The notes beneath the pieces were generated by a model. The model made no database searches. It was not told the origin of the DNA and saw only the letters and a list, made by a program, of their open reading frames with translations. Below are positions 1-64,000 of a DNA stretch of 64,000 nt, in pieces (the stretch's first letter is position 1; the number at the start of each line of letters is the position of its first letter). This stretch comes from Liolophura sinensis (Eukaryota; Mollusca; Polyplacophora; Chitonida; Chitonidae), in contig NC_088302.1 in assembly GCF_032854445.1 (NCBI RefSeq), forward strand, positions 2,534,023-2,598,022, given 5' to 3'. The position numbers and the translations under genes were made by a program.

Positions 1-364
1 GGCTTCTCGTGTCTGTCTCGAAGTCGGGAGGCCGGGATCAAAGCCGGCTCCTCTGCACCTGGAGTTTTTGATCAGTTATATATGGATAAATATTTTAATC
101 CAGTTGTCCAAAGTCAGGAATTCTTGTTGTGCTGATCCGCGCAGCTAGGAGTAAATGTCACAAATTCTTGGTTGCCGGGAACAAGAAATCAACAGCAAAT
201 ACTGACCATATACGCGAGCTTGATGGGTTTTGCTATCGAAACAGGGTAGTTTTCGCGATATTCAGAACACGGAAACGCTGTAATAATCTTAATGACTGGA
301 CATTTCGAATGCGGCTTTAAGCCAGAAGATTTATCAGGTATCTGAGGAAGGGTCAGATACTTGA

Positions 365-662
365 TAAGAGCCTCCGCCTCCAAGTCCGCAGATTTGGGAG
401 GCATCCGTTCAAACCCGGGTCGAGTCAGACCAAAGACATGAAAATGGTATTTGAAACCGCATCGCCTGACTCCCGGTTCAGAGAGGTTAGAACAAGGAAA
501 CAAGACTGGTTGGCCCGATGTCAGTATAATATGACTGGGTGGGGTGTTATACCTGGGGTCTTCGACATAACACTTCAACCACAACAAAAAAACAGTATAT
601 ATACACACAGCTCGTCGTCATTCGACTGAAAAAATTGTCGCGTACGACGTAAACCCCAAAGC
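365..662 (+). mobile_element. tRNA-derived SINE, family A (diverged copy)
   Basis: A B-box-like GTTCAAACCC lies near 408-417, a central module (gactggttggcccg...cagtataat) near 507-530, and the 3' tail module (cgtcgtcat..gactgaaaa..tacgacgtaaacccc) near 613-657. The same central and tail modules recur at 19715-20060 (minus), 21961-22260 and 38693-39050, which defines the family. No target-site duplication is visible here and the head is diverged. The first 360 bases of the window hold no gene I can support. Confidence 0.65.
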
Positions 663-1689
663 ATAGATGCATACACACACTCGTAAGATACATCTAAAAG
701 TACATGTAAAAAACGCCCAGATTTCGTCGATAACAATGACCTTGAGTTAATGAGAGCAGTACCTAATCAAAAAGATTATTATATCCTAATCACCATCAAA
801 TCTTGAGGATACATTTATAAGAGTGTATGTATATATTCTTATTACACACACTGGCCATTGTTTTCCGCGAGTCTTATTCACCTGTTTGTCAGCGGGCCAC
901 ATATTATCATGTGACTTAATAATTTCGCAGATTCCATGCTCCTCTCATCTGGCACTGTGTTGAAAATGTAAACACATATTAGCAACTTCATGTTATATAT
1001 TGATATTTGACCATGAAATGCAGGAAGATTTGATACACCAGTGTGTGAATGTCACCTGTATTGAGATATCCCAGGCAGTAGCCTGTGTTAAGTGCCGGTG
1101 ATACATTTGAAATTATTGTAATATGAACTAACGGAAACTCTTCTCTGAGATCACACGGTTTTTTTTTATCTTAATATAAAGGTTCAAGTTCAGTGATATA
1201 ATATGTATATAACAAATAAAAAAACATGTGCTTGCTTCCTTTGTGTTTAAAAAATGCAAATGGGATAAAAGCAGTATATTAGTGTTGGTACAGCGTTTAC
1301 ATATACATTTTTCAGATTAGTAGCTTTACTGTTACTGTAGCTGATATTTTCTACCAATGCAGTGTTATGGCATTCTTGAGAAGGAATGTTTGGTTGTTCT
1401 TCTCCTGTTTTGTTTTACAGGGTTTGTTGTGATTCGTAATATTTTACTACCTGTTGCCATGGTAACCGCGATAAAATGTCTCTAAAATCCAAACCTGACC
1501 TTTACATTGTTCCTAATTCAGTTGTTCTTATAAACTTGGATCATAAAACTGAAGTTTAAATACAATTGCTTGACTTTAACAACTATCAACATGTGAGATC
1601 ACGGAGAACGAAGCACTACATGCCACAGTCAACAGCAGCATGACGGGGTTACTCTTTGATTTCACACGGACTAGCTATCTGTATTGGGA
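663..1689. other. AT-rich intergenic DNA, nothing recognised
   Basis: No convincing exon, RNA gene or repeat is seen. Short open frames are few and AT-rich and lack recognisable motifs. Confidence 0.6.
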
Positions 1690-1915
1690 CTTGCTCGGTG
1701 TCTCGAATGTCTCCCTCTCGCATTCACGACAGCATGGCAACGTTGTCTTATTGCCTACCTAACACCCGTGGACTCAGCCTTAGGCAACCTGTGCCATTAC
1801 TACACTATTATGGCACCCAGCTCTTTGGTATTCTCCGACTGACGTCTCCAGGCACGAAGACCTTCCAAGAGCATCCCATATTCGATGGGATTGAGGTCAG
1901 GTGATCTCGGATCAA
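1690..1915 (-). pseudogene. Tc1-like transposase C-terminal fragment
   Basis: The minus-strand translation contains RSPDLNPIEYGML, the conserved SPDLNPIE block around the last acidic residue of Tc1/mariner DDE transposases. Further on it reads AIRQRCHAVVNARGRHSRH, resembling the usual family ending (R..C..V..A.GGHT.Y). In-frame stops lie between the blocks and nothing upstream is recognisable, so this is a dead 3' fragment. The tail has RGRHS where GGHT is normal. No terminal inverted repeats were found beside it. Confidence 0.75.
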
Positions 1916-2356
1916 TTCGTTTTGGCAGCCATAAAAATGATGTCTTCTCTTCTATTTTCCCCGAAATGAGAGCACACATTAATCACGATCTCGGCTTACT
2001 TTCGTAAGCGCAGCTTTTATTAAATGCAAAGAATACTGATGATTAGCTAAGGGCATGCGTTCTTAATACACAGTATCCTCCTCTCTGTTTAACATTCCCG
2101 CTTCGGAAATTCTTCATGGCCACAGCAAGCTAAACAATAAATTGGTAGAGCTAATTAACGTGTTGCCCCCAGTGACTTTTCCTAGATAAATATGTAATAC
2201 TCGTAGTTAAGTTTAATTGAAAAAGATGAATTTTCACCACAACCTTGCGAGCAACAAAGTATATCAAGACAGTTATGATCAGATTTCAAAGATTTGGTCC
2301 GGCCTTGATTAGGAGATGGTCAAATTGGCCACGGAATCCAGCTAGTAATCTGGAGC
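1916..2356. other. Intergenic DNA, nothing recognised
   Basis: AT-rich sequence between the Tc1-like remnant and the dispersed repeat. No feature is supported. Confidence 0.5.
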
Positions 2357-2380
2357 TTGCCGTATTTCTTCAGATTTCTA

Positions 2381-3126
2381 CATAAGTATAGCAATGGCAC
2401 ACACATACAAACACATGTCTATACGTCTGGCTCTGTCTGATATACCACCGAAACAGATGCGCAGACAAATGTATGCTCGGATTGCTGTGTCTAAGTATAG
2501 CAATGATACACACATACAAACAAATGTCTATACGTCTGGCTCTGTCTGATATACCACCGAAACAGATGCGCAGACAAATGTATGCTCGGATTGCTGTGTC
2601 TAAGTATAGCAATGGCACACACATACAAACAAATGTCTATACGTCTGGCTCTGTCTGATATACCACCGAAACAGATGCACAGACAAATGTATGCTCGGAT
2701 CGCTGTGTCTAAGTATAGCAATGATACACACGTACAAACAAATATTTGCACGCCTGTCTCTGTCCAGTATAACACTGATACATACGCACGGACAAATATC
2801 TACACGCCTCACTGCGTCTCATTTGCCACTGATTGACACATACAGACGAATGTCCACACCATGCTTAGTGTGTTTGAGAACAGGGCTGCTACGCCTGTAC
2901 AGACAAATATCTACACTCTTCTCTGTAGAATGTTTATACACAAGTATTGAAAAGCGCATACACGCCTCGGTGTGTCTACCAGGGTAATAATACACTAGAA
3001 CAGACAAACGTCTACATACTTCGCTGTCTCTAATACAGCAATAACACAGACATACAAATGTCTACACGCCTCCCTGTGTCCAGTACAGCAGTGAGACACA
3101 CGTATTAGTACACATAAATGTCCACA
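2381..3126 (+). repeat. Minisatellite head of dispersed repeat A
   Basis: The left part has near-identical 109-bp units (agtatagcaatg...ccgaaacagatg.gcagacaaatgtatgctcgg), about four copies from 2381 to 2730. More diverged units of roughly 50-60 bp follow, built on cagacaaatgtctacacgcct. The same monomer heads copies B and C with different copy numbers. Open frames here in both directions come from the repeat lacking stops and are not genes. Confidence 0.8.
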
Positions 3127-3288
3127 CGCTTCACTTTGTCAAACACAATCCTGATATAGGTATATATAGAACTCTGCATGACTCCCTGAGTTAAGTGAAT
3201 GTCTATACGCTTCACTTTGTCTAACACAATCCTGATATAGGTATATATAGAACTCTGCATGACTCCCTGAGTTAAGTGAATGTCTATA
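3127..3288 (+). repeat. 81-bp direct duplication (2 copies)
   Basis: The units begin with cgcttcactttgtc at 3127 and 3208 and contain cctgatataggtatatatag and gactccctgagttaagtg. They are nearly identical, so the duplication is recent. It sits at the right edge of the minisatellite head of copy A. Confidence 0.85.
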
Positions 3289-3968
3289 CGCTTCCATTTC
3301 CTGACTGCATATTTATGTGACTTTTATTGCCGTAAGGCTTGGGTTGATACTGTGTTTGAAGAAAAGTCTTGCGTATTAATTGAAAGAGTCTTTTGTCCAG
3401 TATATTTGTGTGAAAAGATTTACAAAAGATTTTTGTGTGAATATTTACATTGTTGTAATATATCTTGCTTTGAACGGTCCTATCTGATAGATGCTTTCTT
3501 GACTTTATGTGTTTCCTATGCCGTTTTCTAGATTTATTTGGCTCTACGGCCACAAAAATGTATCACATCATTAAGTGTTCAAATCCCCAGATAATCACAT
3601 GCTGGACAAGTCGATAGCCCATAAGGCAGCCTTGGTACTTACCGTGTACTGTACACACATTGCACCAGAATACGTCTATCTGATTAGAAATCACAAATGG
3701 TGGTTAACGCCAGAAGCGTATGGTGCTCATTGAAATTAAACTTTCAGGATCAATGGACTAAGTATCACCAATGCCCGATCCCTTTCAATTGCCCCTTGTA
3801 TAGTAAATGTAAAAAAGTAAGTTTTTCTACATGAGTGAAGTCTAATGAATTGCAATTAAAATCACGGGATGTTTTTACCTAATTCAGCTTAAGCCATGGT
3901 GTTTGGGTATTGTGTAAATTGTTACTAATTATAAATTTACATGAAAAGAGACTGTATTTCAACGGTTA

Positions 3969-4065
3969 CGTGTGACCATTTGCCAACTATCACGTGTGAC
4001 CATTTGCCAACTATCACGTGTGACCATTAGTCAACTATCACGTGTGACTATTTGCCAACTATCGC
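3969..4065 (+). repeat. 24-bp tandem repeat, four units
   Basis: Four consecutive units of the form cgtgtgaccatttgccaactatca with a few substitutions (attagtcaac in unit 3, gactattt in unit 4). It lies inside copy A of the dispersed repeat. Copies B and C appear to lack it, so it expanded locally. Confidence 0.85.
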
Positions 4066-4925
4066 GCTGTCGTCTCTACTCTGGTTTTACTCTCTGTACG
4101 TCTTTAGTTATATTATTTACAATCCGAACGATACATGTATTGTCAGCTGATTTTCCTGCCATACTTGAAAGACGATGATGAGCCAGATGGTACCGTGACA
4201 GAGCTGAAACAGCAGTCAATTAGCTTAGATGAAACAACCAGTTCAAGCAGATTACATATCGAACTGAGACAGTTAGGGATAATCAGCTAGCGTTAAATCT
4301 AACTTGATAGGCTTTCTTCATTCACAGGTATAGACAAATTTTTTGTATATAAAACATTGCGTATGCGACCTTATTTCATGAAAACGGTAAATGAGGAAAT
4401 TAAGTTGAATTTGGATCCATATCTGTGTTCCTATAGAAACAGCAGCACATGAACCATTGCAGTTTTACCTTGGTGTCATTTGTTTCCTCAACTTTTAACA
4501 GTATTCCTACAGAATCATATTTAGACTTATAGAACAAATTAACATGGATACTAAAACGTTAACATCAAATTATTTCCAAAACATGGTATTACTCGCCTGT
4601 TGCCTTTAAGGTGTAATATAACTGCGAGTAGCACGCCATACACTCGCCCGTAGATTAATTCGTGACAGTTAACAAATGAGTACATGTGTGGTAATGGTAT
4701 CATTTTGCGTTAATATGCAATAACTTATATTTACCTAATGGCATTAAACATTAGCCACAATGCAAACATACGAACTCTATTTATTTGCACGTACAAGATA
4801 AACCACGGTCACTGATGGTGATGGCCAAACAACAGGGGAGTAGGGAGTAGAATTCGATCACCGACATATACGAAACATTTTTTCATTTCATAATATAAAT
4901 ACTTTTTACTTGATAGCCATAAAAA

Positions 4926-5087
4926 ATAAAAGTTCGACTTGCATGCAGTAGAGTGAAGACGTGCCTTTAAGCTCCGGTGTTTTTCTGGATTTTCAGAGGT
5001 GCCTTGTAAATTTGACTGTACATACATTGTGTGTGTTTTTTGTCATTGTACAGAGTTTGTAGTTTACATTACTTTTTTTTCCTGCAG
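4926..5087. other. Left flank of the 48-bp satellite
   Basis: Unrecognised sequence between the point where copy A breaks off and the satellite. It ends in a T-rich run and cctgcag. No target-site duplication matching 14090 could be seen. Confidence 0.4.
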
Positions 5088-8000
5088 ATTGCATACAGTC
5101 AGGTATAGGATAAGATTTAGGGGTAGGCTGTTTTGATTGTATACAGTTAGGTATAAGCTGAGGTTTAGTGGTAGGCTGTTTTGATTGTATACAGTCAAGT
5201 GTAGGTTGAGATACGCGGGTAGGCTGTTTTGATTGTAAACAGTCAAGTATAGGTTGAAGGTTAGGGGTAGGCTGTTTTAACTGTATACAGTCAGGTATGG
5301 GTTGAGGATTTGAGGTAGGCTGTTTTGATTGTTTACAGTCAGATATAGGTTAAGATTTAAGGGTACGCTGTTTTGATTGTATACAGTTAGGTATATGTTG
5401 AGGTTTAGGGGTAGGCTGTTTTGATTGTATACAGTCAAGTATATGTTGAGGTTTTGGGGTATGCTGTCTTGATTGTATACAGTCAGATATGGGTTAAGAT
5501 TTACGGGTAGGCTGTTTTCATTGTATACAGTTAGATATAGGTTGAGGTTTTGGGGTAGGCTGTTTGATTGTATACAGTCAAGTATAGGTTAAGGTTTAGG
5601 GGTAGACTGTTTTGATTGCATACAGTCAGGTATAGATTAAGGTTTGGAGGTAGGCTGTTTTGATTTTATACAGTTAGGTATAGGTTGAGGTTTAGGGGTA
5701 GGCTGTTTTGATTGCATACAGTCAAGTATAAGTTAAGATTTAGGGGTAGGCTGTTTTGATTCTATACAGTCAGTTATAGGTTGAGGTTTTGGGATAGACT
5801 GTTTTGATTGTATAAAACTAGGTATAGGTTATGGTTTAGTTGTAGGCTGCTTTTATTGTATACAGTCAAGTTTGGGTTGAGGATTAGGGGTAGGCTGTTT
5901 TGATTGTATACAGTTAGGTATGGGTTAAGATTTACGGGTAGGCTGTTTTGATTGTATACAGTCAGGTATAGGTTGAGGTTCAGGGGTAGGCTGTTTTGAT
6001 TGTATACAGTTAGGTATAGGTTGAGGTTCAGGGGTAGGCTGTTTTGATTGTATACAGTTAGGTATGGGTTAAGATTTACGGGTAGGCTGTTTTGATTGTA
6101 TACAGTTAGGTATAGGTTTAAGTTTTGGGGTAGGCTGTTTTGATTGTATACAGTCAGGTATAGGTTGAGGTTCAGGGGTAGGCTGTTTTGATTGTATACA
6201 GTTAAGTATGCGTTAAGATTTAGGGGTAAACTGTTTTGATTGTATACAGTCAAGTATGGGTTAAGATTTATTGGTAGGCTGTTTTGATTGCATACAGTCA
6301 GGTATAGATTAAGGTTTTGGGGTAGGCTGTTTTGATTGTATACAGTTAGGTATAGTTTGAGGTTTTGGGGTAGGCTGTTTTGATTGTATACATTCAGGTA
6401 CAGGTTAAGGTTTTGGAGTAGGCTGTTTTGATTGTATACAGTTAGGTATAGGTTGACGTTTTGGGGTAGGCTGTTTTGATTGTATACATTCAGGTATAGG
6501 TCAAGGTTTTGGGTTAGGCTGTTTTGATTGTATACAGTCAAGTGAAGGTTAAAACTTAGGGGTAAGCTGTTTTGATTGAATACAGTCAAGCATAGTTTGA
6601 GGTTTTTGGGTAGGCTCTTTTAATTGTATACAGTCAGGTACAGGTTAAGGTTTTGGGGTAGGCTGTTTTGATTGTATACAGTCAGGTATAGGTTAAGGCT
6701 TAGGGTTAGGCTGTTTTGATTGTATACAGTCAGGTACAGGTTGAGGTTTTGGGGTAGGCTGTTTTGATTGTATACAGTCAGGTATAGGTTGAGGTTTGGG
6801 GGTAGGCAGTTTGATTTTATACAGTTAGTTATACGTTGAGGTTTAGGGGTAGGCTGTTTTGATTGCATACAGTCAAGTATGGGTTAAGATTTAGGGGTAG
6901 GCTGTTTTGATTCTATACAGTTAGGTATAGGTTGAGGTTTTGGGATAGACTGTTTTGATTGTATAAAACTAGGTATAGGTTATGGTTTAGTTGTAGGCTG
7001 CTTTTATTGTATACAGTCAAGTTTGGGTTGAGGATTAGGGGTAGGCTGTTTTGATTGTATACAGTTAGGTATGGGTTAAGATTTACGGGTAGGCTGTTTT
7101 GATTGTATACAGTCAGGTATAGGTTGAGGTTCAGGGGTAGGCTGTTTTGATTGTATACAGTTAGGTATAGGTTGAGGTTCAGGGGTAGGCTGTTTTGATT
7201 GTATACAGTTAGGTATGGGTTAAGATTCACGGGTAGGCTGTTTTGATTGTATACAGTTAGGTATAGGTTTAAGTTTTGGGGTAGGCTGTTTTGATTGTAT
7301 ACAGTCAGGTATAGGTTGAGGTTCAGGGGTAGGCTGTTTTGATTGTATACAGTTAGGTATGGGTTAAGATTTACGGGTAGGCTGTTTTGATTGTATACAG
7401 TTAGGTATAGGTTGAGGTTTTGGGGTAGGCTGTTTTGATTGTATACATTCAGGTATAGGTCAAGGTTTTGGGGTAGGCTGTTTTGATTGTATACAGTTAA
7501 GTATGCGTTAAGATTTAGGGGTAGACTGTTTTGATTGTATACAGTCAAGTATGGGTTAAGATTTATTGGTAGGCTGTTTTGATTGCATACAGTCAGGTAT
7601 AGATTAAGGTTTTGGGGTAGGCTGTTTTGATTGTATACAGTTAGGTATAGTTTGAGGTTTTGGGGTAGGCTGTTTTGATTGTATACATTCAGGTACAGGT
7701 TAAGGTTTTGGAGTAGGCTGTTTTGATTGTATACAGTTAGGTATAGGTTGACGTTTTGGGGTAGGCTGTTTTGATTGTATACATTCAGGTATAGGTCAAG
7801 GTTTTGGGTTAGGCTGTTTTGATTGTATACAGTCAAGTGAAGGTTAAAACTTAGGGGTAAGCTGTTTTGATTGAATACAGTCAAGCATAGTTTGAGGTTT
7901 TGGGGTAGGCTGTTTTAATTGTATACAGTCAGGTACAGGTTAAGGTTTTGGGGTAGGCTGTTTTGATTGTATACAGTCAGGTATAGGTTAAGGCTTAGGG

Positions 8001-11000
8001 TTAGTCTGTTTTGATTTTATACGGTTAGGTATAGGTTGACGTTTTGGGGTAGGCTGTTTTGATTGTATACATTCAGGTATAGGTTGACGTTTTGGGGTTG
8101 GCTGTTTTGATTGTATACATCCTTTTATAGGTTGAGGTTTAGGGGTAGGCTGTTTTGATTTTATACATTCAGGTATAGGTTGAGGTTTAGGGGTAGGCTG
8201 TTTTAATTGTATACAGTTATGTATAGGTTAAGGTTTTGGGGTAGGCTGTTTTGATTGTATACAGTCAGGTATAGGTTAAGGCTTAGGGGTAGGCTGTTTT
8301 AATTGTATACAGTTAGGTATAGGTTGACGTTTTGGGGTAGGCTGTTTTGATTGTATACATTCAGGTATAGGTTGACGTTTTGGGGTTGGCTGTTTTGATT
8401 GTATACATCCTTTTATAGGTTGAGGTTTAGGGGTAGGCTGTTTTGATTTTATACATTCAGGTATAGGTTGAGGTTTAGGGGTAGGCTGTTTTGATTGTAT
8501 ACAGTCAAGTTTGGGTTGAGGATTAGGGGTAGGCTGTTTTGGTTGTATACAGTCAGGTATAGGTTGAGGTTTAGGGGTAGGCTGTTTTGACTGTATACAG
8601 TCAAGTGTGGGTTAAGATTTAGGGGTAGGCTTTTTCCATTGTATACAGTCAAGTATGGGTTAAGATTTACGGGTAGGCTGTTTTGATTCTATACAGTCAG
8701 TTATAGGTTGAGGTTTTGGGATAGACTGTTTTGATTGTATAAAACTAGGTATAGGTTATAGTTTAGTTGTAGGCTGCTTTTATTGTATACAGTCAAGTTT
8801 GGGTTGAGGATTATGGGTAGGCTGTTTTGGTTGTATACAGTCAGGTATAGGTTGAGGTTTAGGGGTAGGCTGTTTTGACTGTATACAGTCAAGTGTGGGT
8901 TAAGATTTAGGGGTAGGCTTTTTCCATTGTATACAGTCAAGTATAGGTTAAGATTTACGGGTAGGCTGTTTTGATTGTATACAGTCAAGTATAGGTTGAG
9001 GTTTTGGGGTAGGCTGTTTTAATTGCATACAGTCTGGTGCAAGTTGAGGTACTGGGTTAGGCTGTTTTGACTGTATACAGTCAAGTGTGGGTTAAGATTT
9101 AGGGGTAGGCTGTCTTCCCTGTATACAGTCAGGGATAGGTTGATATTTAGGGGTAGGTTGTGTTGATTGTATACAGTGAGGTAAAGGTTGAGGTTTAGGG
9201 GTAGGCTATTTTGACCGTATACTGTTAAGTGTGGGTTAAGATTTAGGGTTAGGCTGTTTTGATTGTATACAATCAGGTATAGGTTGAGGTTTAGGGGTAG
9301 GCTGTTTTGACTGTATAGAGTCAAGTGTGGGTTAAGATTTAGGGATAGGCTGTTTTTATTGTATACAGTCAAGTATGAGTTAAGATTTAGGGGTAGGCTG
9401 TTTTGATTGCATACAGGCTGGTATAGGTTGAGGTTTTGGGTTAGGCTGTTTTGATTGTATAAAGTTAGTTATACGTTGGGGTTTAGGGGTAGGCTGTTTT
9501 CATTGTATACAGTCAGGTATAGGTTGAGATTTAGGGGTATTCTGTTTTGATTGTATACAGTCAAGTATAGGTTGTGGTTTTGGGGTATGCTGTTTTCATC
9601 GCATACAGTCAAATATTGATTGAGGTTTAGGGGTAGGCTGTTTTTATTGTGTACAGTTAGGTATAGATTGAGGTTTTGGGGTAGGCTGTTTTGATTGTAT
9701 ACATTCAGGTATAGGTTGAGGTTTTGGGGTTGGCTGTTTTTATTGTATACAGATAGGTATAGGTTGAGGTTTTGGGGTAGGTTGTTTTGATTGTATACAT
9801 TCAGGTATAATTCGAGGTTTTGGGGTAGGCTGTTTTGATTGTATACATTCAGGTATAGGTTGAGTGTTAGGGTTAGTCTGTTTTGAATTTATACAGTTAG
9901 GTATAGGTTGACGTTTTGGGGTAGGCTGTTTTGATTGTATACATTCAGGTATAGGTTGACGTTTTGGGGTTGGCTGTTTTGATTGTACACAATCAGGTAT
10001 AGGTTGAGGTTTTGGGTTAGGATGTTTTGATTGTATACAGTCAGGTATGGGTTGAGGTTTAGGTGTAGACTGTTTTGATTGTACACAGTTAGGTATAGGT
10101 TAAGATTTTGTGGTAGGCTGTCTTGATTGTATACGGTCAGATATGGGTTAAGATTTAGGGATAGGCTGTTTTGATTGTATACAGTTAGGTGTAGGTTGAG
10201 GTTTAGGGGTAGCCTGTTTTCATTATATACAGTCAAGTATGGGTTTAAGATTTAAGGGTAGGCTGTTTTGATTGTATACAGTCAGGTATAGGTTGAGGTT
10301 TAGGTGTAGGCTGTTTTGATTGTATACAGTTAGGTATAGGTTGAGGTTTATTGGTAGGCTGTTTTGAATGTATAAAGTTATGTATGGGTTGAGGTTTTGT
10401 GGTAGGCTGTTTTGATTTTATACAGTTATGTATAGGTTGAGGTTTTGGGGTAAGCTGTTTTGATTGTATACATTAAGGTATAGGTTGAGGTTTAGGTGTA
10501 GGCTGTTTTGATTGTATACAGTTAGGTATAGGTTGAGGTTTATTGGTAGGCTGTTTTGAATGTATAAAGTTATGTATGGGTTGAGGTTTTGGGGTAGGCT
10601 GTTTTGATTGTATACATTTAGGTATAGGTTGAGGTTTAGGTGTAGGCTGTTTTGATTGTATACAGTTAGGTATAGGTTGAGGTTTATTGGTAGGCTGTTT
10701 TGAATGTATAAAGTTATGTATGGGTTGAGGTTTTGGGGTAGGCTGTTTTGATTGTATACAATCAGGTATAGGTTGAGGTTTTGGGGTAGGCTGTTTTGAT
10801 TGTATACAGTGAGGTATAGGTTGAGGTTTTGGGGTAGGCTCTTTTGATTGTATACAGTGAGGTATAGGCTGAGGTTTAGGGGTAGGCTCTTTTGATTTTA
10901 TACAGTTAGGTATAGGTTGAGGTTTAGATGTAGGCTGTTTTGATTGTATACAGTTAGGTATAGGTTGATGTTTAGGGATGGGCTCTCTTGATTGTATACA

Positions 11001-11718
11001 GTTAGATATGGGTTAAGATTTAGGGGTAGGCTGTTTTGATTGTATACAGTTAGGTTTAGGTTGAGGTTTAGGGGTAGGCTGTTTTGATTGTATATAGTTA
11101 GGTATGAGTTGAGGTTTAGGGGTAGGCTGTTTTCATTGTATACAGTCAAGTATGGGTTAAGATTTACGGGTAGGCTGTTTTGATTGTTTACAGTCAGGTA
11201 TAGATTGAGGTTTTTTGGGGTAGGCCGTTTTGATTGCATAAAGTTAGGTATACGTTGAGGTTTAGGGTTAGGCTGTTTTGAATGCATACAGTTAGGTATA
11301 GGTTGAGGTTTAGGGTTAGGCTGTTTTGAATGTATGCAGTTAGGTATGGGTTGAGTTTTAGTGTTAGGCTGTTTTGATTGTATACAGTTAGGTATAGGTT
11401 GAAGTTTAGGGGTAGGCTGTTTTAAATGTATACAGTTAGGTATGAGTTGAGGTTTAGGGGTAGGCTGTTTTCAATGTATACTGTTATTTATGGGTTGAGG
11501 TTTAGGGTTATGCTGTTTTGAATGTATACAGTTAGGTATAGGTTGAGGTTTAGGGTTAGGCTGTTTTGAATGTATACAGTCAGGTATGGGTTGACGTTTA
11601 GGGTTAATCTGTTTTCATTGTATACAGTTAGGTATAAGTTGAGGTTTTGAGGTAGGTTGTTTTGATTGTATACAGTCAGGTATAGGTTGAGGTTTAGGGG
11701 GAGGCTGTTTCGATTGTA
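5088..11718. repeat. 6.6-kb satellite of 48-bp units (~138 copies)
   Basis: The monomer on the plus strand reads like ggtaggctgttttgattg followed by tatacagtcaggtatagg and ttgaggtttagg, 48 bp in all. Since 48 is 16 codons and most minus-strand units lack stops in one frame, long minus-strand frames arise (271 and 323 codons at 5774-6589 and 6913-7884). They translate as a 16-residue repeat like LTVYNQNSLPLNLNLY. Stops and frame shifts break them, they have no non-repeat part, and substitutions are not confined to third positions, so I call this non-coding. A variant block (gggatagactg...tataaaactagg) recurs at about 5791, 6942 and 8718, spacings of about 24 and 37 units, so there is higher-order structure. 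Confidence 0.95.
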
Positions 11719-12036
11719 TGTACACATTCATTTAGTGCTATTAACACGAGCTCCTGTTGTTCATGCCAATTGCCAGGTAATGGCGGGTAAGCAAAGCTGG
11801 TCTGGCTCTTTATCTGTTTCTCCTGTCAAGGGAACTACTGTATTTATAAATGCGATTGTTCTTTGGGCCAGCTAAACCCACTGAGATTAGGTAAAGCCCT
11901 ACAGCAGGTCACCATAAAATCTATCTGCTGGTTATTTGGCTATTGGATGTGGTGACACTAGACAAACCCAGTCTTTTCTCTCTTGTAGTAACATTATGGG
12001 AATTGACTTGAATGTGTTTAGAATGAGAAAACAATT
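11719..12036. other. Unrecognised sequence after the satellite
   Basis: A short frame of 69 codons overlaps the satellite edge but carries no recognisable motif. Nothing else is seen. Confidence 0.4.
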
Positions 12037-12860
12037 GTAAAAGGGGTGGTTTATGGTTTGGCTGATGAATTCTATGAAAATGAAATCAAATTGTATTTGT
12101 CTAAGTATAATGTAATATATGTTGAACGCATGCTTCGCAGAGATAAGTCGCCGTCTATGCCTGCTCTGTTACACTTTGAGTCTAAGCCTTTAAATGATGT
12201 AATATTTATTACTGTTGCATTTCAGCAGTTTCTGTAAAGAGTATATTCTGCGTATGGTGCGTTTTTTTTTTCTTTTTTGGTGTCAAAGAATGGGTCATGT
12301 AGCAGCTGAGTGCAAGGCCAAGTGAAAACCATGATTATTTTGGGGGCCTTCGTGGCTTATTTGGTTAGCGCGCTAGCGCAGTTTATTGACCCGGGAGCCC
12401 CTCACCAATGGGGTCGCTGTGAGTTCAAGTCCAACTCATGCTGGCTTCCTCTCCGGCCGTACGTGGGAACCTGCGCATGGTTGTGGGTTTCCCCCCGGGC
12501 TCTTCACGGTTTCCTTCCACCATAATGCTGGCCGCCGTCGCATAAGTGAAATTTTCTTGTGTACGGCGTAAAACACCCATCAAATAAGTAAATAAATGAT
12601 TACTCAGATTGCTACGGACTCCCCTAAACATTGTAGCTGTAAAACGTTACCGCTTTCCGTGGCTGTCCAGTACGAAAAGAGGCCAAGGCCCAGTTTATCA
12701 AAACTACCCAGAGGTTATCTTTCGCAGAGGCATTAGGAATTGTCAGAACCAACTACCAGAAATCTCATGAAGACTTACTCCTCACCTCCCACCCCTCACC
12801 CCACTCCCCCAGAAACAGCCAGAATTAGGGATTACTGTCGAGAAAAATCGCCCAATCTCA
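12037..12860 (+). pseudogene. LINE ORF1 (gag-like zinc-knuckle) remnant
   Basis: The plus-strand translation gives YVERMLRRDKSPSMPALLHF then ESKPLNDVIFI, and after a frame break CQRMGHVAAECKAK. That last segment is the C-x3-G-H-x4-C half of a CCHC knuckle of the kind in ORF1 of RNase-H-bearing LINEs. After a SINE insertion (12338-12602) the frame resumes with an ORF1-tail-like stretch (SVAVQYEKRP in one frame, LSFAEALGIVRTN in another), ending in a proline-rich part near 12780-12830. Stops and frame shifts make it non-functional. It may belong to the same LINE group as the ORF2 remnant at 15845-18560, but that lies on the other strand. Confidence 0.65.
12338..12598 (+). mobile_element. tRNA-derived SINE, family B, near full length
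   Basis: Head: cttcgtggcttatttggtta then gcgcgctagcgc (A-box region). A B-box-like GAGTTCAAGTCC follows. The body is ctggcttcctctccggccgtacg...ccataatgctggccgccgtcg, and the tail gtacggcgtaaaac...caaataagtaaataaa. A possible 7-bp target-site duplication, atgatta, occurs at 12331-12337 and 12596-12602. It sits inside the LINE ORF1 remnant and so is younger than it. Short frames across it are not genes. Confidence 0.9.
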
Positions 12861-14091
12861 TCACTGGCTTCCAGGAATGTTACCCCTGCAAGCGTTTCTA
12901 TTCGCAGAGTTGTGTGTGACGCCCCGACAGAACGTCATGCACATCTAAATTTCCTGTACAGTTCAATGATCTAATGGGAAAACTTAAACCCTTCATAACT
13001 GAGATTATTTTTGTATTACATAAAGTCAGCTAGTCGTTATCCTGGAGAATCTATGCGTCGAAACAAACACTCGTACACCCGCCGTCAACCAATAAGGACG
13101 TTCCAGGTCAATAACCACATAGCCAATTCCCCCAATGCGACGTACACCATCAAAGAACTGAGATAGTATGTAAAGTACGAAAATAGGACGTAATCAGGCG
13201 AAGAGAAGCCAATAGTTTTCAGTGATGTTGGAAAGAGGTAAGGTAGGTTCTAGGCGACTAATCAGCTTTCAAAGCGTGTACCATGTTGGCATACAAGTTG
13301 TCGATATCAAAATATGTATCTCACTTGCGCTTTGATTGCAGCTGTTCACATACCCAACGTAGCGATCTAGTTGAACACGATGAATATAACTCCTTAACCC
13401 CGGGTTAGGCGAATTAAACATAATGATGAAGCAGAGCGCCAGAGATTCTGGATAATCTCTCCGTATTTACTTACAAGAGAATTATACTCATTGTAAAACT
13501 TAAGAAACTTGGAGTCAAGGCGTTTGATGGAATAACCCTGACACACTAGTTTGACTCACTTTGGAAAGTTGAATGGGAGACCAGTAATAATCGCCATTTC
13601 TTCTTTCAGTAGAAATCATCTGTTTTTAATGGTTTTGTAAGTTTAGTTCCACGACGATATGATCTTTCGTTTTTTAGGCTGATATCGGGTGTTTTATCGT
13701 TAAATTGCCGCCTTTTCAAAATCAATAAGCATCCTCGTGTTAAGATGTGATATCTGTGATGTGGAAACTGAAAAGCATTATCCATACCCTCGATATCACG
13801 TTGCTAGAGCTCAGATGTATGTAAAACTTCATCACTTCGGCATTTTTCAGGTCAGTTTAAAAGCTATACTTTGTCATCGACAGAACAGAGGTTATGTGTT
13901 TACTGAGTTCACCAAGTTCTTACTGAGCTCAAGAAGATTTTCATTGTCTTTGTTCTTTTAGGTTAACCGCTATATAAAGTGGCTTCTTTTGTTGTATTAC
14001 AGTATGGCCTGCACAATCCCTGTTTGGGCATCGAAAACCCCAAATATTCAAATTCACTTACTCAGCATAAACAATATCACAATATTAAAGA
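12861..14091. other. Intergenic DNA, nothing firmly recognised
   Basis: It may include more decayed LINE sequence next to the ORF1 remnant, but I see no conserved motif. A 74-codon frame at 13737-13961 has no recognisable domain. Confidence 0.4.
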
Positions 14092-15370
14092 GCTGTGAGA
14101 AGTATGACAATGTATATGAAATCTGAAGCACACCATACGCACACTGTCATGGGTTAGTCGCTGTAAACCGGGGCTGAGGAGGGTCATGTGGTTTAAGGAA
14201 GTCTTCATACACAGTACTTCTGTAACTGATAACATACGTCATTGATTCAGACAACAACAGTTCCATGATAGCGATGTGGACCATGTCTTCCGCATGTTAG
14301 AATATTTTGCCAAATATACACGTATTGACATTGTCAACATTGCGATACTATCAGACAAGGAGTACAGAATGCTGTGCATCGGTGGCGCCAGACAATCCTG
14401 AATATTGTTTTTCGATATTAATTGTGTACAGTTGTTATGTGCACGACTGCCGTTAGTTTCTAAATTTAGCTTGCCACGGTTTACATATGCTGAGTTCAGG
14501 GCTTGCTGTCTGCCTCTGCCTTAGAATGTTCCAGAATACCGTCAGTTCTGGGCCTGTTTGTTCACAACAAGTGTTCAAGAATTTTCTTATTCTAGAAAAT
14601 TCCACCAGTCTATATAAGACCTATGAAAGCAGGTCAAAGGAGGAAAAAGGAGAATTATTGAGAGTTTTGGATGCTTTCGCTGTGTATTACTTTAGTAGGC
14701 CTTTTGTGCTGAATTTTGGTGTCTTTATAGCCTCTGGCTTTGTTATATCCTTGTTCAGTATGAACTTGTATATTTAATTCGTGCTCTTGTGTACTTATGC
14801 TTATTAGTACACGGACCCTTTCTGTGGAATTTTGAGTATATTTCGTCATACACTCAGTTATACTGTGGATTTTCCCTCTTATTTGTGCATTTATGCCTGT
14901 ATGGTTTTCCGCATTGTGGAATATATGCGTTTGTTTGCACTTGACACCGTTGTACATGTAAGTACTTTAGTATTTGTATAGATACTGCTTTCCGTTCTTG
15001 TTAAACTTTAGTATTTGTTATCTGTCTTGTTATCTGTTCTTGTTATATCTAATAAATTGTTGTAAAATAAAATCTGCTGGTTTTGGTTACTTTTTGAGCG
15101 GCTAAACTGTCGTGTATTTCCAACAAGCCATCTCTTTATAATACAGACAGTTTGGGTGGTAACAACAGTGAATATCACTCAGTGTGTTAATAATTCTTTT
15201 ATACACCGTGTTATGTAATGATACACGAGAATTGTAACACACATCGTTAAATGTAATGATACACGAGAAATGTAACACTCATCGTGAAATGTAATAACAA
15301 AAGTCCGTGTAATATAATACAAGCGTGTGTGTTCGCTTACAGACACACGGACTAGTGATTGTAAGTTAAA
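14092..15370 (+). repeat. Dispersed repeat, copy A, right part
   Basis: It resumes with gtgagaagtatgacaatg and continues with a very well conserved core (ctgaagcacaccatacgcac ... gtcgctgtaaaccggggctg ... gtcatgtggtttaa). The core matches 21010-21210 and 24150-24300. Beyond a solo LTR insertion it runs into cgtgttatgtaatgatacac units and cagacacacgga near 15340, after which similarity to copy C ends. Confidence 0.75.
14433..15164 (+). mobile_element. Solo LTR of a retrotransposon
   Basis: The element is 732 bp, starts TGTTATGT and ends GGTAACA, giving a TG...CA boundary with a short inverted TGTTA/TAACA. It is flanked by a perfect 5-bp duplication, ACAGT, at 14428-14432 and 15165-15169. Inside are a TATA-box-like tatataag at 14611-14618 and two AATAAA signals at 15051-15056 and 15066-15071, in the order expected of U3-R-U5. 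Copies B and C of the surrounding repeat lack it, which marks it as an insertion. The 96-codon frame at 14487-14777 lies within the LTR and is not a gene. The superfamily cannot be set without an internal region. Confidence 0.82.
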
Positions 15371-15844
15371 TGTGATGACAACACAGCATTTTGGGTAGTT
15401 CTAGATCTGTGACGTCTAATAAACTGCAAATAATATCACTGCAGTTTTTTCTGATTAAATCATGGTTCTGGAGAGAAACACATATAGATACATAGATACA
15501 CAGAGTATAATTGAGTTGAAGAGTAAAAGTGACGGCGGGTAAAAGAGTTAAAATTCATAGTTTAAATGTTCCCATATAAAAAAAAACTATCCAATATATT
15601 AAAAAAACGTATATATAGGGGTAAATATAATTAAAACATAACTATGTATACCTAATGAATAGCATGTATGTCTTAATAATAATATCTTTCGTCACTGACT
15701 ACAAGAATGTCGTTGTTTCATAGGATAAAATTAAAATCGATGGCAACAGGTTAAGAAATTGGCAACTGCTTGAAATACCTTATTGTGGTTGTTGATGGGA
15801 CATAAAATGAATCTTGTATTCAACCTCAAAATATCAAGGGCGAG
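15371..15844. other. Intergenic AT-rich DNA
   Basis: A short tagata/cacata simple-sequence run lies near 15480-15505. Otherwise nothing is recognised. Confidence 0.4.
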
Positions 15845-18560
15845 TTATTCTCTGTAAAATAAATTTCTAGCATAAGTATGACGGTGACAATGAAAAAGCA
15901 ATTGGTCAATGCTATCCCCCACATTGCATTCCTGACAGAAGCCTGCATCATGGAGGGCAAAACGAAATAAATATAAAAAGTTGTATATGACGAGTCTCAT
16001 CATGGCAGCAACGTAAAGAAAGATTATAACTGGGGAACACGGATGAATTATGTGTACAGAACATTTTATCCTTTTCAGAGTTGGCACAGTCTCGTACCCA
16101 GATATTAATAAACTTAGGGGTAATAAATCTACGACAATGAGATAAAGATAACGGAACATGAATAGAAATGTCAGGATATGAGAGTGCCTGTTTGGCTAAA
16201 CTGTCGGCCAACGCATTGCCAGGTTCGCCGACGTGAGCCAGTACCCACTCGAACGATATTGAAATACCATTAAAATGATGAATGATAAATGTAATAGCTG
16301 GTAGACAGTTTTAGAAGATGTTAGAAGATGAAGTATAGCTGGTGATGATCTGCAAAGAGGATAACAAATCTGTATAAATAACAGCTCGTGCCGGTTTCAA
16401 ATCTAAAAGAAAATTTAAAGCACATATAATGGCAGTTAGTTCTGTTGTAAAGATTGAAATTAAATTAGCTAATCTAAACGATTTGTTATACTTTAACTCC
16501 AGTATGGTGAAGGATGCACCCAATAATCTGGTATCGGGGCATTTTGAAGCGTCTGTAAATAAGTAAGAATACTGTGACCAATTACAATGAATATGATCCA
16601 TGGCACATAAAAGACTCGTCACATGTTTGAATTGTCACATCTTTGAGTGTAGTTCCGTGGATATAGCGGGTGGGCATAAAAAATGGGCCGTACTTTGACA
16701 CTCAATATCTCCGTAACTCTATCACGACAGCTTCTAAAAATTTACACACTCAAAAGCCATTATGTTCTAAGTATACAGACCAAATTTCAATTTCACCCTT
16801 TAAGATTTGTGTTGATGGGACCAAAATCAAAACAGAGTCAAAAACGCATGTTCCGGACATTTCAAAATGCTGTTCTACCTTGTTTTACTTGAAAAGGTGA
16901 TCATTTGGACCTCCATCTTCTCGGTAAACGGCGCGGGAACGTTTTTTCCATGAACTGAATGAGTCCCGAATCTCCTTAAGAGTAATTTTTTCCAGCAGTC
17001 CTTGTTGTGTGCTTTTAGTTCATCCGCAGTGATGCAATGTGGGTCACCGGAACGTGCGTTTTTGAGGCTATGTTTTCATTTTAACCCTGTGTACAGATTA
17101 CTCAATCTATGACATTAAAGACTGACCAGTATATTAACACAATAATGATATTTGAATGTCTAAAGTTTGAAAGGGTTTGAATAAAGGATATTGGAGCAAT
17201 GGAGCATCAAAGTACGGCCCATTGTTTATGCCCACCCGAAATATGGTATGTGCATCTTCCACGGGGAGAAATGAACTAAAATAAAAGTACAGGAGATAAC
17301 TAAAACTTTAAATCATAACACTGCAATAAAGAAGAAATTTGTTTGGATCTTAAACTGAAGTGTGCTGCGTGAAAGTTTTGTAGATCATATTAACAATCAT
17401 AAAATGAAGGTTGAAGAACAGCAGAGGCAGAGTTATTAAAAGGCGACTTAAGGATGAGAGAGAATCTAAGAATGCGCTGACGCCGACAGATGTACAAGGG
17501 GCACACCTTACAGAAAACCTGCATAACGATTAGTGGCGTCGGTCGTATACCCCCGTTACAAATCAGCAGTGCAGCCCAATGAATCGAATCCAACCCACCC
17601 GTAAGTGTCTTACAAGCAGAGTCATGAGCTTCGCAGCAATAATCAAGCCGACAACGAATTAAGAAACGCTATAACAGAAGGCATTGTCTATGTACCCCCT
17701 AGGATTTGCCAGATACACTTCTCGTGATATTTAATACTTTATAAAAGTTATCATTTATTTGTTCTATGTGGGCATTCCAAGTTAAATGTTAATCGAGTAT
17801 TACCCCAAGGTACCGGAATGATTTTGATATTTTAATGTGCAACTTATTAAGTTTGACAACCACATGTTTAACAGATTTTTTTGTAAAAATAACACCTTCA
17901 GTCCGAGCAGATGAAAAGTTAAACCCCCATTTATGACTCCATTCCATGATGACATTTATTCCTTGCTGAATATATCTCCTTCAAACATTGATATTTCGAA
18001 AACAAATCCACAAAACATTATCATCAGCAAACATTGAACGTTTAAGGCTAGAAGGGATAGTTTTTGGGAGATCATTAACAGCTATATTAAGAAGATTGGG
18101 TGACAAAACACTCCCCTGTGCCACCTGGTTCTCTACAGGGCGGAAATGAGAGAAATGCCGACCGGCACGAACTTGAATAAAACGATTATTTTACCACTTA
18201 TACCAATATTCTTCATTTTCTTCAACACACGCCTCCTCCAGACCATATCGTATGCCTTTTCAATGAATGTAAAAAAAAAACAAGCAAATAATATTTTTTA
18301 GCTAAAAAACAAGTACAAATATCGGTGTCGAGTGTTATCACATGTTATCACAGTACATTCACTCTGCACAGCAGTGTGAACATAACCTTTACTTCAGAAA
18401 TACATCAAACGGCAATTAATCATTCTTTCCATAGTTTTACATTAGAGCTATCGACCGATATGAAGATGGGATGGAATTGTCTTTTTCAGTCTTAGGAACC
18501 GGAATGATTACATCTGTCTTCCAGGTGGACGGTAACTTCATGTTTAATTAACCATACAGT
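15845..18560 (-). pseudogene. Decayed LINE ORF2: RT, RNase H and CCHC tail
   Basis: Read on the minus strand from 18560 down, reverse-transcriptase blocks appear in order. A finger block (STWKTDVIIPVPK...SYRSIAL) lies near 18540-18430, FEKAYDMVW (motif A region) near 18250, QGSVLSPNLLNIAVNDLP near 18110, and the catalytic FADD with context MFADDNVLW near 18010-18035. After thumb/connection-like sequence and a nested element (16667-17238) comes an RNase H domain, with YLFTDASK and IFTTELTAIICALNFLLD at 16590-16400 and FEWVLAHVGEPGNALADSLA at 16270-16190. A C-terminal CQECNVGDSIDQLLFHC knuckle lies near 15890-15945. Several stops and frame shifts make it dead. RT plus RNase H plus CCHC points to the I-like group of non-LTR elements. 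The endonuclease is not recognisable. Confidence 0.85.
16667..17238. mobile_element. 572-bp Tc1/mariner-like TIR element nested in the LINE
   Basis: The ends form 32-bp inverted repeats (16667-16698 and 17207-17238, beginning cgggtgggcataaa) with one mismatch by eye. The element interrupts the LINE between its RT/connection and RNase H regions. On the minus strand (about 16990-16885) a short frame reads EKITLKEIRDSFSSWKKRSR followed by AVYREDGGPNDHLFK and a stop. That resembles the C-terminal end of Tc1/mariner-type transposases, so this is probably an internally deleted copy. ATAT occurs two bases outside each end and could be the target duplication, but this is uncertain. Confidence 0.7.
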
Positions 18561-19170
18561 ATTACACAACAAAAGTTAAGTGTTAAGACAGCGGTCAGGT
18601 AAGTTTCTAATTGTTGAATACGTAACACCGACTTCTCCAGGGGAAGAATCCGTAGGCGAAGATAGAGCATGAGATGAGAAAAGAGCAGCCAGGACAGTGC
18701 AGGAGGTTACAGAAAGGCTCTTCTTAGTTTCTCATCATCCAGAAATTCTGCCACGTGTGACAATAACGTGTAATATTCCTGAAGAGATCTGATGTAGGCT
18801 ATCTGTTACCTCCACGATAATTGCTAGCTCATGTTGTACTCGGGCTAGACCCGCTACCCGTGGCATTTTGACGTGCCGCCTGTCGGCTGCTCAATCCGAT
18901 CGAGGCCTGACCACCAAGCAGCGAGTAAATAAAGTATTATGCAGGACGCTTCACGCGAATCTGATAAATAAATACAGTCGTGCTCCGTGACGACAGCCTG
19001 TTGTTATTTAAATAATCACTGTTGTCCATGGCGTGGCAACCAGCTTCGGTGCATTGAGCCGCTACCTTAGGAAGTACACATCACGGACTCCAATCGCAAG
19101 CATATGACATCTTGGAAGCATTGCTAGATTTTCAGGTGTTATTTGCACATCTCTTTAAGACGATAATCGC
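18561..19170. other. Intergenic DNA, possible further LINE sequence
   Basis: The first 200 bases may continue the decayed LINE upstream of the RT (minus strand). No motif is clear. The rest is unrecognised. Confidence 0.35.
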
Positions 19171-21960
19171 TTACCGCATTTCTTCAGATTTCTACATCGC
19201 TGTTAGTTAGACCAAATTTATCTTTCTGCCTGCGTAATCTTACTTTGAAGTACATAACTTCAAATTTTTGAATGATGAAGAATCTTACTTGATGCGTGAG
19301 TCGTTAGTCATATTGACTCGGCCTTTCATTTAACGGGACAGTTCACCGGCCATTGTAAAGCTTAACAAACGTTGCTCTTTCTAGTATCACTTATACACTC
19401 GTGCAAACAAATATCTACAAGGCTGGCTCTGTGTAATACATCACCGAAATAGATGCACAAACAAATGTCTACACTAATCGGTGTGTCTTAAGTACAGCAA
19501 TAATACACACGTGTTAAGCAAACAATTATCTAAACGTCCGGCTCTGTATAATTTATTACCGATACAAACAGACTGTGTCTAGTAAAGCACTAATACACTA
19601 ATAGGCCTAAACAAAAATATCTTCACGCCTCGCTGTGTTGAGTACAGGCAAATGTCTACACACTTCGCTGTGTCTAGTACAACAATGATACACACATACA
19701 GACAAATGTCTACAGAGTGAGTGAGTGCTTGGGGTTTAACGTCGTACTCAACAATTTTTCAGTCATATGACGACGAAGGAATCATTAGGGTGCATGCACG
19801 TGTAATGTGCCTCCTTGTTGCAGGACGGATTTCCACCGCTCTTTTATTTAGTGCTGCATCACTGAGACGACTTACCGAAGGCAAGTAAGCCGCCCCGCCC
19901 GAGCCATTATACTGATACGGGTCAACCAGTCGTTGCACTATCCCCTTCATGCTGAACGCCAAGCGAGGAAGTTACAACTTCCTCTTTTAAAGTCTTAGGT
20001 GTGACTCGACCAAGGATTGATCCTGGATCTACCGGTCCCGAAGCGGACGCTCTACCAACTGACAAATGTCTACACGCCTCGGTATGTCTAGTGCAGCAAC
20101 TATACACACGACGACCTACAGACAATTGTCTATACGCCTCGCTGTGTCCAATGCACCACTGATAGGTCCATAACCCATATCGCAGCGTTGGTAAGTTTAC
20201 TGTGTATGTGTATATATTGCACCTGAATACGTCTACCTGATTGCTGACCAGCAGTAAACACCAGTTTAATTTATGGTGCTCATTTCAATGAAACTTTTAG
20301 AATCAATAGATTTATTTACTATCCGGGGAAATATGTATTAGATTAGGTCATTTTCCTGACATATTTGGAAGACGTCGATTAACCAGGTGGCATCTGGTCT
20401 GAGTTGAAACAACAGCCACTTAACTTAGAAAAAAAGAAACCAGTTCAACCAGGCTACGAACAGAGCTCGTTAGATCCAACTTGACAGGCTTTCTTCAACT
20501 AGATAGGCTTTCCTCAGCTTGATAGGCTTCTCCATCCACTTAATTGCACAGCTGAGCTTTGGAAGTGATAAACTGATTTTTTTATATATAAAACACTGCG
20601 CACGCAGCCTTATTTCACGAAAATGGTAAACGCAGAAATAAGATGAATTTCAACCAATGTCATTATTTGTAAGTAATTTTACCCTGTTCTCATTGCCGTT
20701 TTACCCTATTCCCAATAATCTTCTAAACTAAAAATTCACATTTAGATTAATTGAACAAACTGATTTTCATAGCGTTTGACGAGAATGTCATGAATTTAAT
20801 TCACATCACATCCATTAAGAAGTAGTCAGAACGATAAACAATTACAATATAACATACAAGATGTAAAAAGGTCACTGATGCAGATAGTTTCAACAACAGG
20901 TGCGTAAAGGAATAAAATTATAATACCGACATATACCAAATATTTGTCCATTTTTTAATATGAATAATTCTCCCTTGATTTACATAAGACTTATCACAAA
21001 ATATATCAGCTGTGAGAAGAATGACAATGTTTATGAAATCTGAAGCACACCATACGCACACTGTCATTGATTAGTCGCTGTAAACCGGGGCTGAGGAGGG
21101 TCATGTGGTTTAAAGAAGTCTTCATAGACAGTACTTCTGTAACTGATAACATACGTCATTGATTCAGACAACAACAGTTCCATGATAGCTATGTGGACCA
21201 TGCCGCCCGCATATGCTTAGTGTTAGTCAGAATATTTTGCCAAGTATACACGTATTGACATTGTCAAAATTGTGATACTATCAGACAAGGAGTACAGAAA
21301 GCCATGCATAGGTGAACATAATCCTGAATATTGTTTCTCGATAATAATGTTGTAAAAAGAATGTCACTTAGTTTTTTTAATAATTCTGTTTTTTACACCA
21401 TGTTATTGGGATTGGTAAACACCGTATGTAATTGTGTCAGCCACGTGACCGGGATGCAACAAAAAATACCCCCAGTGAAGTAACCATAAAGTATTGTTCA
21501 AAGCCACTGCTTATGTGCGCAAATCTGTACATTCCTATGTCCAAAAGACACTAACTGAATGTGTAGCATTTTTAGTCGAGTGTTCGAAATAACAATTTTT
21601 AAGATTCTCTGGAGCACTTATGCTGTCAGGTATGCGTTACAGAAACACGTAATGTTTTTTTTTTTAAATCACCCGTTTGAAAGTAATACTTACCTTAGCA
21701 TTTCAAGGGAATTACAAGATTCCAGTAATATAGTAATACAAGAATTACAGTGGAAATGTTTATCACAAAACTCAGAGATTGCCCTTAATACATCACACAG
21801 CAATGCTTTTACGTTACACGCTGATATTACATTACGCTGAAAATTATTCTTACGTTACACGATGTTACCTTACTCGTGTATTAATGCATGACACGGTGTA
21901 TCAAATCCTGGAGAAAATGTGGGTCTATCATTCTGATTCTGTAAATCTCTAATTTGATTT
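19171..21960 (+). repeat. Dispersed ~3-kb repeat, copy B
   Basis: Head match cttaccgcatttcttcagat, then a minisatellite of acaaatgtctaca-type units (about 19390-19714 and 20061-20165). The middle (about 20160-20520) and the stretch cagaacgataaacaattaca...ctcccttgatt (20825-20985) follow, then the conserved core (21010-21210) and the right end (acgctgatattacattacgc ... gtaaatctctaattt). Copy C starts about 300 bases further on in the same orientation, with only a SINE between them. A family-A SINE has inserted into its minisatellite head. Confidence 0.75.
19715..20060 (-). mobile_element. SINE family A with 14-bp target-site duplication
   Basis: Minus-strand copy of the family represented at 38693-39050. 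The tail (gagtgagtgcttggggttta, acgtcgtactcaac) is on the left and the tRNA-like head (ccggtcccgaagcggacgct, ctaccaac) on the right. Perfect 14-bp duplications, gacaaatgtctaca, flank it at 19701-19714 and 20061-20074. The target is a monomer of copy B's minisatellite. Overlapping 67-codon frames are not genes. Confidence 0.92.
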
Positions 21961-22260
21961 CACCGGCCCCGATGACTGAGATCGACACAAGGTCAATGCT
22001 GGGTCCGGTCATACCTAAGACCTCAGCGGAGGAAGTTGTGGCTTCTTCGCTTGGCGTTCGGCATTAAGGGGAAGTGCAACGACTGGTTGACCCTGGTCAG
22101 TATAATGGCCCAGGCAGGGCGCCTTACTTGGCTTCGGTAAGTCGTCTCAGTGAAGCAGCATTAGATAAAAGAGCGGTGGAAATCCGTCCTGCAACAAGGA
22201 GGTACATTGCATGGACTATAATCACTACTTCGTCGTTATATGACTGAAAAATTGTTAACG
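21961..22260 (+). mobile_element. SINE family A, 3'-truncated
   Basis: Head ccggccccgatgactgagat, central cagcggaggaagttgtggct and gactggttgaccctggtcag, and tail cgtcgttatatgactgaaaa. It ends at attgttaacgcc, lacking the final acgacgttaaacccc module. It separates copies B and C of the dispersed repeat. Confidence 0.85.
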
Positions 22261-22261
22261 C

Positions 22262-25200
22262 CAGAAGTAACAAATAGCGTCCTTGTGTCTAGTACAGTGC
22301 GGATACACAAATACAGGCAAATTTTTGCACGCTTCCGCGTGTCCAGTACAACACTGATGCACACATACAGACAAATGTCTACACTCCCTCTTGTGTCTAA
22401 TTCACCAATGTGCAGGTAAATGTCTACACGCCTCCCTGTGTCTACTACAACACTGAAACACACATACAGACAAATGTCTACACTCCCTCTTGTGTCTAAT
22501 TCACCAATGTGCAGGCAAATGTCTACACGCCTCTCTGTGTCTACTACAACACTGAAACACACATACAGACAAATGCCTATACGCCTCCCTGTGTCTAATT
22601 TAACAATGTACAGACCAAATGTCTACACGCCTCTGTGCGCCTGGTATAGCACTTGTGCCCACATGAAGTACTCATACGCATGTACAGACAAATGCCTTTT
22701 ACCCATCCCTGTGTTTTAAACAGCGATGTCCAGACAATGTACGCCTCCCTGTGTCCAGTACAGCAATATACTTACAATTGTCTGTACGCCACCATGATTT
22801 CCAGTTACATACTAACTTTGACAATTCACTCGCAACCTTTGGTTAACACATTGTTTAGAAATGGTTTTAAAAATTCTGTCGTAATCACACCCTAGATGAG
22901 TCGATAACCCATAAGACAGCCTTGGTAGTTAGCGTGTAATGTGCAAATATTTCACCTGAATACGTCTACCTGATTGATAATCAGAAGGGCTGGTTAACGC
23001 CAGCGGCATATGGTGCTCATTTAAACAAAGTTTTCAGAATGAATAGACTCACTTACAATCCGGATGACGTATATATCAGATCAGGTGATTTTCCTGACAT
23101 GAGAGACGTCGATGAGCCAGATGGCACTAGGCCAGAGTTGAAACTGCTGTCATTTAGCTAAGCAGGAACAACCAATTCAAGCAGACTACATATCGAACTG
23201 GGACAGTTAAGGTTAATCTGTCAGCAATAGATCTAACTTGATAGGCTTTCTTTCATTCACATTTCAATTAATTGTTTTTTAATCACACAGCTGGGCTTTG
23301 AAACTGATAATACTGATTTTTCCTATATAGAACATTGCGCAATAGATCTTATTTCCTGATAACGGTAATCGCGGAAATTAAGTTGAATTCGGATCCATGT
23401 CCTTATTGCCGTTCTACCTTATTCTCATTTGCTTCCTCTATTTTGAACAGTCTCCCTACGAATTCACATTTAGATTGGAATAAATTAATGTGGATACACA
23501 AACATTAACATCAAGTTATTTCCATAGCTCTTGACGAGATTTATCGGCAAACCGCTGTGAATAGCGCGCCAAAGTCTGTGAATAGTACGCCATACACTCG
23601 CCGGTATATTAACTCTTTGTGACAGTTAACAAATGGGTATATATAAATGGAAATTGTATTATTTTGCTTTAATATGGAACTAAAGCAGCTGGACTGCGAC
23701 CGATAAAAGTTGTCATTAATTCTCTTTTAGCATAAGCTAGTGAAGCTGATGATAATGATGTATGTAATGTGAGTGTCAGTTACGGTTGAGGGATAATTTT
23801 AGATGTGTACAAAGAGATATTATCGACGCTGCAAGTCCATGGTGCAGACATTCCCTATCCCCAATAAACAGATAATCACAATGCAAACATGCAAAAGCTA
23901 TTTATTTTTCACGTTAATAATCACATCCATTAAGAAGTAGTCAGAACGATAAAGCTGTTCAGCCACATTGTAAACAATTACAATATAACATACAAGATGT
24001 AAAAAGTCACTGTATACAGATAGTTTCAACAACAGGTGCGGAAAGAAATTGGAATTTGAATACCAACATATTCCAAACATTTGTCCATTTCATAATATGA
24101 GTACTTCTCCCTTGATTAACATAAGACTTATCTCAGAACATACAACTGTGAGAAGTATGACAATGTTTATGAAATCTGAAGCACACCATACGCACACTGT
24201 CATGGGTTAGTCGCTGTAAACCGGGGCTGAGGAGGGTCATGTGGTTTAAGGAAGTCTTCATAGACAGTACTTCTGTAACTGATAACATACGCGATTGATT
24301 TAGATAGCGATGTGGACCATGTCTTCCGCATATGTTTAGTATTAGTGAGAATATTTTGCCAAATATACACGTATTGACATTGTCAGCACTGCGATACTAT
24401 CAGACAAGGAGTACAGAATGCTATGCATCAGGGGCACCAGGTAATCTTGAATTTTGCTTCAAGTCACTCAGTGTTCGAGTAATTCTGTTGTACACAGTGT
24501 TATGTAACGGTACACACGAGAAATGTAACATACATCGTGTTATGTAATGATACACGAGAAATGTAACATACATCGTGTTATGTGATGATACACCAAAAAT
24601 GTAACATATATCGTGTTATGTAACGGTATATACGAGAAATGTAACATACATCGTGTTATGTAAGGGTATACACGAGAAATGCAACATATATCGTGTTATG
24701 TGATGATACTCGAGAAATGTAACATATATCGTAAAATGTTTTGATACACGAGAAATGTAACATACATCGTGTTATGTAATGATACACGATAAATTTAACA
24801 GGCATCGTGAAATGTAATAACAAAAGTCCGTGTAATACTAGCGTGTTTGTAGCGTACAGACAGACGGATTGGTAAACACTGAAGGTAATTATGTCAGTCA
24901 CGTGACGGGGCTGTAAGAAAAAGACCCTCACTGATAACCATAAAGTATTGTTCAAAGCCACTGCTTATGTGTGCACATCTGTACATTCCAATGCCCAAAA
25001 GCAACTAACCGAACGAGTGGCATTTTCAATCGAGTGTTCGAAATAACATATTTTTAGATTCTCCGAAGCACTTGTATAAACACATTTGAGGAATGCGTTT
25101 CATTAACACGTAATGTTTTCTAAAATCACCCGTTTGAAAAGAAAAGAACCACATTAGCCGGAAATGTTTATCATGAAACTCAGAGATTGTCTTAAATACA

Positions 25201-25360
25201 TTACACAACAATGCTTTTACGTTACACGCTGATATTACATTACGCTGAAAATCATTCTAACGTTACACGATGTTGCATTACTTGTGTACTAATATATGAC
25301 ACAGAGTGAAAAATCCTAAAGGAAATGTATCATTCTGATGCTGTGAATCTCTAATTTCAT
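22262..25360 (+). repeat. Dispersed ~3-kb repeat, copy C
   Basis: A minisatellite head (22268-22790, including a doubled unit of about 106 bp with ctacactccctcttgtgtct) is followed by the shared middle (22890-23260). Next is the stretch ending ctcccttgattaacataaga near 24125, then the conserved core 24145-24440 and a tandem array (24480-24830). The right end matches copy B. It is the most complete copy. Only short frames are present. Confidence 0.78.
24480..24830 (+). repeat. ~38-bp tandem array in copy C
   Basis: About eight units built on cgtgttatgtaatgatacac and gagaaatgtaacatacat, with small variants. Copy A has two to three units (15205-15300) and copy B essentially one damaged unit, so copy number differs between paralogues. 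An imperfect reverse complement (gttacacgatgt..cattac...gtgta.taatatatgacac) lies at 25225-25305. The array may therefore mark one end of an inverted-repeat element. Confidence 0.8.
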
Positions 25361-26036
25361 TTTAAAGACAGAGATACATTATTTCCTCTAAACATGAACA
25401 GTGCAAGGTCATTCTTTGCGTTTGAGAACAAATAACTACAACCGAATACAGCCAGTGAAACAATCTCCTGAAACAAGCTCTTGTACAGCCAAATGAACAA
25501 GATCACACCCGTATCGTTTCAGAGATCAAGGGAAAACAGTGCAATTGGTTGTCATTCAATTTCATCTCCATGCTCTTGTTTCTATGTTTTCATTATTCTT
25601 TGTTGCACATTTGAAGTAACGATAATGACATTGTGGACGGCGTGAATTTTCACATTAAGTTGCACTACTGACTTTTCTCGGCCAGACAGACAACTTGACT
25701 CGCAATTTCCCGTTTACAGCAATGCTCCGATATTACAAATCTCGCGTGATAATGCGTGCAAAGCAGATAGTGCACCAAGCTCGAATTTCATACAGCGTGT
25801 TTGTGAACTGAAGCGTGGAAATCACAGGGGTGTGGGGTTTCACACAGCGCAATTTTGGAATCAAGCCTTGAAATCCACAAGTGTGGATTTCACACGTGTG
25901 GATTTCATTGAGCATTCCGTCGTAATCAAGGGTGGAGTTTTCCCTTCCAGACGAAGACTGAGTTACGGTCCTGAGTTTGGTGAACACAGAAACACAGCAT
26001 ACAGGAAGTGTATAAAAGAAAAGCCACCATTCTCTG
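25361..26036. other. Intergenic DNA with a small palindrome
   Basis: No gene is seen. A perfect inverted repeat, GAAATCCACA-AG-TGTGGATTTC, occupies 25870-25891. It is followed at once by another partial copy (cacacgtgtggatttc). Confidence 0.5.
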
Positions 26037-26253
26037 TCAAGTCTTGCTCACATCAGGTTTGCCAATACCATCGGCAAATGTCGCCCGTCGTTTGATTTTT
26101 TCGCAGTCCGCTACCGTCCCACGCCGGAAGTGAGAAATAGCGTCCATGACTGTACCTCGCCTAAGTAGGATCAGTCCCTCGCTAACTGTCACCCTCCTCA
26201 CCGCAGTTCCGTCATTAGAAGCAAGGCGCCTGGACTCCAGCATACTGTCTCTG
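26037..26253 (-). CDS. Candidate terminal exon with four RRx(T) motifs
   Basis: I do not recognise this protein. A minus-strand open frame ending at 26037 is preceded by an acceptor-like tttctatgttgtag, with the exon starting at 26253. It is clearly less AT-rich than its surroundings. The peptide repeats basic-basic-x-Thr motifs (VRRVTVSEG, LRRGTVMDA, FRRGTVADC, KRRATFADG), each followed after a hydrophobic residue by an acidic or small residue. Such sites would suit basophilic kinases such as PKA. No partner exon was found on the minus strand to the right, so it may be a chance frame or a fragment. Confidence 0.25.
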
Positions 26254-26294
26254 CTACAACATAGAAAGCGCACAAAAATCATTTTCATTCGCAT

Positions 26295-27285
26295 AAAATG
26301 TATTTAGTCATTTTCGGGACGGCCTCATAAGCGTAAATGCTGACAAAACGATACTGTCTCATTGATACAATGAAGGTTAGGACAGCTGATTTGCATATTA
26401 AACCATGACTAGGAGCAAGTGGGCAACCTTACGGGAAACAAATGTCATGCTGTTAGGATGTAGAACATTTCTCGGTCAGAAAGATATGTCGCAATACTGT
26501 TCCAGTCACCTAAGGCTATTTTGGTTGTAGTAAACAACACCTTTTACTTAAAAGTAACACGGGTTAGGACATTTTGACCAAACAGACAAAAAATGCCATA
26601 TTCCACACACACATTCTCTACTCAGAGAGGTTGGGCTATGTTCATATAGTGGGCTGAGCAAGAGAAGAGTGTCCGCGTCCATCTACCGTTCTGTGTCATA
26701 TGCCTAATAAACGTGCTGACTTAAAGCAGCTTCCTAACAACTATCAGTTTGAGTGTTACGGCGTCTCCATATTCAGACTGGCACGAAAATTAGCCTGTTG
26801 ACATAGCAAAACACATTAAGCTCAGCGAACATCATTTGTTGTTGAAAATGGGATTTCTCGATTCCCAGAACCAAATGTCCCCGAAATTTACTCGTGTGCG
26901 GATAAGCAAACAAGAATTCTTAACTTTTGTTATCTCGAACCAGGGATTAAACTTCTTCAGTTTTTGGCAACCAAAAGTCAAGGAACAAATGCTCAGAGCA
27001 CAGATTTCTACAGGCGATCTGGATGTTGTGAGATTAGTGTGAGATTTGCATTAAACTATTAACATCGACAAAATCTCATGTGGGTGTACATGCGAAATTG
27101 AGACTACAACCGATGTGGTACCATTTTTGATGGTCAGGTGACCTTGTCACCAAGTCACCAAGTTTCGCCGATGGTGCTTTACAGTATAACCAATATTTCG
27201 CATCTGGCCCCGTGGTCTGAAAATCCTCTTATCAACAACAATGTTCGTATGCTCTAGTCTCTAGTATTATTTCCTATAAAATCTC
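26295..27285. other. Intergenic DNA, nothing recognised
   Basis: A 68-codon plus-strand frame at 26836-27042 carries no recognisable motif. No repeats are seen. Confidence 0.5.
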
Positions 27286-27534
27286 ATGGGGACCTCCGTG
27301 GCTCAGTCGGTTAGCGCGCTAGCGCAACGTAATGACCTCACCAATGCGGTCGCTATGAGTTTAAGTCCAGCTCATACTGGCTTCCTCTCCGGTCGTAAGT
27401 GGGAAGGTCTGTCAGCAACCTGTGGATGTTCGTGGGTTTCCCCCTGGGCTCCTCCCATCATAATGCTGGCCGCCGTCGTATAAATGAAATATTCTTGAGT
27501 ACGGCGGTAAACACCAATCAAATAAATAAATAAA
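27286..27534 (+). mobile_element. SINE family B, near full length
   Basis: Head gacctccgtggctcagtcgg then ttagcgcgctagcgc, body ctggcttcctctccggtcgt...ccataatgctggccgccgtc-like, tail gagtacggcggtaaacacca followed by (aaat)n. The head closely resembles a tRNA A-box region (GTGGCTCAGTCGGTTAG). No certain target-site duplication was found. Frames on either strand here are not genes. Confidence 0.92.
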
Positions 27535-27641
27535 CAGAAGATTATGTAACACTGATCTTTCTCTACGGTGGCTGAAGTAATTCGCCGCGTAACATCGAAA
27601 TAAATAAATGTAAAATGCTGCGTAAATAAATAAATGTAAAA

Positions 27642-27817
27642 GCTCACCATGCTGGATTCCTCTCCGACCGTACGTGGGAAGGTCTGAAAGCAACCTGCGG
27701 TTGGTCGTGGGTTCCCCCCAGGCTCTGCCCGGTTTTCTCCCATAGTGCTGGCCGCCGTCATATAAGTGAAATATTCTTGAGTACGGCATATTTACACCAC
27801 TCAAATAAATAAATAAA
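27642..27817 (+). mobile_element. SINE family B, 5'-truncated
   Basis: Begins at ctcaccatgctggattcctc, so the tRNA-like head is missing. It continues through gtgggttccccccaggctct to gagtacggcatatttacacc and (aaat)n. It is only about 100 bases from the near full-length copy and in the same orientation. Confidence 0.9.
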
Positions 27818-29885
27818 AGCTCACATTCGCAATAGTTAGAGCTTATCAGAAGCTGTTGATGTCGAAGGGACCCATTTTAAGTCAATGGTTCCTGGTAAAA
27901 GACAGGAGGTCCAAAATCAGTCCGACCCCTGGACCGACCGACAGACTGATCTACGGATCGACAGACAGAGAAGCTTAGGTGGTATGTGTTTTGGGAATTG
28001 GCCTTGGGATTATTGACCCGGACCGTATATATTGGTTGACGGCTGGTTTACGTCTCTTTCTAAACGACAGACGTTATTTACATTATTTCTAGTATAAGAC
28101 ATTCCACTCATAAATTGCAGGGTAAATGACACTAACACAATCCTGCTATCCTGTATCGCTGAGATCACCGGTTCATTACACGAATACACTGTGGAACCAA
28201 ACCTTATTTCTCCAGCGATCGAACTTCTTATTTCTTGGATATACATGTAAAAACGGTAAAAGAATTATGTACTGGTGTTTGTACTATCCTGTCATTCTGT
28301 ACAGGACTCGCATCAGAAGGCTCCACAACGAAGGTCTTGTGCGTGGGTTTGGTACTTTTTGCGTGTTATTGTATACAACACTGTTGCAAAACAGTCTGTT
28401 AGCAAAGTAAGCCATGCAGTTGGTGCCTGAATTGCCGTTAGATAAACATAAAACACGTGATCATACCCGCCGGATAATCCTCGAGGGCATAGTGTTCTCA
28501 GCAGACGATCGGCAGTAGGGACTAGTTCGCAGACTAATTCATTTGACAGTTCCAAAACAAGGAGGTCATTTGATTAATGATAACTGGGTCTTGCAATGCA
28601 ATCTTCCTGTCTCATCCTGTATAAGCAACAGATGGATTGTGTTTACAGACGCACACAATTTGGCAACTATATTTGACAGAGTTATTACTAAATCGAATCT
28701 CCCGGTGGGGCTATTCCACGACATTTACAACCCCAGTTTTAATATCCCTAGATTCGATTCCTCTGGAGGGAAACACATAGTACATGGAACACATCAGTAA
28801 CACTGTTTAAATAATCAACTCCATTACCCTACGTTATTATGTTTTGCAAATATAAACACCACGGAGAACAGTGGCGATTATCGAATCCAAAGCTCGCTTA
28901 CATGTCTATCCTTAACTGAACCGGGAAATGGATATACATTGGATAGTAAAGTGCATTATATATAATTTCCCAAGCGATAACCTGGACAGCGCAGATGTTT
29001 AACGCCTCGTTAATACAACGCCAGATCGGCTACCGTTTGTAAGCCATTTCAGCTAATAGCTTTTACACTGTCAGGCAACCAAATTTCATAGCCGTAGCAA
29101 AGTAAGTGTATGACTAGATCGAATGGTCAGTACACAAAGGGCAACGGAACAGAAAAGTCTGCAAGGCTGAACGGTGAGGAAAAAAATTGAGACCCAAATA
29201 TATTTGGAATCATTCCGTTATCAGTGGCGTATGTTGCGCCAGTGCTGTATATACAACACGACAAACGCTGACTATGAGAATTTGTTACATATTTATACAT
29301 TCTGGTTTCAAGGTTATACATTCCAGGGCCTTGATCTTATTTTAACGTTAACTGAAGTATTGGGTCTTAGCCAGACTTCAAACACGGTATCAGGCTACTC
29401 AGGACGGTATTACTCGCATACTGGTTTACTTCCAAATGAAACGTAAGACTTTATAAATGTTTACTTCCTTGGATTAGTAGGTTGCCAGTATGCGAACGGT
29501 TCTACACATTTTGCAAAAAAACCTGTTGACATAACAAAACACATTAAGCTGTTCAGGTAGGTGGGTTGGCTATTTGCGCCTCCTATTCTAAGCAGAAGTC
29601 GTGGCTGTATAAGCCAAGTGTGATAAAATGGAGATAAGATAGATGTGTCTGCATTTATTAACACGAAGGCTTAATGTCAAGGATGAAATCCTTGAATGAC
29701 GTGTCACGCAACTGACTGACTAGTCCGCATCTACATGCTACAATGCGGTTTCCCGCACGTATGACTTCACTTCCTAACTACCGGGAGAAAGACAAAGGGT
29801 CAGTTTTTGTGACTGATGTATAACCAGACTATTGTCAATGAAACTTGTACTCAGTCTTATAGATAAATAGATCTAAAGATGCTAG
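27818..29885. other. Intergenic DNA, no supported gene
   Basis: Several 60-95-codon frames occur on both strands (for example 28126-28410 plus, 28313-28555 minus, 28543-28800 plus, 29174-29446 plus). None has recognisable domains, paired splice sites or consistent composition. Confidence 0.45.
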
Positions 29886-31118
29886 TTCACTGCGCACTCT
29901 ATATAAGTCTTAGTTCTTAGTCCGACAGATAATCAGTACACTCTATATAGGTCCTAGTTCTTAGCGTGACTGATAATCAGTACATTTTATATGTCCTAGT
30001 TCTTAGTCCGACATATACTCAGTACACTCTTTATAGGTCCTAGTTCTTAGTTCGACAGATAATCAGTAGTCAGTACACTCTATATAGGTCCCAGTTCTTA
30101 GTCCGACATATACTCAGTACACTCTTTATAGGTCCTAGTTCTTAGTTCGACAGATAATTAGTAGTCAGTACACTCTGTATAGGTCCTAGTTCTTAGTTCG
30201 ACAGATAATCAGTACACTCTATATATGTCCTAGTTCTTAGTCCGACAGTTAATCAGTTCACTCTATATAGGTCCTAGTTCTTAGTCCGACAGATAATCAG
30301 TACACTCTATATAGGTCCTAGTTCTTAGTCCCGACAGTTAATCAGTACACTCTGTCCCAGTTCTTAGTCCCGACAGTTAATCAGTACACTCTATATAGGT
30401 CCTAGTTCTTAGTCCGACAGTTAATCAGTTCACTCTGTATAGGTCCCAGTTCTTAGTCCCGACAGTTAATCAGTACACTCTATATAGGTCCCAGTTCTTA
30501 GTCCCGACAGTTAATCAGTACACTCTGTATAGGTCCCAGTTCTTAGTCCGACAGATAATCGGTACACTCTATATACGTCCTAGTTCTTAGTCCGACAGTC
30601 ATACACTACCCTATACATGTCCCAGTTTTTAGTCCGACAGATAATCAGTACACTCTATACAGATCCTAGTTTTTAGTCTGACAGATTATCAGTAGACTCT
30701 ATACAGGTCCTAGCTCTTAGTCCGACAGATAATTAGTACACTCTGTATAAGTCCTATTTTTTGTACGACAGATCCTCAGTGCACTCTGTATAGGTCCTAG
30801 TGCTTAGTCCGACAGTTAATCAGTTCACTCTGTATAGGTTCTAGTTCTTAGTCCGACAGTTAATGAGTACACTCTATATGGCCCTAGTTCTTAGCCCGAC
30901 AGATGATCAGTACACTCTGTATAAGTCCTTCTTCTTAGTCCGACAGTTAATAAATGCATTCTATATAGGTCCTAGTTCTTAGTCCGAGAGATAATCAGTT
31001 CACTTTATATAGTTCCTAGTTCTTAGTGATTATCTTAGATAATCAGTACACTTTATATAGGTCCTAGTTCTTAGTCCGACCGTTAATCAGTGCACCATGT
31101 ATAGGTCCTAGTTCTTAG
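29886..31118. repeat. 44-bp minisatellite (~28 units)
   Basis: Consensus cactctatataggtcctagt, tcttagtccgacagataatc, agta. Variants include ctgtatagg, cccagttcttagtcccgaca, and short insertions (atcagtagtcagta) and deletions. Each unit carries a TATATAGG-like string. No continuous open frame runs through it. Confidence 0.93.
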
Positions 31119-33234
31119 TTACGGTGGTTATGGTTACGGTGCCTGTTAACATCGGGGACAGTTCTCACCAGAGTTAGCAGCTGACAACCTGACAGGTGCA
31201 AGTAAACCATGTACGTGCAGCACATAACGGGTTTAGTAGACAAGCTCAAGTGATGTAGGCCTCATTTTTGACCAGTGTGCTCATTTTCGGGTCAGATGGA
31301 GGAAGCGCTAGGATTGTGTTGTCTTGGTAGCCATCTTGCTGTTTTTTAAAAACGTTTTTCTATCTCAGAGGCGTAGACCAAAAAAAATGTTGACAACACA
31401 ATCAGAAAAACAATTGCCTAAGCCTGCTGTAGAAATGCAGAATCGTACGATTCAAATTTGAAAATAATGGGCATAGCACGTGATCCATGAGAATTCCTGA
31501 TGCGGGGTCATGGCCCAGCTAAAATGTTAGGATCGCTAACAGTCGATTCCGTATCAGCACGGGTTCCAGTGTTATACACTATCAAGGGGGCCGCGTGTTC
31601 GACATCACCTCTCGTAGAAGACTAGCTAGATGGTGGTAAAGGGTGGAGTGAGAGCAATTTGTAGATCTTCTGGGATTTGCTTGACATATTGTTGATTATA
31701 TTTGTTTGATTGTCAAGGTGAGTAGATTATGATGTGGCTGGGTTTGTAGTTTTTGTACCGTCCTTAAGGCAACACGGATCGACCAGAAGTGATACTAAAT
31801 GTCAACATATAGCAAAGTATGATATATGTATGGGCGGTCTTATACATGGGGAGGAACAGGCTTCTCATACAGTCTTTCCTATTGAAAGAGAGTTAACCTG
31901 ACAAATGTTCATCTGAAAAAGTAAGGACGCAATGAAACAAGATTAGTTTGATGAGATTTGACCTGTTGGAAAAATCCTTTGAGTGAATTAATTCTTGACG
32001 GTTCGATCAAATGATTTGACTATGTTGACCAAGTAAATAATTACAATCCAAATGTTACCATAAAACCCTAGGCAAACCGTAGCCCAACGTTATAACGCAG
32101 AATTGATTTATTACAGTTTTAAATAATCAGCATAAAACTGACCCTTCGCATTCGTCCATTGTGTGTATTACAACAGCGTTAGGTCTTGTGCCAAGCGGTT
32201 CATAATCCCCGAGTCACACAAAGTTTTATCTTTACACTGAGACACCGGAACAAATCTATTTGAGTTACTAATCGTTTCAGAAAACGGTCACTTAAGAAGA
32301 ATAGTCAAGGGAACAAATCATTTGCATAATTGTCTGCAGAGTTAACTGTCTCATCAATCATAATTAGAAGCGAATTTACGACATCGCCTTATGCAACTGA
32401 ACACATGCGATGGAGGTATGTGGTTACATTATCCTGTTATGGTAAGCAATGAAATGTAAGCACTGAACGTAATACAATGTACCACACTGAGAAGCGAGAT
32501 TTGCATTCTTACCGGAACGGGAAGGCAAAATGGTGTATGTAACAAAGTGAAAAAACACTGGCAAGGAATGCGAACCGAAACCATACAAACCTGTTCGCTT
32601 AAAGTAAAATAAAGCTAAAACATGAAATAAGGTTCATCATAAAGACAACTGAAAATAATCCGTAACAATACTTTCATTTATTTTGATTTATTTATGATTT
32701 TTTAAGAGTGTTAAAAGGCATTCAGACTATGGTGGGCTTTATGAGACATATTGACATTATCTTGGAGCTCTGTTGTCACATCGCCTTTTCTGATGTTCAC
32801 CAGAAGGGGGGAATTTGGGGGAACATGAGTTCAGTAATCGTTTATTCGTGGGTACAAAGAGTTATTGTCGTGATTAGAGTTGGAAACTTCCTGTGGGGTC
32901 AGAGTTCCTGAACTCTGATGGTCCATAAAGCCTAGAATTAAAATGTTTGAACGCTTTAACTCCTTTCACAAAAATCTAATAAAATAGATGAAAGAATATT
33001 TATGCACAGATCTAAGGTTTAGTGATGCCTACTTCGATTTTTAGCGGTCTTTTCTTTTAAGTTTGGTAAAAATAGAAAGATGCCAGGTTTAGTGTAACAA
33101 AGTGTGGTACATGCAAAATAAATTTACCCCATATTTCACCACTCTAGATGAACAAAACCAATTAACTTTCACCTGCACCATGTGTCTTCACAGAGGCGCT
33201 GTCAGTGCAAGGCTGTATTTGACTATTTGTGTAC
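31119..33234. other. Intergenic DNA upstream (plus side) of the GPCR stop
   Basis: No exon or repeat is recognised. It includes the 3' flank of the minus-strand GPCR gene. No clear minus-strand poly(A) signal lies close to the stop. Confidence 0.45.
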
Positions 33235-34353
33235 TTACTCTTCATTTCGTCCGCAGAGCTTCCAAAGCGCTGCCCTAAAGCGGCGACCTCGAGCCACGTA
33301 TATGTAAAAGTTAAGGCTGTAGTTTGTGAATTGAAGCAGGTAGCAAATCGTCCACACAAGGTCCATTCTGGCCTTAACCGCCGGTTCATTCTTCAAGATG
33401 TCACTCATAAACGTGTCCAGGATGAAATAGACGGACACGGGGATAGTCGTCACGAGGAAGTAGAAATTGACGGCCAGTAACATCAGCGTTATACTACTGA
33501 CACTGGAGTTGCCATTACTTTTACTCTTCTCCATATCCGCCGGTCCCAGGCCTTTGTGACGGGAGACGTTACCATGGACTTCCCGGACTATGACAATATT
33601 ACATCCTAACATCACTGAGAATGGTAACACAGCCAAAACGAACAAGTCGATCCACACGAAAACGTGCTCATCGAAGAAATATATAGCATCTCCTTCGAAC
33701 GATCCGCACGAACCGTCTGGACCGATTCTTTGAGTGAATAAGAGGTATCCGTTGATGACTGTCAGTATTATCATGATGACGACAATGGCAATTCTGGCCC
33801 GCTTGATGGTGACTAAAGTACCAGCTCGCAGAGAAAATCGGATCACTATGCACCTCTCCACCGTCACAGCAGCCAGCGTCCACGAGGACAAATCCATAGA
33901 AAAGTAAGTGAGAAAGAACATAATCTTGCAGCCGGGATCCGATAGCGTTCTGAGGTCTATACTGAAGGTCTTCTGGAGCCAGTAGTGCAGTAACACCACG
34001 ATGAGAACAGAACAGTCCGACAAGGCCATGATGAAAAAGAAAAACAAGGCAACGCTTTGAGTGAATTTCATGACACGGAGTACTGCCATGACAAGGATAT
34101 TTCCTGCCAGTCCTATAAACAGCAACACGGGGGGTACGGTTTGCCATAGGGTCGTGTACAGCTCGCTCTCCCAATATACAGGTGGGTCAGAGGCACGGCA
34201 ACTTTTTGTCAAGTTGTGCACAGATAGGTTTGCTTGGGACTGGAAAAACTCGTTGTCACTTGTATTAGAGACTGTCATGTCGGTCAGCGAAGTGAGGTTG
34301 CAGGGTTCCGTGTGGTTACCCCATGATGTATTACCTCTCCAGTCTGTTGCCAT
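33235..34353 (-). CDS. Rhodopsin-class GPCR, peptide-receptor-like, intronless
   Basis: Complete 372-aa frame without introns. The extracellular N-terminus (1-70) has six N-glycosylation sequons (N8, N13, N19, N30, N42, N47). Seven membrane segments follow. TM1 (about 71-92) has GN85ILV and TM2 has LSD113. TM3 starts after C142, which probably pairs with C216 of loop 2. TM3 ends ERC (166-168) in place of D/ERY. TM5 (WIDLFVLAVLPFSVMLG) keeps its proline, and TM6 has the P of TTIPVSVYF. TM7 reads NYSLNFYIY, so the NPxxY proline is Phe. Helix 8 is RGRRFRAALWKLCGR. The NxxNFxxY form is known from several invertebrate neuropeptide and orphan receptors. It would act at the plasma membrane through G proteins. 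The ligand cannot be named. The ATG at 34353 has a fair Kozak context (gcagaaATGG). Confidence 0.93.
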   Translation of the reverse strand: MATDWRGNTSWGNHTEPCNLTSLTDMTVSNTSDNEFFQSQANLSVHNLTKSCRASDPPVYWESELYTTLWQTVPPVLLFIGLAGNILVMAVLRVMKFTQSVALFFFFIMALSDCSVLIVVLLHYWLQKTFSIDLRTLSDPGCKIMFFLTYFSMDLSSWTLAAVTVERCIVIRFSLRAGTLVTIKRARIAIVVIMIILTVINGYLLFTQRIGPDGSCGSFEGDAIYFFDEHVFVWIDLFVLAVLPFSVMLGCNIVIVREVHGNVSRHKGLGPADMEKSKSNGNSSVSSITLMLLAVNFYFLVTTIPVSVYFILDTFMSDILKNEPAVKARMDLVWTICYLLQFTNYSLNFYIYVARGRRFRAALWKLCGRNEE

Positions 34354-38137
<3,784 letters not shown>

Positions 38138-38337
38138 NNNNNNNNNNNNNNNNNNNNNNNNNNNNNNNNNNNNNNNNNNNNNNNNNNNNNNNNNNNNNNN
38201 NNNNNNNNNNNNNNNNNNNNNNNNNNNNNNNNNNNNNNNNNNNNNNNNNNNNNNNNNNNNNNNNNNNNNNNNNNNNNNNNNNNNNNNNNNNNNNNNNNNN
38301 NNNNNNNNNNNNNNNNNNNNNNNNNNNNNNNNNNNNN
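38138..38337. other. Assembly gap (200 N)
   Basis: Exactly 200 N bases, a conventional placeholder size, so the true length is unknown. Frames that cross it are not real. Confidence 0.99.
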
Positions 38338-38681
38338 ACAAGGTGACTCGCTGATAACTACACGACTTGCTTAATAGAAACAAATCTGACAGTGGTGATT
38401 CATCACAGGAAATACACATCCGTAATCGATGTTGGTTTTAAATAGTGTTTTTTTTTCGTCTCTGAGTTTTGAGCCTGACAAAAGGTATAAAAAATGTTTT
38501 TGTGAACATATATGATTATAAACAAAATGGTTCAATGACTACTCTGGTCTACAAAAATTTAAACCTATTTTAGGCATTTAAAGATGAACCCAATTCGGTG
38601 CCTTTCGAATCGCCAGATAAATCTGCCAAAAAACTATTATTAATTTTCACATTTTTTCTGCACGTGTCCTTTCGAACCACA
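38338..38681. other. Intergenic DNA after the gap
   Basis: AT-rich, nothing recognised. Confidence 0.4.
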
Positions 38682-38692
38682 TCTAAGTTATG

Positions 38693-39050
38693 ACCGGCCC
38701 GGTCACAGTTGGTAGAGCGTCCGCTTCGGGGACCGGTAGATCCAGGATCAATCCTTGATCGAGTCACGCCTAAGACTTTAAAAGAGGAAGTTGTAACTTC
38801 CTCGCTTGGCATTCAGCATGAATGACTGGTTGACCCGTATCAGTATAATGGCTCGGGTGGGGCAGCTTACTTGCCTTCGGTAAGTCGTCTCAGTGAAGCA
38901 GCACTAAATAAAAGAGCGGTGGAAATCCGCCCGGCAACAAGGAGGCACATCACACGTACATGCACCCTAAGGATTCCTTCGTCGTCATATGACTGAAAAA
39001 TTGTTGAGTACGACGTTAAACCCCAAGCACTCACTCACTCACTCAGTCAC
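38693..39050 (+). mobile_element. SINE family A, full length, 11-bp TSD
   Basis: The best copy of the family. The tRNA-like head is ggcccggtcacagttggtag then agcgtccgcttcgggg, with a B-box-like GATCAATCC. The central module is gactggttgacccgtatcag with ggctcgggtgggg. The tail is cgtcgtcatatgactgaaaa, ttgttgagtacgacgttaaa, cccc and (actc)n. Perfect 11-bp duplications, tctaagttatg, flank it at 38682-38692 and 39051-39061. Confidence 0.95.
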
Positions 39051-39061
39051 TCTAAGTTATG

Positions 39062-42000
39062 TGGCGTCACGCCACCTCCTTCACAAGAATTATTTCCATA
39101 GGGGACATTTAGGGTTAATGTTGGTGAAATCATCTCAAATCAACACTTACAGGATCGTCTTAATACACTTTAATGGAAATTCAAGCGGTCAAAATAATGT
39201 GAAAACATTTTTGAAAATTGTGGTCACACAGAATTGTTGTAGAAAAAATTACGTTTGTGCAATTTCTAGGCTAGAAAAAATGGAAAGAAATATTTTAAAT
39301 AATTTTTGGACACAGTTTTCTACTGCCTTCTATTTGAGGCACATATTAATCTTTACTTTATGTGTACCACAGGTTTCTCGTATTGCATTCATACCCAGAG
39401 ATCTAACCCACTTAATCTAGAGATTTGCGGAGTCGTTTTTGGACTTTAAGCCTCAAGGACCTATATGAGAACGACCTATACCTGTAGAGTTCACAGAACT
39501 AGAAATTATGAAATTTAGCAGTGAACAAGTTTTTGGAGATGTCTAGTCAGATTTATGAGGTTAATGAATAGCTGGAATTCCTTTTTGTCACAGAGAGGGA
39601 CTAGTTGCTTAATGTTTGGAATAATGTGATAAAGTTATTTGAGCCACTCACTAACATGACCTCTTTTCTGGTATCACACAGTCCGAAGAGAGCAAGTAAT
39701 TACAGTATACAAGGTTGGGGAGGAGAACTGCCTCGGGCGGACATAATCATAGTTAATATACCCCTGACCTTCAATGAGTGCATGACCTGGGCTGTAACTC
39801 TTGCCAGGTCATAGCGCACTGTCAGCTACACACATCTAATTGGTAATCCAAATTGCCGGTTCTTAATGGCTCTTTATTCATGGTATACACCAAACAGACC
39901 GGGGAAAACCCACGATAGCTTCCTTAAAATGGGCCATATCATCGTCGTACGTGGAAATAGATATGTCAAAACAACTGATTCCTTGTCATTTCAAGAAAAT
40001 TAACGTTATTTACGGATACCTGCATCGGCTAATTATTTTCCACGCTATTACTCAGTATCCTACATTCTCAATTAGAGCAAAACTATAAGCTTAAAAAGGA
40101 AATCCTTAAGCAAAAACGAACTACTTCACAAAAGCATTTTTGTTTAAAAAAAATGCGTCTTAACAAATTCAGAAGATACAATAAACCACAAATGACACAC
40201 CTGAAGCCACCACATGAAGTAACATGTAAAACTATACATTCAGACACCAGTGGAAAGTGGCAGACGGATCTAACGGCTACCACATCATTATGTTTCTAGA
40301 ACTCAATCCATACTGGGCCTACACTTGATAAAGTCGTTATCTATTTTACAGGCTGATATTGTCGCTTAATGGAACAATAGCACAACCACCACGAAGCCCC
40401 AACAAAAGACGCCTTCAACATTTAAATGTAGCTTAGAACCCGTGCTATAGCATCTAACACACTACAGAAGATGACTCCGAGCAATCATGGAACCATTAGG
40501 CCTGTAACAATGTTAGCAATCGGAGTTCGTGTGCAGAGGTCACTCCTCAGTAACGGACAGACGACAGGTAGCACGAACAGAAACAATAGTGTCGTATGTT
40601 ACAATACCATATAAGTGGTAAATGTATCTGATAGTTATTATCTGAAAATGGCACGTGGTTACATTGTGTCACCATCGGTAACGGTAAGAGAAATACAACA
40701 AATCACTGCAACTGATATGAAATCATGCCGTGTAGGTTACGCTGCACTAAAAGACACATTAATGTTATACAAAAATTAAACACTCATCAGTCACACTCAG
40801 AGTGGGTTATACCTTAAAATCCCAACATTTTAATAATTATTTTTCCACTTGAATGAGCTTTAACATTGTTTAACAGGTAAGAATATTTAACTTTTTAAAT
40901 CGGGCATCTCTTTAGGTAAGATGAGACAGGGGTACTAGAAGTATACCAACAGGCTTTGGTAAGGAGCCAATGAGCTCCCGATTGTGTGACATATAGATGT
41001 ATGTCATACTGATGGACGACAAGAGACATTCAGTAGAAGGGATAGCATGCAGTGTGAAAGCCTCAACATATGGCTAATGGGCGTGATACAGTCAATGTCG
41101 ATGTGTGATACAGTACTGCATGTCTGTGACCGAAAAATCCACCTTCAGGATCAACTTTGAATACTATTACATCAGATGTCTTCCCCCACGTAGCCCATGT
41201 GCCTGTTACTACACACCACTTTACCGCTATCTCGGTTATCTTGACACTACCACGCTTGGATATGAGGAACAGACCAAGTGAAGGTCCATCCAGTGTTAGT
41301 ACATACCGAGAAATGACCAAAATAATGCAGAAATCGACTTTATCATCCAATCAAACAAAGAAATAAACCGTAATCTCAGTCAAACAGCTTGGGCTGAAAG
41401 AGGCTTAGGTGCAGATTTAATTACACTGATAATTTGGCTGCACCCCTTCCCGAGAACATTACACAGCAGCAAATGATTGGTTGCATTATATAACAATTTA
41501 TAGTTTGTGCTCTTCATTTTAACCCTGATTACCTATAACGCTTTCAAATACGTAACAGAGAACGTTAAACAGGACATCATTCTTAAAACCGATTTTCAAC
41601 AACAAATTGAGAACAACAAATCAGGTGTGAAAATTTGACTGTCAGTAAAAGAGTGTGACAAAACTATTCGTTGTACATATATCATATATATGCTAATAAA
41701 TGTCCTGAGAGAACTCAACGGCTTTCAAATACAGCTGACAGACTTGTTAAGTTTAGCCAAGCTTTTATTCATAATCTATGTTTTCACCCAGTTGGTGGTT
41801 ATGCTTGACACTGAAGGTTCCAGACATTCCCATGCAGCCACTTCAGCATGATACATGCATCCAGATGTTATTCCACCCCTTAAAATAGAATGTTCAAACG
41901 CGAATCCTATAATTCGGCTTCAAATCCGATTATACAGAAGCTACTGACTTTCACCGGCCAACAGTGGTACATGAGCATCAACACTGATCGTCACAGACTG

Positions 42001-42105
42001 GGGAATTGTCATATATACCATGTGAATGTTGGCTTACCGACGGCAATTTGTCAAGCATCAACCAAGAAAGCTGTTATCTGTTACACTTAATCTGAGAATT
42101 TTCCG
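39062..42105. other. Intergenic DNA, nothing supported
   Basis: A 143-codon plus-strand frame at 38989-39420 begins inside the SINE and continues into AT-rich sequence with no recognisable motif. Other frames are short. No repeats are evident. Confidence 0.45.
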
Positions 42106-42117
42106 ACCAATGCATGG

Positions 42118-42322
42118 AATGCGGTCGCTGTGAGTTCAAGTCCAACTCATGCTGGCTTCCTCTCCGGCCGTAAGTGGGAAGGTCTTCCAGCAACCTGCGG
42201 ATGGTCGTGGGTTTCCCCCGGGCTCTGCCCGGTTTCCTCCCACCATAATGCTGGCCGCCGTCGTATAAGTGAAATATTCTTGAGTACGGCGTAAAACACC
42301 AATCAAATAAATAAATAAATAA
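42118..42322 (+). mobile_element. SINE family B, 5'-truncated, 12-bp TSD
   Basis: Starts at aatgcggtcgctgtgagttc, so the A-box head is lost, and runs to gagtacggcgtaaaacacca and (aaat)n. Perfect 12-bp duplications, accaatgcatgg, occur at 42106-42117 and 42323-42334. The duplication shows that the truncation happened at insertion. Confidence 0.95.
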
Positions 42323-42334
42323 ACCAATGCATGG

Positions 42335-43020
42335 TGATTGCGCAATCCCATAAAGACCACGTACTACATATTGGCGAACGATGCCTATACAGCGTTAAGC
42401 TCACACACGATTGATGAGTAGCTTTTGACAACTTGTCTTAGACATGGCTATTTGTGAAACACGATAATCTGAGCACATACACAGTTGTAAACACGTCCGT
42501 GTTCTATGATAGACATTTGACGTAAGCTTCAAACGGTTAGCTGCCATGTAACACGGGTGTCGTTGGTGTTAAACATCCTAGACAGATTTACTATAAAATC
42601 TTACAATCAGTTTATGCCCATGTCGTGCAACCTAAATTGAGCATAACAGATTCACGAAGAAGCAAATTTAATTAGATTTGGTTGCTCATGTATGAAGTGA
42701 TTCAAGAGAATACATATTGCTAAGATCGACAGTACGTCCGCTTTTTTAAATCTGGAAATAAGCAACATGTAAACAACTGCATACCTGTGTCCTTTGAACC
42801 TTTAATTATCAAAGTGTTCCAGTCAGCAGTTAATTTCGCATTCGAAAGGTTCTTCTCTCCATTGCTTTGCGAAGGACACCGTTTTACTACTTGTAGGTCC
42901 ACTATCACACATATAGCATGCTAAATTTCCAGACAGAATTACTGGTCACAAAATATCTTCCCAAACTTATTCTGTCATGTTTGTATACACTCGTTTTAGC
43001 AAGCCTATGATTTATTTTTG
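42335..43020. other. Intergenic DNA, nothing recognised
   Basis: No exon or repeat signal is seen. Confidence 0.4.
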
Positions 43021-43252
43021 TTTATCTGATTGGTGTTTTAGGTCGCACTCAAGAAGATTTCACTTACAGAGCGGCGGAGAGTATTATGGTGGAAGAAACC
43101 CCGGCAGAGCCCAAGGCAAACCTCCAAAAATCTACAGGTTAGAATTGGTGTCAGACCTTCCCACTTACGACCCGAGTGGAAGCCAGCATCAGCTGGACTT
43201 GAACTCACGGGGAGTATATTGGGTCATTGCATCGCGCTGGCACGCTAATCAC
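43021..43252 (-). mobile_element. SINE family B, diverged copy
   Basis: Minus-strand copy: gattggtgttttaggtcgca, tattatggtggaagaaaccc, ggaagccagcatcagctgga, cttgaactcac, gcgctggcacgctaatcacc. It has many substitutions and no poly(AAAT) tail, so it is an old copy. The 115-codon frame across it is not a gene. Confidence 0.85.
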
Positions 43253-45453
43253 CTCTCCCCTTCTTTGTTTATAGATATAATGGTGTTTGTGGAAGCAGAC
43301 TCAACTGGTTCAAACTATATTTAGATATATATTATATACTAGATATAAGCGTCAAGTCCGACATTCCTATACCATTCGTAGTGCGTAAAGGGCGTTCTAA
43401 GTCGATAATCGCAAGATCCATTTCCACAACAACGTTTAACGCTAACTCCCGAAGACAAAGGTATGTAAGAAATTATACAAATAAGAAATAAAGCCGGTAG
43501 CACACAAGAGAGAAGCGGTCATCAGTTTTCAATGATGCCGGGCAGACAATGAATATTCCACGCACGAATTCCATATCAAAGTCACTTCCGGGCCGCTACA
43601 AGGATTGATACTGGGAAAGACTCTGTTCCCATTATTTATCAATGACCGTACTATGCCAGTGCCTATATTATCTGTGGATCATGCGATATTCTTTCGAAAA
43701 TTTTAATCTCCATTACACTGTTTTCAGATCCAAGCTGACCTAAGTCAAATTGTACATAGGTGTTATAACTTGATAATAATTCTCACTAGTTCATAATGTG
43801 TTTCAATCAGTTTTATTCTGATTTGCTACCGTATCCCAAGATGTAACCCGCGGTACCAAATGACCTTTTACCTTCCTAGTTATCATTCCTGTTGTCATTA
43901 CTGACAAAGTTTTCAAACGACCTGTATATTTTAATCGGCCTGGAGTCTTCAAAGTATAGTGCAAGACTGCATTATAAAAACAGAGATTTTAAAATATCTT
44001 AGGTGTGACATCAGTTGATCCTGTTTTCTATATTTATGTATGTGTGTATTTTGTACGTTATATTATACTGTTTTACATATATTGTTGTGTTATCGGCTCT
44101 ATAACTAGGCCTCTGTAACTGAGTCCTGATGTCAAATACACTAAAATAAACTATGGTCTACAATGGGCAGACTTTTCTGTACGTAATTCTACTGAAGCCC
44201 CGGTGCTACGGGGCGTCACAGTATGTTGCCACTTTGTACGTATACGGACATGAGCAGCTGTACTAAAAAGCCACTGTGCTTGTACCAAGCTTCCATATAT
44301 GCACGTCATTTTACACCTACAAACTATGTGCCGTTAGCATTGTTTATACCTTAATGTCTGGCTAACAGTGATCAAATTTTCGTATCAAACGCTTTCCCAA
44401 CGAGACTATGGCCTTAGCAGGTTCCGATACCATCAGTAGTACAAACCCGCGTGTGTACAGATATGATTACCGCCGACAAAACTTGAAGACAGGTAACATT
44501 GTGCATAACAGCAAGCTGGCGTCTTGAAGAGTAGGGTTCTGTGTATGATCAGCGGATAATCCATTAATGGTAAACACTGTTATAGAAACAAGAGCTTTTG
44601 TAACCAACGGCAAGTCCGCAAATCTTGTTTGGAGATAAACAGCTGCCTGCTCCTGTGACACAATGCCTCACTCGACTACCAACATTTACTCTGCATATAT
44701 CCATTACGAGTGGCTTAGTCTTGGTCACATAGACAGTCTGGAGATGCATACAGAAGTGTACATGGGTAATAACCATATTTAACTACTCTAACGTCCATAA
44801 ATCGTTAGGAGTCAAGAGCCAGAAGTCTATTGATCGCATAATCATTGCATTTATTCCGCAGCTTGTCAATTCTTATATATTCGTATCGGCTACACAACTC
44901 ACCCTGGCTGGATGACCATCTGTACCTACTAACGTATCTGTATGTACAGGATATATATGTCATTTCGCAAAGCACAGTCAGTTTACAGCTGGTGAACCAC
45001 TGCAGCTTGAAATTAATAAATACTGATTTCAGAAATAAGGTATGTCTTATAGGTTCCAGAATTCACAGATGTTAATTACAGTAACTGTCCCAGAGAAATT
45101 ATCATTATCTACACGTACACATCGGGTCTTGCTTGGCGACCTGGCGCGAAACACATTTGTGACGGCGGTCAGGTGGCGCCAAACTGTGCTGCTAATATAT
45201 ACCGGATCAATGCACCACTGGTGCACTTGTCCAGTTGTTCAGCGTGTCAAATAACAAAGCGAGTCGCCAAACAGAATGATTAGATACTCGATCCATACAT
45301 GAAGTGTGTACTTATTATAGAGAGTAGTAGCAAACAGAATTGCTAACCACTGAACCCATACATATAATGTGTACTCGGTCAGCATTTCAGGCTATACAAT
45401 GTGTATTGTTACACCGAAGTTATCACCGAAATGTTAAATGAACTGATCACTAA
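43253..45453. other. Intergenic DNA, nothing supported
   Basis: Short AT-rich frames only. No recognisable domains or repeats. Confidence 0.45.
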
Positions 45454-45718
45454 GGCTTAGTCAAAAAATTAATGTGTTAATCTTAACAGAAAGTCTGCTG
45501 TCTGAGTGATGTTAGAACGTTTTCTGTTATTATAACGTAATATTCTGTCACCTACAGCATAATACCCTTTCAGTCTAATAGAATCTTTTATGTTGAATTA
45601 ATACAATTTGTGTGTTATATTTAACAGAACAATCTGCTGTTATAACAGAATACATTCGAGCATCACTCACACAACAGACCGCTTGTTAACAGTAACAGAT
45701 TAATTTTTGAGTGTAGGC
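45454..45718. mobile_element. ~265-bp MITE-like inverted-repeat element
   Basis: The outer 55 bases at each end are imperfect inverted copies: left agtcaaaaaattaat...ctgctgtctgagtgatg, and right (reverse complement) cactcaaaaattaat...ctgttgtgtgagtgatg. The AT-rich interior (ctgttattataacg, ctgctgttataacag) has smaller palindromes. There is no coding capacity. A target duplication could not be fixed. The superfamily is unknown. Confidence 0.65.
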
Positions 45719-46737
45719 GCTAATCTATTGATTTCATACACGTGTAGATTAACACGTATAGGGACATTTATTTCCTTTACGTTATAACGGCGACACATTG
45801 CCATCAATTTTAACATTCACATCAACACCAACAAATAGGACGAAGAGTGAACCACTCCTCACCTATACACGTCACATTCCATACGCCACTTTCACGAAAA
45901 TTCATACCGAAATTTTCTTCAGCATATATTCACTGTGTTCACCCGAAGTCCTCAAAAAAAAATTGGAGTTATTACTTTATTTATATATATATAAATCTCC
46001 TTATTTTGTGAAAGTGGCCACTGTGTTGTTAACCGTTTCTATTTTGCATATCCCTGTATAAATGTACTATCAAAACGTTTACCGTTAATAGCTGTCCGTG
46101 AAAGGAAATAATAAAAACATACCTATATCACAGTTGGCACTTTCGAATATTTTGTCAAAACATAAACAGTATTCATGCATAACTTTTCAGTCAAATTTTG
46201 GAAAAAGTCAAAACACTTTCCTCACGTACTGAGGCCCATCTCTTAAGATTCCCTGTGTCACTCGAGAATTCCGTCATGAATACTTTGTGGAGAAAACTGG
46301 TTTAGGACAGGTGGAAATCCATGTTTTCATCAATTTCTCTCGTCAGCAGCATGTCAGGTTAAAGGTGTATGATAAACTCTACATAAAGGAGAAGTTTCAT
46401 TTGTCACTTGCTCACACTACTTGCATAAAGAGCACATGTATAGTTTTCATTACACTCCAACAAAGACCCGTAGATAAGCATTTGGTAAAATATAGAAAAT
46501 ATGCAATATTTGTACATATATACAATTGTTGAAAAACGTTGACCAGACAAGTTCTATACAGGGTATTAATATGAACAACGATTAAGTAGTCGACACCATT
46601 TAGATATAAACTCGGCCGATCACATGATACATAATAATTTACACATATAACAGCAGTCGTATGTCTCCATTTGAACATAAGCTACATAGCCAACACAAAT
46701 GTGCCCCTTTATAAAATAGCACAAAATGAATATTTCT
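45719..46737. other. Intergenic DNA and CLN5 3' flank
   Basis: The minus-strand CLN5 3' UTR should begin at 46737. No standard poly(A) signal close to the stop could be identified. No other gene is seen. Confidence 0.4.
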
Positions 46738-49700
46738 TCAGTTTGATTTGTTTTTGTACCGCAGCGTGGTATCTTTTGTTTTTGGCAATTGTGACTCGTA
46801 GTAGGTCAGTTTCACATATGGATATCTCATAGGCAGGAACCAATACTCGAAGTTGTAAAACAGATAAAACTTTCTGTCCGTCCAGATCTCCATAGCTGCT
46901 TCCACAAGGCTCTTGATAAGGTTTGGAAACGTCTGGTGGGATTGGAACTTCCTGTAAAAGTCGATGATGTCGGCCGCCAATGTCTTGTTTCCTGCTGGGC
47001 CGAAGATCACGGTGGCATTGCCCAGGTACACCGGCTCATCAGCATACAGGTGAATCCGAGTGTAGTTCAGGTGCACGCTACTGTTAAACTTCGCACCTAG
47101 GTCCCCAAGCTTGTCAAAAGCCCGCAAGACGAAACTAGCACAGTCGTACGAATCGAACCAGAGTTTTCCTCCTGCGAATACAAGTCAAACAATTCTTAAC
47201 ACAACGAATAGACGATGTCATTAAAAGAAGTGGATGCGATCAGGTCGTCATCTATACTCGAATCAGAAGTTTTCTGAGTCGATCTCATCCTCATAAGAAA
47301 TACTACCATTGTTCGACGTGAAGTTTTGTAAGCTTGACTCTGATCAAGACTTTTTCACTTATATGATGGCGGCCAGGTTTATGGGTGACAGAAACCGGAT
47401 TGCCCGGTAGGGCCTATAAACCACAGTCCCGCCAGGTACTAGTACCTAACGAAACTCCTGACATAAAACCGCGCCCCAAATTGCCAGTACTGGATTCGAA
47501 CAAGCGGTTTCATTAGTCAAAGGCCCGCAGGTCACATCGGACCAGCGCCTTGTCGTTACACGGGCGCAATTCGGTGCAAGATTTACGTCCAAGTTGAAGA
47601 GTGCTGTAGCTCTGATCTGATAGATATTATTGGTGGTTGATACACTACAAGTTTATCCACCGTTATTTTGCATCTAGTTAAAATATAGTTTTACATTTTT
47701 TAGGTAAAAAAAATTTTTGTCCATTTAACATTCCTGGTACGTAGATAACCGTATCAACTTTCTGGGTTCCCAATAACAGTAGTGTAATTTTTACTTTTGC
47801 CTTGAGCCATATAATATTTTAGTTTGAGTGCAAGCTTCGTATCAATATATTGCTGACATTAAAAACAACAACAAAACATTTTTCCTCTTTCTTAACGGCT
47901 GCGGGATTTAGGCTAGGCCGAGTCTGAATACAAAGTACATGTACTCGTGCTGAGTTGTAGCGTGTAGAGTGGAACGCTGCAATGTGAGCAGTGTGTTTAT
48001 AAATGTTCCAAGCGATTAGACACGATACAAAATGTTCAGGACTCATGATGTGCGCTGATTACGACCCTAATCTAATACAGTTTAGAGGTATACAACTCCA
48101 AGAATCACGTCCTATACTTAATGGTCACCACCCAGTCATGTTGGAACAGAGATGTTCCAAATGGCAATTCCTGTCACGGAATATTAAGCAATGAACAACC
48201 TTCAGTTTTCCCTTTTATCACATTACAAAGTCATACATCATACCTATTTCTAACCTTGCGTGACTTTGAGGTTTACTTTACACACTGGCATACACACGTA
48301 TAATGGCTAAACCTATTCATCTCTTTCAGTAACAAAAAAACTTGAAAGTGCATCAGAATAAAGGTCCAAACATCAATAGCCCTGATTACTACAGCTTTTT
48401 CATCAAAGAGGGTCTTCAAACACTGAACCCTAAGCATATTAACATAAGTAAATGCACATTCTGCAGTTTAGAATGAATTTCAGTGGGCGACGCTTGTAGC
48501 TTTTGTGTAGAAACAACATGCTCCTTGAAAATCTGAAAGAACACTAATAGGCTATTACAAAAGAACAGCAATCGACCGAAGAACATCTTAGCCTAGGGAT
48601 ATGGGTCACCATAATCACACTTTAACACCAGCTAAACAGACATCTACAATACAATGACACTGAATTATAGAGCGCATTTAATTATAAAAACAGCCTATAA
48701 ATACACGAAGATATTGATTTTCAAACAAGTACATTACATCTGTGCTTTGCATTAATCTTAAAAAGCTTTGTATTTGCATTTTTCTTTCATCCACACACAT
48801 TTCAGAGGTGAACAAATGGACTTGACAAGAAATGTACTTCATAACACAATGATATAATGCGATTTAATGTGATAATACCCGTGAGAGGTTGTTTTTATCT
48901 CCTTCTTTATTTTGTTTTTTACCTGGCTTCTCTTCTACAGTCCACGTCTCATAGTAAATCCCTGTATTGTTGTCAGTCTCTAACCACTTCCCAAATTCGT
49001 TAAACTGTTTTCCTGGAGAAAAGAAAAAGAAAAATATTGCAAGTCACAAAATACCCGTCGTCCATGGGCATGCTTCCTGACTTGTCCATGTATATGACTA
49101 TAGGTGCACACGAACAAGTCTGCTTGAAGGCTTCAAGAAATATTGTGCTTAGAAACCTGTCAAAGTACATGACTCAATTGGTCGCCATGATTATAAAAGT
49201 ACATGACTTAAATGGCCACCATGACCATAAAAGTACATGACTCCATTGGTCGCTATGACTATAAAAGTACATGACTTAAATGGCTGCCATGACTATAAAA
49301 GTACATGACTTAAATGGTCGCCATGATTATAAAAGTACGACTTAATTGGCCGCCATGACTATAAAAGTACATGACTTAATTGGTCGCCATGATTATAAAA
49401 GTACATGACTTAATTGGTCGCCATGACTATAAAAGTACATGACTTAATTGGTCACTATGACTATAAATATACATGACTTAATTGGTCGCCATGATTATAA
49501 AAGTACGACTTAAATGGCCGCCATGACTATAAAAGTACATGACTTAAATGGCTGCCATGACTATACAAGTACATGACTTAAATGGCCGCCATGACTATAA
49601 AAGTACATGACTTAACTGGTCGCCCTGACTTAATTGGACACCATGACTTAATTGGCTGCCATGATTATAAAAGTACATGACTTAATTGGTCGCCATGACT

Positions 49701-52700
49701 ATAAAAGTACGTGACGTAATTGGTTATTTATTTATTTATTTGATTGGTGTTTTACACCGTACTCAAGAATATTTCACTTATACGACGGCGGCCAGCATTA
49801 TGGTGGGTGGAAACCAGGCAGAGCCCGGGGGAAACCCACGACCATCCGCAGGTTGCTGGAAGACCTTCCCACTTACGGCCGGAGAGGAAGCCAGCATGAG
49901 CTGGACTTGAACTCACAGCGACTGCATTGGTGAGAGGCTTCTGGGTCATTACGCTGCGCTAGCGCGCTAACCGACTGAGCCACGGAGGCCCCCACGTAAT
50001 TGGTCGCTATGACTATAAAAGTACATGACTTAATTAGTCGCCATGATTATAAAAGTACATGACTTAAATGGCCGCCATGATTATAAAAGTACATGACTTA
50101 ATTGGTCGCCACGATTATAAAAGTACATGACTTAACTGGTCGCCATTACTATAAAAGTACATGACTTAATTGGTCGCCATGATTATAAAAGTACATGACT
50201 TAAATGGCCGCCATGATTATAAAAGTACATGACTTAATTGGTCGCCATGATTATAAAAGTACATGACTTCATTGGTCGCTATGACTATAAAAGTACATGA
50301 CTTAATTGGTCGCTATGACTATAAAAACACATGACTTAGATGGTTATTTATTTATTTATTTGATTGGTGTTTTATGCCGTACTTATACCACGGCGGCCAT
50401 CATTAAGGTGGGAGGAAATGGGTCGAGCCCAAGGAAAACCCACGATCATCCGCAGGTTGTTGACAGACCTTCCCAAGGACTTAAATGGTCGCCATGACTA
50501 TAGAAGTACATGACTTAAATGGTCGCCATGACAATAAAATTACATGAGTTAAATGGTTGCCACGACTATAAAAGTATATAATTTAAATGGCCGCCATGAG
50601 TATAGAAGTACATGACTTAAATGGTCGCCATGACTATAGAAGTACATGACTTAAAGGGTCGCTATGACCATAAAAGTATATAATTTAAATGGCCACCATG
50701 ACTATATTTTTTCTAATACATCTGTGAACAAGAATGTCCAAACAAAGTATTGGATGTGCAGATCAAATGAGATTCAAAAAGTAGATCAAAGTCAATGAAA
50801 ATAGGCTTCTTCGTGACTACATCTACACATGTGGTACAAAATGTATATGGTGGCGCATTTTCCGATGAGTTCGAGAGATATAGGTTTAACAAACCTTTCA
50901 CAAATAATAACTCAATCAAATGATCCTAATGACTTAGGATAAGAAAGAAATAGGGTTCATCTCAATGCCAGTCTACAGGTGGCATAATGTTGGTAAACCT
51001 GACTAGGTACTGAATGTTGAAACAAACGGCCAGTGGTCTGGCGGACTGACGCTAATCCATCAACACAATAGGATAATTTGAATATATAATAATCTTAAAG
51101 CCACATCGGCAATATTTAAGCCATATCATGGCAGCATCGACTGATGTGTAATCATTGGCTAAAAACACATGGTATTACAAGTGTGTGAAAAAAAAATAGG
51201 TTTCAACGTAACATTGGCACAATCATCTCCAATTTTGAACTGTTCACACGGTGCACATAAATTAAGTCAATTGCAAGTTAGAGGATGTCATTATTAAGCT
51301 GAAGGGAATTATTATACCTGATAATTATTATAACAAATAAAGGCATACAAGTATTTCTTGTACATGTAAAACACCTACATGTAGTTAAAAGCCACTGAAC
51401 ATCATTGTTTCTTTATCAATCCGCCAAAATCTCAGTCCAATAAACTTATAAATGTCAGTGTACTAAACTATTTACTTCTGTCAAAACACTGTGTCTCTAC
51501 GTCATCATTAAAACTTTCCATTTCAAACAACATTTTTCATCATTAAAGGAAAAAAAACTCTAACAATCGAAGTATTCATCGCTAAACAGACCACATCAAA
51601 CTATGCGCAAAATATACTTTCATTTTTTATTGTAGATTTTTGTGAAAAGACTCAAATGCGCTCAAAGCATATGAGTTCTGAGGTAGGCTTTATGGACCTT
51701 ACTATCAGAGGTTAGGAACCCTGATGTCACAGGGAGTTTATCTAACTTTAATCCTGACACTGAATGTTGGAATAACTCTTTTTACACATGAGTAAAAGAA
51801 TACTGAAATAATATTGCGAAAAATTCCTTCTTAGATACAGTCAGTATGGCTTATAAAATCCACCACAGCATTCAAATATTTGAATGCCGTTCAACAATCT
51901 CTTTAAAAAAATCTGAAAAAAAGAATTTCAGTGATATTACACTGCACAATCTGGTCAGGTTGGCATGTTTCTCTAAACAGATCTCTTTCATGTCGCTGAG
52001 CTGTTAGTTAGGTAAACAGTTCAAGTTTAAGTTTGAAGTCCTTCATGATTTTGAGTGTAACTGTTTTGCTAAAAATCTAACAAAGTTCATATCACCTGTC
52101 CATAGGAGATGGGTATGCAGGAATATTTACATCATTGTTATCATTATTATGAAATACATACATCATAAAGATTTAAAACTTCCAGACTTTTTGCTCGCCC
52201 TAAGTATGTGTCAAGTTGGTTATACATGGTTTTCAAGACCATGTACCAAAAAAACAACAATAATGAGTATGAGTGGTTGTAAGTGTCTGATTTAGGGAGC
52301 TCAGTCACAGTATACACTGGCACCAGGCGGGACACTCCACTCTCCACTGTCACTGTATACACTGGCACCAGACAGGACACTCCACTCTCCACTGTCACAG
52401 TATACACTGGTACCAGACAGGACACTCCACTCTCCACAGTCACAGTATACACTGGCACCAGACAGGACACTCCACTCTCCACAGTCACAGTATACACTGG
52501 CACCAGACAGGACACTCCACTTTCCACAGTCACAGTATACACTGGCACCAGACAGGACACTCCACTTTCCACAGTCACAGTATACACTGGCACCAGACAG
52601 GACACACCACTCTCCACGGTCACAGTACACACTGACACCAGACAGGACACTCCACTCTCCACAGTCACAGTATACACTGGCACCAGACAGCACACTCCAC

Positions 52701-54481
52701 TCTCCACAGTCACAGTATACACTGGCACCAGACAGGACACTCCACTCTCCACAGTCACAGTATACACTGGCACCAGACAGGACACACCACTCTTCACGGT
52801 CAGAGTACACACTGACACCAGACAGGACACTCCACTCTCCACTGTCACAGTATACACTGGCACCAGACAGCACACTCCACTCTCCACAGTTCCTGGTTAA
52901 GTCCCCCCCACGCCAAGTGTCACTTTTACATCGTTATTCCTGTGCTGTTACATTTCTTATCACAGAAATATTAACCTGGCTCCATTCTTCCATCACAGAT
53001 AACTGATACAAAAAAAAGTGAGGCTACATGCATGAAAAGATTGATCTTTCAAAGTGATGAACAGTACATTACCTGTCATTTCAGCTACCTTGACCAAGGT
53101 GCCATTCTCAGCCCAGTGCTTATCGTCAATGCCTTCATAGATACACAGAGCTCCCTGATTGCACCATGTCAGACTGTCATTAGCCAACAGGTGAGGGAAA
53201 GTGCAGTTAAACAATTGGAATAATTCATACCACTCCATTGTATAGTTCAGGCCTGTCTGAGTGTTTCGAAATCCTATAGCATCGTGAATTATATTCTGAA
53301 AGACAAAATATGTCAAAAGTCATCATGAACTTGAGAAAGTAAATGTATTATGACACAAACCTGAAAGGCAGTATTTCCCATAAATGGAAGCAAACGCATC
53401 TGTGAACATACATCACCATACTAGCTTGATTTTTGTTCTTGATGCATTATTTCGTATGCCAGTGCTCTTTACTATTTGACTTGAGCAGCAACATCAGTAC
53501 TATACAATAACAAACTGCATGGGGACAACCCAAAATTGCCTAAAAACCAGCATAAATTTGATTTTCGAGGGTTCACACAAAAGACAACTTTTACCACCAG
53601 GATGCCCAAAACATGAAGTTTTAATCACTTGTAAATGAAAACTATAAAGTAACGTACAAATTTTGCTAAAAGATCTCCAAACTTGAATTCCCATACAGGA
53701 GCTTTCATAGCAAACACTTCAATGACATCAGTATCTAGATGAGGGATGGGAACCTTTCCACTGGGCAGACCAGTTGGGCAGAATGGGATCACTCCAGCCT
53801 TACAGTATGGGTTAGCCCGGGGTCTGGAAGGGAAACGTCTGAAACATACACAACACCATCTTAAATATTACTGGGAAGAGAGCTGGCATTTAATATATAC
53901 AGTGGTATATACACCAGAAAAAATGTCATGCTGCCAGTTTCATGCCAGTTTTAGTCAGAGTACTCGGACTACAATCATAACATGCACAGGTATTTATTTA
54001 ACTGATTAGGTCACGTAGCCTGTCAGAGCTATAGGCCTACTCACTGAATAGGTCTATACATTTCTTATCGGAACAGATGGTTTGCAGTGGCAGTAATCTT
54101 TGAGGTAAGTTTGTGTATTGCCCACTGGGTGTCTATTGTTAGAGGTGTCATAATGGGCAGAGGCCCTTGGCTGGTAAGGCCCTACAATGGGCAATATACA
54201 CAAACTCGCCTCAAAGATGGCTGTCATTACAAACCATCTATTCATCCACAAGAACATCAAGAATATAACAGTTATTAACACTTATATTAAAGAGAGGTGT
54301 TTGTGGCACTAATTTTCCAGATTCAGGTACCAATCAATGTTACTGTCGTGTCATCAGTTAAAATACAGAAAACTTCTTACTGGTAAGGAACTGGCCATTC
54401 TATGCTTATGCTTAATGACACCAAAACGCCAGAGACGAGCAACAGTAGATACACATGTCGTCTGCTTCCTTGTGTAGCCAT
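46738..54481 (-). CDS. CLN5: CLN5, lysosomal BMP synthase (5 exons, 342 aa)
   Basis: Exons on the minus strand: 54381-54481, 53658-53838, 53073-53295, 48923-49012 and 46738-47171. All introns are GT-AG and the phases agree, giving 1029 nt. CLN5 is a soluble lysosomal glycoprotein. The human protein makes bis(monoacylglycero)phosphate by transacylation and is mutated in neuronal ceroid lipofuscinosis. A signal-peptide-like segment ([17 protein letters not shown]) opens the protein. Conserved blocks are [81 protein letters not shown] and [13 protein letters not shown]. His98 (IIHD) and Cys209 (YDC) match the catalytic pair His166/Cys280 reported for the human enzyme. Sequons are plentiful (N111, N124, N133, N158, N183). 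Length is usual for the family without its N-terminal extension. Introns 3 and 4 hold minisatellites and SINEs. It shares a promoter with COMMD6. Confidence 0.96.
47340..47580 (-). mobile_element. tRNA-derived SINE-like element in CLN5 intron 4
   Basis: The left side has atatgatggcggccaggttt, recalling the family-B body. Further right, ggattcgaac is the reverse of a B-box (GTTCGAATCC), followed by ccagcgccttgtcg. The layout fits a minus-strand tRNA-derived SINE of a third type. The boundaries are approximate. Confidence 0.5.
49724..49993 (-). mobile_element. SINE family B, full length, 10-bp TSD
   Basis: A complete minus-strand copy from (ttat)n tail to head (cgctagcgcgctaaccgact, gagccacggaggcccc). 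The 10-bp duplication acgtaattgg at 49714-49723 and 49994-50003 is informative. Other units of the host minisatellite read acttaattgg here, so the shared cgt variant shows a true target duplication and not just the repeat. Confidence 0.95.
50344..50476 (-). mobile_element. SINE family B, truncated
   Basis: Minus-strand copy with (ttat)n tail, gattggtgttttatgccgta, and a body up to gttgttgacagaccttccca. The tRNA-like head is missing. It sits in the same 34-bp array as the full-length copy and in the same orientation. Confidence 0.9.
50707..52303. other. CLN5 intron 3, unremarkable part
   Basis: AT-rich intronic sequence with no exon-like block or repeat. Confidence 0.6.
52304..52889. repeat. 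45-bp minisatellite in CLN5 intron 3 (13 units)
   Basis: The unit is gtcacagtatacactggcac, cagacaggacactccactct, ccaca. Thirteen copies fill 586 bp with few changes. Since 45 is a multiple of 3 and stops are rare, frames of 190-246 codons are open on both strands ([15 protein letters not shown]-like on plus). They lie wholly inside a CLN5 intron and are repeat artefacts. Confidence 0.95.
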
Positions 54482-54561
54482 CTTCGGCGTGTGTCACATG
54501 ACAGCTGATCGGGTCACATGACAGTACAAGTCACATGATAGCGTTGACAGTAGAGTACAAA
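54482..54561. promoter_or_regulatory. 80-bp bidirectional promoter, three M-box/CLEAR-like sites
   Basis: It lies between the divergent ATGs of CLN5 (54481, minus) and COMMD6 (54562, plus). Three near-identical elements are present: GTCACATGAC at 54493-54502, GTCACATGAC at 54513-54522 and GTCACATGAT at 54530-54539. Read on the other strand the first two are GTCATGTGAC, the M-box form bound by MITF/TFE-family bHLH-Zip factors. The related CLEAR consensus of lysosomal genes is GTCACGTGAC. Both start codons sit in AAGATGGC/AAAATGGCGGC strings that resemble YY1 sites. Binding is inferred, not shown. Confidence 0.75.
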
Positions 54562-57500
54562 ATGGCGGCTATTGTGCAAAATGCTCCGCAAGGTAAATTC
54601 TCATTATTGGACCATGGTTTAAATAGTTTTGCCATATAGCAGAAAGTAAGGCTGAAAGATTAACTTAGGCATAGCTTACACATTGTCTTAAGCAACTGAA
54701 ACAGAAACTGGTGTGGTTTGTCTGAATGTAAGCCCGCTAAGAGTCACGAAAACTGAGCTAACAGTGACACTACTGTGCCTACGAGTGTTAGTCTGTTATC
54801 TGAATCTGCTTGCCTCTCCGTGTGCCATTTATTGGGAGGAAGGATTGGGTAGGAGGTGATAATGATCACAATCAGCGTTGGGAAAATACATGTAGTTCCA
54901 TGTATCAGATGTGAAACACGGTACCTAATGCAGGTTCTTTTGTAACGGGAGCAGCTTTCCAGTGCTTATACTACCAGTAGCTAGCGGGAATTTCCCTTTA
55001 ACTCAGTTGGTAGAGAGCAGGACTTCGGCTGCAGAGACCCGAGTTCGATTCTTTGAGTGACCCCTGTAGTGAAATCCTTCAACCATTACACTGGTGCCTT
55101 GACCTAACAGGTTCCAAGAAGCGTGGAGCCCTGGGCCTGCGAATGTGAGTGTATCTTGGGAGAGGGGGAAGAATTTAAGTGGGAAGGAGTGTAATGGGAG
55201 CAACTTTCCAGTGCTTGTAGTGGCAGTAGCTAGCGGGAATTTCACTTTAGCTGAGTTGATAGAGCGCTGGACTTCGGCTGCAGAGACCCGAGTTGGAATC
55301 CTTGTGTGACCCACACAGTGAAATCCTTCAACCATTATACTTTCAGGCTACATGCATCAAATGAGAATCTTTATGTGTTTTAGTGAAATGATTTTGAGCA
55401 TGGCACAAGACAGAAACAGTACAGAAAAGACAACATGTATATGCTTATTATTAGTTTTAGTTTACAACAATTTTCTCTGTATTTTCCAGGTACTGGAAAA
55501 GCAGCAGATTTGCTGAATCAGCTACCAGAAGATATCCTTGCAGAAATGGTAAGAGCAGTAAACCAGAGCATCTGGAGTTAACTAGATGTAACCCTCATTG
55601 CCATATATATGATGGAAACTGAAAGCAGTAAATAATAATTTAACCCTTATTATAGCTTCATATTATGCACATACATAAGTATGTCCACATATATATGTAA
55701 ATAAAAGTTACAATGCAAGTAGGAAGAAAGTAATTACTCAGTTTACGGTCATAACAGTACATTACAAGAGATCTGAAAAGAACCAAGAATATATGTAGTT
55801 TACCATCATATCCAACACTTTGCTAATGTTGATGATGAAATATTTGATCCGAGGTTGATATATCCATAGTTTAGCTAGTTTACATCGTTTTTACATATAC
55901 AATGATCTTACATGTTGTGCACTGTCTGTTTCAGTGCCAGGATGTTATGAGAGTTTTGCAGTACAAGCTCAGCTGTGTTAATATTAAATCATTCACTCAG
56001 GTCAGTTTATCTTGGTATATCTGCTAAGTTTTATATACTTTCATGAAGCTGGATCATTGTAAATTATTTTCATAGATTGCAACAAGTGTAAAAAGCTGAA
56101 CACATCACTGAGATAACAACTTCATGTGGGTAAGAGATTGCCTGAAAAAAGGAGCATGAATTGTTGAATAGACTGTAAAGACAAAATGTATCCAATGCTC
56201 ATATATTGCCAGTATGAGAAAGGTACATGTTGAGGTATTTGCTGTACTGTGTAATCATGGTATCTGCTGTTTTGTTTATGTTGTGCCAACTTCCCTGAGG
56301 CATACTGTACATCCCATTCATGTTGAAAATGAATTAGGAATAAAGCTGAGGTTTAATAAATTATTATGATCATATTGTCCTGATGAGGAAAACCATGATT
56401 AATGGTATCAGGTTAAATCTGAAGAAATGCCAGGTACAGTTCAGACTCAGAGCTGCTTTAACATTATCTGATTTCATCAACAACCAGTTTTGATTTTTGT
56501 CATACACTTATGGCTTTTTCAGAAAATAAATTCTGTAAGCAAGATTGTTGAAGATGTTTCTGTTCAAAGCTGCGTTAATGCTGTGACTTATTTATACAGG
56601 TAAGTCACTAACAATATTAATGATGTAAATAAAAAAAATAAAAATAAAAAATTTCATCAGTTTTTCCAGTAGATCTTAATGGAATTGATGGTTTTCTACA
56701 TCTAAACCATGGTGTTGTGATACTAATACAAATGACTGTTTCAGTTCATGAATTTAAATTTGATGGCAGTGATCCTCTTACCTAATAGTTATTGTTATTT
56801 ATCAATTTATTATGGGTCTATTGGTGAGAATCACCAGAGGCCCATTATAGAGGCATGAATAAATGTGAAGGAATTGGTGGAAGTAATTTCACCCAAGTAT
56901 GACTTGTCAGTGTGCTTAATGAAATAGACCGTGTGTTATGGTGAAACATTCGCCTCCTTTCGTGATGTTTTTTTGTTTTTTCTTTGTTTTGCTTTTGTTT
57001 TGTTTTTTTTGTAATTTTTTTGGTTGGGATTTATGTGTTATGATTATGCATTGAATAAAAAGCTTGATTATGTTTAGAGTCGTGCTTTCATTTACTGTTC
57101 GTTTAGTTTCATGTCACGAACAGATTATGGAACGCCCTTGCGCTATTTTTGAGGATTGTGACAGTAAATTGCAGTTAGTACCTTGATTGCCTGTGATAGG
57201 TTATGTAGAGAAAAGATTTACACCATGTAAAGTAGCATACGTTCGTGTATTTAACAGCTCCTGATAATATTTAGGCCTACCGCAATCGAGCGCTTTATTA
57301 GTCACCAAAATGGTGAAAATAAAGAGTATGGAAGTTATTGATGGCAGGTATGCAAGATAAGGGGCGCGAGGGCGTAAATGCACTTAAATATTAGATGATA
57401 CCCTTCTAAAATTAAAACAGAGCGTACAAAATACGCTTGACGATTTGTGTGTAAGCCTAAATTTCTGAAAGCTATAGCGTATATGCGAGATATAAAGCAA

Positions 57501-60500
57501 ACAGTCCTGTCAAAATCGAAAATAGATCTCCAAAGTAGTTTACGTGCGCCACGCTCTCCACGACATGTTGGTTTTCAGAAACTGAAGGTTACCGTAAAAG
57601 CTAATGTACCACTACCCGCAGTCATGGACAATGGCTACTGTGGTATTTGAATTTGTGACCATCTCTAGTGTTTGCTATAATCAGATGTGCCAAGGGATTT
57701 TTAAAAAAAGTGGTTATTTTGGGTTACTGTACAACAAGGTTTGCTACTGCACTGCATTAAATATTCCTGATATCGCCCCCAGCGTATCGTTTTAATTTTA
57801 CACCAATCGAGGGTCCAGTTTCCAGCGTTTACATGTATCAATGATTTCTGAGGAGAGAAGCTAATGCAATGAAATTCAGCGATCACCAGAACAGCTAGTG
57901 TTCAGAAACGGGTTAGATTTATACTATATACTGCAAATAAATAAAGCAAAATAATAAATTTTTGTCTACTAATGTAGGCCGCCTACATTTGGATTTAGCA
58001 TAATAAGTATAACAGCAGTTGTTCGTGTATACAGAAATGTTTCGGCAGGTAAATATTAATTAAAAGTCGCATAAGGCAGGTTACCGTAGAATGAAACAAT
58101 ACTGCAACCCCTGCTATCAAAACAAAATGAAAACATAAAATTGTCAGTGATCAAGTCAGTTAATGGAATAAAGCCAGTAGGCCTACAGGTTGAGGTGTAG
58201 TAAATAAATGCAGACCTTTGAGTGTCATTCAGATTCATTCCTCGTGAGAAAGAGCTGAATTAATTAGTTTATTCTAGAATGTTATGACAAGTCGTAATTC
58301 TGGGAAAATGGCATGTACATACATATACTTGGAGTCCTATATGTAACAAGAAGAATCTCTGTACCGGTAGGTTGATGCAGGCCCATAACTGTATGCACAT
58401 GTATGTCTTCCGAATGCCTCAACCCCCCCATCACTGAATCAACTTCACGCTTTCCAGGTGTATTGCTGGGCACCCAAAAAAGTGAAGTATTGGGTATTTT
58501 TTTTAAAATCTGTCCTGCGGTAGGCCTACCCAGTACTGCACTACCTCTGAAAATTGTATGGAGCATTGCTTGACCCCTTGGATGACTGCCCAATAGTTGA
58601 TCTTCCTAATTGCATGAATGCCAACAGACTTATTATGCAGAGTTTTTCCTGGCCCCTGGAAGAAGTTATTTTGAGTTGTGGAATGAGCTGTTAATTTTAT
58701 TTGCTGTATGTGATGAACATTTGGATATAATCCTGAAAAGATCAAAAAAAAGATTGGTAGAGTGAACATGTATTTTATGTGTCCTTGTCATATTTGTACT
58801 GTTGAGATACTGCTTACTGTACAACATAAGGACCAAAACATGTATTGTATTATTTATGATTGGTGTTTTACGCCGTACTCACTGAGATCATGGTGGCCAG
58901 CGTTTTGGTGGGAGGAAACTGGGCAGAGCCCAAATGAAAGCCGTGAACAGCTGCAGGCCTTCCCACTTACGGCCAGAGAGGAATATTGTATTATGTTATG
59001 TTGTCTTGATTTGTGGCCACATACAGCAGTGTTACAAATAATAAAGATTTTCATGTTCACACTAACTGAACAAATAAAAATGGTTACGACTTAGATGCAA
59101 GAAAAATGTGGAGAAAATGTCTATAATCTTACAGTATATCATAATGTTACATTCTCTTTAAAGTCATGTCATAATGAAGTAGGGCCGTTTCCTCCATTAC
59201 AGACAGAATAACTGATAGGTCCTTTGTGGGTTGCGAAGACCAGTGAATTGTACTAGAAGACAATTGCTCATAAGTTATAAGAAAAATAAAATATGATAGA
59301 AAAAGACCCATTAGGACCCAATAGACCCATTTCACAGCCCTTGGCTCTAGTTATCAGTTTAAATTGCCTTTGTTTATTTAACTCACAGGGAAGCTGCAAG
59401 ATCAGACTTGAATTCAGAGAACCTGTCCAAGCAGTTGGCCTCAAGTTCTTTATTCAAAAGGAATGTTGTTGATGTTTTATGCCGAATATGGGAACAACAG
59501 GTAAAAATTCAAATTTACCAGACAAATTTTATTATGAAGTAAAGTGAATTGTACTTTTCTAGTGTACATGGTAAGTACTACTGCTATCCATCCATATGCT
59601 AGAATAACTAGATGTTATAAAGTGATATGCCGAGAAGTTTTCCAACCAACAACTTAAACATTGTGTTGCAGGGGAGGTTACTCTCATCGTCAGACGTTAC
59701 ACAGCTGCTCAATGTAGGACAGGTGAGGTTCGGCTTAACTCCCTTGCTTATAATGTTGATTTATGGGTTGGAAATAAAATTAGTAAAAAGGTTGCCATTT
59801 TTTGGGGAGCTATAAGTGGTGTAATCACGTAATGATAGTACTTTACTTTACCAAGAACCACATCAGGCAGGTAATTTCACCAGCTAGTTTATAGTATCTA
59901 AGAAAATTGATCGATGAAACTCAAGATTTGTTTCGAATTTAAAAACATGTAGATGACTTATGCTTCAAATTATTTAATAGTAATAAGGATAGAATCACAT
60001 GTATGATTACCACATAGTATGCATTTAATCATAGCCAATGTTCTGTTAGTGGAATACACGTCAGTGTGGCATAAGCCCCCGTCAAGTAAAATAAATATAA
60101 TTACAATTGTTTGACAGCTGGTGGATATGAAGTGGAAACTAGGCGTTGCCATGAGCTCTGACTGCTGCCGTAACCTGAATGTTCCCTACGTGACTATAAC
60201 ATTAGTCATAGCGGACACATCAGGGAAACAGCTTACAAACACAATAGAGATGTCTGTTACAGAATTTCAGGTAATGTTGTGTACATCACCATGACATTAG
60301 TCATAGTTTCCCTCAGTCTACACACACAATAGAGATGTCTGTTACAGAATTTCAGGTAATGTTGTGTACATCACCATGATGTTAGTCATAGTTTCCCTCA
60401 GTCTACACACACAATAGAGATGTCTGTTACAGAATTTCAGGTAATGTTGTGTACATCACCATGACGTTAGTCATAGTTTCCCTCAGTCTACACGCACAAT

Positions 60501-62532
60501 AGAGATGTCTGTTACAGAATTTCAGGTAATGTTGTGTACATCACCATGACGTTAGTCATAGTTTCCCTCAGTCTACACACACAATAGAGATGTCTGTTAC
60601 AGAATTTCAGGTAATGTCGTGTACATCACCATGATGTTAGTCATAGTTTCCCTCAGTCTACACACACAATAGAGATGTCTGTTACAGAATTTCAGGTAAT
60701 GTTGTGTACATCACCATGACATTAGTCATAGTTTCCCTCAGTCTACACACACAATAGAGATGTCTGTTACAGAATTTCAGGTAATGTTGTGTACATCACC
60801 ATGACGTTAGTCATAGTTTCCCTCAGTCTACACACACAATAGAGATGTCTGTTACAGAATTTCAGGTAATGTTGTGTACATCACCATGACGTTAGTCATA
60901 GTTTTCCTCAGTCTACACACACAATAGAGATGTCTGTTACAGAATTTCAGGTAATGTCGTGTACATCACCATGATGTTAGTCATAGTTTCCCTCAGTCTA
61001 CACACACAATAGAGATGTCTGTTACAGAATTTCAGGTAATGTTGTGTACATCACCATGACATTAGTCATAGTTTCCCTCAGTCCACAAACACAATAGAGA
61101 TGTCTGTTACAGAATTTCAGGTAATGTTGTGTACATCACCATGATGTTAGTCATAGTTTCCCTCAGTCTACACACACAATAGAGATGTCTGTTACAGAAT
61201 TTCAGGTAATGTTGTGTACGTCATCATGACGTTAGTCATAGTTGCCCTCTCTCTACACACACAATAGAGATGTCTGTTACAGAATTTCAGGTAATGTTGT
61301 GTACATCACCATGATGTTAGTCATAGTTTCCCTCCGTCTACACACACAATAGAGATGTCTGTTACAGAATTTCATGTTATGTTCTGTACATCACCATGAT
61401 GTTAGTCGTAGTTTCCCTCAATCTACACACACAATAGAGATGTCTGTTACAGAATTTCATGTTATGTCCTGTACATCACCACAACGTTAGTCGTAGTTTC
61501 CCTCAGTCTACACACACATTAGAGATGTCTGTTACAGAATTTCATGTTATGTTTTGCGTGTCACTTTGACGTTAGCCATAGCAGACACGTCAGGCAAACA
61601 GTCTGCCTGCCAGCTGTGGCATTTTATACATACAACCACTATCATGGTAAGAATTACATGTAGTTACTGTGAAATGTACATTTTAAACTGGTAAACGAGA
61701 GGGAGCCAATCACCCTCTTCTGTTGTCTTGCTGCTAACTCACTCAGAGTGAAAGTTTCCAATTTGCAATATTAAACAACAGTTATTGTATTTGCGTTGTC
61801 TACGCACAGTGTAATTTCCCTGTTAAGCTATCACAAGCATTGTGCAGTGAGTCTTGACGCTGGACACCACAGCTTAACATCCACAAACCAGCAGGAAAAG
61901 TGCTTAACATCCACAAACCAGCAGCAAAAGTGTTTAACATCCACAAACCAGCAGCAAAAGTGTTTAACATCCACAAAACAGCAGGAAAAGAGCTTAACAT
62001 CCACAAACCAGCAGGAAAAGTGCTTAACATCCACAAACCAGCAGGAAAAGTGCTGAACATCCACAAACCAGCAGCAAAAGTGTTTAACATCCACAAACCA
62101 GCAGGAAAAGTGTTTAACATCCACAAACCAGCAGGAAAAGTGCTTAACATCCACAAACCTGCAGCAAAAGTGCTTAACATCCACAAACCAGCAGGAAAAG
62201 TGCTTAACATCCACAAACCAGCAGGAAAAGTGCTTAACATCCACAAACCAGCAGAAAAAGTGCTTAACATCCACAAACCTGCAGCAAAAGTGCTTAAGAT
62301 CCACAAACCAGCAGGAAAAGTTTGCTGTATAGCCTCTGAGAAGGGCATTATTAATGTATTAATATTTGCAGCACAGTGTTACATTCTCATTGAGTCTTGT
62401 GATGTAAAAAAAAAAAAAACGTTGAGGGGGAAAGTAATCTGCTGTTCAGACCTTTTAAAGATGAAACTTTTCTCATTTCAGAAATTTTCCAACCAGATGA
62501 AGGAAATAGGTTCAGTCCTTGAAACAGTGTGA
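54562..62532 (+). CDS. COMMD6: COMMD6, COMM domain protein (8 exons, 199 aa)
   Basis: Exons: 54562-54592, 55490-55548, 55935-56000, 56523-56599, 59389-59500, 59672-59722, 60118-60270 and 62482-62532. All introns are GT-AG and in phase (600 nt with stop). COMMD proteins form the Commander complex with CCDC22/CCDC93 and the retriever subunits, for endosomal recycling, and affect NF-kB signalling. The N-terminal helical part is residues 1-132. The COMM domain (133-199) starts LVDMKWKLGVAMSSDCCRNL, continues YVTITLVIADTSGKQ and IEMSVTEFQKF, and ends MKEIGSVLETV, as in COMMD6. Human COMMD6 is only about 85 aa and lacks most of the N-terminal domain, while this one has the full COMMD length. Intron 1 holds a tRNA-like repeat pair, intron 4 a SINE fragment, and intron 7 two tandem arrays, one derived from exon 7. 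Confidence 0.95.
54941..55340 (+). mobile_element. Two tRNA-like SINE units in direct repeat, COMMD6 intron 1
   Basis: Two related units start at 54941 and 55190 (gggagcarctttccagtgct, agtagctagcgggaattt). Each contains a tRNA-like A-box region (TTTAGCTGAGTTGATAGAGC in the second) and a B-box-like GAGTTCGATTC or GAGTTGGAATCC, then gtgaaatccttcaaccatta. The roughly 100-bp spacer occurs only once. Neither can fold as a complete tRNA with an acceptor stem, so I call them SINE-derived and not tRNA genes. Confidence 0.6.
56600..58851. other. COMMD6 intron 4, left part
   Basis: AT-rich intron with a T/G-rich low-complexity run at about 56965-57030. Short frames at 57447-57795 and 58282-58769 have no recognisable motifs. 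Confidence 0.5.
58852..58982 (-). mobile_element. SINE family B fragment in COMMD6 intron 4
   Basis: Minus-strand fragment: tatgattggtgttttacgcc, gtactcactgagatcatggt, gggcagagccc, cttcccacttacggccagag. It is truncated before the tRNA-like head and has internal losses. Confidence 0.85.
60271..61545 (+). repeat. 85-bp array of exon-7-derived units (15 copies), COMMD6 intron 7
   Basis: Starting at the exon 7 donor (60271), 15 units of exactly 85 bp run to 61545 without a length change. Each has intron-start sequence (gtaatgttgtgtacatcacc, atgacgttagtcatag), an acceptor-like tttccctcag, and a 39-bp copy of the exon 7 end (tctacacacacaatagagat to cagaatttcag), followed by the next donor. Units 1-12 keep CAG|GTAAT; units 13-15 read CATGTTAT. 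The AG of the acceptor is lost in units 12-14. Right of the array, 61569-61604 resembles an upstream part of exon 7 (ttagccatagcagacacgtc, aggcaaacag) missing from the inner units. The array therefore arose from a duplicated exon 7 end. Confidence 0.95.
61873..62321. repeat. 30-bp minisatellite in COMMD6 intron 7 (15 units)
   Basis: The unit is cttaacatccacaaaccagc then aggaaaagtg, with agc/agg and cca/cct variants, 15 copies in 449 bp. Its length, a multiple of 3, leaves frames open on both strands; on plus one frame even runs into exon 8. They are intronic and not coding. Confidence 0.95.
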
Positions 62533-64000
62533 TGAAGCCATCCATATCTAATGGGACAGGGTTTTTGTCGATAGGCATCTTTCTTGCAAGTCACCGGTGA
62601 ATACTATCTGTCTCCTACAGTTATACAGCCCCCAGTTTTCTTGCAGCTGAAACTACTTACTGACTGCTCACAGCAAGAGGCTCTGGACAAAGATTCCCGT
62701 GTGATTTACCTGAGAATTTTTTGATGCCATTTTTCATCTAAATGGTATGGAAGTATGCTCAGATGACAGATGTTGCATAGATAATGTACAGATGATGTCA
62801 GTTGGTGTCACGCAGCATTACATCTTTAAAGAATGTTTTCTTTATGCGGAAAAAATACAGCGGGAGTATTTCCACATGTGTTGTTAAAAATGACATTAAA
62901 TCATAATTAGTTTTTTGTGAAATAACAGTATCTGTATGCGAAAGACGGCCATGCCTCAGATGATGACATGCTTCTGGCTGTTCGAATTTCCGCTTTTCCT
63001 GCTATGTTTCCTGTTTTCTGTGAAATTATGGTTAAGATACACCTTTATGTAGGGCTTAAGTGGTTAATAGTTTTGCCGCCTCAAATTGAACAACATGCAT
63101 ATATATGCAGTAGCAACAAAATGGCATGCAGTAGTAACACAAGCCATACCATTCTGTCCAGTAGTGTCTTAGTTTGAAACTGGACAGTAGGCGTGGAAAC
63201 CTTTGTGTTGACTTCTTGACGCAAGGATACAAATAAAACGATGAATGCCACAACAAGCCATTCTGAGCTCAAGTGACTCGTTGGTGACTCGTTGCTTGCC
63301 ACTTTCGCCAGTCAACAGATAAGCTGTGCGCCAAATATAAACACACTGTAGAACTTGTTAGAACGTCCTTCCTGTTGTTTGACATAAGGAATGTTGAAAG
63401 CGTTAAAGTCGGGTAAAACGTTAACTTTTTCTCCACACATCCTGGTTGCATCGGTCAGTGTTTATCAAATGTTATTAATAAATAGCACACCTTGGTGTAC
63501 ACCTGTGGTATTTCCTTGCGTACTGTCTTTGCCTCTCTGTTACCAGGCTAATATCAGGGGGGCATGTGCATGCATGTCTTAGTGTCCAAGCGTCACAAAT
63601 ACATTAATGAAAACAACGTCAGTACTGTGTTTTGAGGTTATTATTTTTAAAAAATCACATTATTTGTTTCACTTTAACTGCTTATTTTTGTTGTCTTCCC
63701 TACACGTCCCTGAGTAAAAGTGCAGTGTATCGGAAAGTAAGCCACAGGCAGTACAGCTCTCGTCATCGTGAGAACACGTGTTAGGATGAATCGAGAGCTG
63801 TAATAGTCACTATCGTACTGTAGATCAAGAACAACTGAGTACCTAGAGTGATGAGAATGATTAAAATGTGTATCTACATGTACGTGTTGTTACTTTAAAA
63901 TAAGAAATTACAGTTTTTCGATGTAAAAAAATTCTCTTTGTGAGGTCTTTCATCAACTGATGCGTCCTAATCGAGTCTAATTCCGCTAAGGGCTGTAGAT
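62533..64000. other. COMMD6 3' UTR and downstream flank
   Basis: The 3' UTR starts at 62533. A candidate poly(A) signal AATAAA is at 63232-63237, about 700 bases past the stop, and further AATAAA strings follow near 63477. No other gene or repeat is recognised to the window end. Confidence 0.5.

Follow-up and report, generated by a model that had tools for sequence, protein, structure and literature searches.

Tandem Copies of an Exon/Intron Boundary in Intron 7 of a Chiton COMMD6 Gene: Most Likely a Splice-Neutral Minisatellite

Described Systems of Tandemly Copied Exon Boundaries

Tandem arrays at exon/intron boundaries, called mirages, have been described in amphioxus for Adh3 and for the globin genes BflGb6 and BflGb9; RT-PCR together with the Adh3 data suggest that the arrays leave splicing undisturbed (PMC3087553). 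The same report proposes that a mirage array can yield new introns if mutation creates an acceptor. A related route is intron gain by tandem genomic duplication, i.e., the Rogers model as cited in PMC3087553, a case of which is RdRp of potato (PMC4974935), and internal tandem repeats modifying human gene structure have been reported as well (PMC2812944).

The array considered here, residing in intron 7 of a chiton COMMD6 gene, shares with the mirages the minisatellite-like tandem copies of a boundary beside the authentic one, AG/GT signals in many units, and a homogenized core from which the edges are excluded, the latter evident from the matrix of unit differences. Its unit spans the boundary (the end of exon 7, the donor, and the start of the intron), with exon 7 as the first copy and unit 1 starting at 60271, and both amphioxus and the chiton display donor-side as well as acceptor-side cases. 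It differs from the mirages in its host and in the unit carrying an acceptor and a donor, that is, a complete in-frame cassette. In common with intron gain by tandem duplication, coding sequence with splice signals has been duplicated in tandem, but the copies are contained in an intron already present, and the intact protein needs no new one: the COMMD6 frame is complete, and no new intron within coding sequence was found. The human internal tandem repeats resemble it as tandem repeats in genes that can alter exon structure. Schistosome micro-exon genes possess short symmetric tandem exons included in mRNA; the COMMD6 blocks are likewise short, symmetric, and tandem, but they are separated by 46-nt spacers and are candidate exons only.

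A search of titles and abstract openings revealed no boundary array in a chiton or other mollusc. Since such arrays are treated as an amphioxus phenomenon in PMC3087553 and the chiton has them, their distribution probably extends beyond what has been described.

The COMMD6 Gene and the Array in Its Seventh Intron

The gene was identified as COMMD6 by its COMM domain (E 2.4e-18) and by its best solved match, COMMD6 (E 4.7e-19). The window, i.e., the whole 64,000-nucleotide stretch of DNA analyzed, yielded no matches in Rfam and tRNA scans. Its relevant features are as follows.

54562..62532, + strand: COMMD6 coding region, 8 exons (COMM domain and COMMD6 match)
54562-54592, 55490-55548, 55935-56000, 56523-56599, + strand: exons 1-4, joined reading frame
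59389-59500, 59672-59722, 60118-60270, 62482-62532, + strand: exons 5-8, joined reading frame
60118..60270, + strand: exon 7; the array seed comprises its 3' part (about 60196-60270) and the start of intron 7
60222..60228, + strand: AGGGAAA in exon 7, its reverse complement TTTCCCT present in most full units
60271..61205, + strand: units 1-11, near-identical core, each a 46-nt spacer and a 39-nt block with both splice sites kept
60314..60316, + strand: acceptor CAG of unit 1, recurring every 85 bp, matrix score 6.4
60317..60355, + strand: block of unit 1, STHTIEMSVTEFQ, recurring every 85 bp, 36 of 39 bases as in the exon 7 end
61206..61545, + strand: units 12-15, forming the diverged 3' edge, each lacking one or both splice sites
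61546..61601, + strand: sixteenth unit, a partial, diverged relic with un-inverted exon-like CAGACACGTCAGGCAAACAG, aligned to exon 7
61872..62321, + strand: second minisatellite in intron 7 (30 bp x 15), unrelated to the 85-bp array

Joined without the array, the eight exons (intron lengths, in order, 897, 386, 522, 2789, 171, 395, and 2211 nt) form a 600-nt frame of 199 amino acids with no internal stop. Exon 7 ends in LTNTIEMSVTEFQ at codon 183 of this frame, which bears out the earlier claim that the end of exon 7 and the start of exon 8 are both in phase 0; readthrough past exon 7 meets a TGA at codon 8, again as previously read.

The array itself comprises 15 units of exactly 85 bp (60271-61545) directly following exon 7, each composed of the spacer and the block. 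Tandem Repeats Finder (TRF) reported a period of 85, 15.9 copies, 95% matches, and a score of 2381, placing the array far beyond chance; the fifteen units announced in the sequence-only reading are real. The unit-by-unit listing likewise upholds its statement on units 1-11: the spacer-terminal AG, the phase-0 block of 39 nt, and the donor CAG/GTAATG behind it are all retained in these 11 of the 15 units, giving each an acceptor, a short 3n block, and a donor, as in a micro-exon array. Unit 12 has kept the donor and lost the acceptor, units 13 and 14 have lost both, and unit 15 retains the AG with its donor changed to CAT/GTTATG. The block translates as STHTIEMSVTEFQ in 10/15 units, with one residue different in units 3, 10, 13, and 14 and two in unit 15. 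Coding sequence of exon 7 is copied in the right part of the spacer as well, a point missed earlier.

Among the best candidates scored in the 609 Mb genome, all matches were situated at the COMMD6 locus and none elsewhere. A retrocopy or processed copy of the gene was also considered and rejected: a spliced exon 7+8 query gave 17 matches among the candidates scored, all at this locus.

Origin and Divergence of the Units

In most full units, TTTCCCT occupies the place of the 17 nt at exon 7 positions 60212-60228 (with a single altered base in units 8 and 12). As the reverse complement of the adjacent AGGGAAA, it is what a small local inversion would leave, and un-inverted versions flank the array on both sides, exon 7 at one end and the relic at the other. 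The unit acceptor CAG corresponds to the in-frame CAG (Gln) codon of exon 7 at 60229-60231. Because the acceptor AG belongs to exon 7's own codon, the units inherited a geometry that preserves the frame; the matching frame is a consequence of the copy source and, therefore, does not count as separate evidence for selection. The expectation for an in-frame acceptor scoring this high is 0.07 per 85 bp of this DNA. The COMMD6 array alone has a clean 3n cassette among 94 array-strands in 264 kb, compared with 0.15 expected from shuffles, which speaks against the neutral reading.

The sequence shows tandem copies of the exon 7 end together with the donor and some 20 nt of the intron, and the full copies carry TTTCCCT instead of the 17-nt exon stretch beside the in-frame CAG, giving an acceptor-like site. 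The replacement may have arisen in one copy by template switching during replication and then spread. The core copies are near-identical and would be kept alike by unequal exchange; the 3' edge has drifted.

Pairwise differences among units 1-11 amount to 0-5. Compared with all other units, unit 12 shows 5-13 differences and unit 15 shows 6-13, with unit 13 in between (2-9). Decay is limited to the last four units, where it struck splice sites more than random. In tests chosen after seeing the data, 4/14 private changes of units 12-15 hit one of the four columns of the essential AG/GT dinucleotides (binomial p 0.003; 0.02 with a double change counted once), and 6/14 hit one of six splice-site columns (p 0.0002; 0.001 with the same correction). 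Such an excess would be compatible with selection having once acted against spliced copies. Variable columns number 5/39 in the block vs. 14/46 in the spacer (p 0.07), i.e., the block varies less, which likewise counts against neutrality.

Boundary Arrays Elsewhere in the Genome

A survey of exons of the chaperonin CCT, taking in 35 of 50 matches, detected boundary arrays at 4/35, three at donors and one (match 53412069-53412482) at the acceptor side. These boundary arrays outside COMMD6, which escaped the earlier reading, belong to genes whose exons have CCT epsilon or CCT gamma as their top-scoring subunit. In the epsilon array, with a 109-bp unit, a later donor would shift the frame; the gamma exon with 66-bp units adjoins the next exon match in profile position (gap -2), hence the normal gamma protein skips the array. 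No in-frame acceptor as strong as that of the COMMD6 unit was found in the two CCT boundary arrays whose units were scored. Proteasome exon matches in the genome numbered 21.

Minisatellites make up about 20% of 264 kb, so arrays touching exon boundaries are nearly expected; the probability of a random point falling in the 5' edge unit of an array is 0.024. When the 264 kb were screened by codon usage for exon-end arrays, 8 weak, mostly low-complexity candidates emerged; the screen lacks power, since COMMD6 is absent from them. Acceptor-word triplets totaled 306 against 115 for the reversed word, but the word itself is commoner than its reverse outside arrays (28 vs. 5).

Effect on Splicing

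We consider the COMMD6 array to be an exon/intron-boundary minisatellite of the mirage type that is most likely neutral for splicing (a probability of about 0.7). This reading is favored because the 199-codon frame is intact without the array, such arrays touch 4/35 of the CCT exon matches, and the 46-nt gaps between neighboring blocks are much shorter than any of 18 authentic introns (171-2789 nt), namely 7 of COMMD6 and 11 of CCT (CCT pairs without an intron, 4/15, left out; one CCT intron, of 742 nt, a loose fit). The earlier remark that 46 nt is short for an intron is thereby substantiated: introns of spliceable length between neighboring blocks are lacking, while non-adjacent blocks could still pair in splicing. 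Presumably, exon 7's own donor (60271) is spliced to exon 8 (62482) and the extra sites are tolerated, as the first donor has a full-size exon, whereas the blocks measure only 39 nt and are separated by 46 nt. The in-frame micro-exons copied from exon 7 envisaged by the sequence-only reading, therefore, stand as anatomy; their use is possible without being the likeliest outcome, and that reading's fallback, a splice-neutral minisatellite, appears to fit the evidence best.

Low-level micro-exon use is possible, given that edge units lost splice sites beyond chance. In its leaky form, one non-adjacent block would occasionally be included, adding STHTIEMSVTEFQ in frame with no regulated role. Both sites are intact in 11/15 units with phase 0 on both sides, and the unit acceptor, scored with a generic matrix, falls within the 4.1-12.1 of 14 authentic acceptors (4/7 COMMD6 introns left out); by the same matrix, however, the exon 8 acceptor is stronger (9.4 vs. 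6.4). The pyrimidine tract is only 8 nt, and the acceptor AG is preceded by a TAG at a distance of 10 nt. Furthermore, a 39-nt block is short for exon definition. Aligned to the solved COMMD6 match, with the COMMD9 fold as described in the consulted part of PMC6089597, an included block would follow the last COMM strand and precede the C-terminal helix, i.e., it would lie at the junction of the COMM sheet and the dimer helix, where inclusion should be harmful. On balance, leaky inclusion seems unlikely.

A bolder proposal, which we regard as quite improbable, is that the local inversion made the acceptor and thereby a copy-number-variable bank of in-frame micro-exons, with COMMD6 forms in which at least one extra 13-residue segment separates the dimer helix from the last COMM strand. 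The locus would then represent the intermediate stage predicted by the mirage model of exon/intron birth, in a genome with splice sites tandemly repeated at several percent of its exon ends.

Decoy action of the donors appears very unlikely. A donor of units 1-12 would sometimes replace that of exon 7, creating a TGA-containing exon and presumed decay, so that copy number tunes COMMD6 output; all twelve are identical to the authentic donor over nine positions. Donor-word triplets exceed the reversed-word control genome-wide (3386 vs. 626 and 1578 vs. 698 matches), and outside arrays the words are no commoner than their reverses (11 vs. 11 and 10 vs. 26 in 314 kb). Long arrays, however, account for most of the matches: counted by hand among the matches listed for the first 2.94 Mb of C1, there are about 7 donor-word arrays vs. 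5 control-word arrays, and no conclusion is drawn from the triplet counts. The authentic donor is, moreover, the closest to exon 7's own acceptor.

A selected, regulated array producing COMM domains with a variable number of repeated segments, suggested by the phase-0 symmetry and near-identical blocks, is scarcely credible, since the phase follows from descent, the blocks of units 13-15, with sites lost, are still nearly as alike (34-35 of 39), neighboring blocks are 46 nt apart, and 2/3 block changes in units 1-11 (n = 3) are replacements.

Significance

The array places identical splice sites beside the authentic one and constitutes a natural experiment on the choice of the spliceosome among equal donors, available in COMMD6, CCT gamma, and CCT epsilon. 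It also illustrates a plausible route for a copy of coding sequence to gain an acceptor in one step. Because repeats can pair mutually, nothing is concluded from RNA folding, which gave z -0.8 for two units, with 38/200 shuffles as stable, and z -1.4 for exon 7 with about ten units, with 0/20 shuffles as stable.

Anatomy and origin of the COMMD6 array

The tandem array in COMMD6 intron 7 is best explained, at a probability of about 0.7, as a splice-neutral boundary minisatellite, which the sequence-only reading had offered as the alternative to a set of in-frame micro-exons. The gene contains a COMM domain (E 2.4e-18), the closest solved structure to its product is COMMD6 (E 4.7e-19), and its eight joined exons form a 600-nt frame of 199 codons, to which the array contributes nothing that is needed. 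The features concerned are as follows:

60118-60270, forward strand: COMMD6 exon 7 (seventh coding exon)
60271-61545, forward strand: array, 15 units of exactly 85 bp, directly 3' of exon 7
61546-61601, forward strand: partial unit, following unit 15

Each of the 15 units comprises a 46-nt spacer followed by a 39-nt block. The AG terminating the spacer and the CAG|GTAATG following the block are both present in units 1-11 (11/15), the acceptor is lost in unit 12, both sites in units 13 and 14, and the donor in unit 15; re-counting thus returned the anatomy first described.

The copy of exon 7 extends beyond the block, since the spacer's right-hand portion also derives from this exon: spacer ATGACGTTAGTCATAG is the counterpart of exon 7 ATAACATTAGTCATAG, and the block comes next. 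Between the matched stretches, exon 7 reads CGGACACATCAGGGAAA (60212-60228); the unit consensus instead shows TTTCCCT, which is exactly what the final seven bases of that stretch give when reverse-complemented. The chance of such a match for a given 7-mer is 6e-5 (4^-7) at that exact place, 7e-4 at any of the 11 places in the stretch, and 3e-3 anywhere in the 58-nt exon 7 piece. The six-letter part TTCCCT is also present upstream in exon 7 in direct orientation, so an origin other than inversion is possible. In the partial last unit this stretch is still un-inverted, yet by eye it shares CAGTCT with the full units, and the partial unit hence looks like a side branch predating the inversion.

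The CAG that follows TTTCCCT and serves as the acceptor end of the units corresponds to a glutamine codon in frame in exon 7; because of this, the 39-nt phase-0 block is inherited and gives no separate evidence of selection. By eye, the block (60232-60270 and the copy in each unit) is nearly palindromic, GAGATGTCTGTTACAGAATTTC, and may have been a hairpin-prone seed favouring tandem expansion.

Turnover of the units

Units 1-11 differ pairwise by 0-5 bases, and units 12, 13, 14 and 15 carry 5, 3, 6 and 8 changes from the consensus; such an alike core with a diverged edge is the pattern of a minisatellite. The block is less variable than the spacer (5/39 vs 14/46 variable columns, Fisher p 0.07). 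Selection for coding use appears disfavoured, because the blocks of units 13-15 remain exon-7-like (34-35/39 identical, 35-36/39 elsewhere) despite their lost sites.

Units 12-15 hold 16 changes, two shared with units 1-11 and 14 private. Of the private changes, four affect essential AG/GT columns, of which there are four (p 0.003; 0.02 if a double change counts as one event), and six affect splice columns, taken as six in number (p 0.0002; 0.001 with the double change counted once), in a test chosen post hoc on data already seen. The excess hints that spliceable copies may have been disfavoured at the array edge, and is the best argument that the spliceosome sees the unit sites.

Boundary arrays in chaperonin genes

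A genome profile search for chaperonin PF00118 (609,464,459 bases, 632 contigs) gave 50 exon matches, and the six loci examined hold 35 of them. Boundary arrays accompany 4 of these 35 exons, three on the donor side and one on the acceptor side; a blastn comparison (E 1e-3) of the remaining 31 returned no tandem copies.

C1:72037868-72038478, reverse strand: locus L037, CCT epsilon exon end, 109-bp units, donor AAG|GTGAGT repeated
C8:53405557-53406162, reverse strand: locus L039, CCT gamma exon end, 66-bp (22-codon) units, CAG|GTGTGT repeated
L039, after exon 53407400-53407582: degenerate array
L039, before exon starting 53412452: acceptor-side array, 41-bp units, TATGTACAG repeated

The best NCBIfam models of the donor-side exons are CCT epsilon (L037) and CCT gamma (L039), with scores below the whole-protein cut-offs, as is unavoidable for single exons; a comparison with solved structures gave the same assignments for the two exons searched. 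Splicing from a later donor of the CCT epsilon array would shift the reading frame, 109 not being a multiple of three. At the 66-bp CCT gamma array, the flanking exon matches are contiguous in the family profile. The frame there is open through six downstream copies, and therefore splicing from one of their donors would yield a longer in-frame protein rather than a broken one. That genes such as these carry boundary arrays suggests that the spliceosome copes with them.

TRF arrays occupy 20% of the 264 kb around the window. A random boundary lies inside an edge unit with a probability of 0.024 per side, so that 35 exons should by chance carry 0.8 arrays at donors and 0.8 at acceptors. Since three and one were seen, boundary arrays are roughly as expected in a minisatellite-rich genome, perhaps with a mild donor-side excess (donors p 0.05; donors and acceptors together p 0.08), and the COMMD6 array alone is near the chance output of this genome. 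The repeat table of the Liolophura japonica genome paper, which lists RNA-seq from five tissues, puts 0.08% in the class 'Other (simple repeat, microsatellite, RNA)' and leaves 14.04% unclassified (PMC11068029); tandem repeats may be hidden within the latter. The window itself holds a 6.6-kb minisatellite (5087-11719, 48 bp x 138) whose GC skew is very strong, at 0.46 and 0.61 for the two 4-kb bins.

Splice-site strength and the micro-exon alternative

A generic splice-site matrix gives 6.4 for the acceptors of units 1-11 (unit 8, 6.8). Among the 14 authentic acceptors (11 CCT, 3 COMMD6) the range is 4.1-12.1, and four fall below 6.4; the CCT sites were chosen with the same matrix and are thus biased upwards. 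The exon 8 acceptor scores 9.4. The unit donors score 8.0, as does the real exon 7 donor. Local DNA offers 0.21 acceptors as strong as those of the units per 85 bp, or 0.07 in the correct frame.

Authentic introns span 269-2731 nt in the CCT genes (11 of the 15 exon pairs tried) and 171-2789 nt in COMMD6 (n = 7). The 46-nt spacer lies far outside this range; non-adjacent blocks are not bound by the limit. The micro-exon reading of the units is possible but less probable than a splice-neutral array.

The block aligns to the human segment leading into the C-terminal part of COMMD6. In COMMD9, the COMM fold consists of three strands in a sheet, with a C-terminal helix as its cap, and this helix forms much of the dimer (PMC6089597). 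An insertion of 13 residues at this position would be likely to interfere with dimer assembly.

Comparison with amphioxus mirages

Minisatellite-like tandem duplications of exon/intron boundaries were described in amphioxus globin genes under the name 'mirages', taken from Adh3 work (PMC3087553). They involve both kinds of boundary, with AG/GT in many units and homogenised cores, and RT-PCR suggests normal splicing despite them (PMC3087553). The COMMD6 array resembles this published description in all anatomical features compared here. It differs in its host, a chiton, and in its core unit, which also has an acceptor and hence forms a complete in-frame cassette; acceptor gain was proposed as a step to new exons and introns (PMC3087553). 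Within the portions of the literature covered by our search, no such arrays were found outside amphioxus.

Other genes in the window

COMMD6 (first coding exon 54562) lies head to head with CLN5, whose first exon is placed by eye at ~54.48 kb.

46741-54580, reverse strand: CLN5 gene; exon 46741-47184 matches PF15014 (E 1.8e-53)
33238-34377, reverse strand: Rhodopsin-family GPCR frame, uninterrupted and in a single piece (PF00001, E 1.5e-23)
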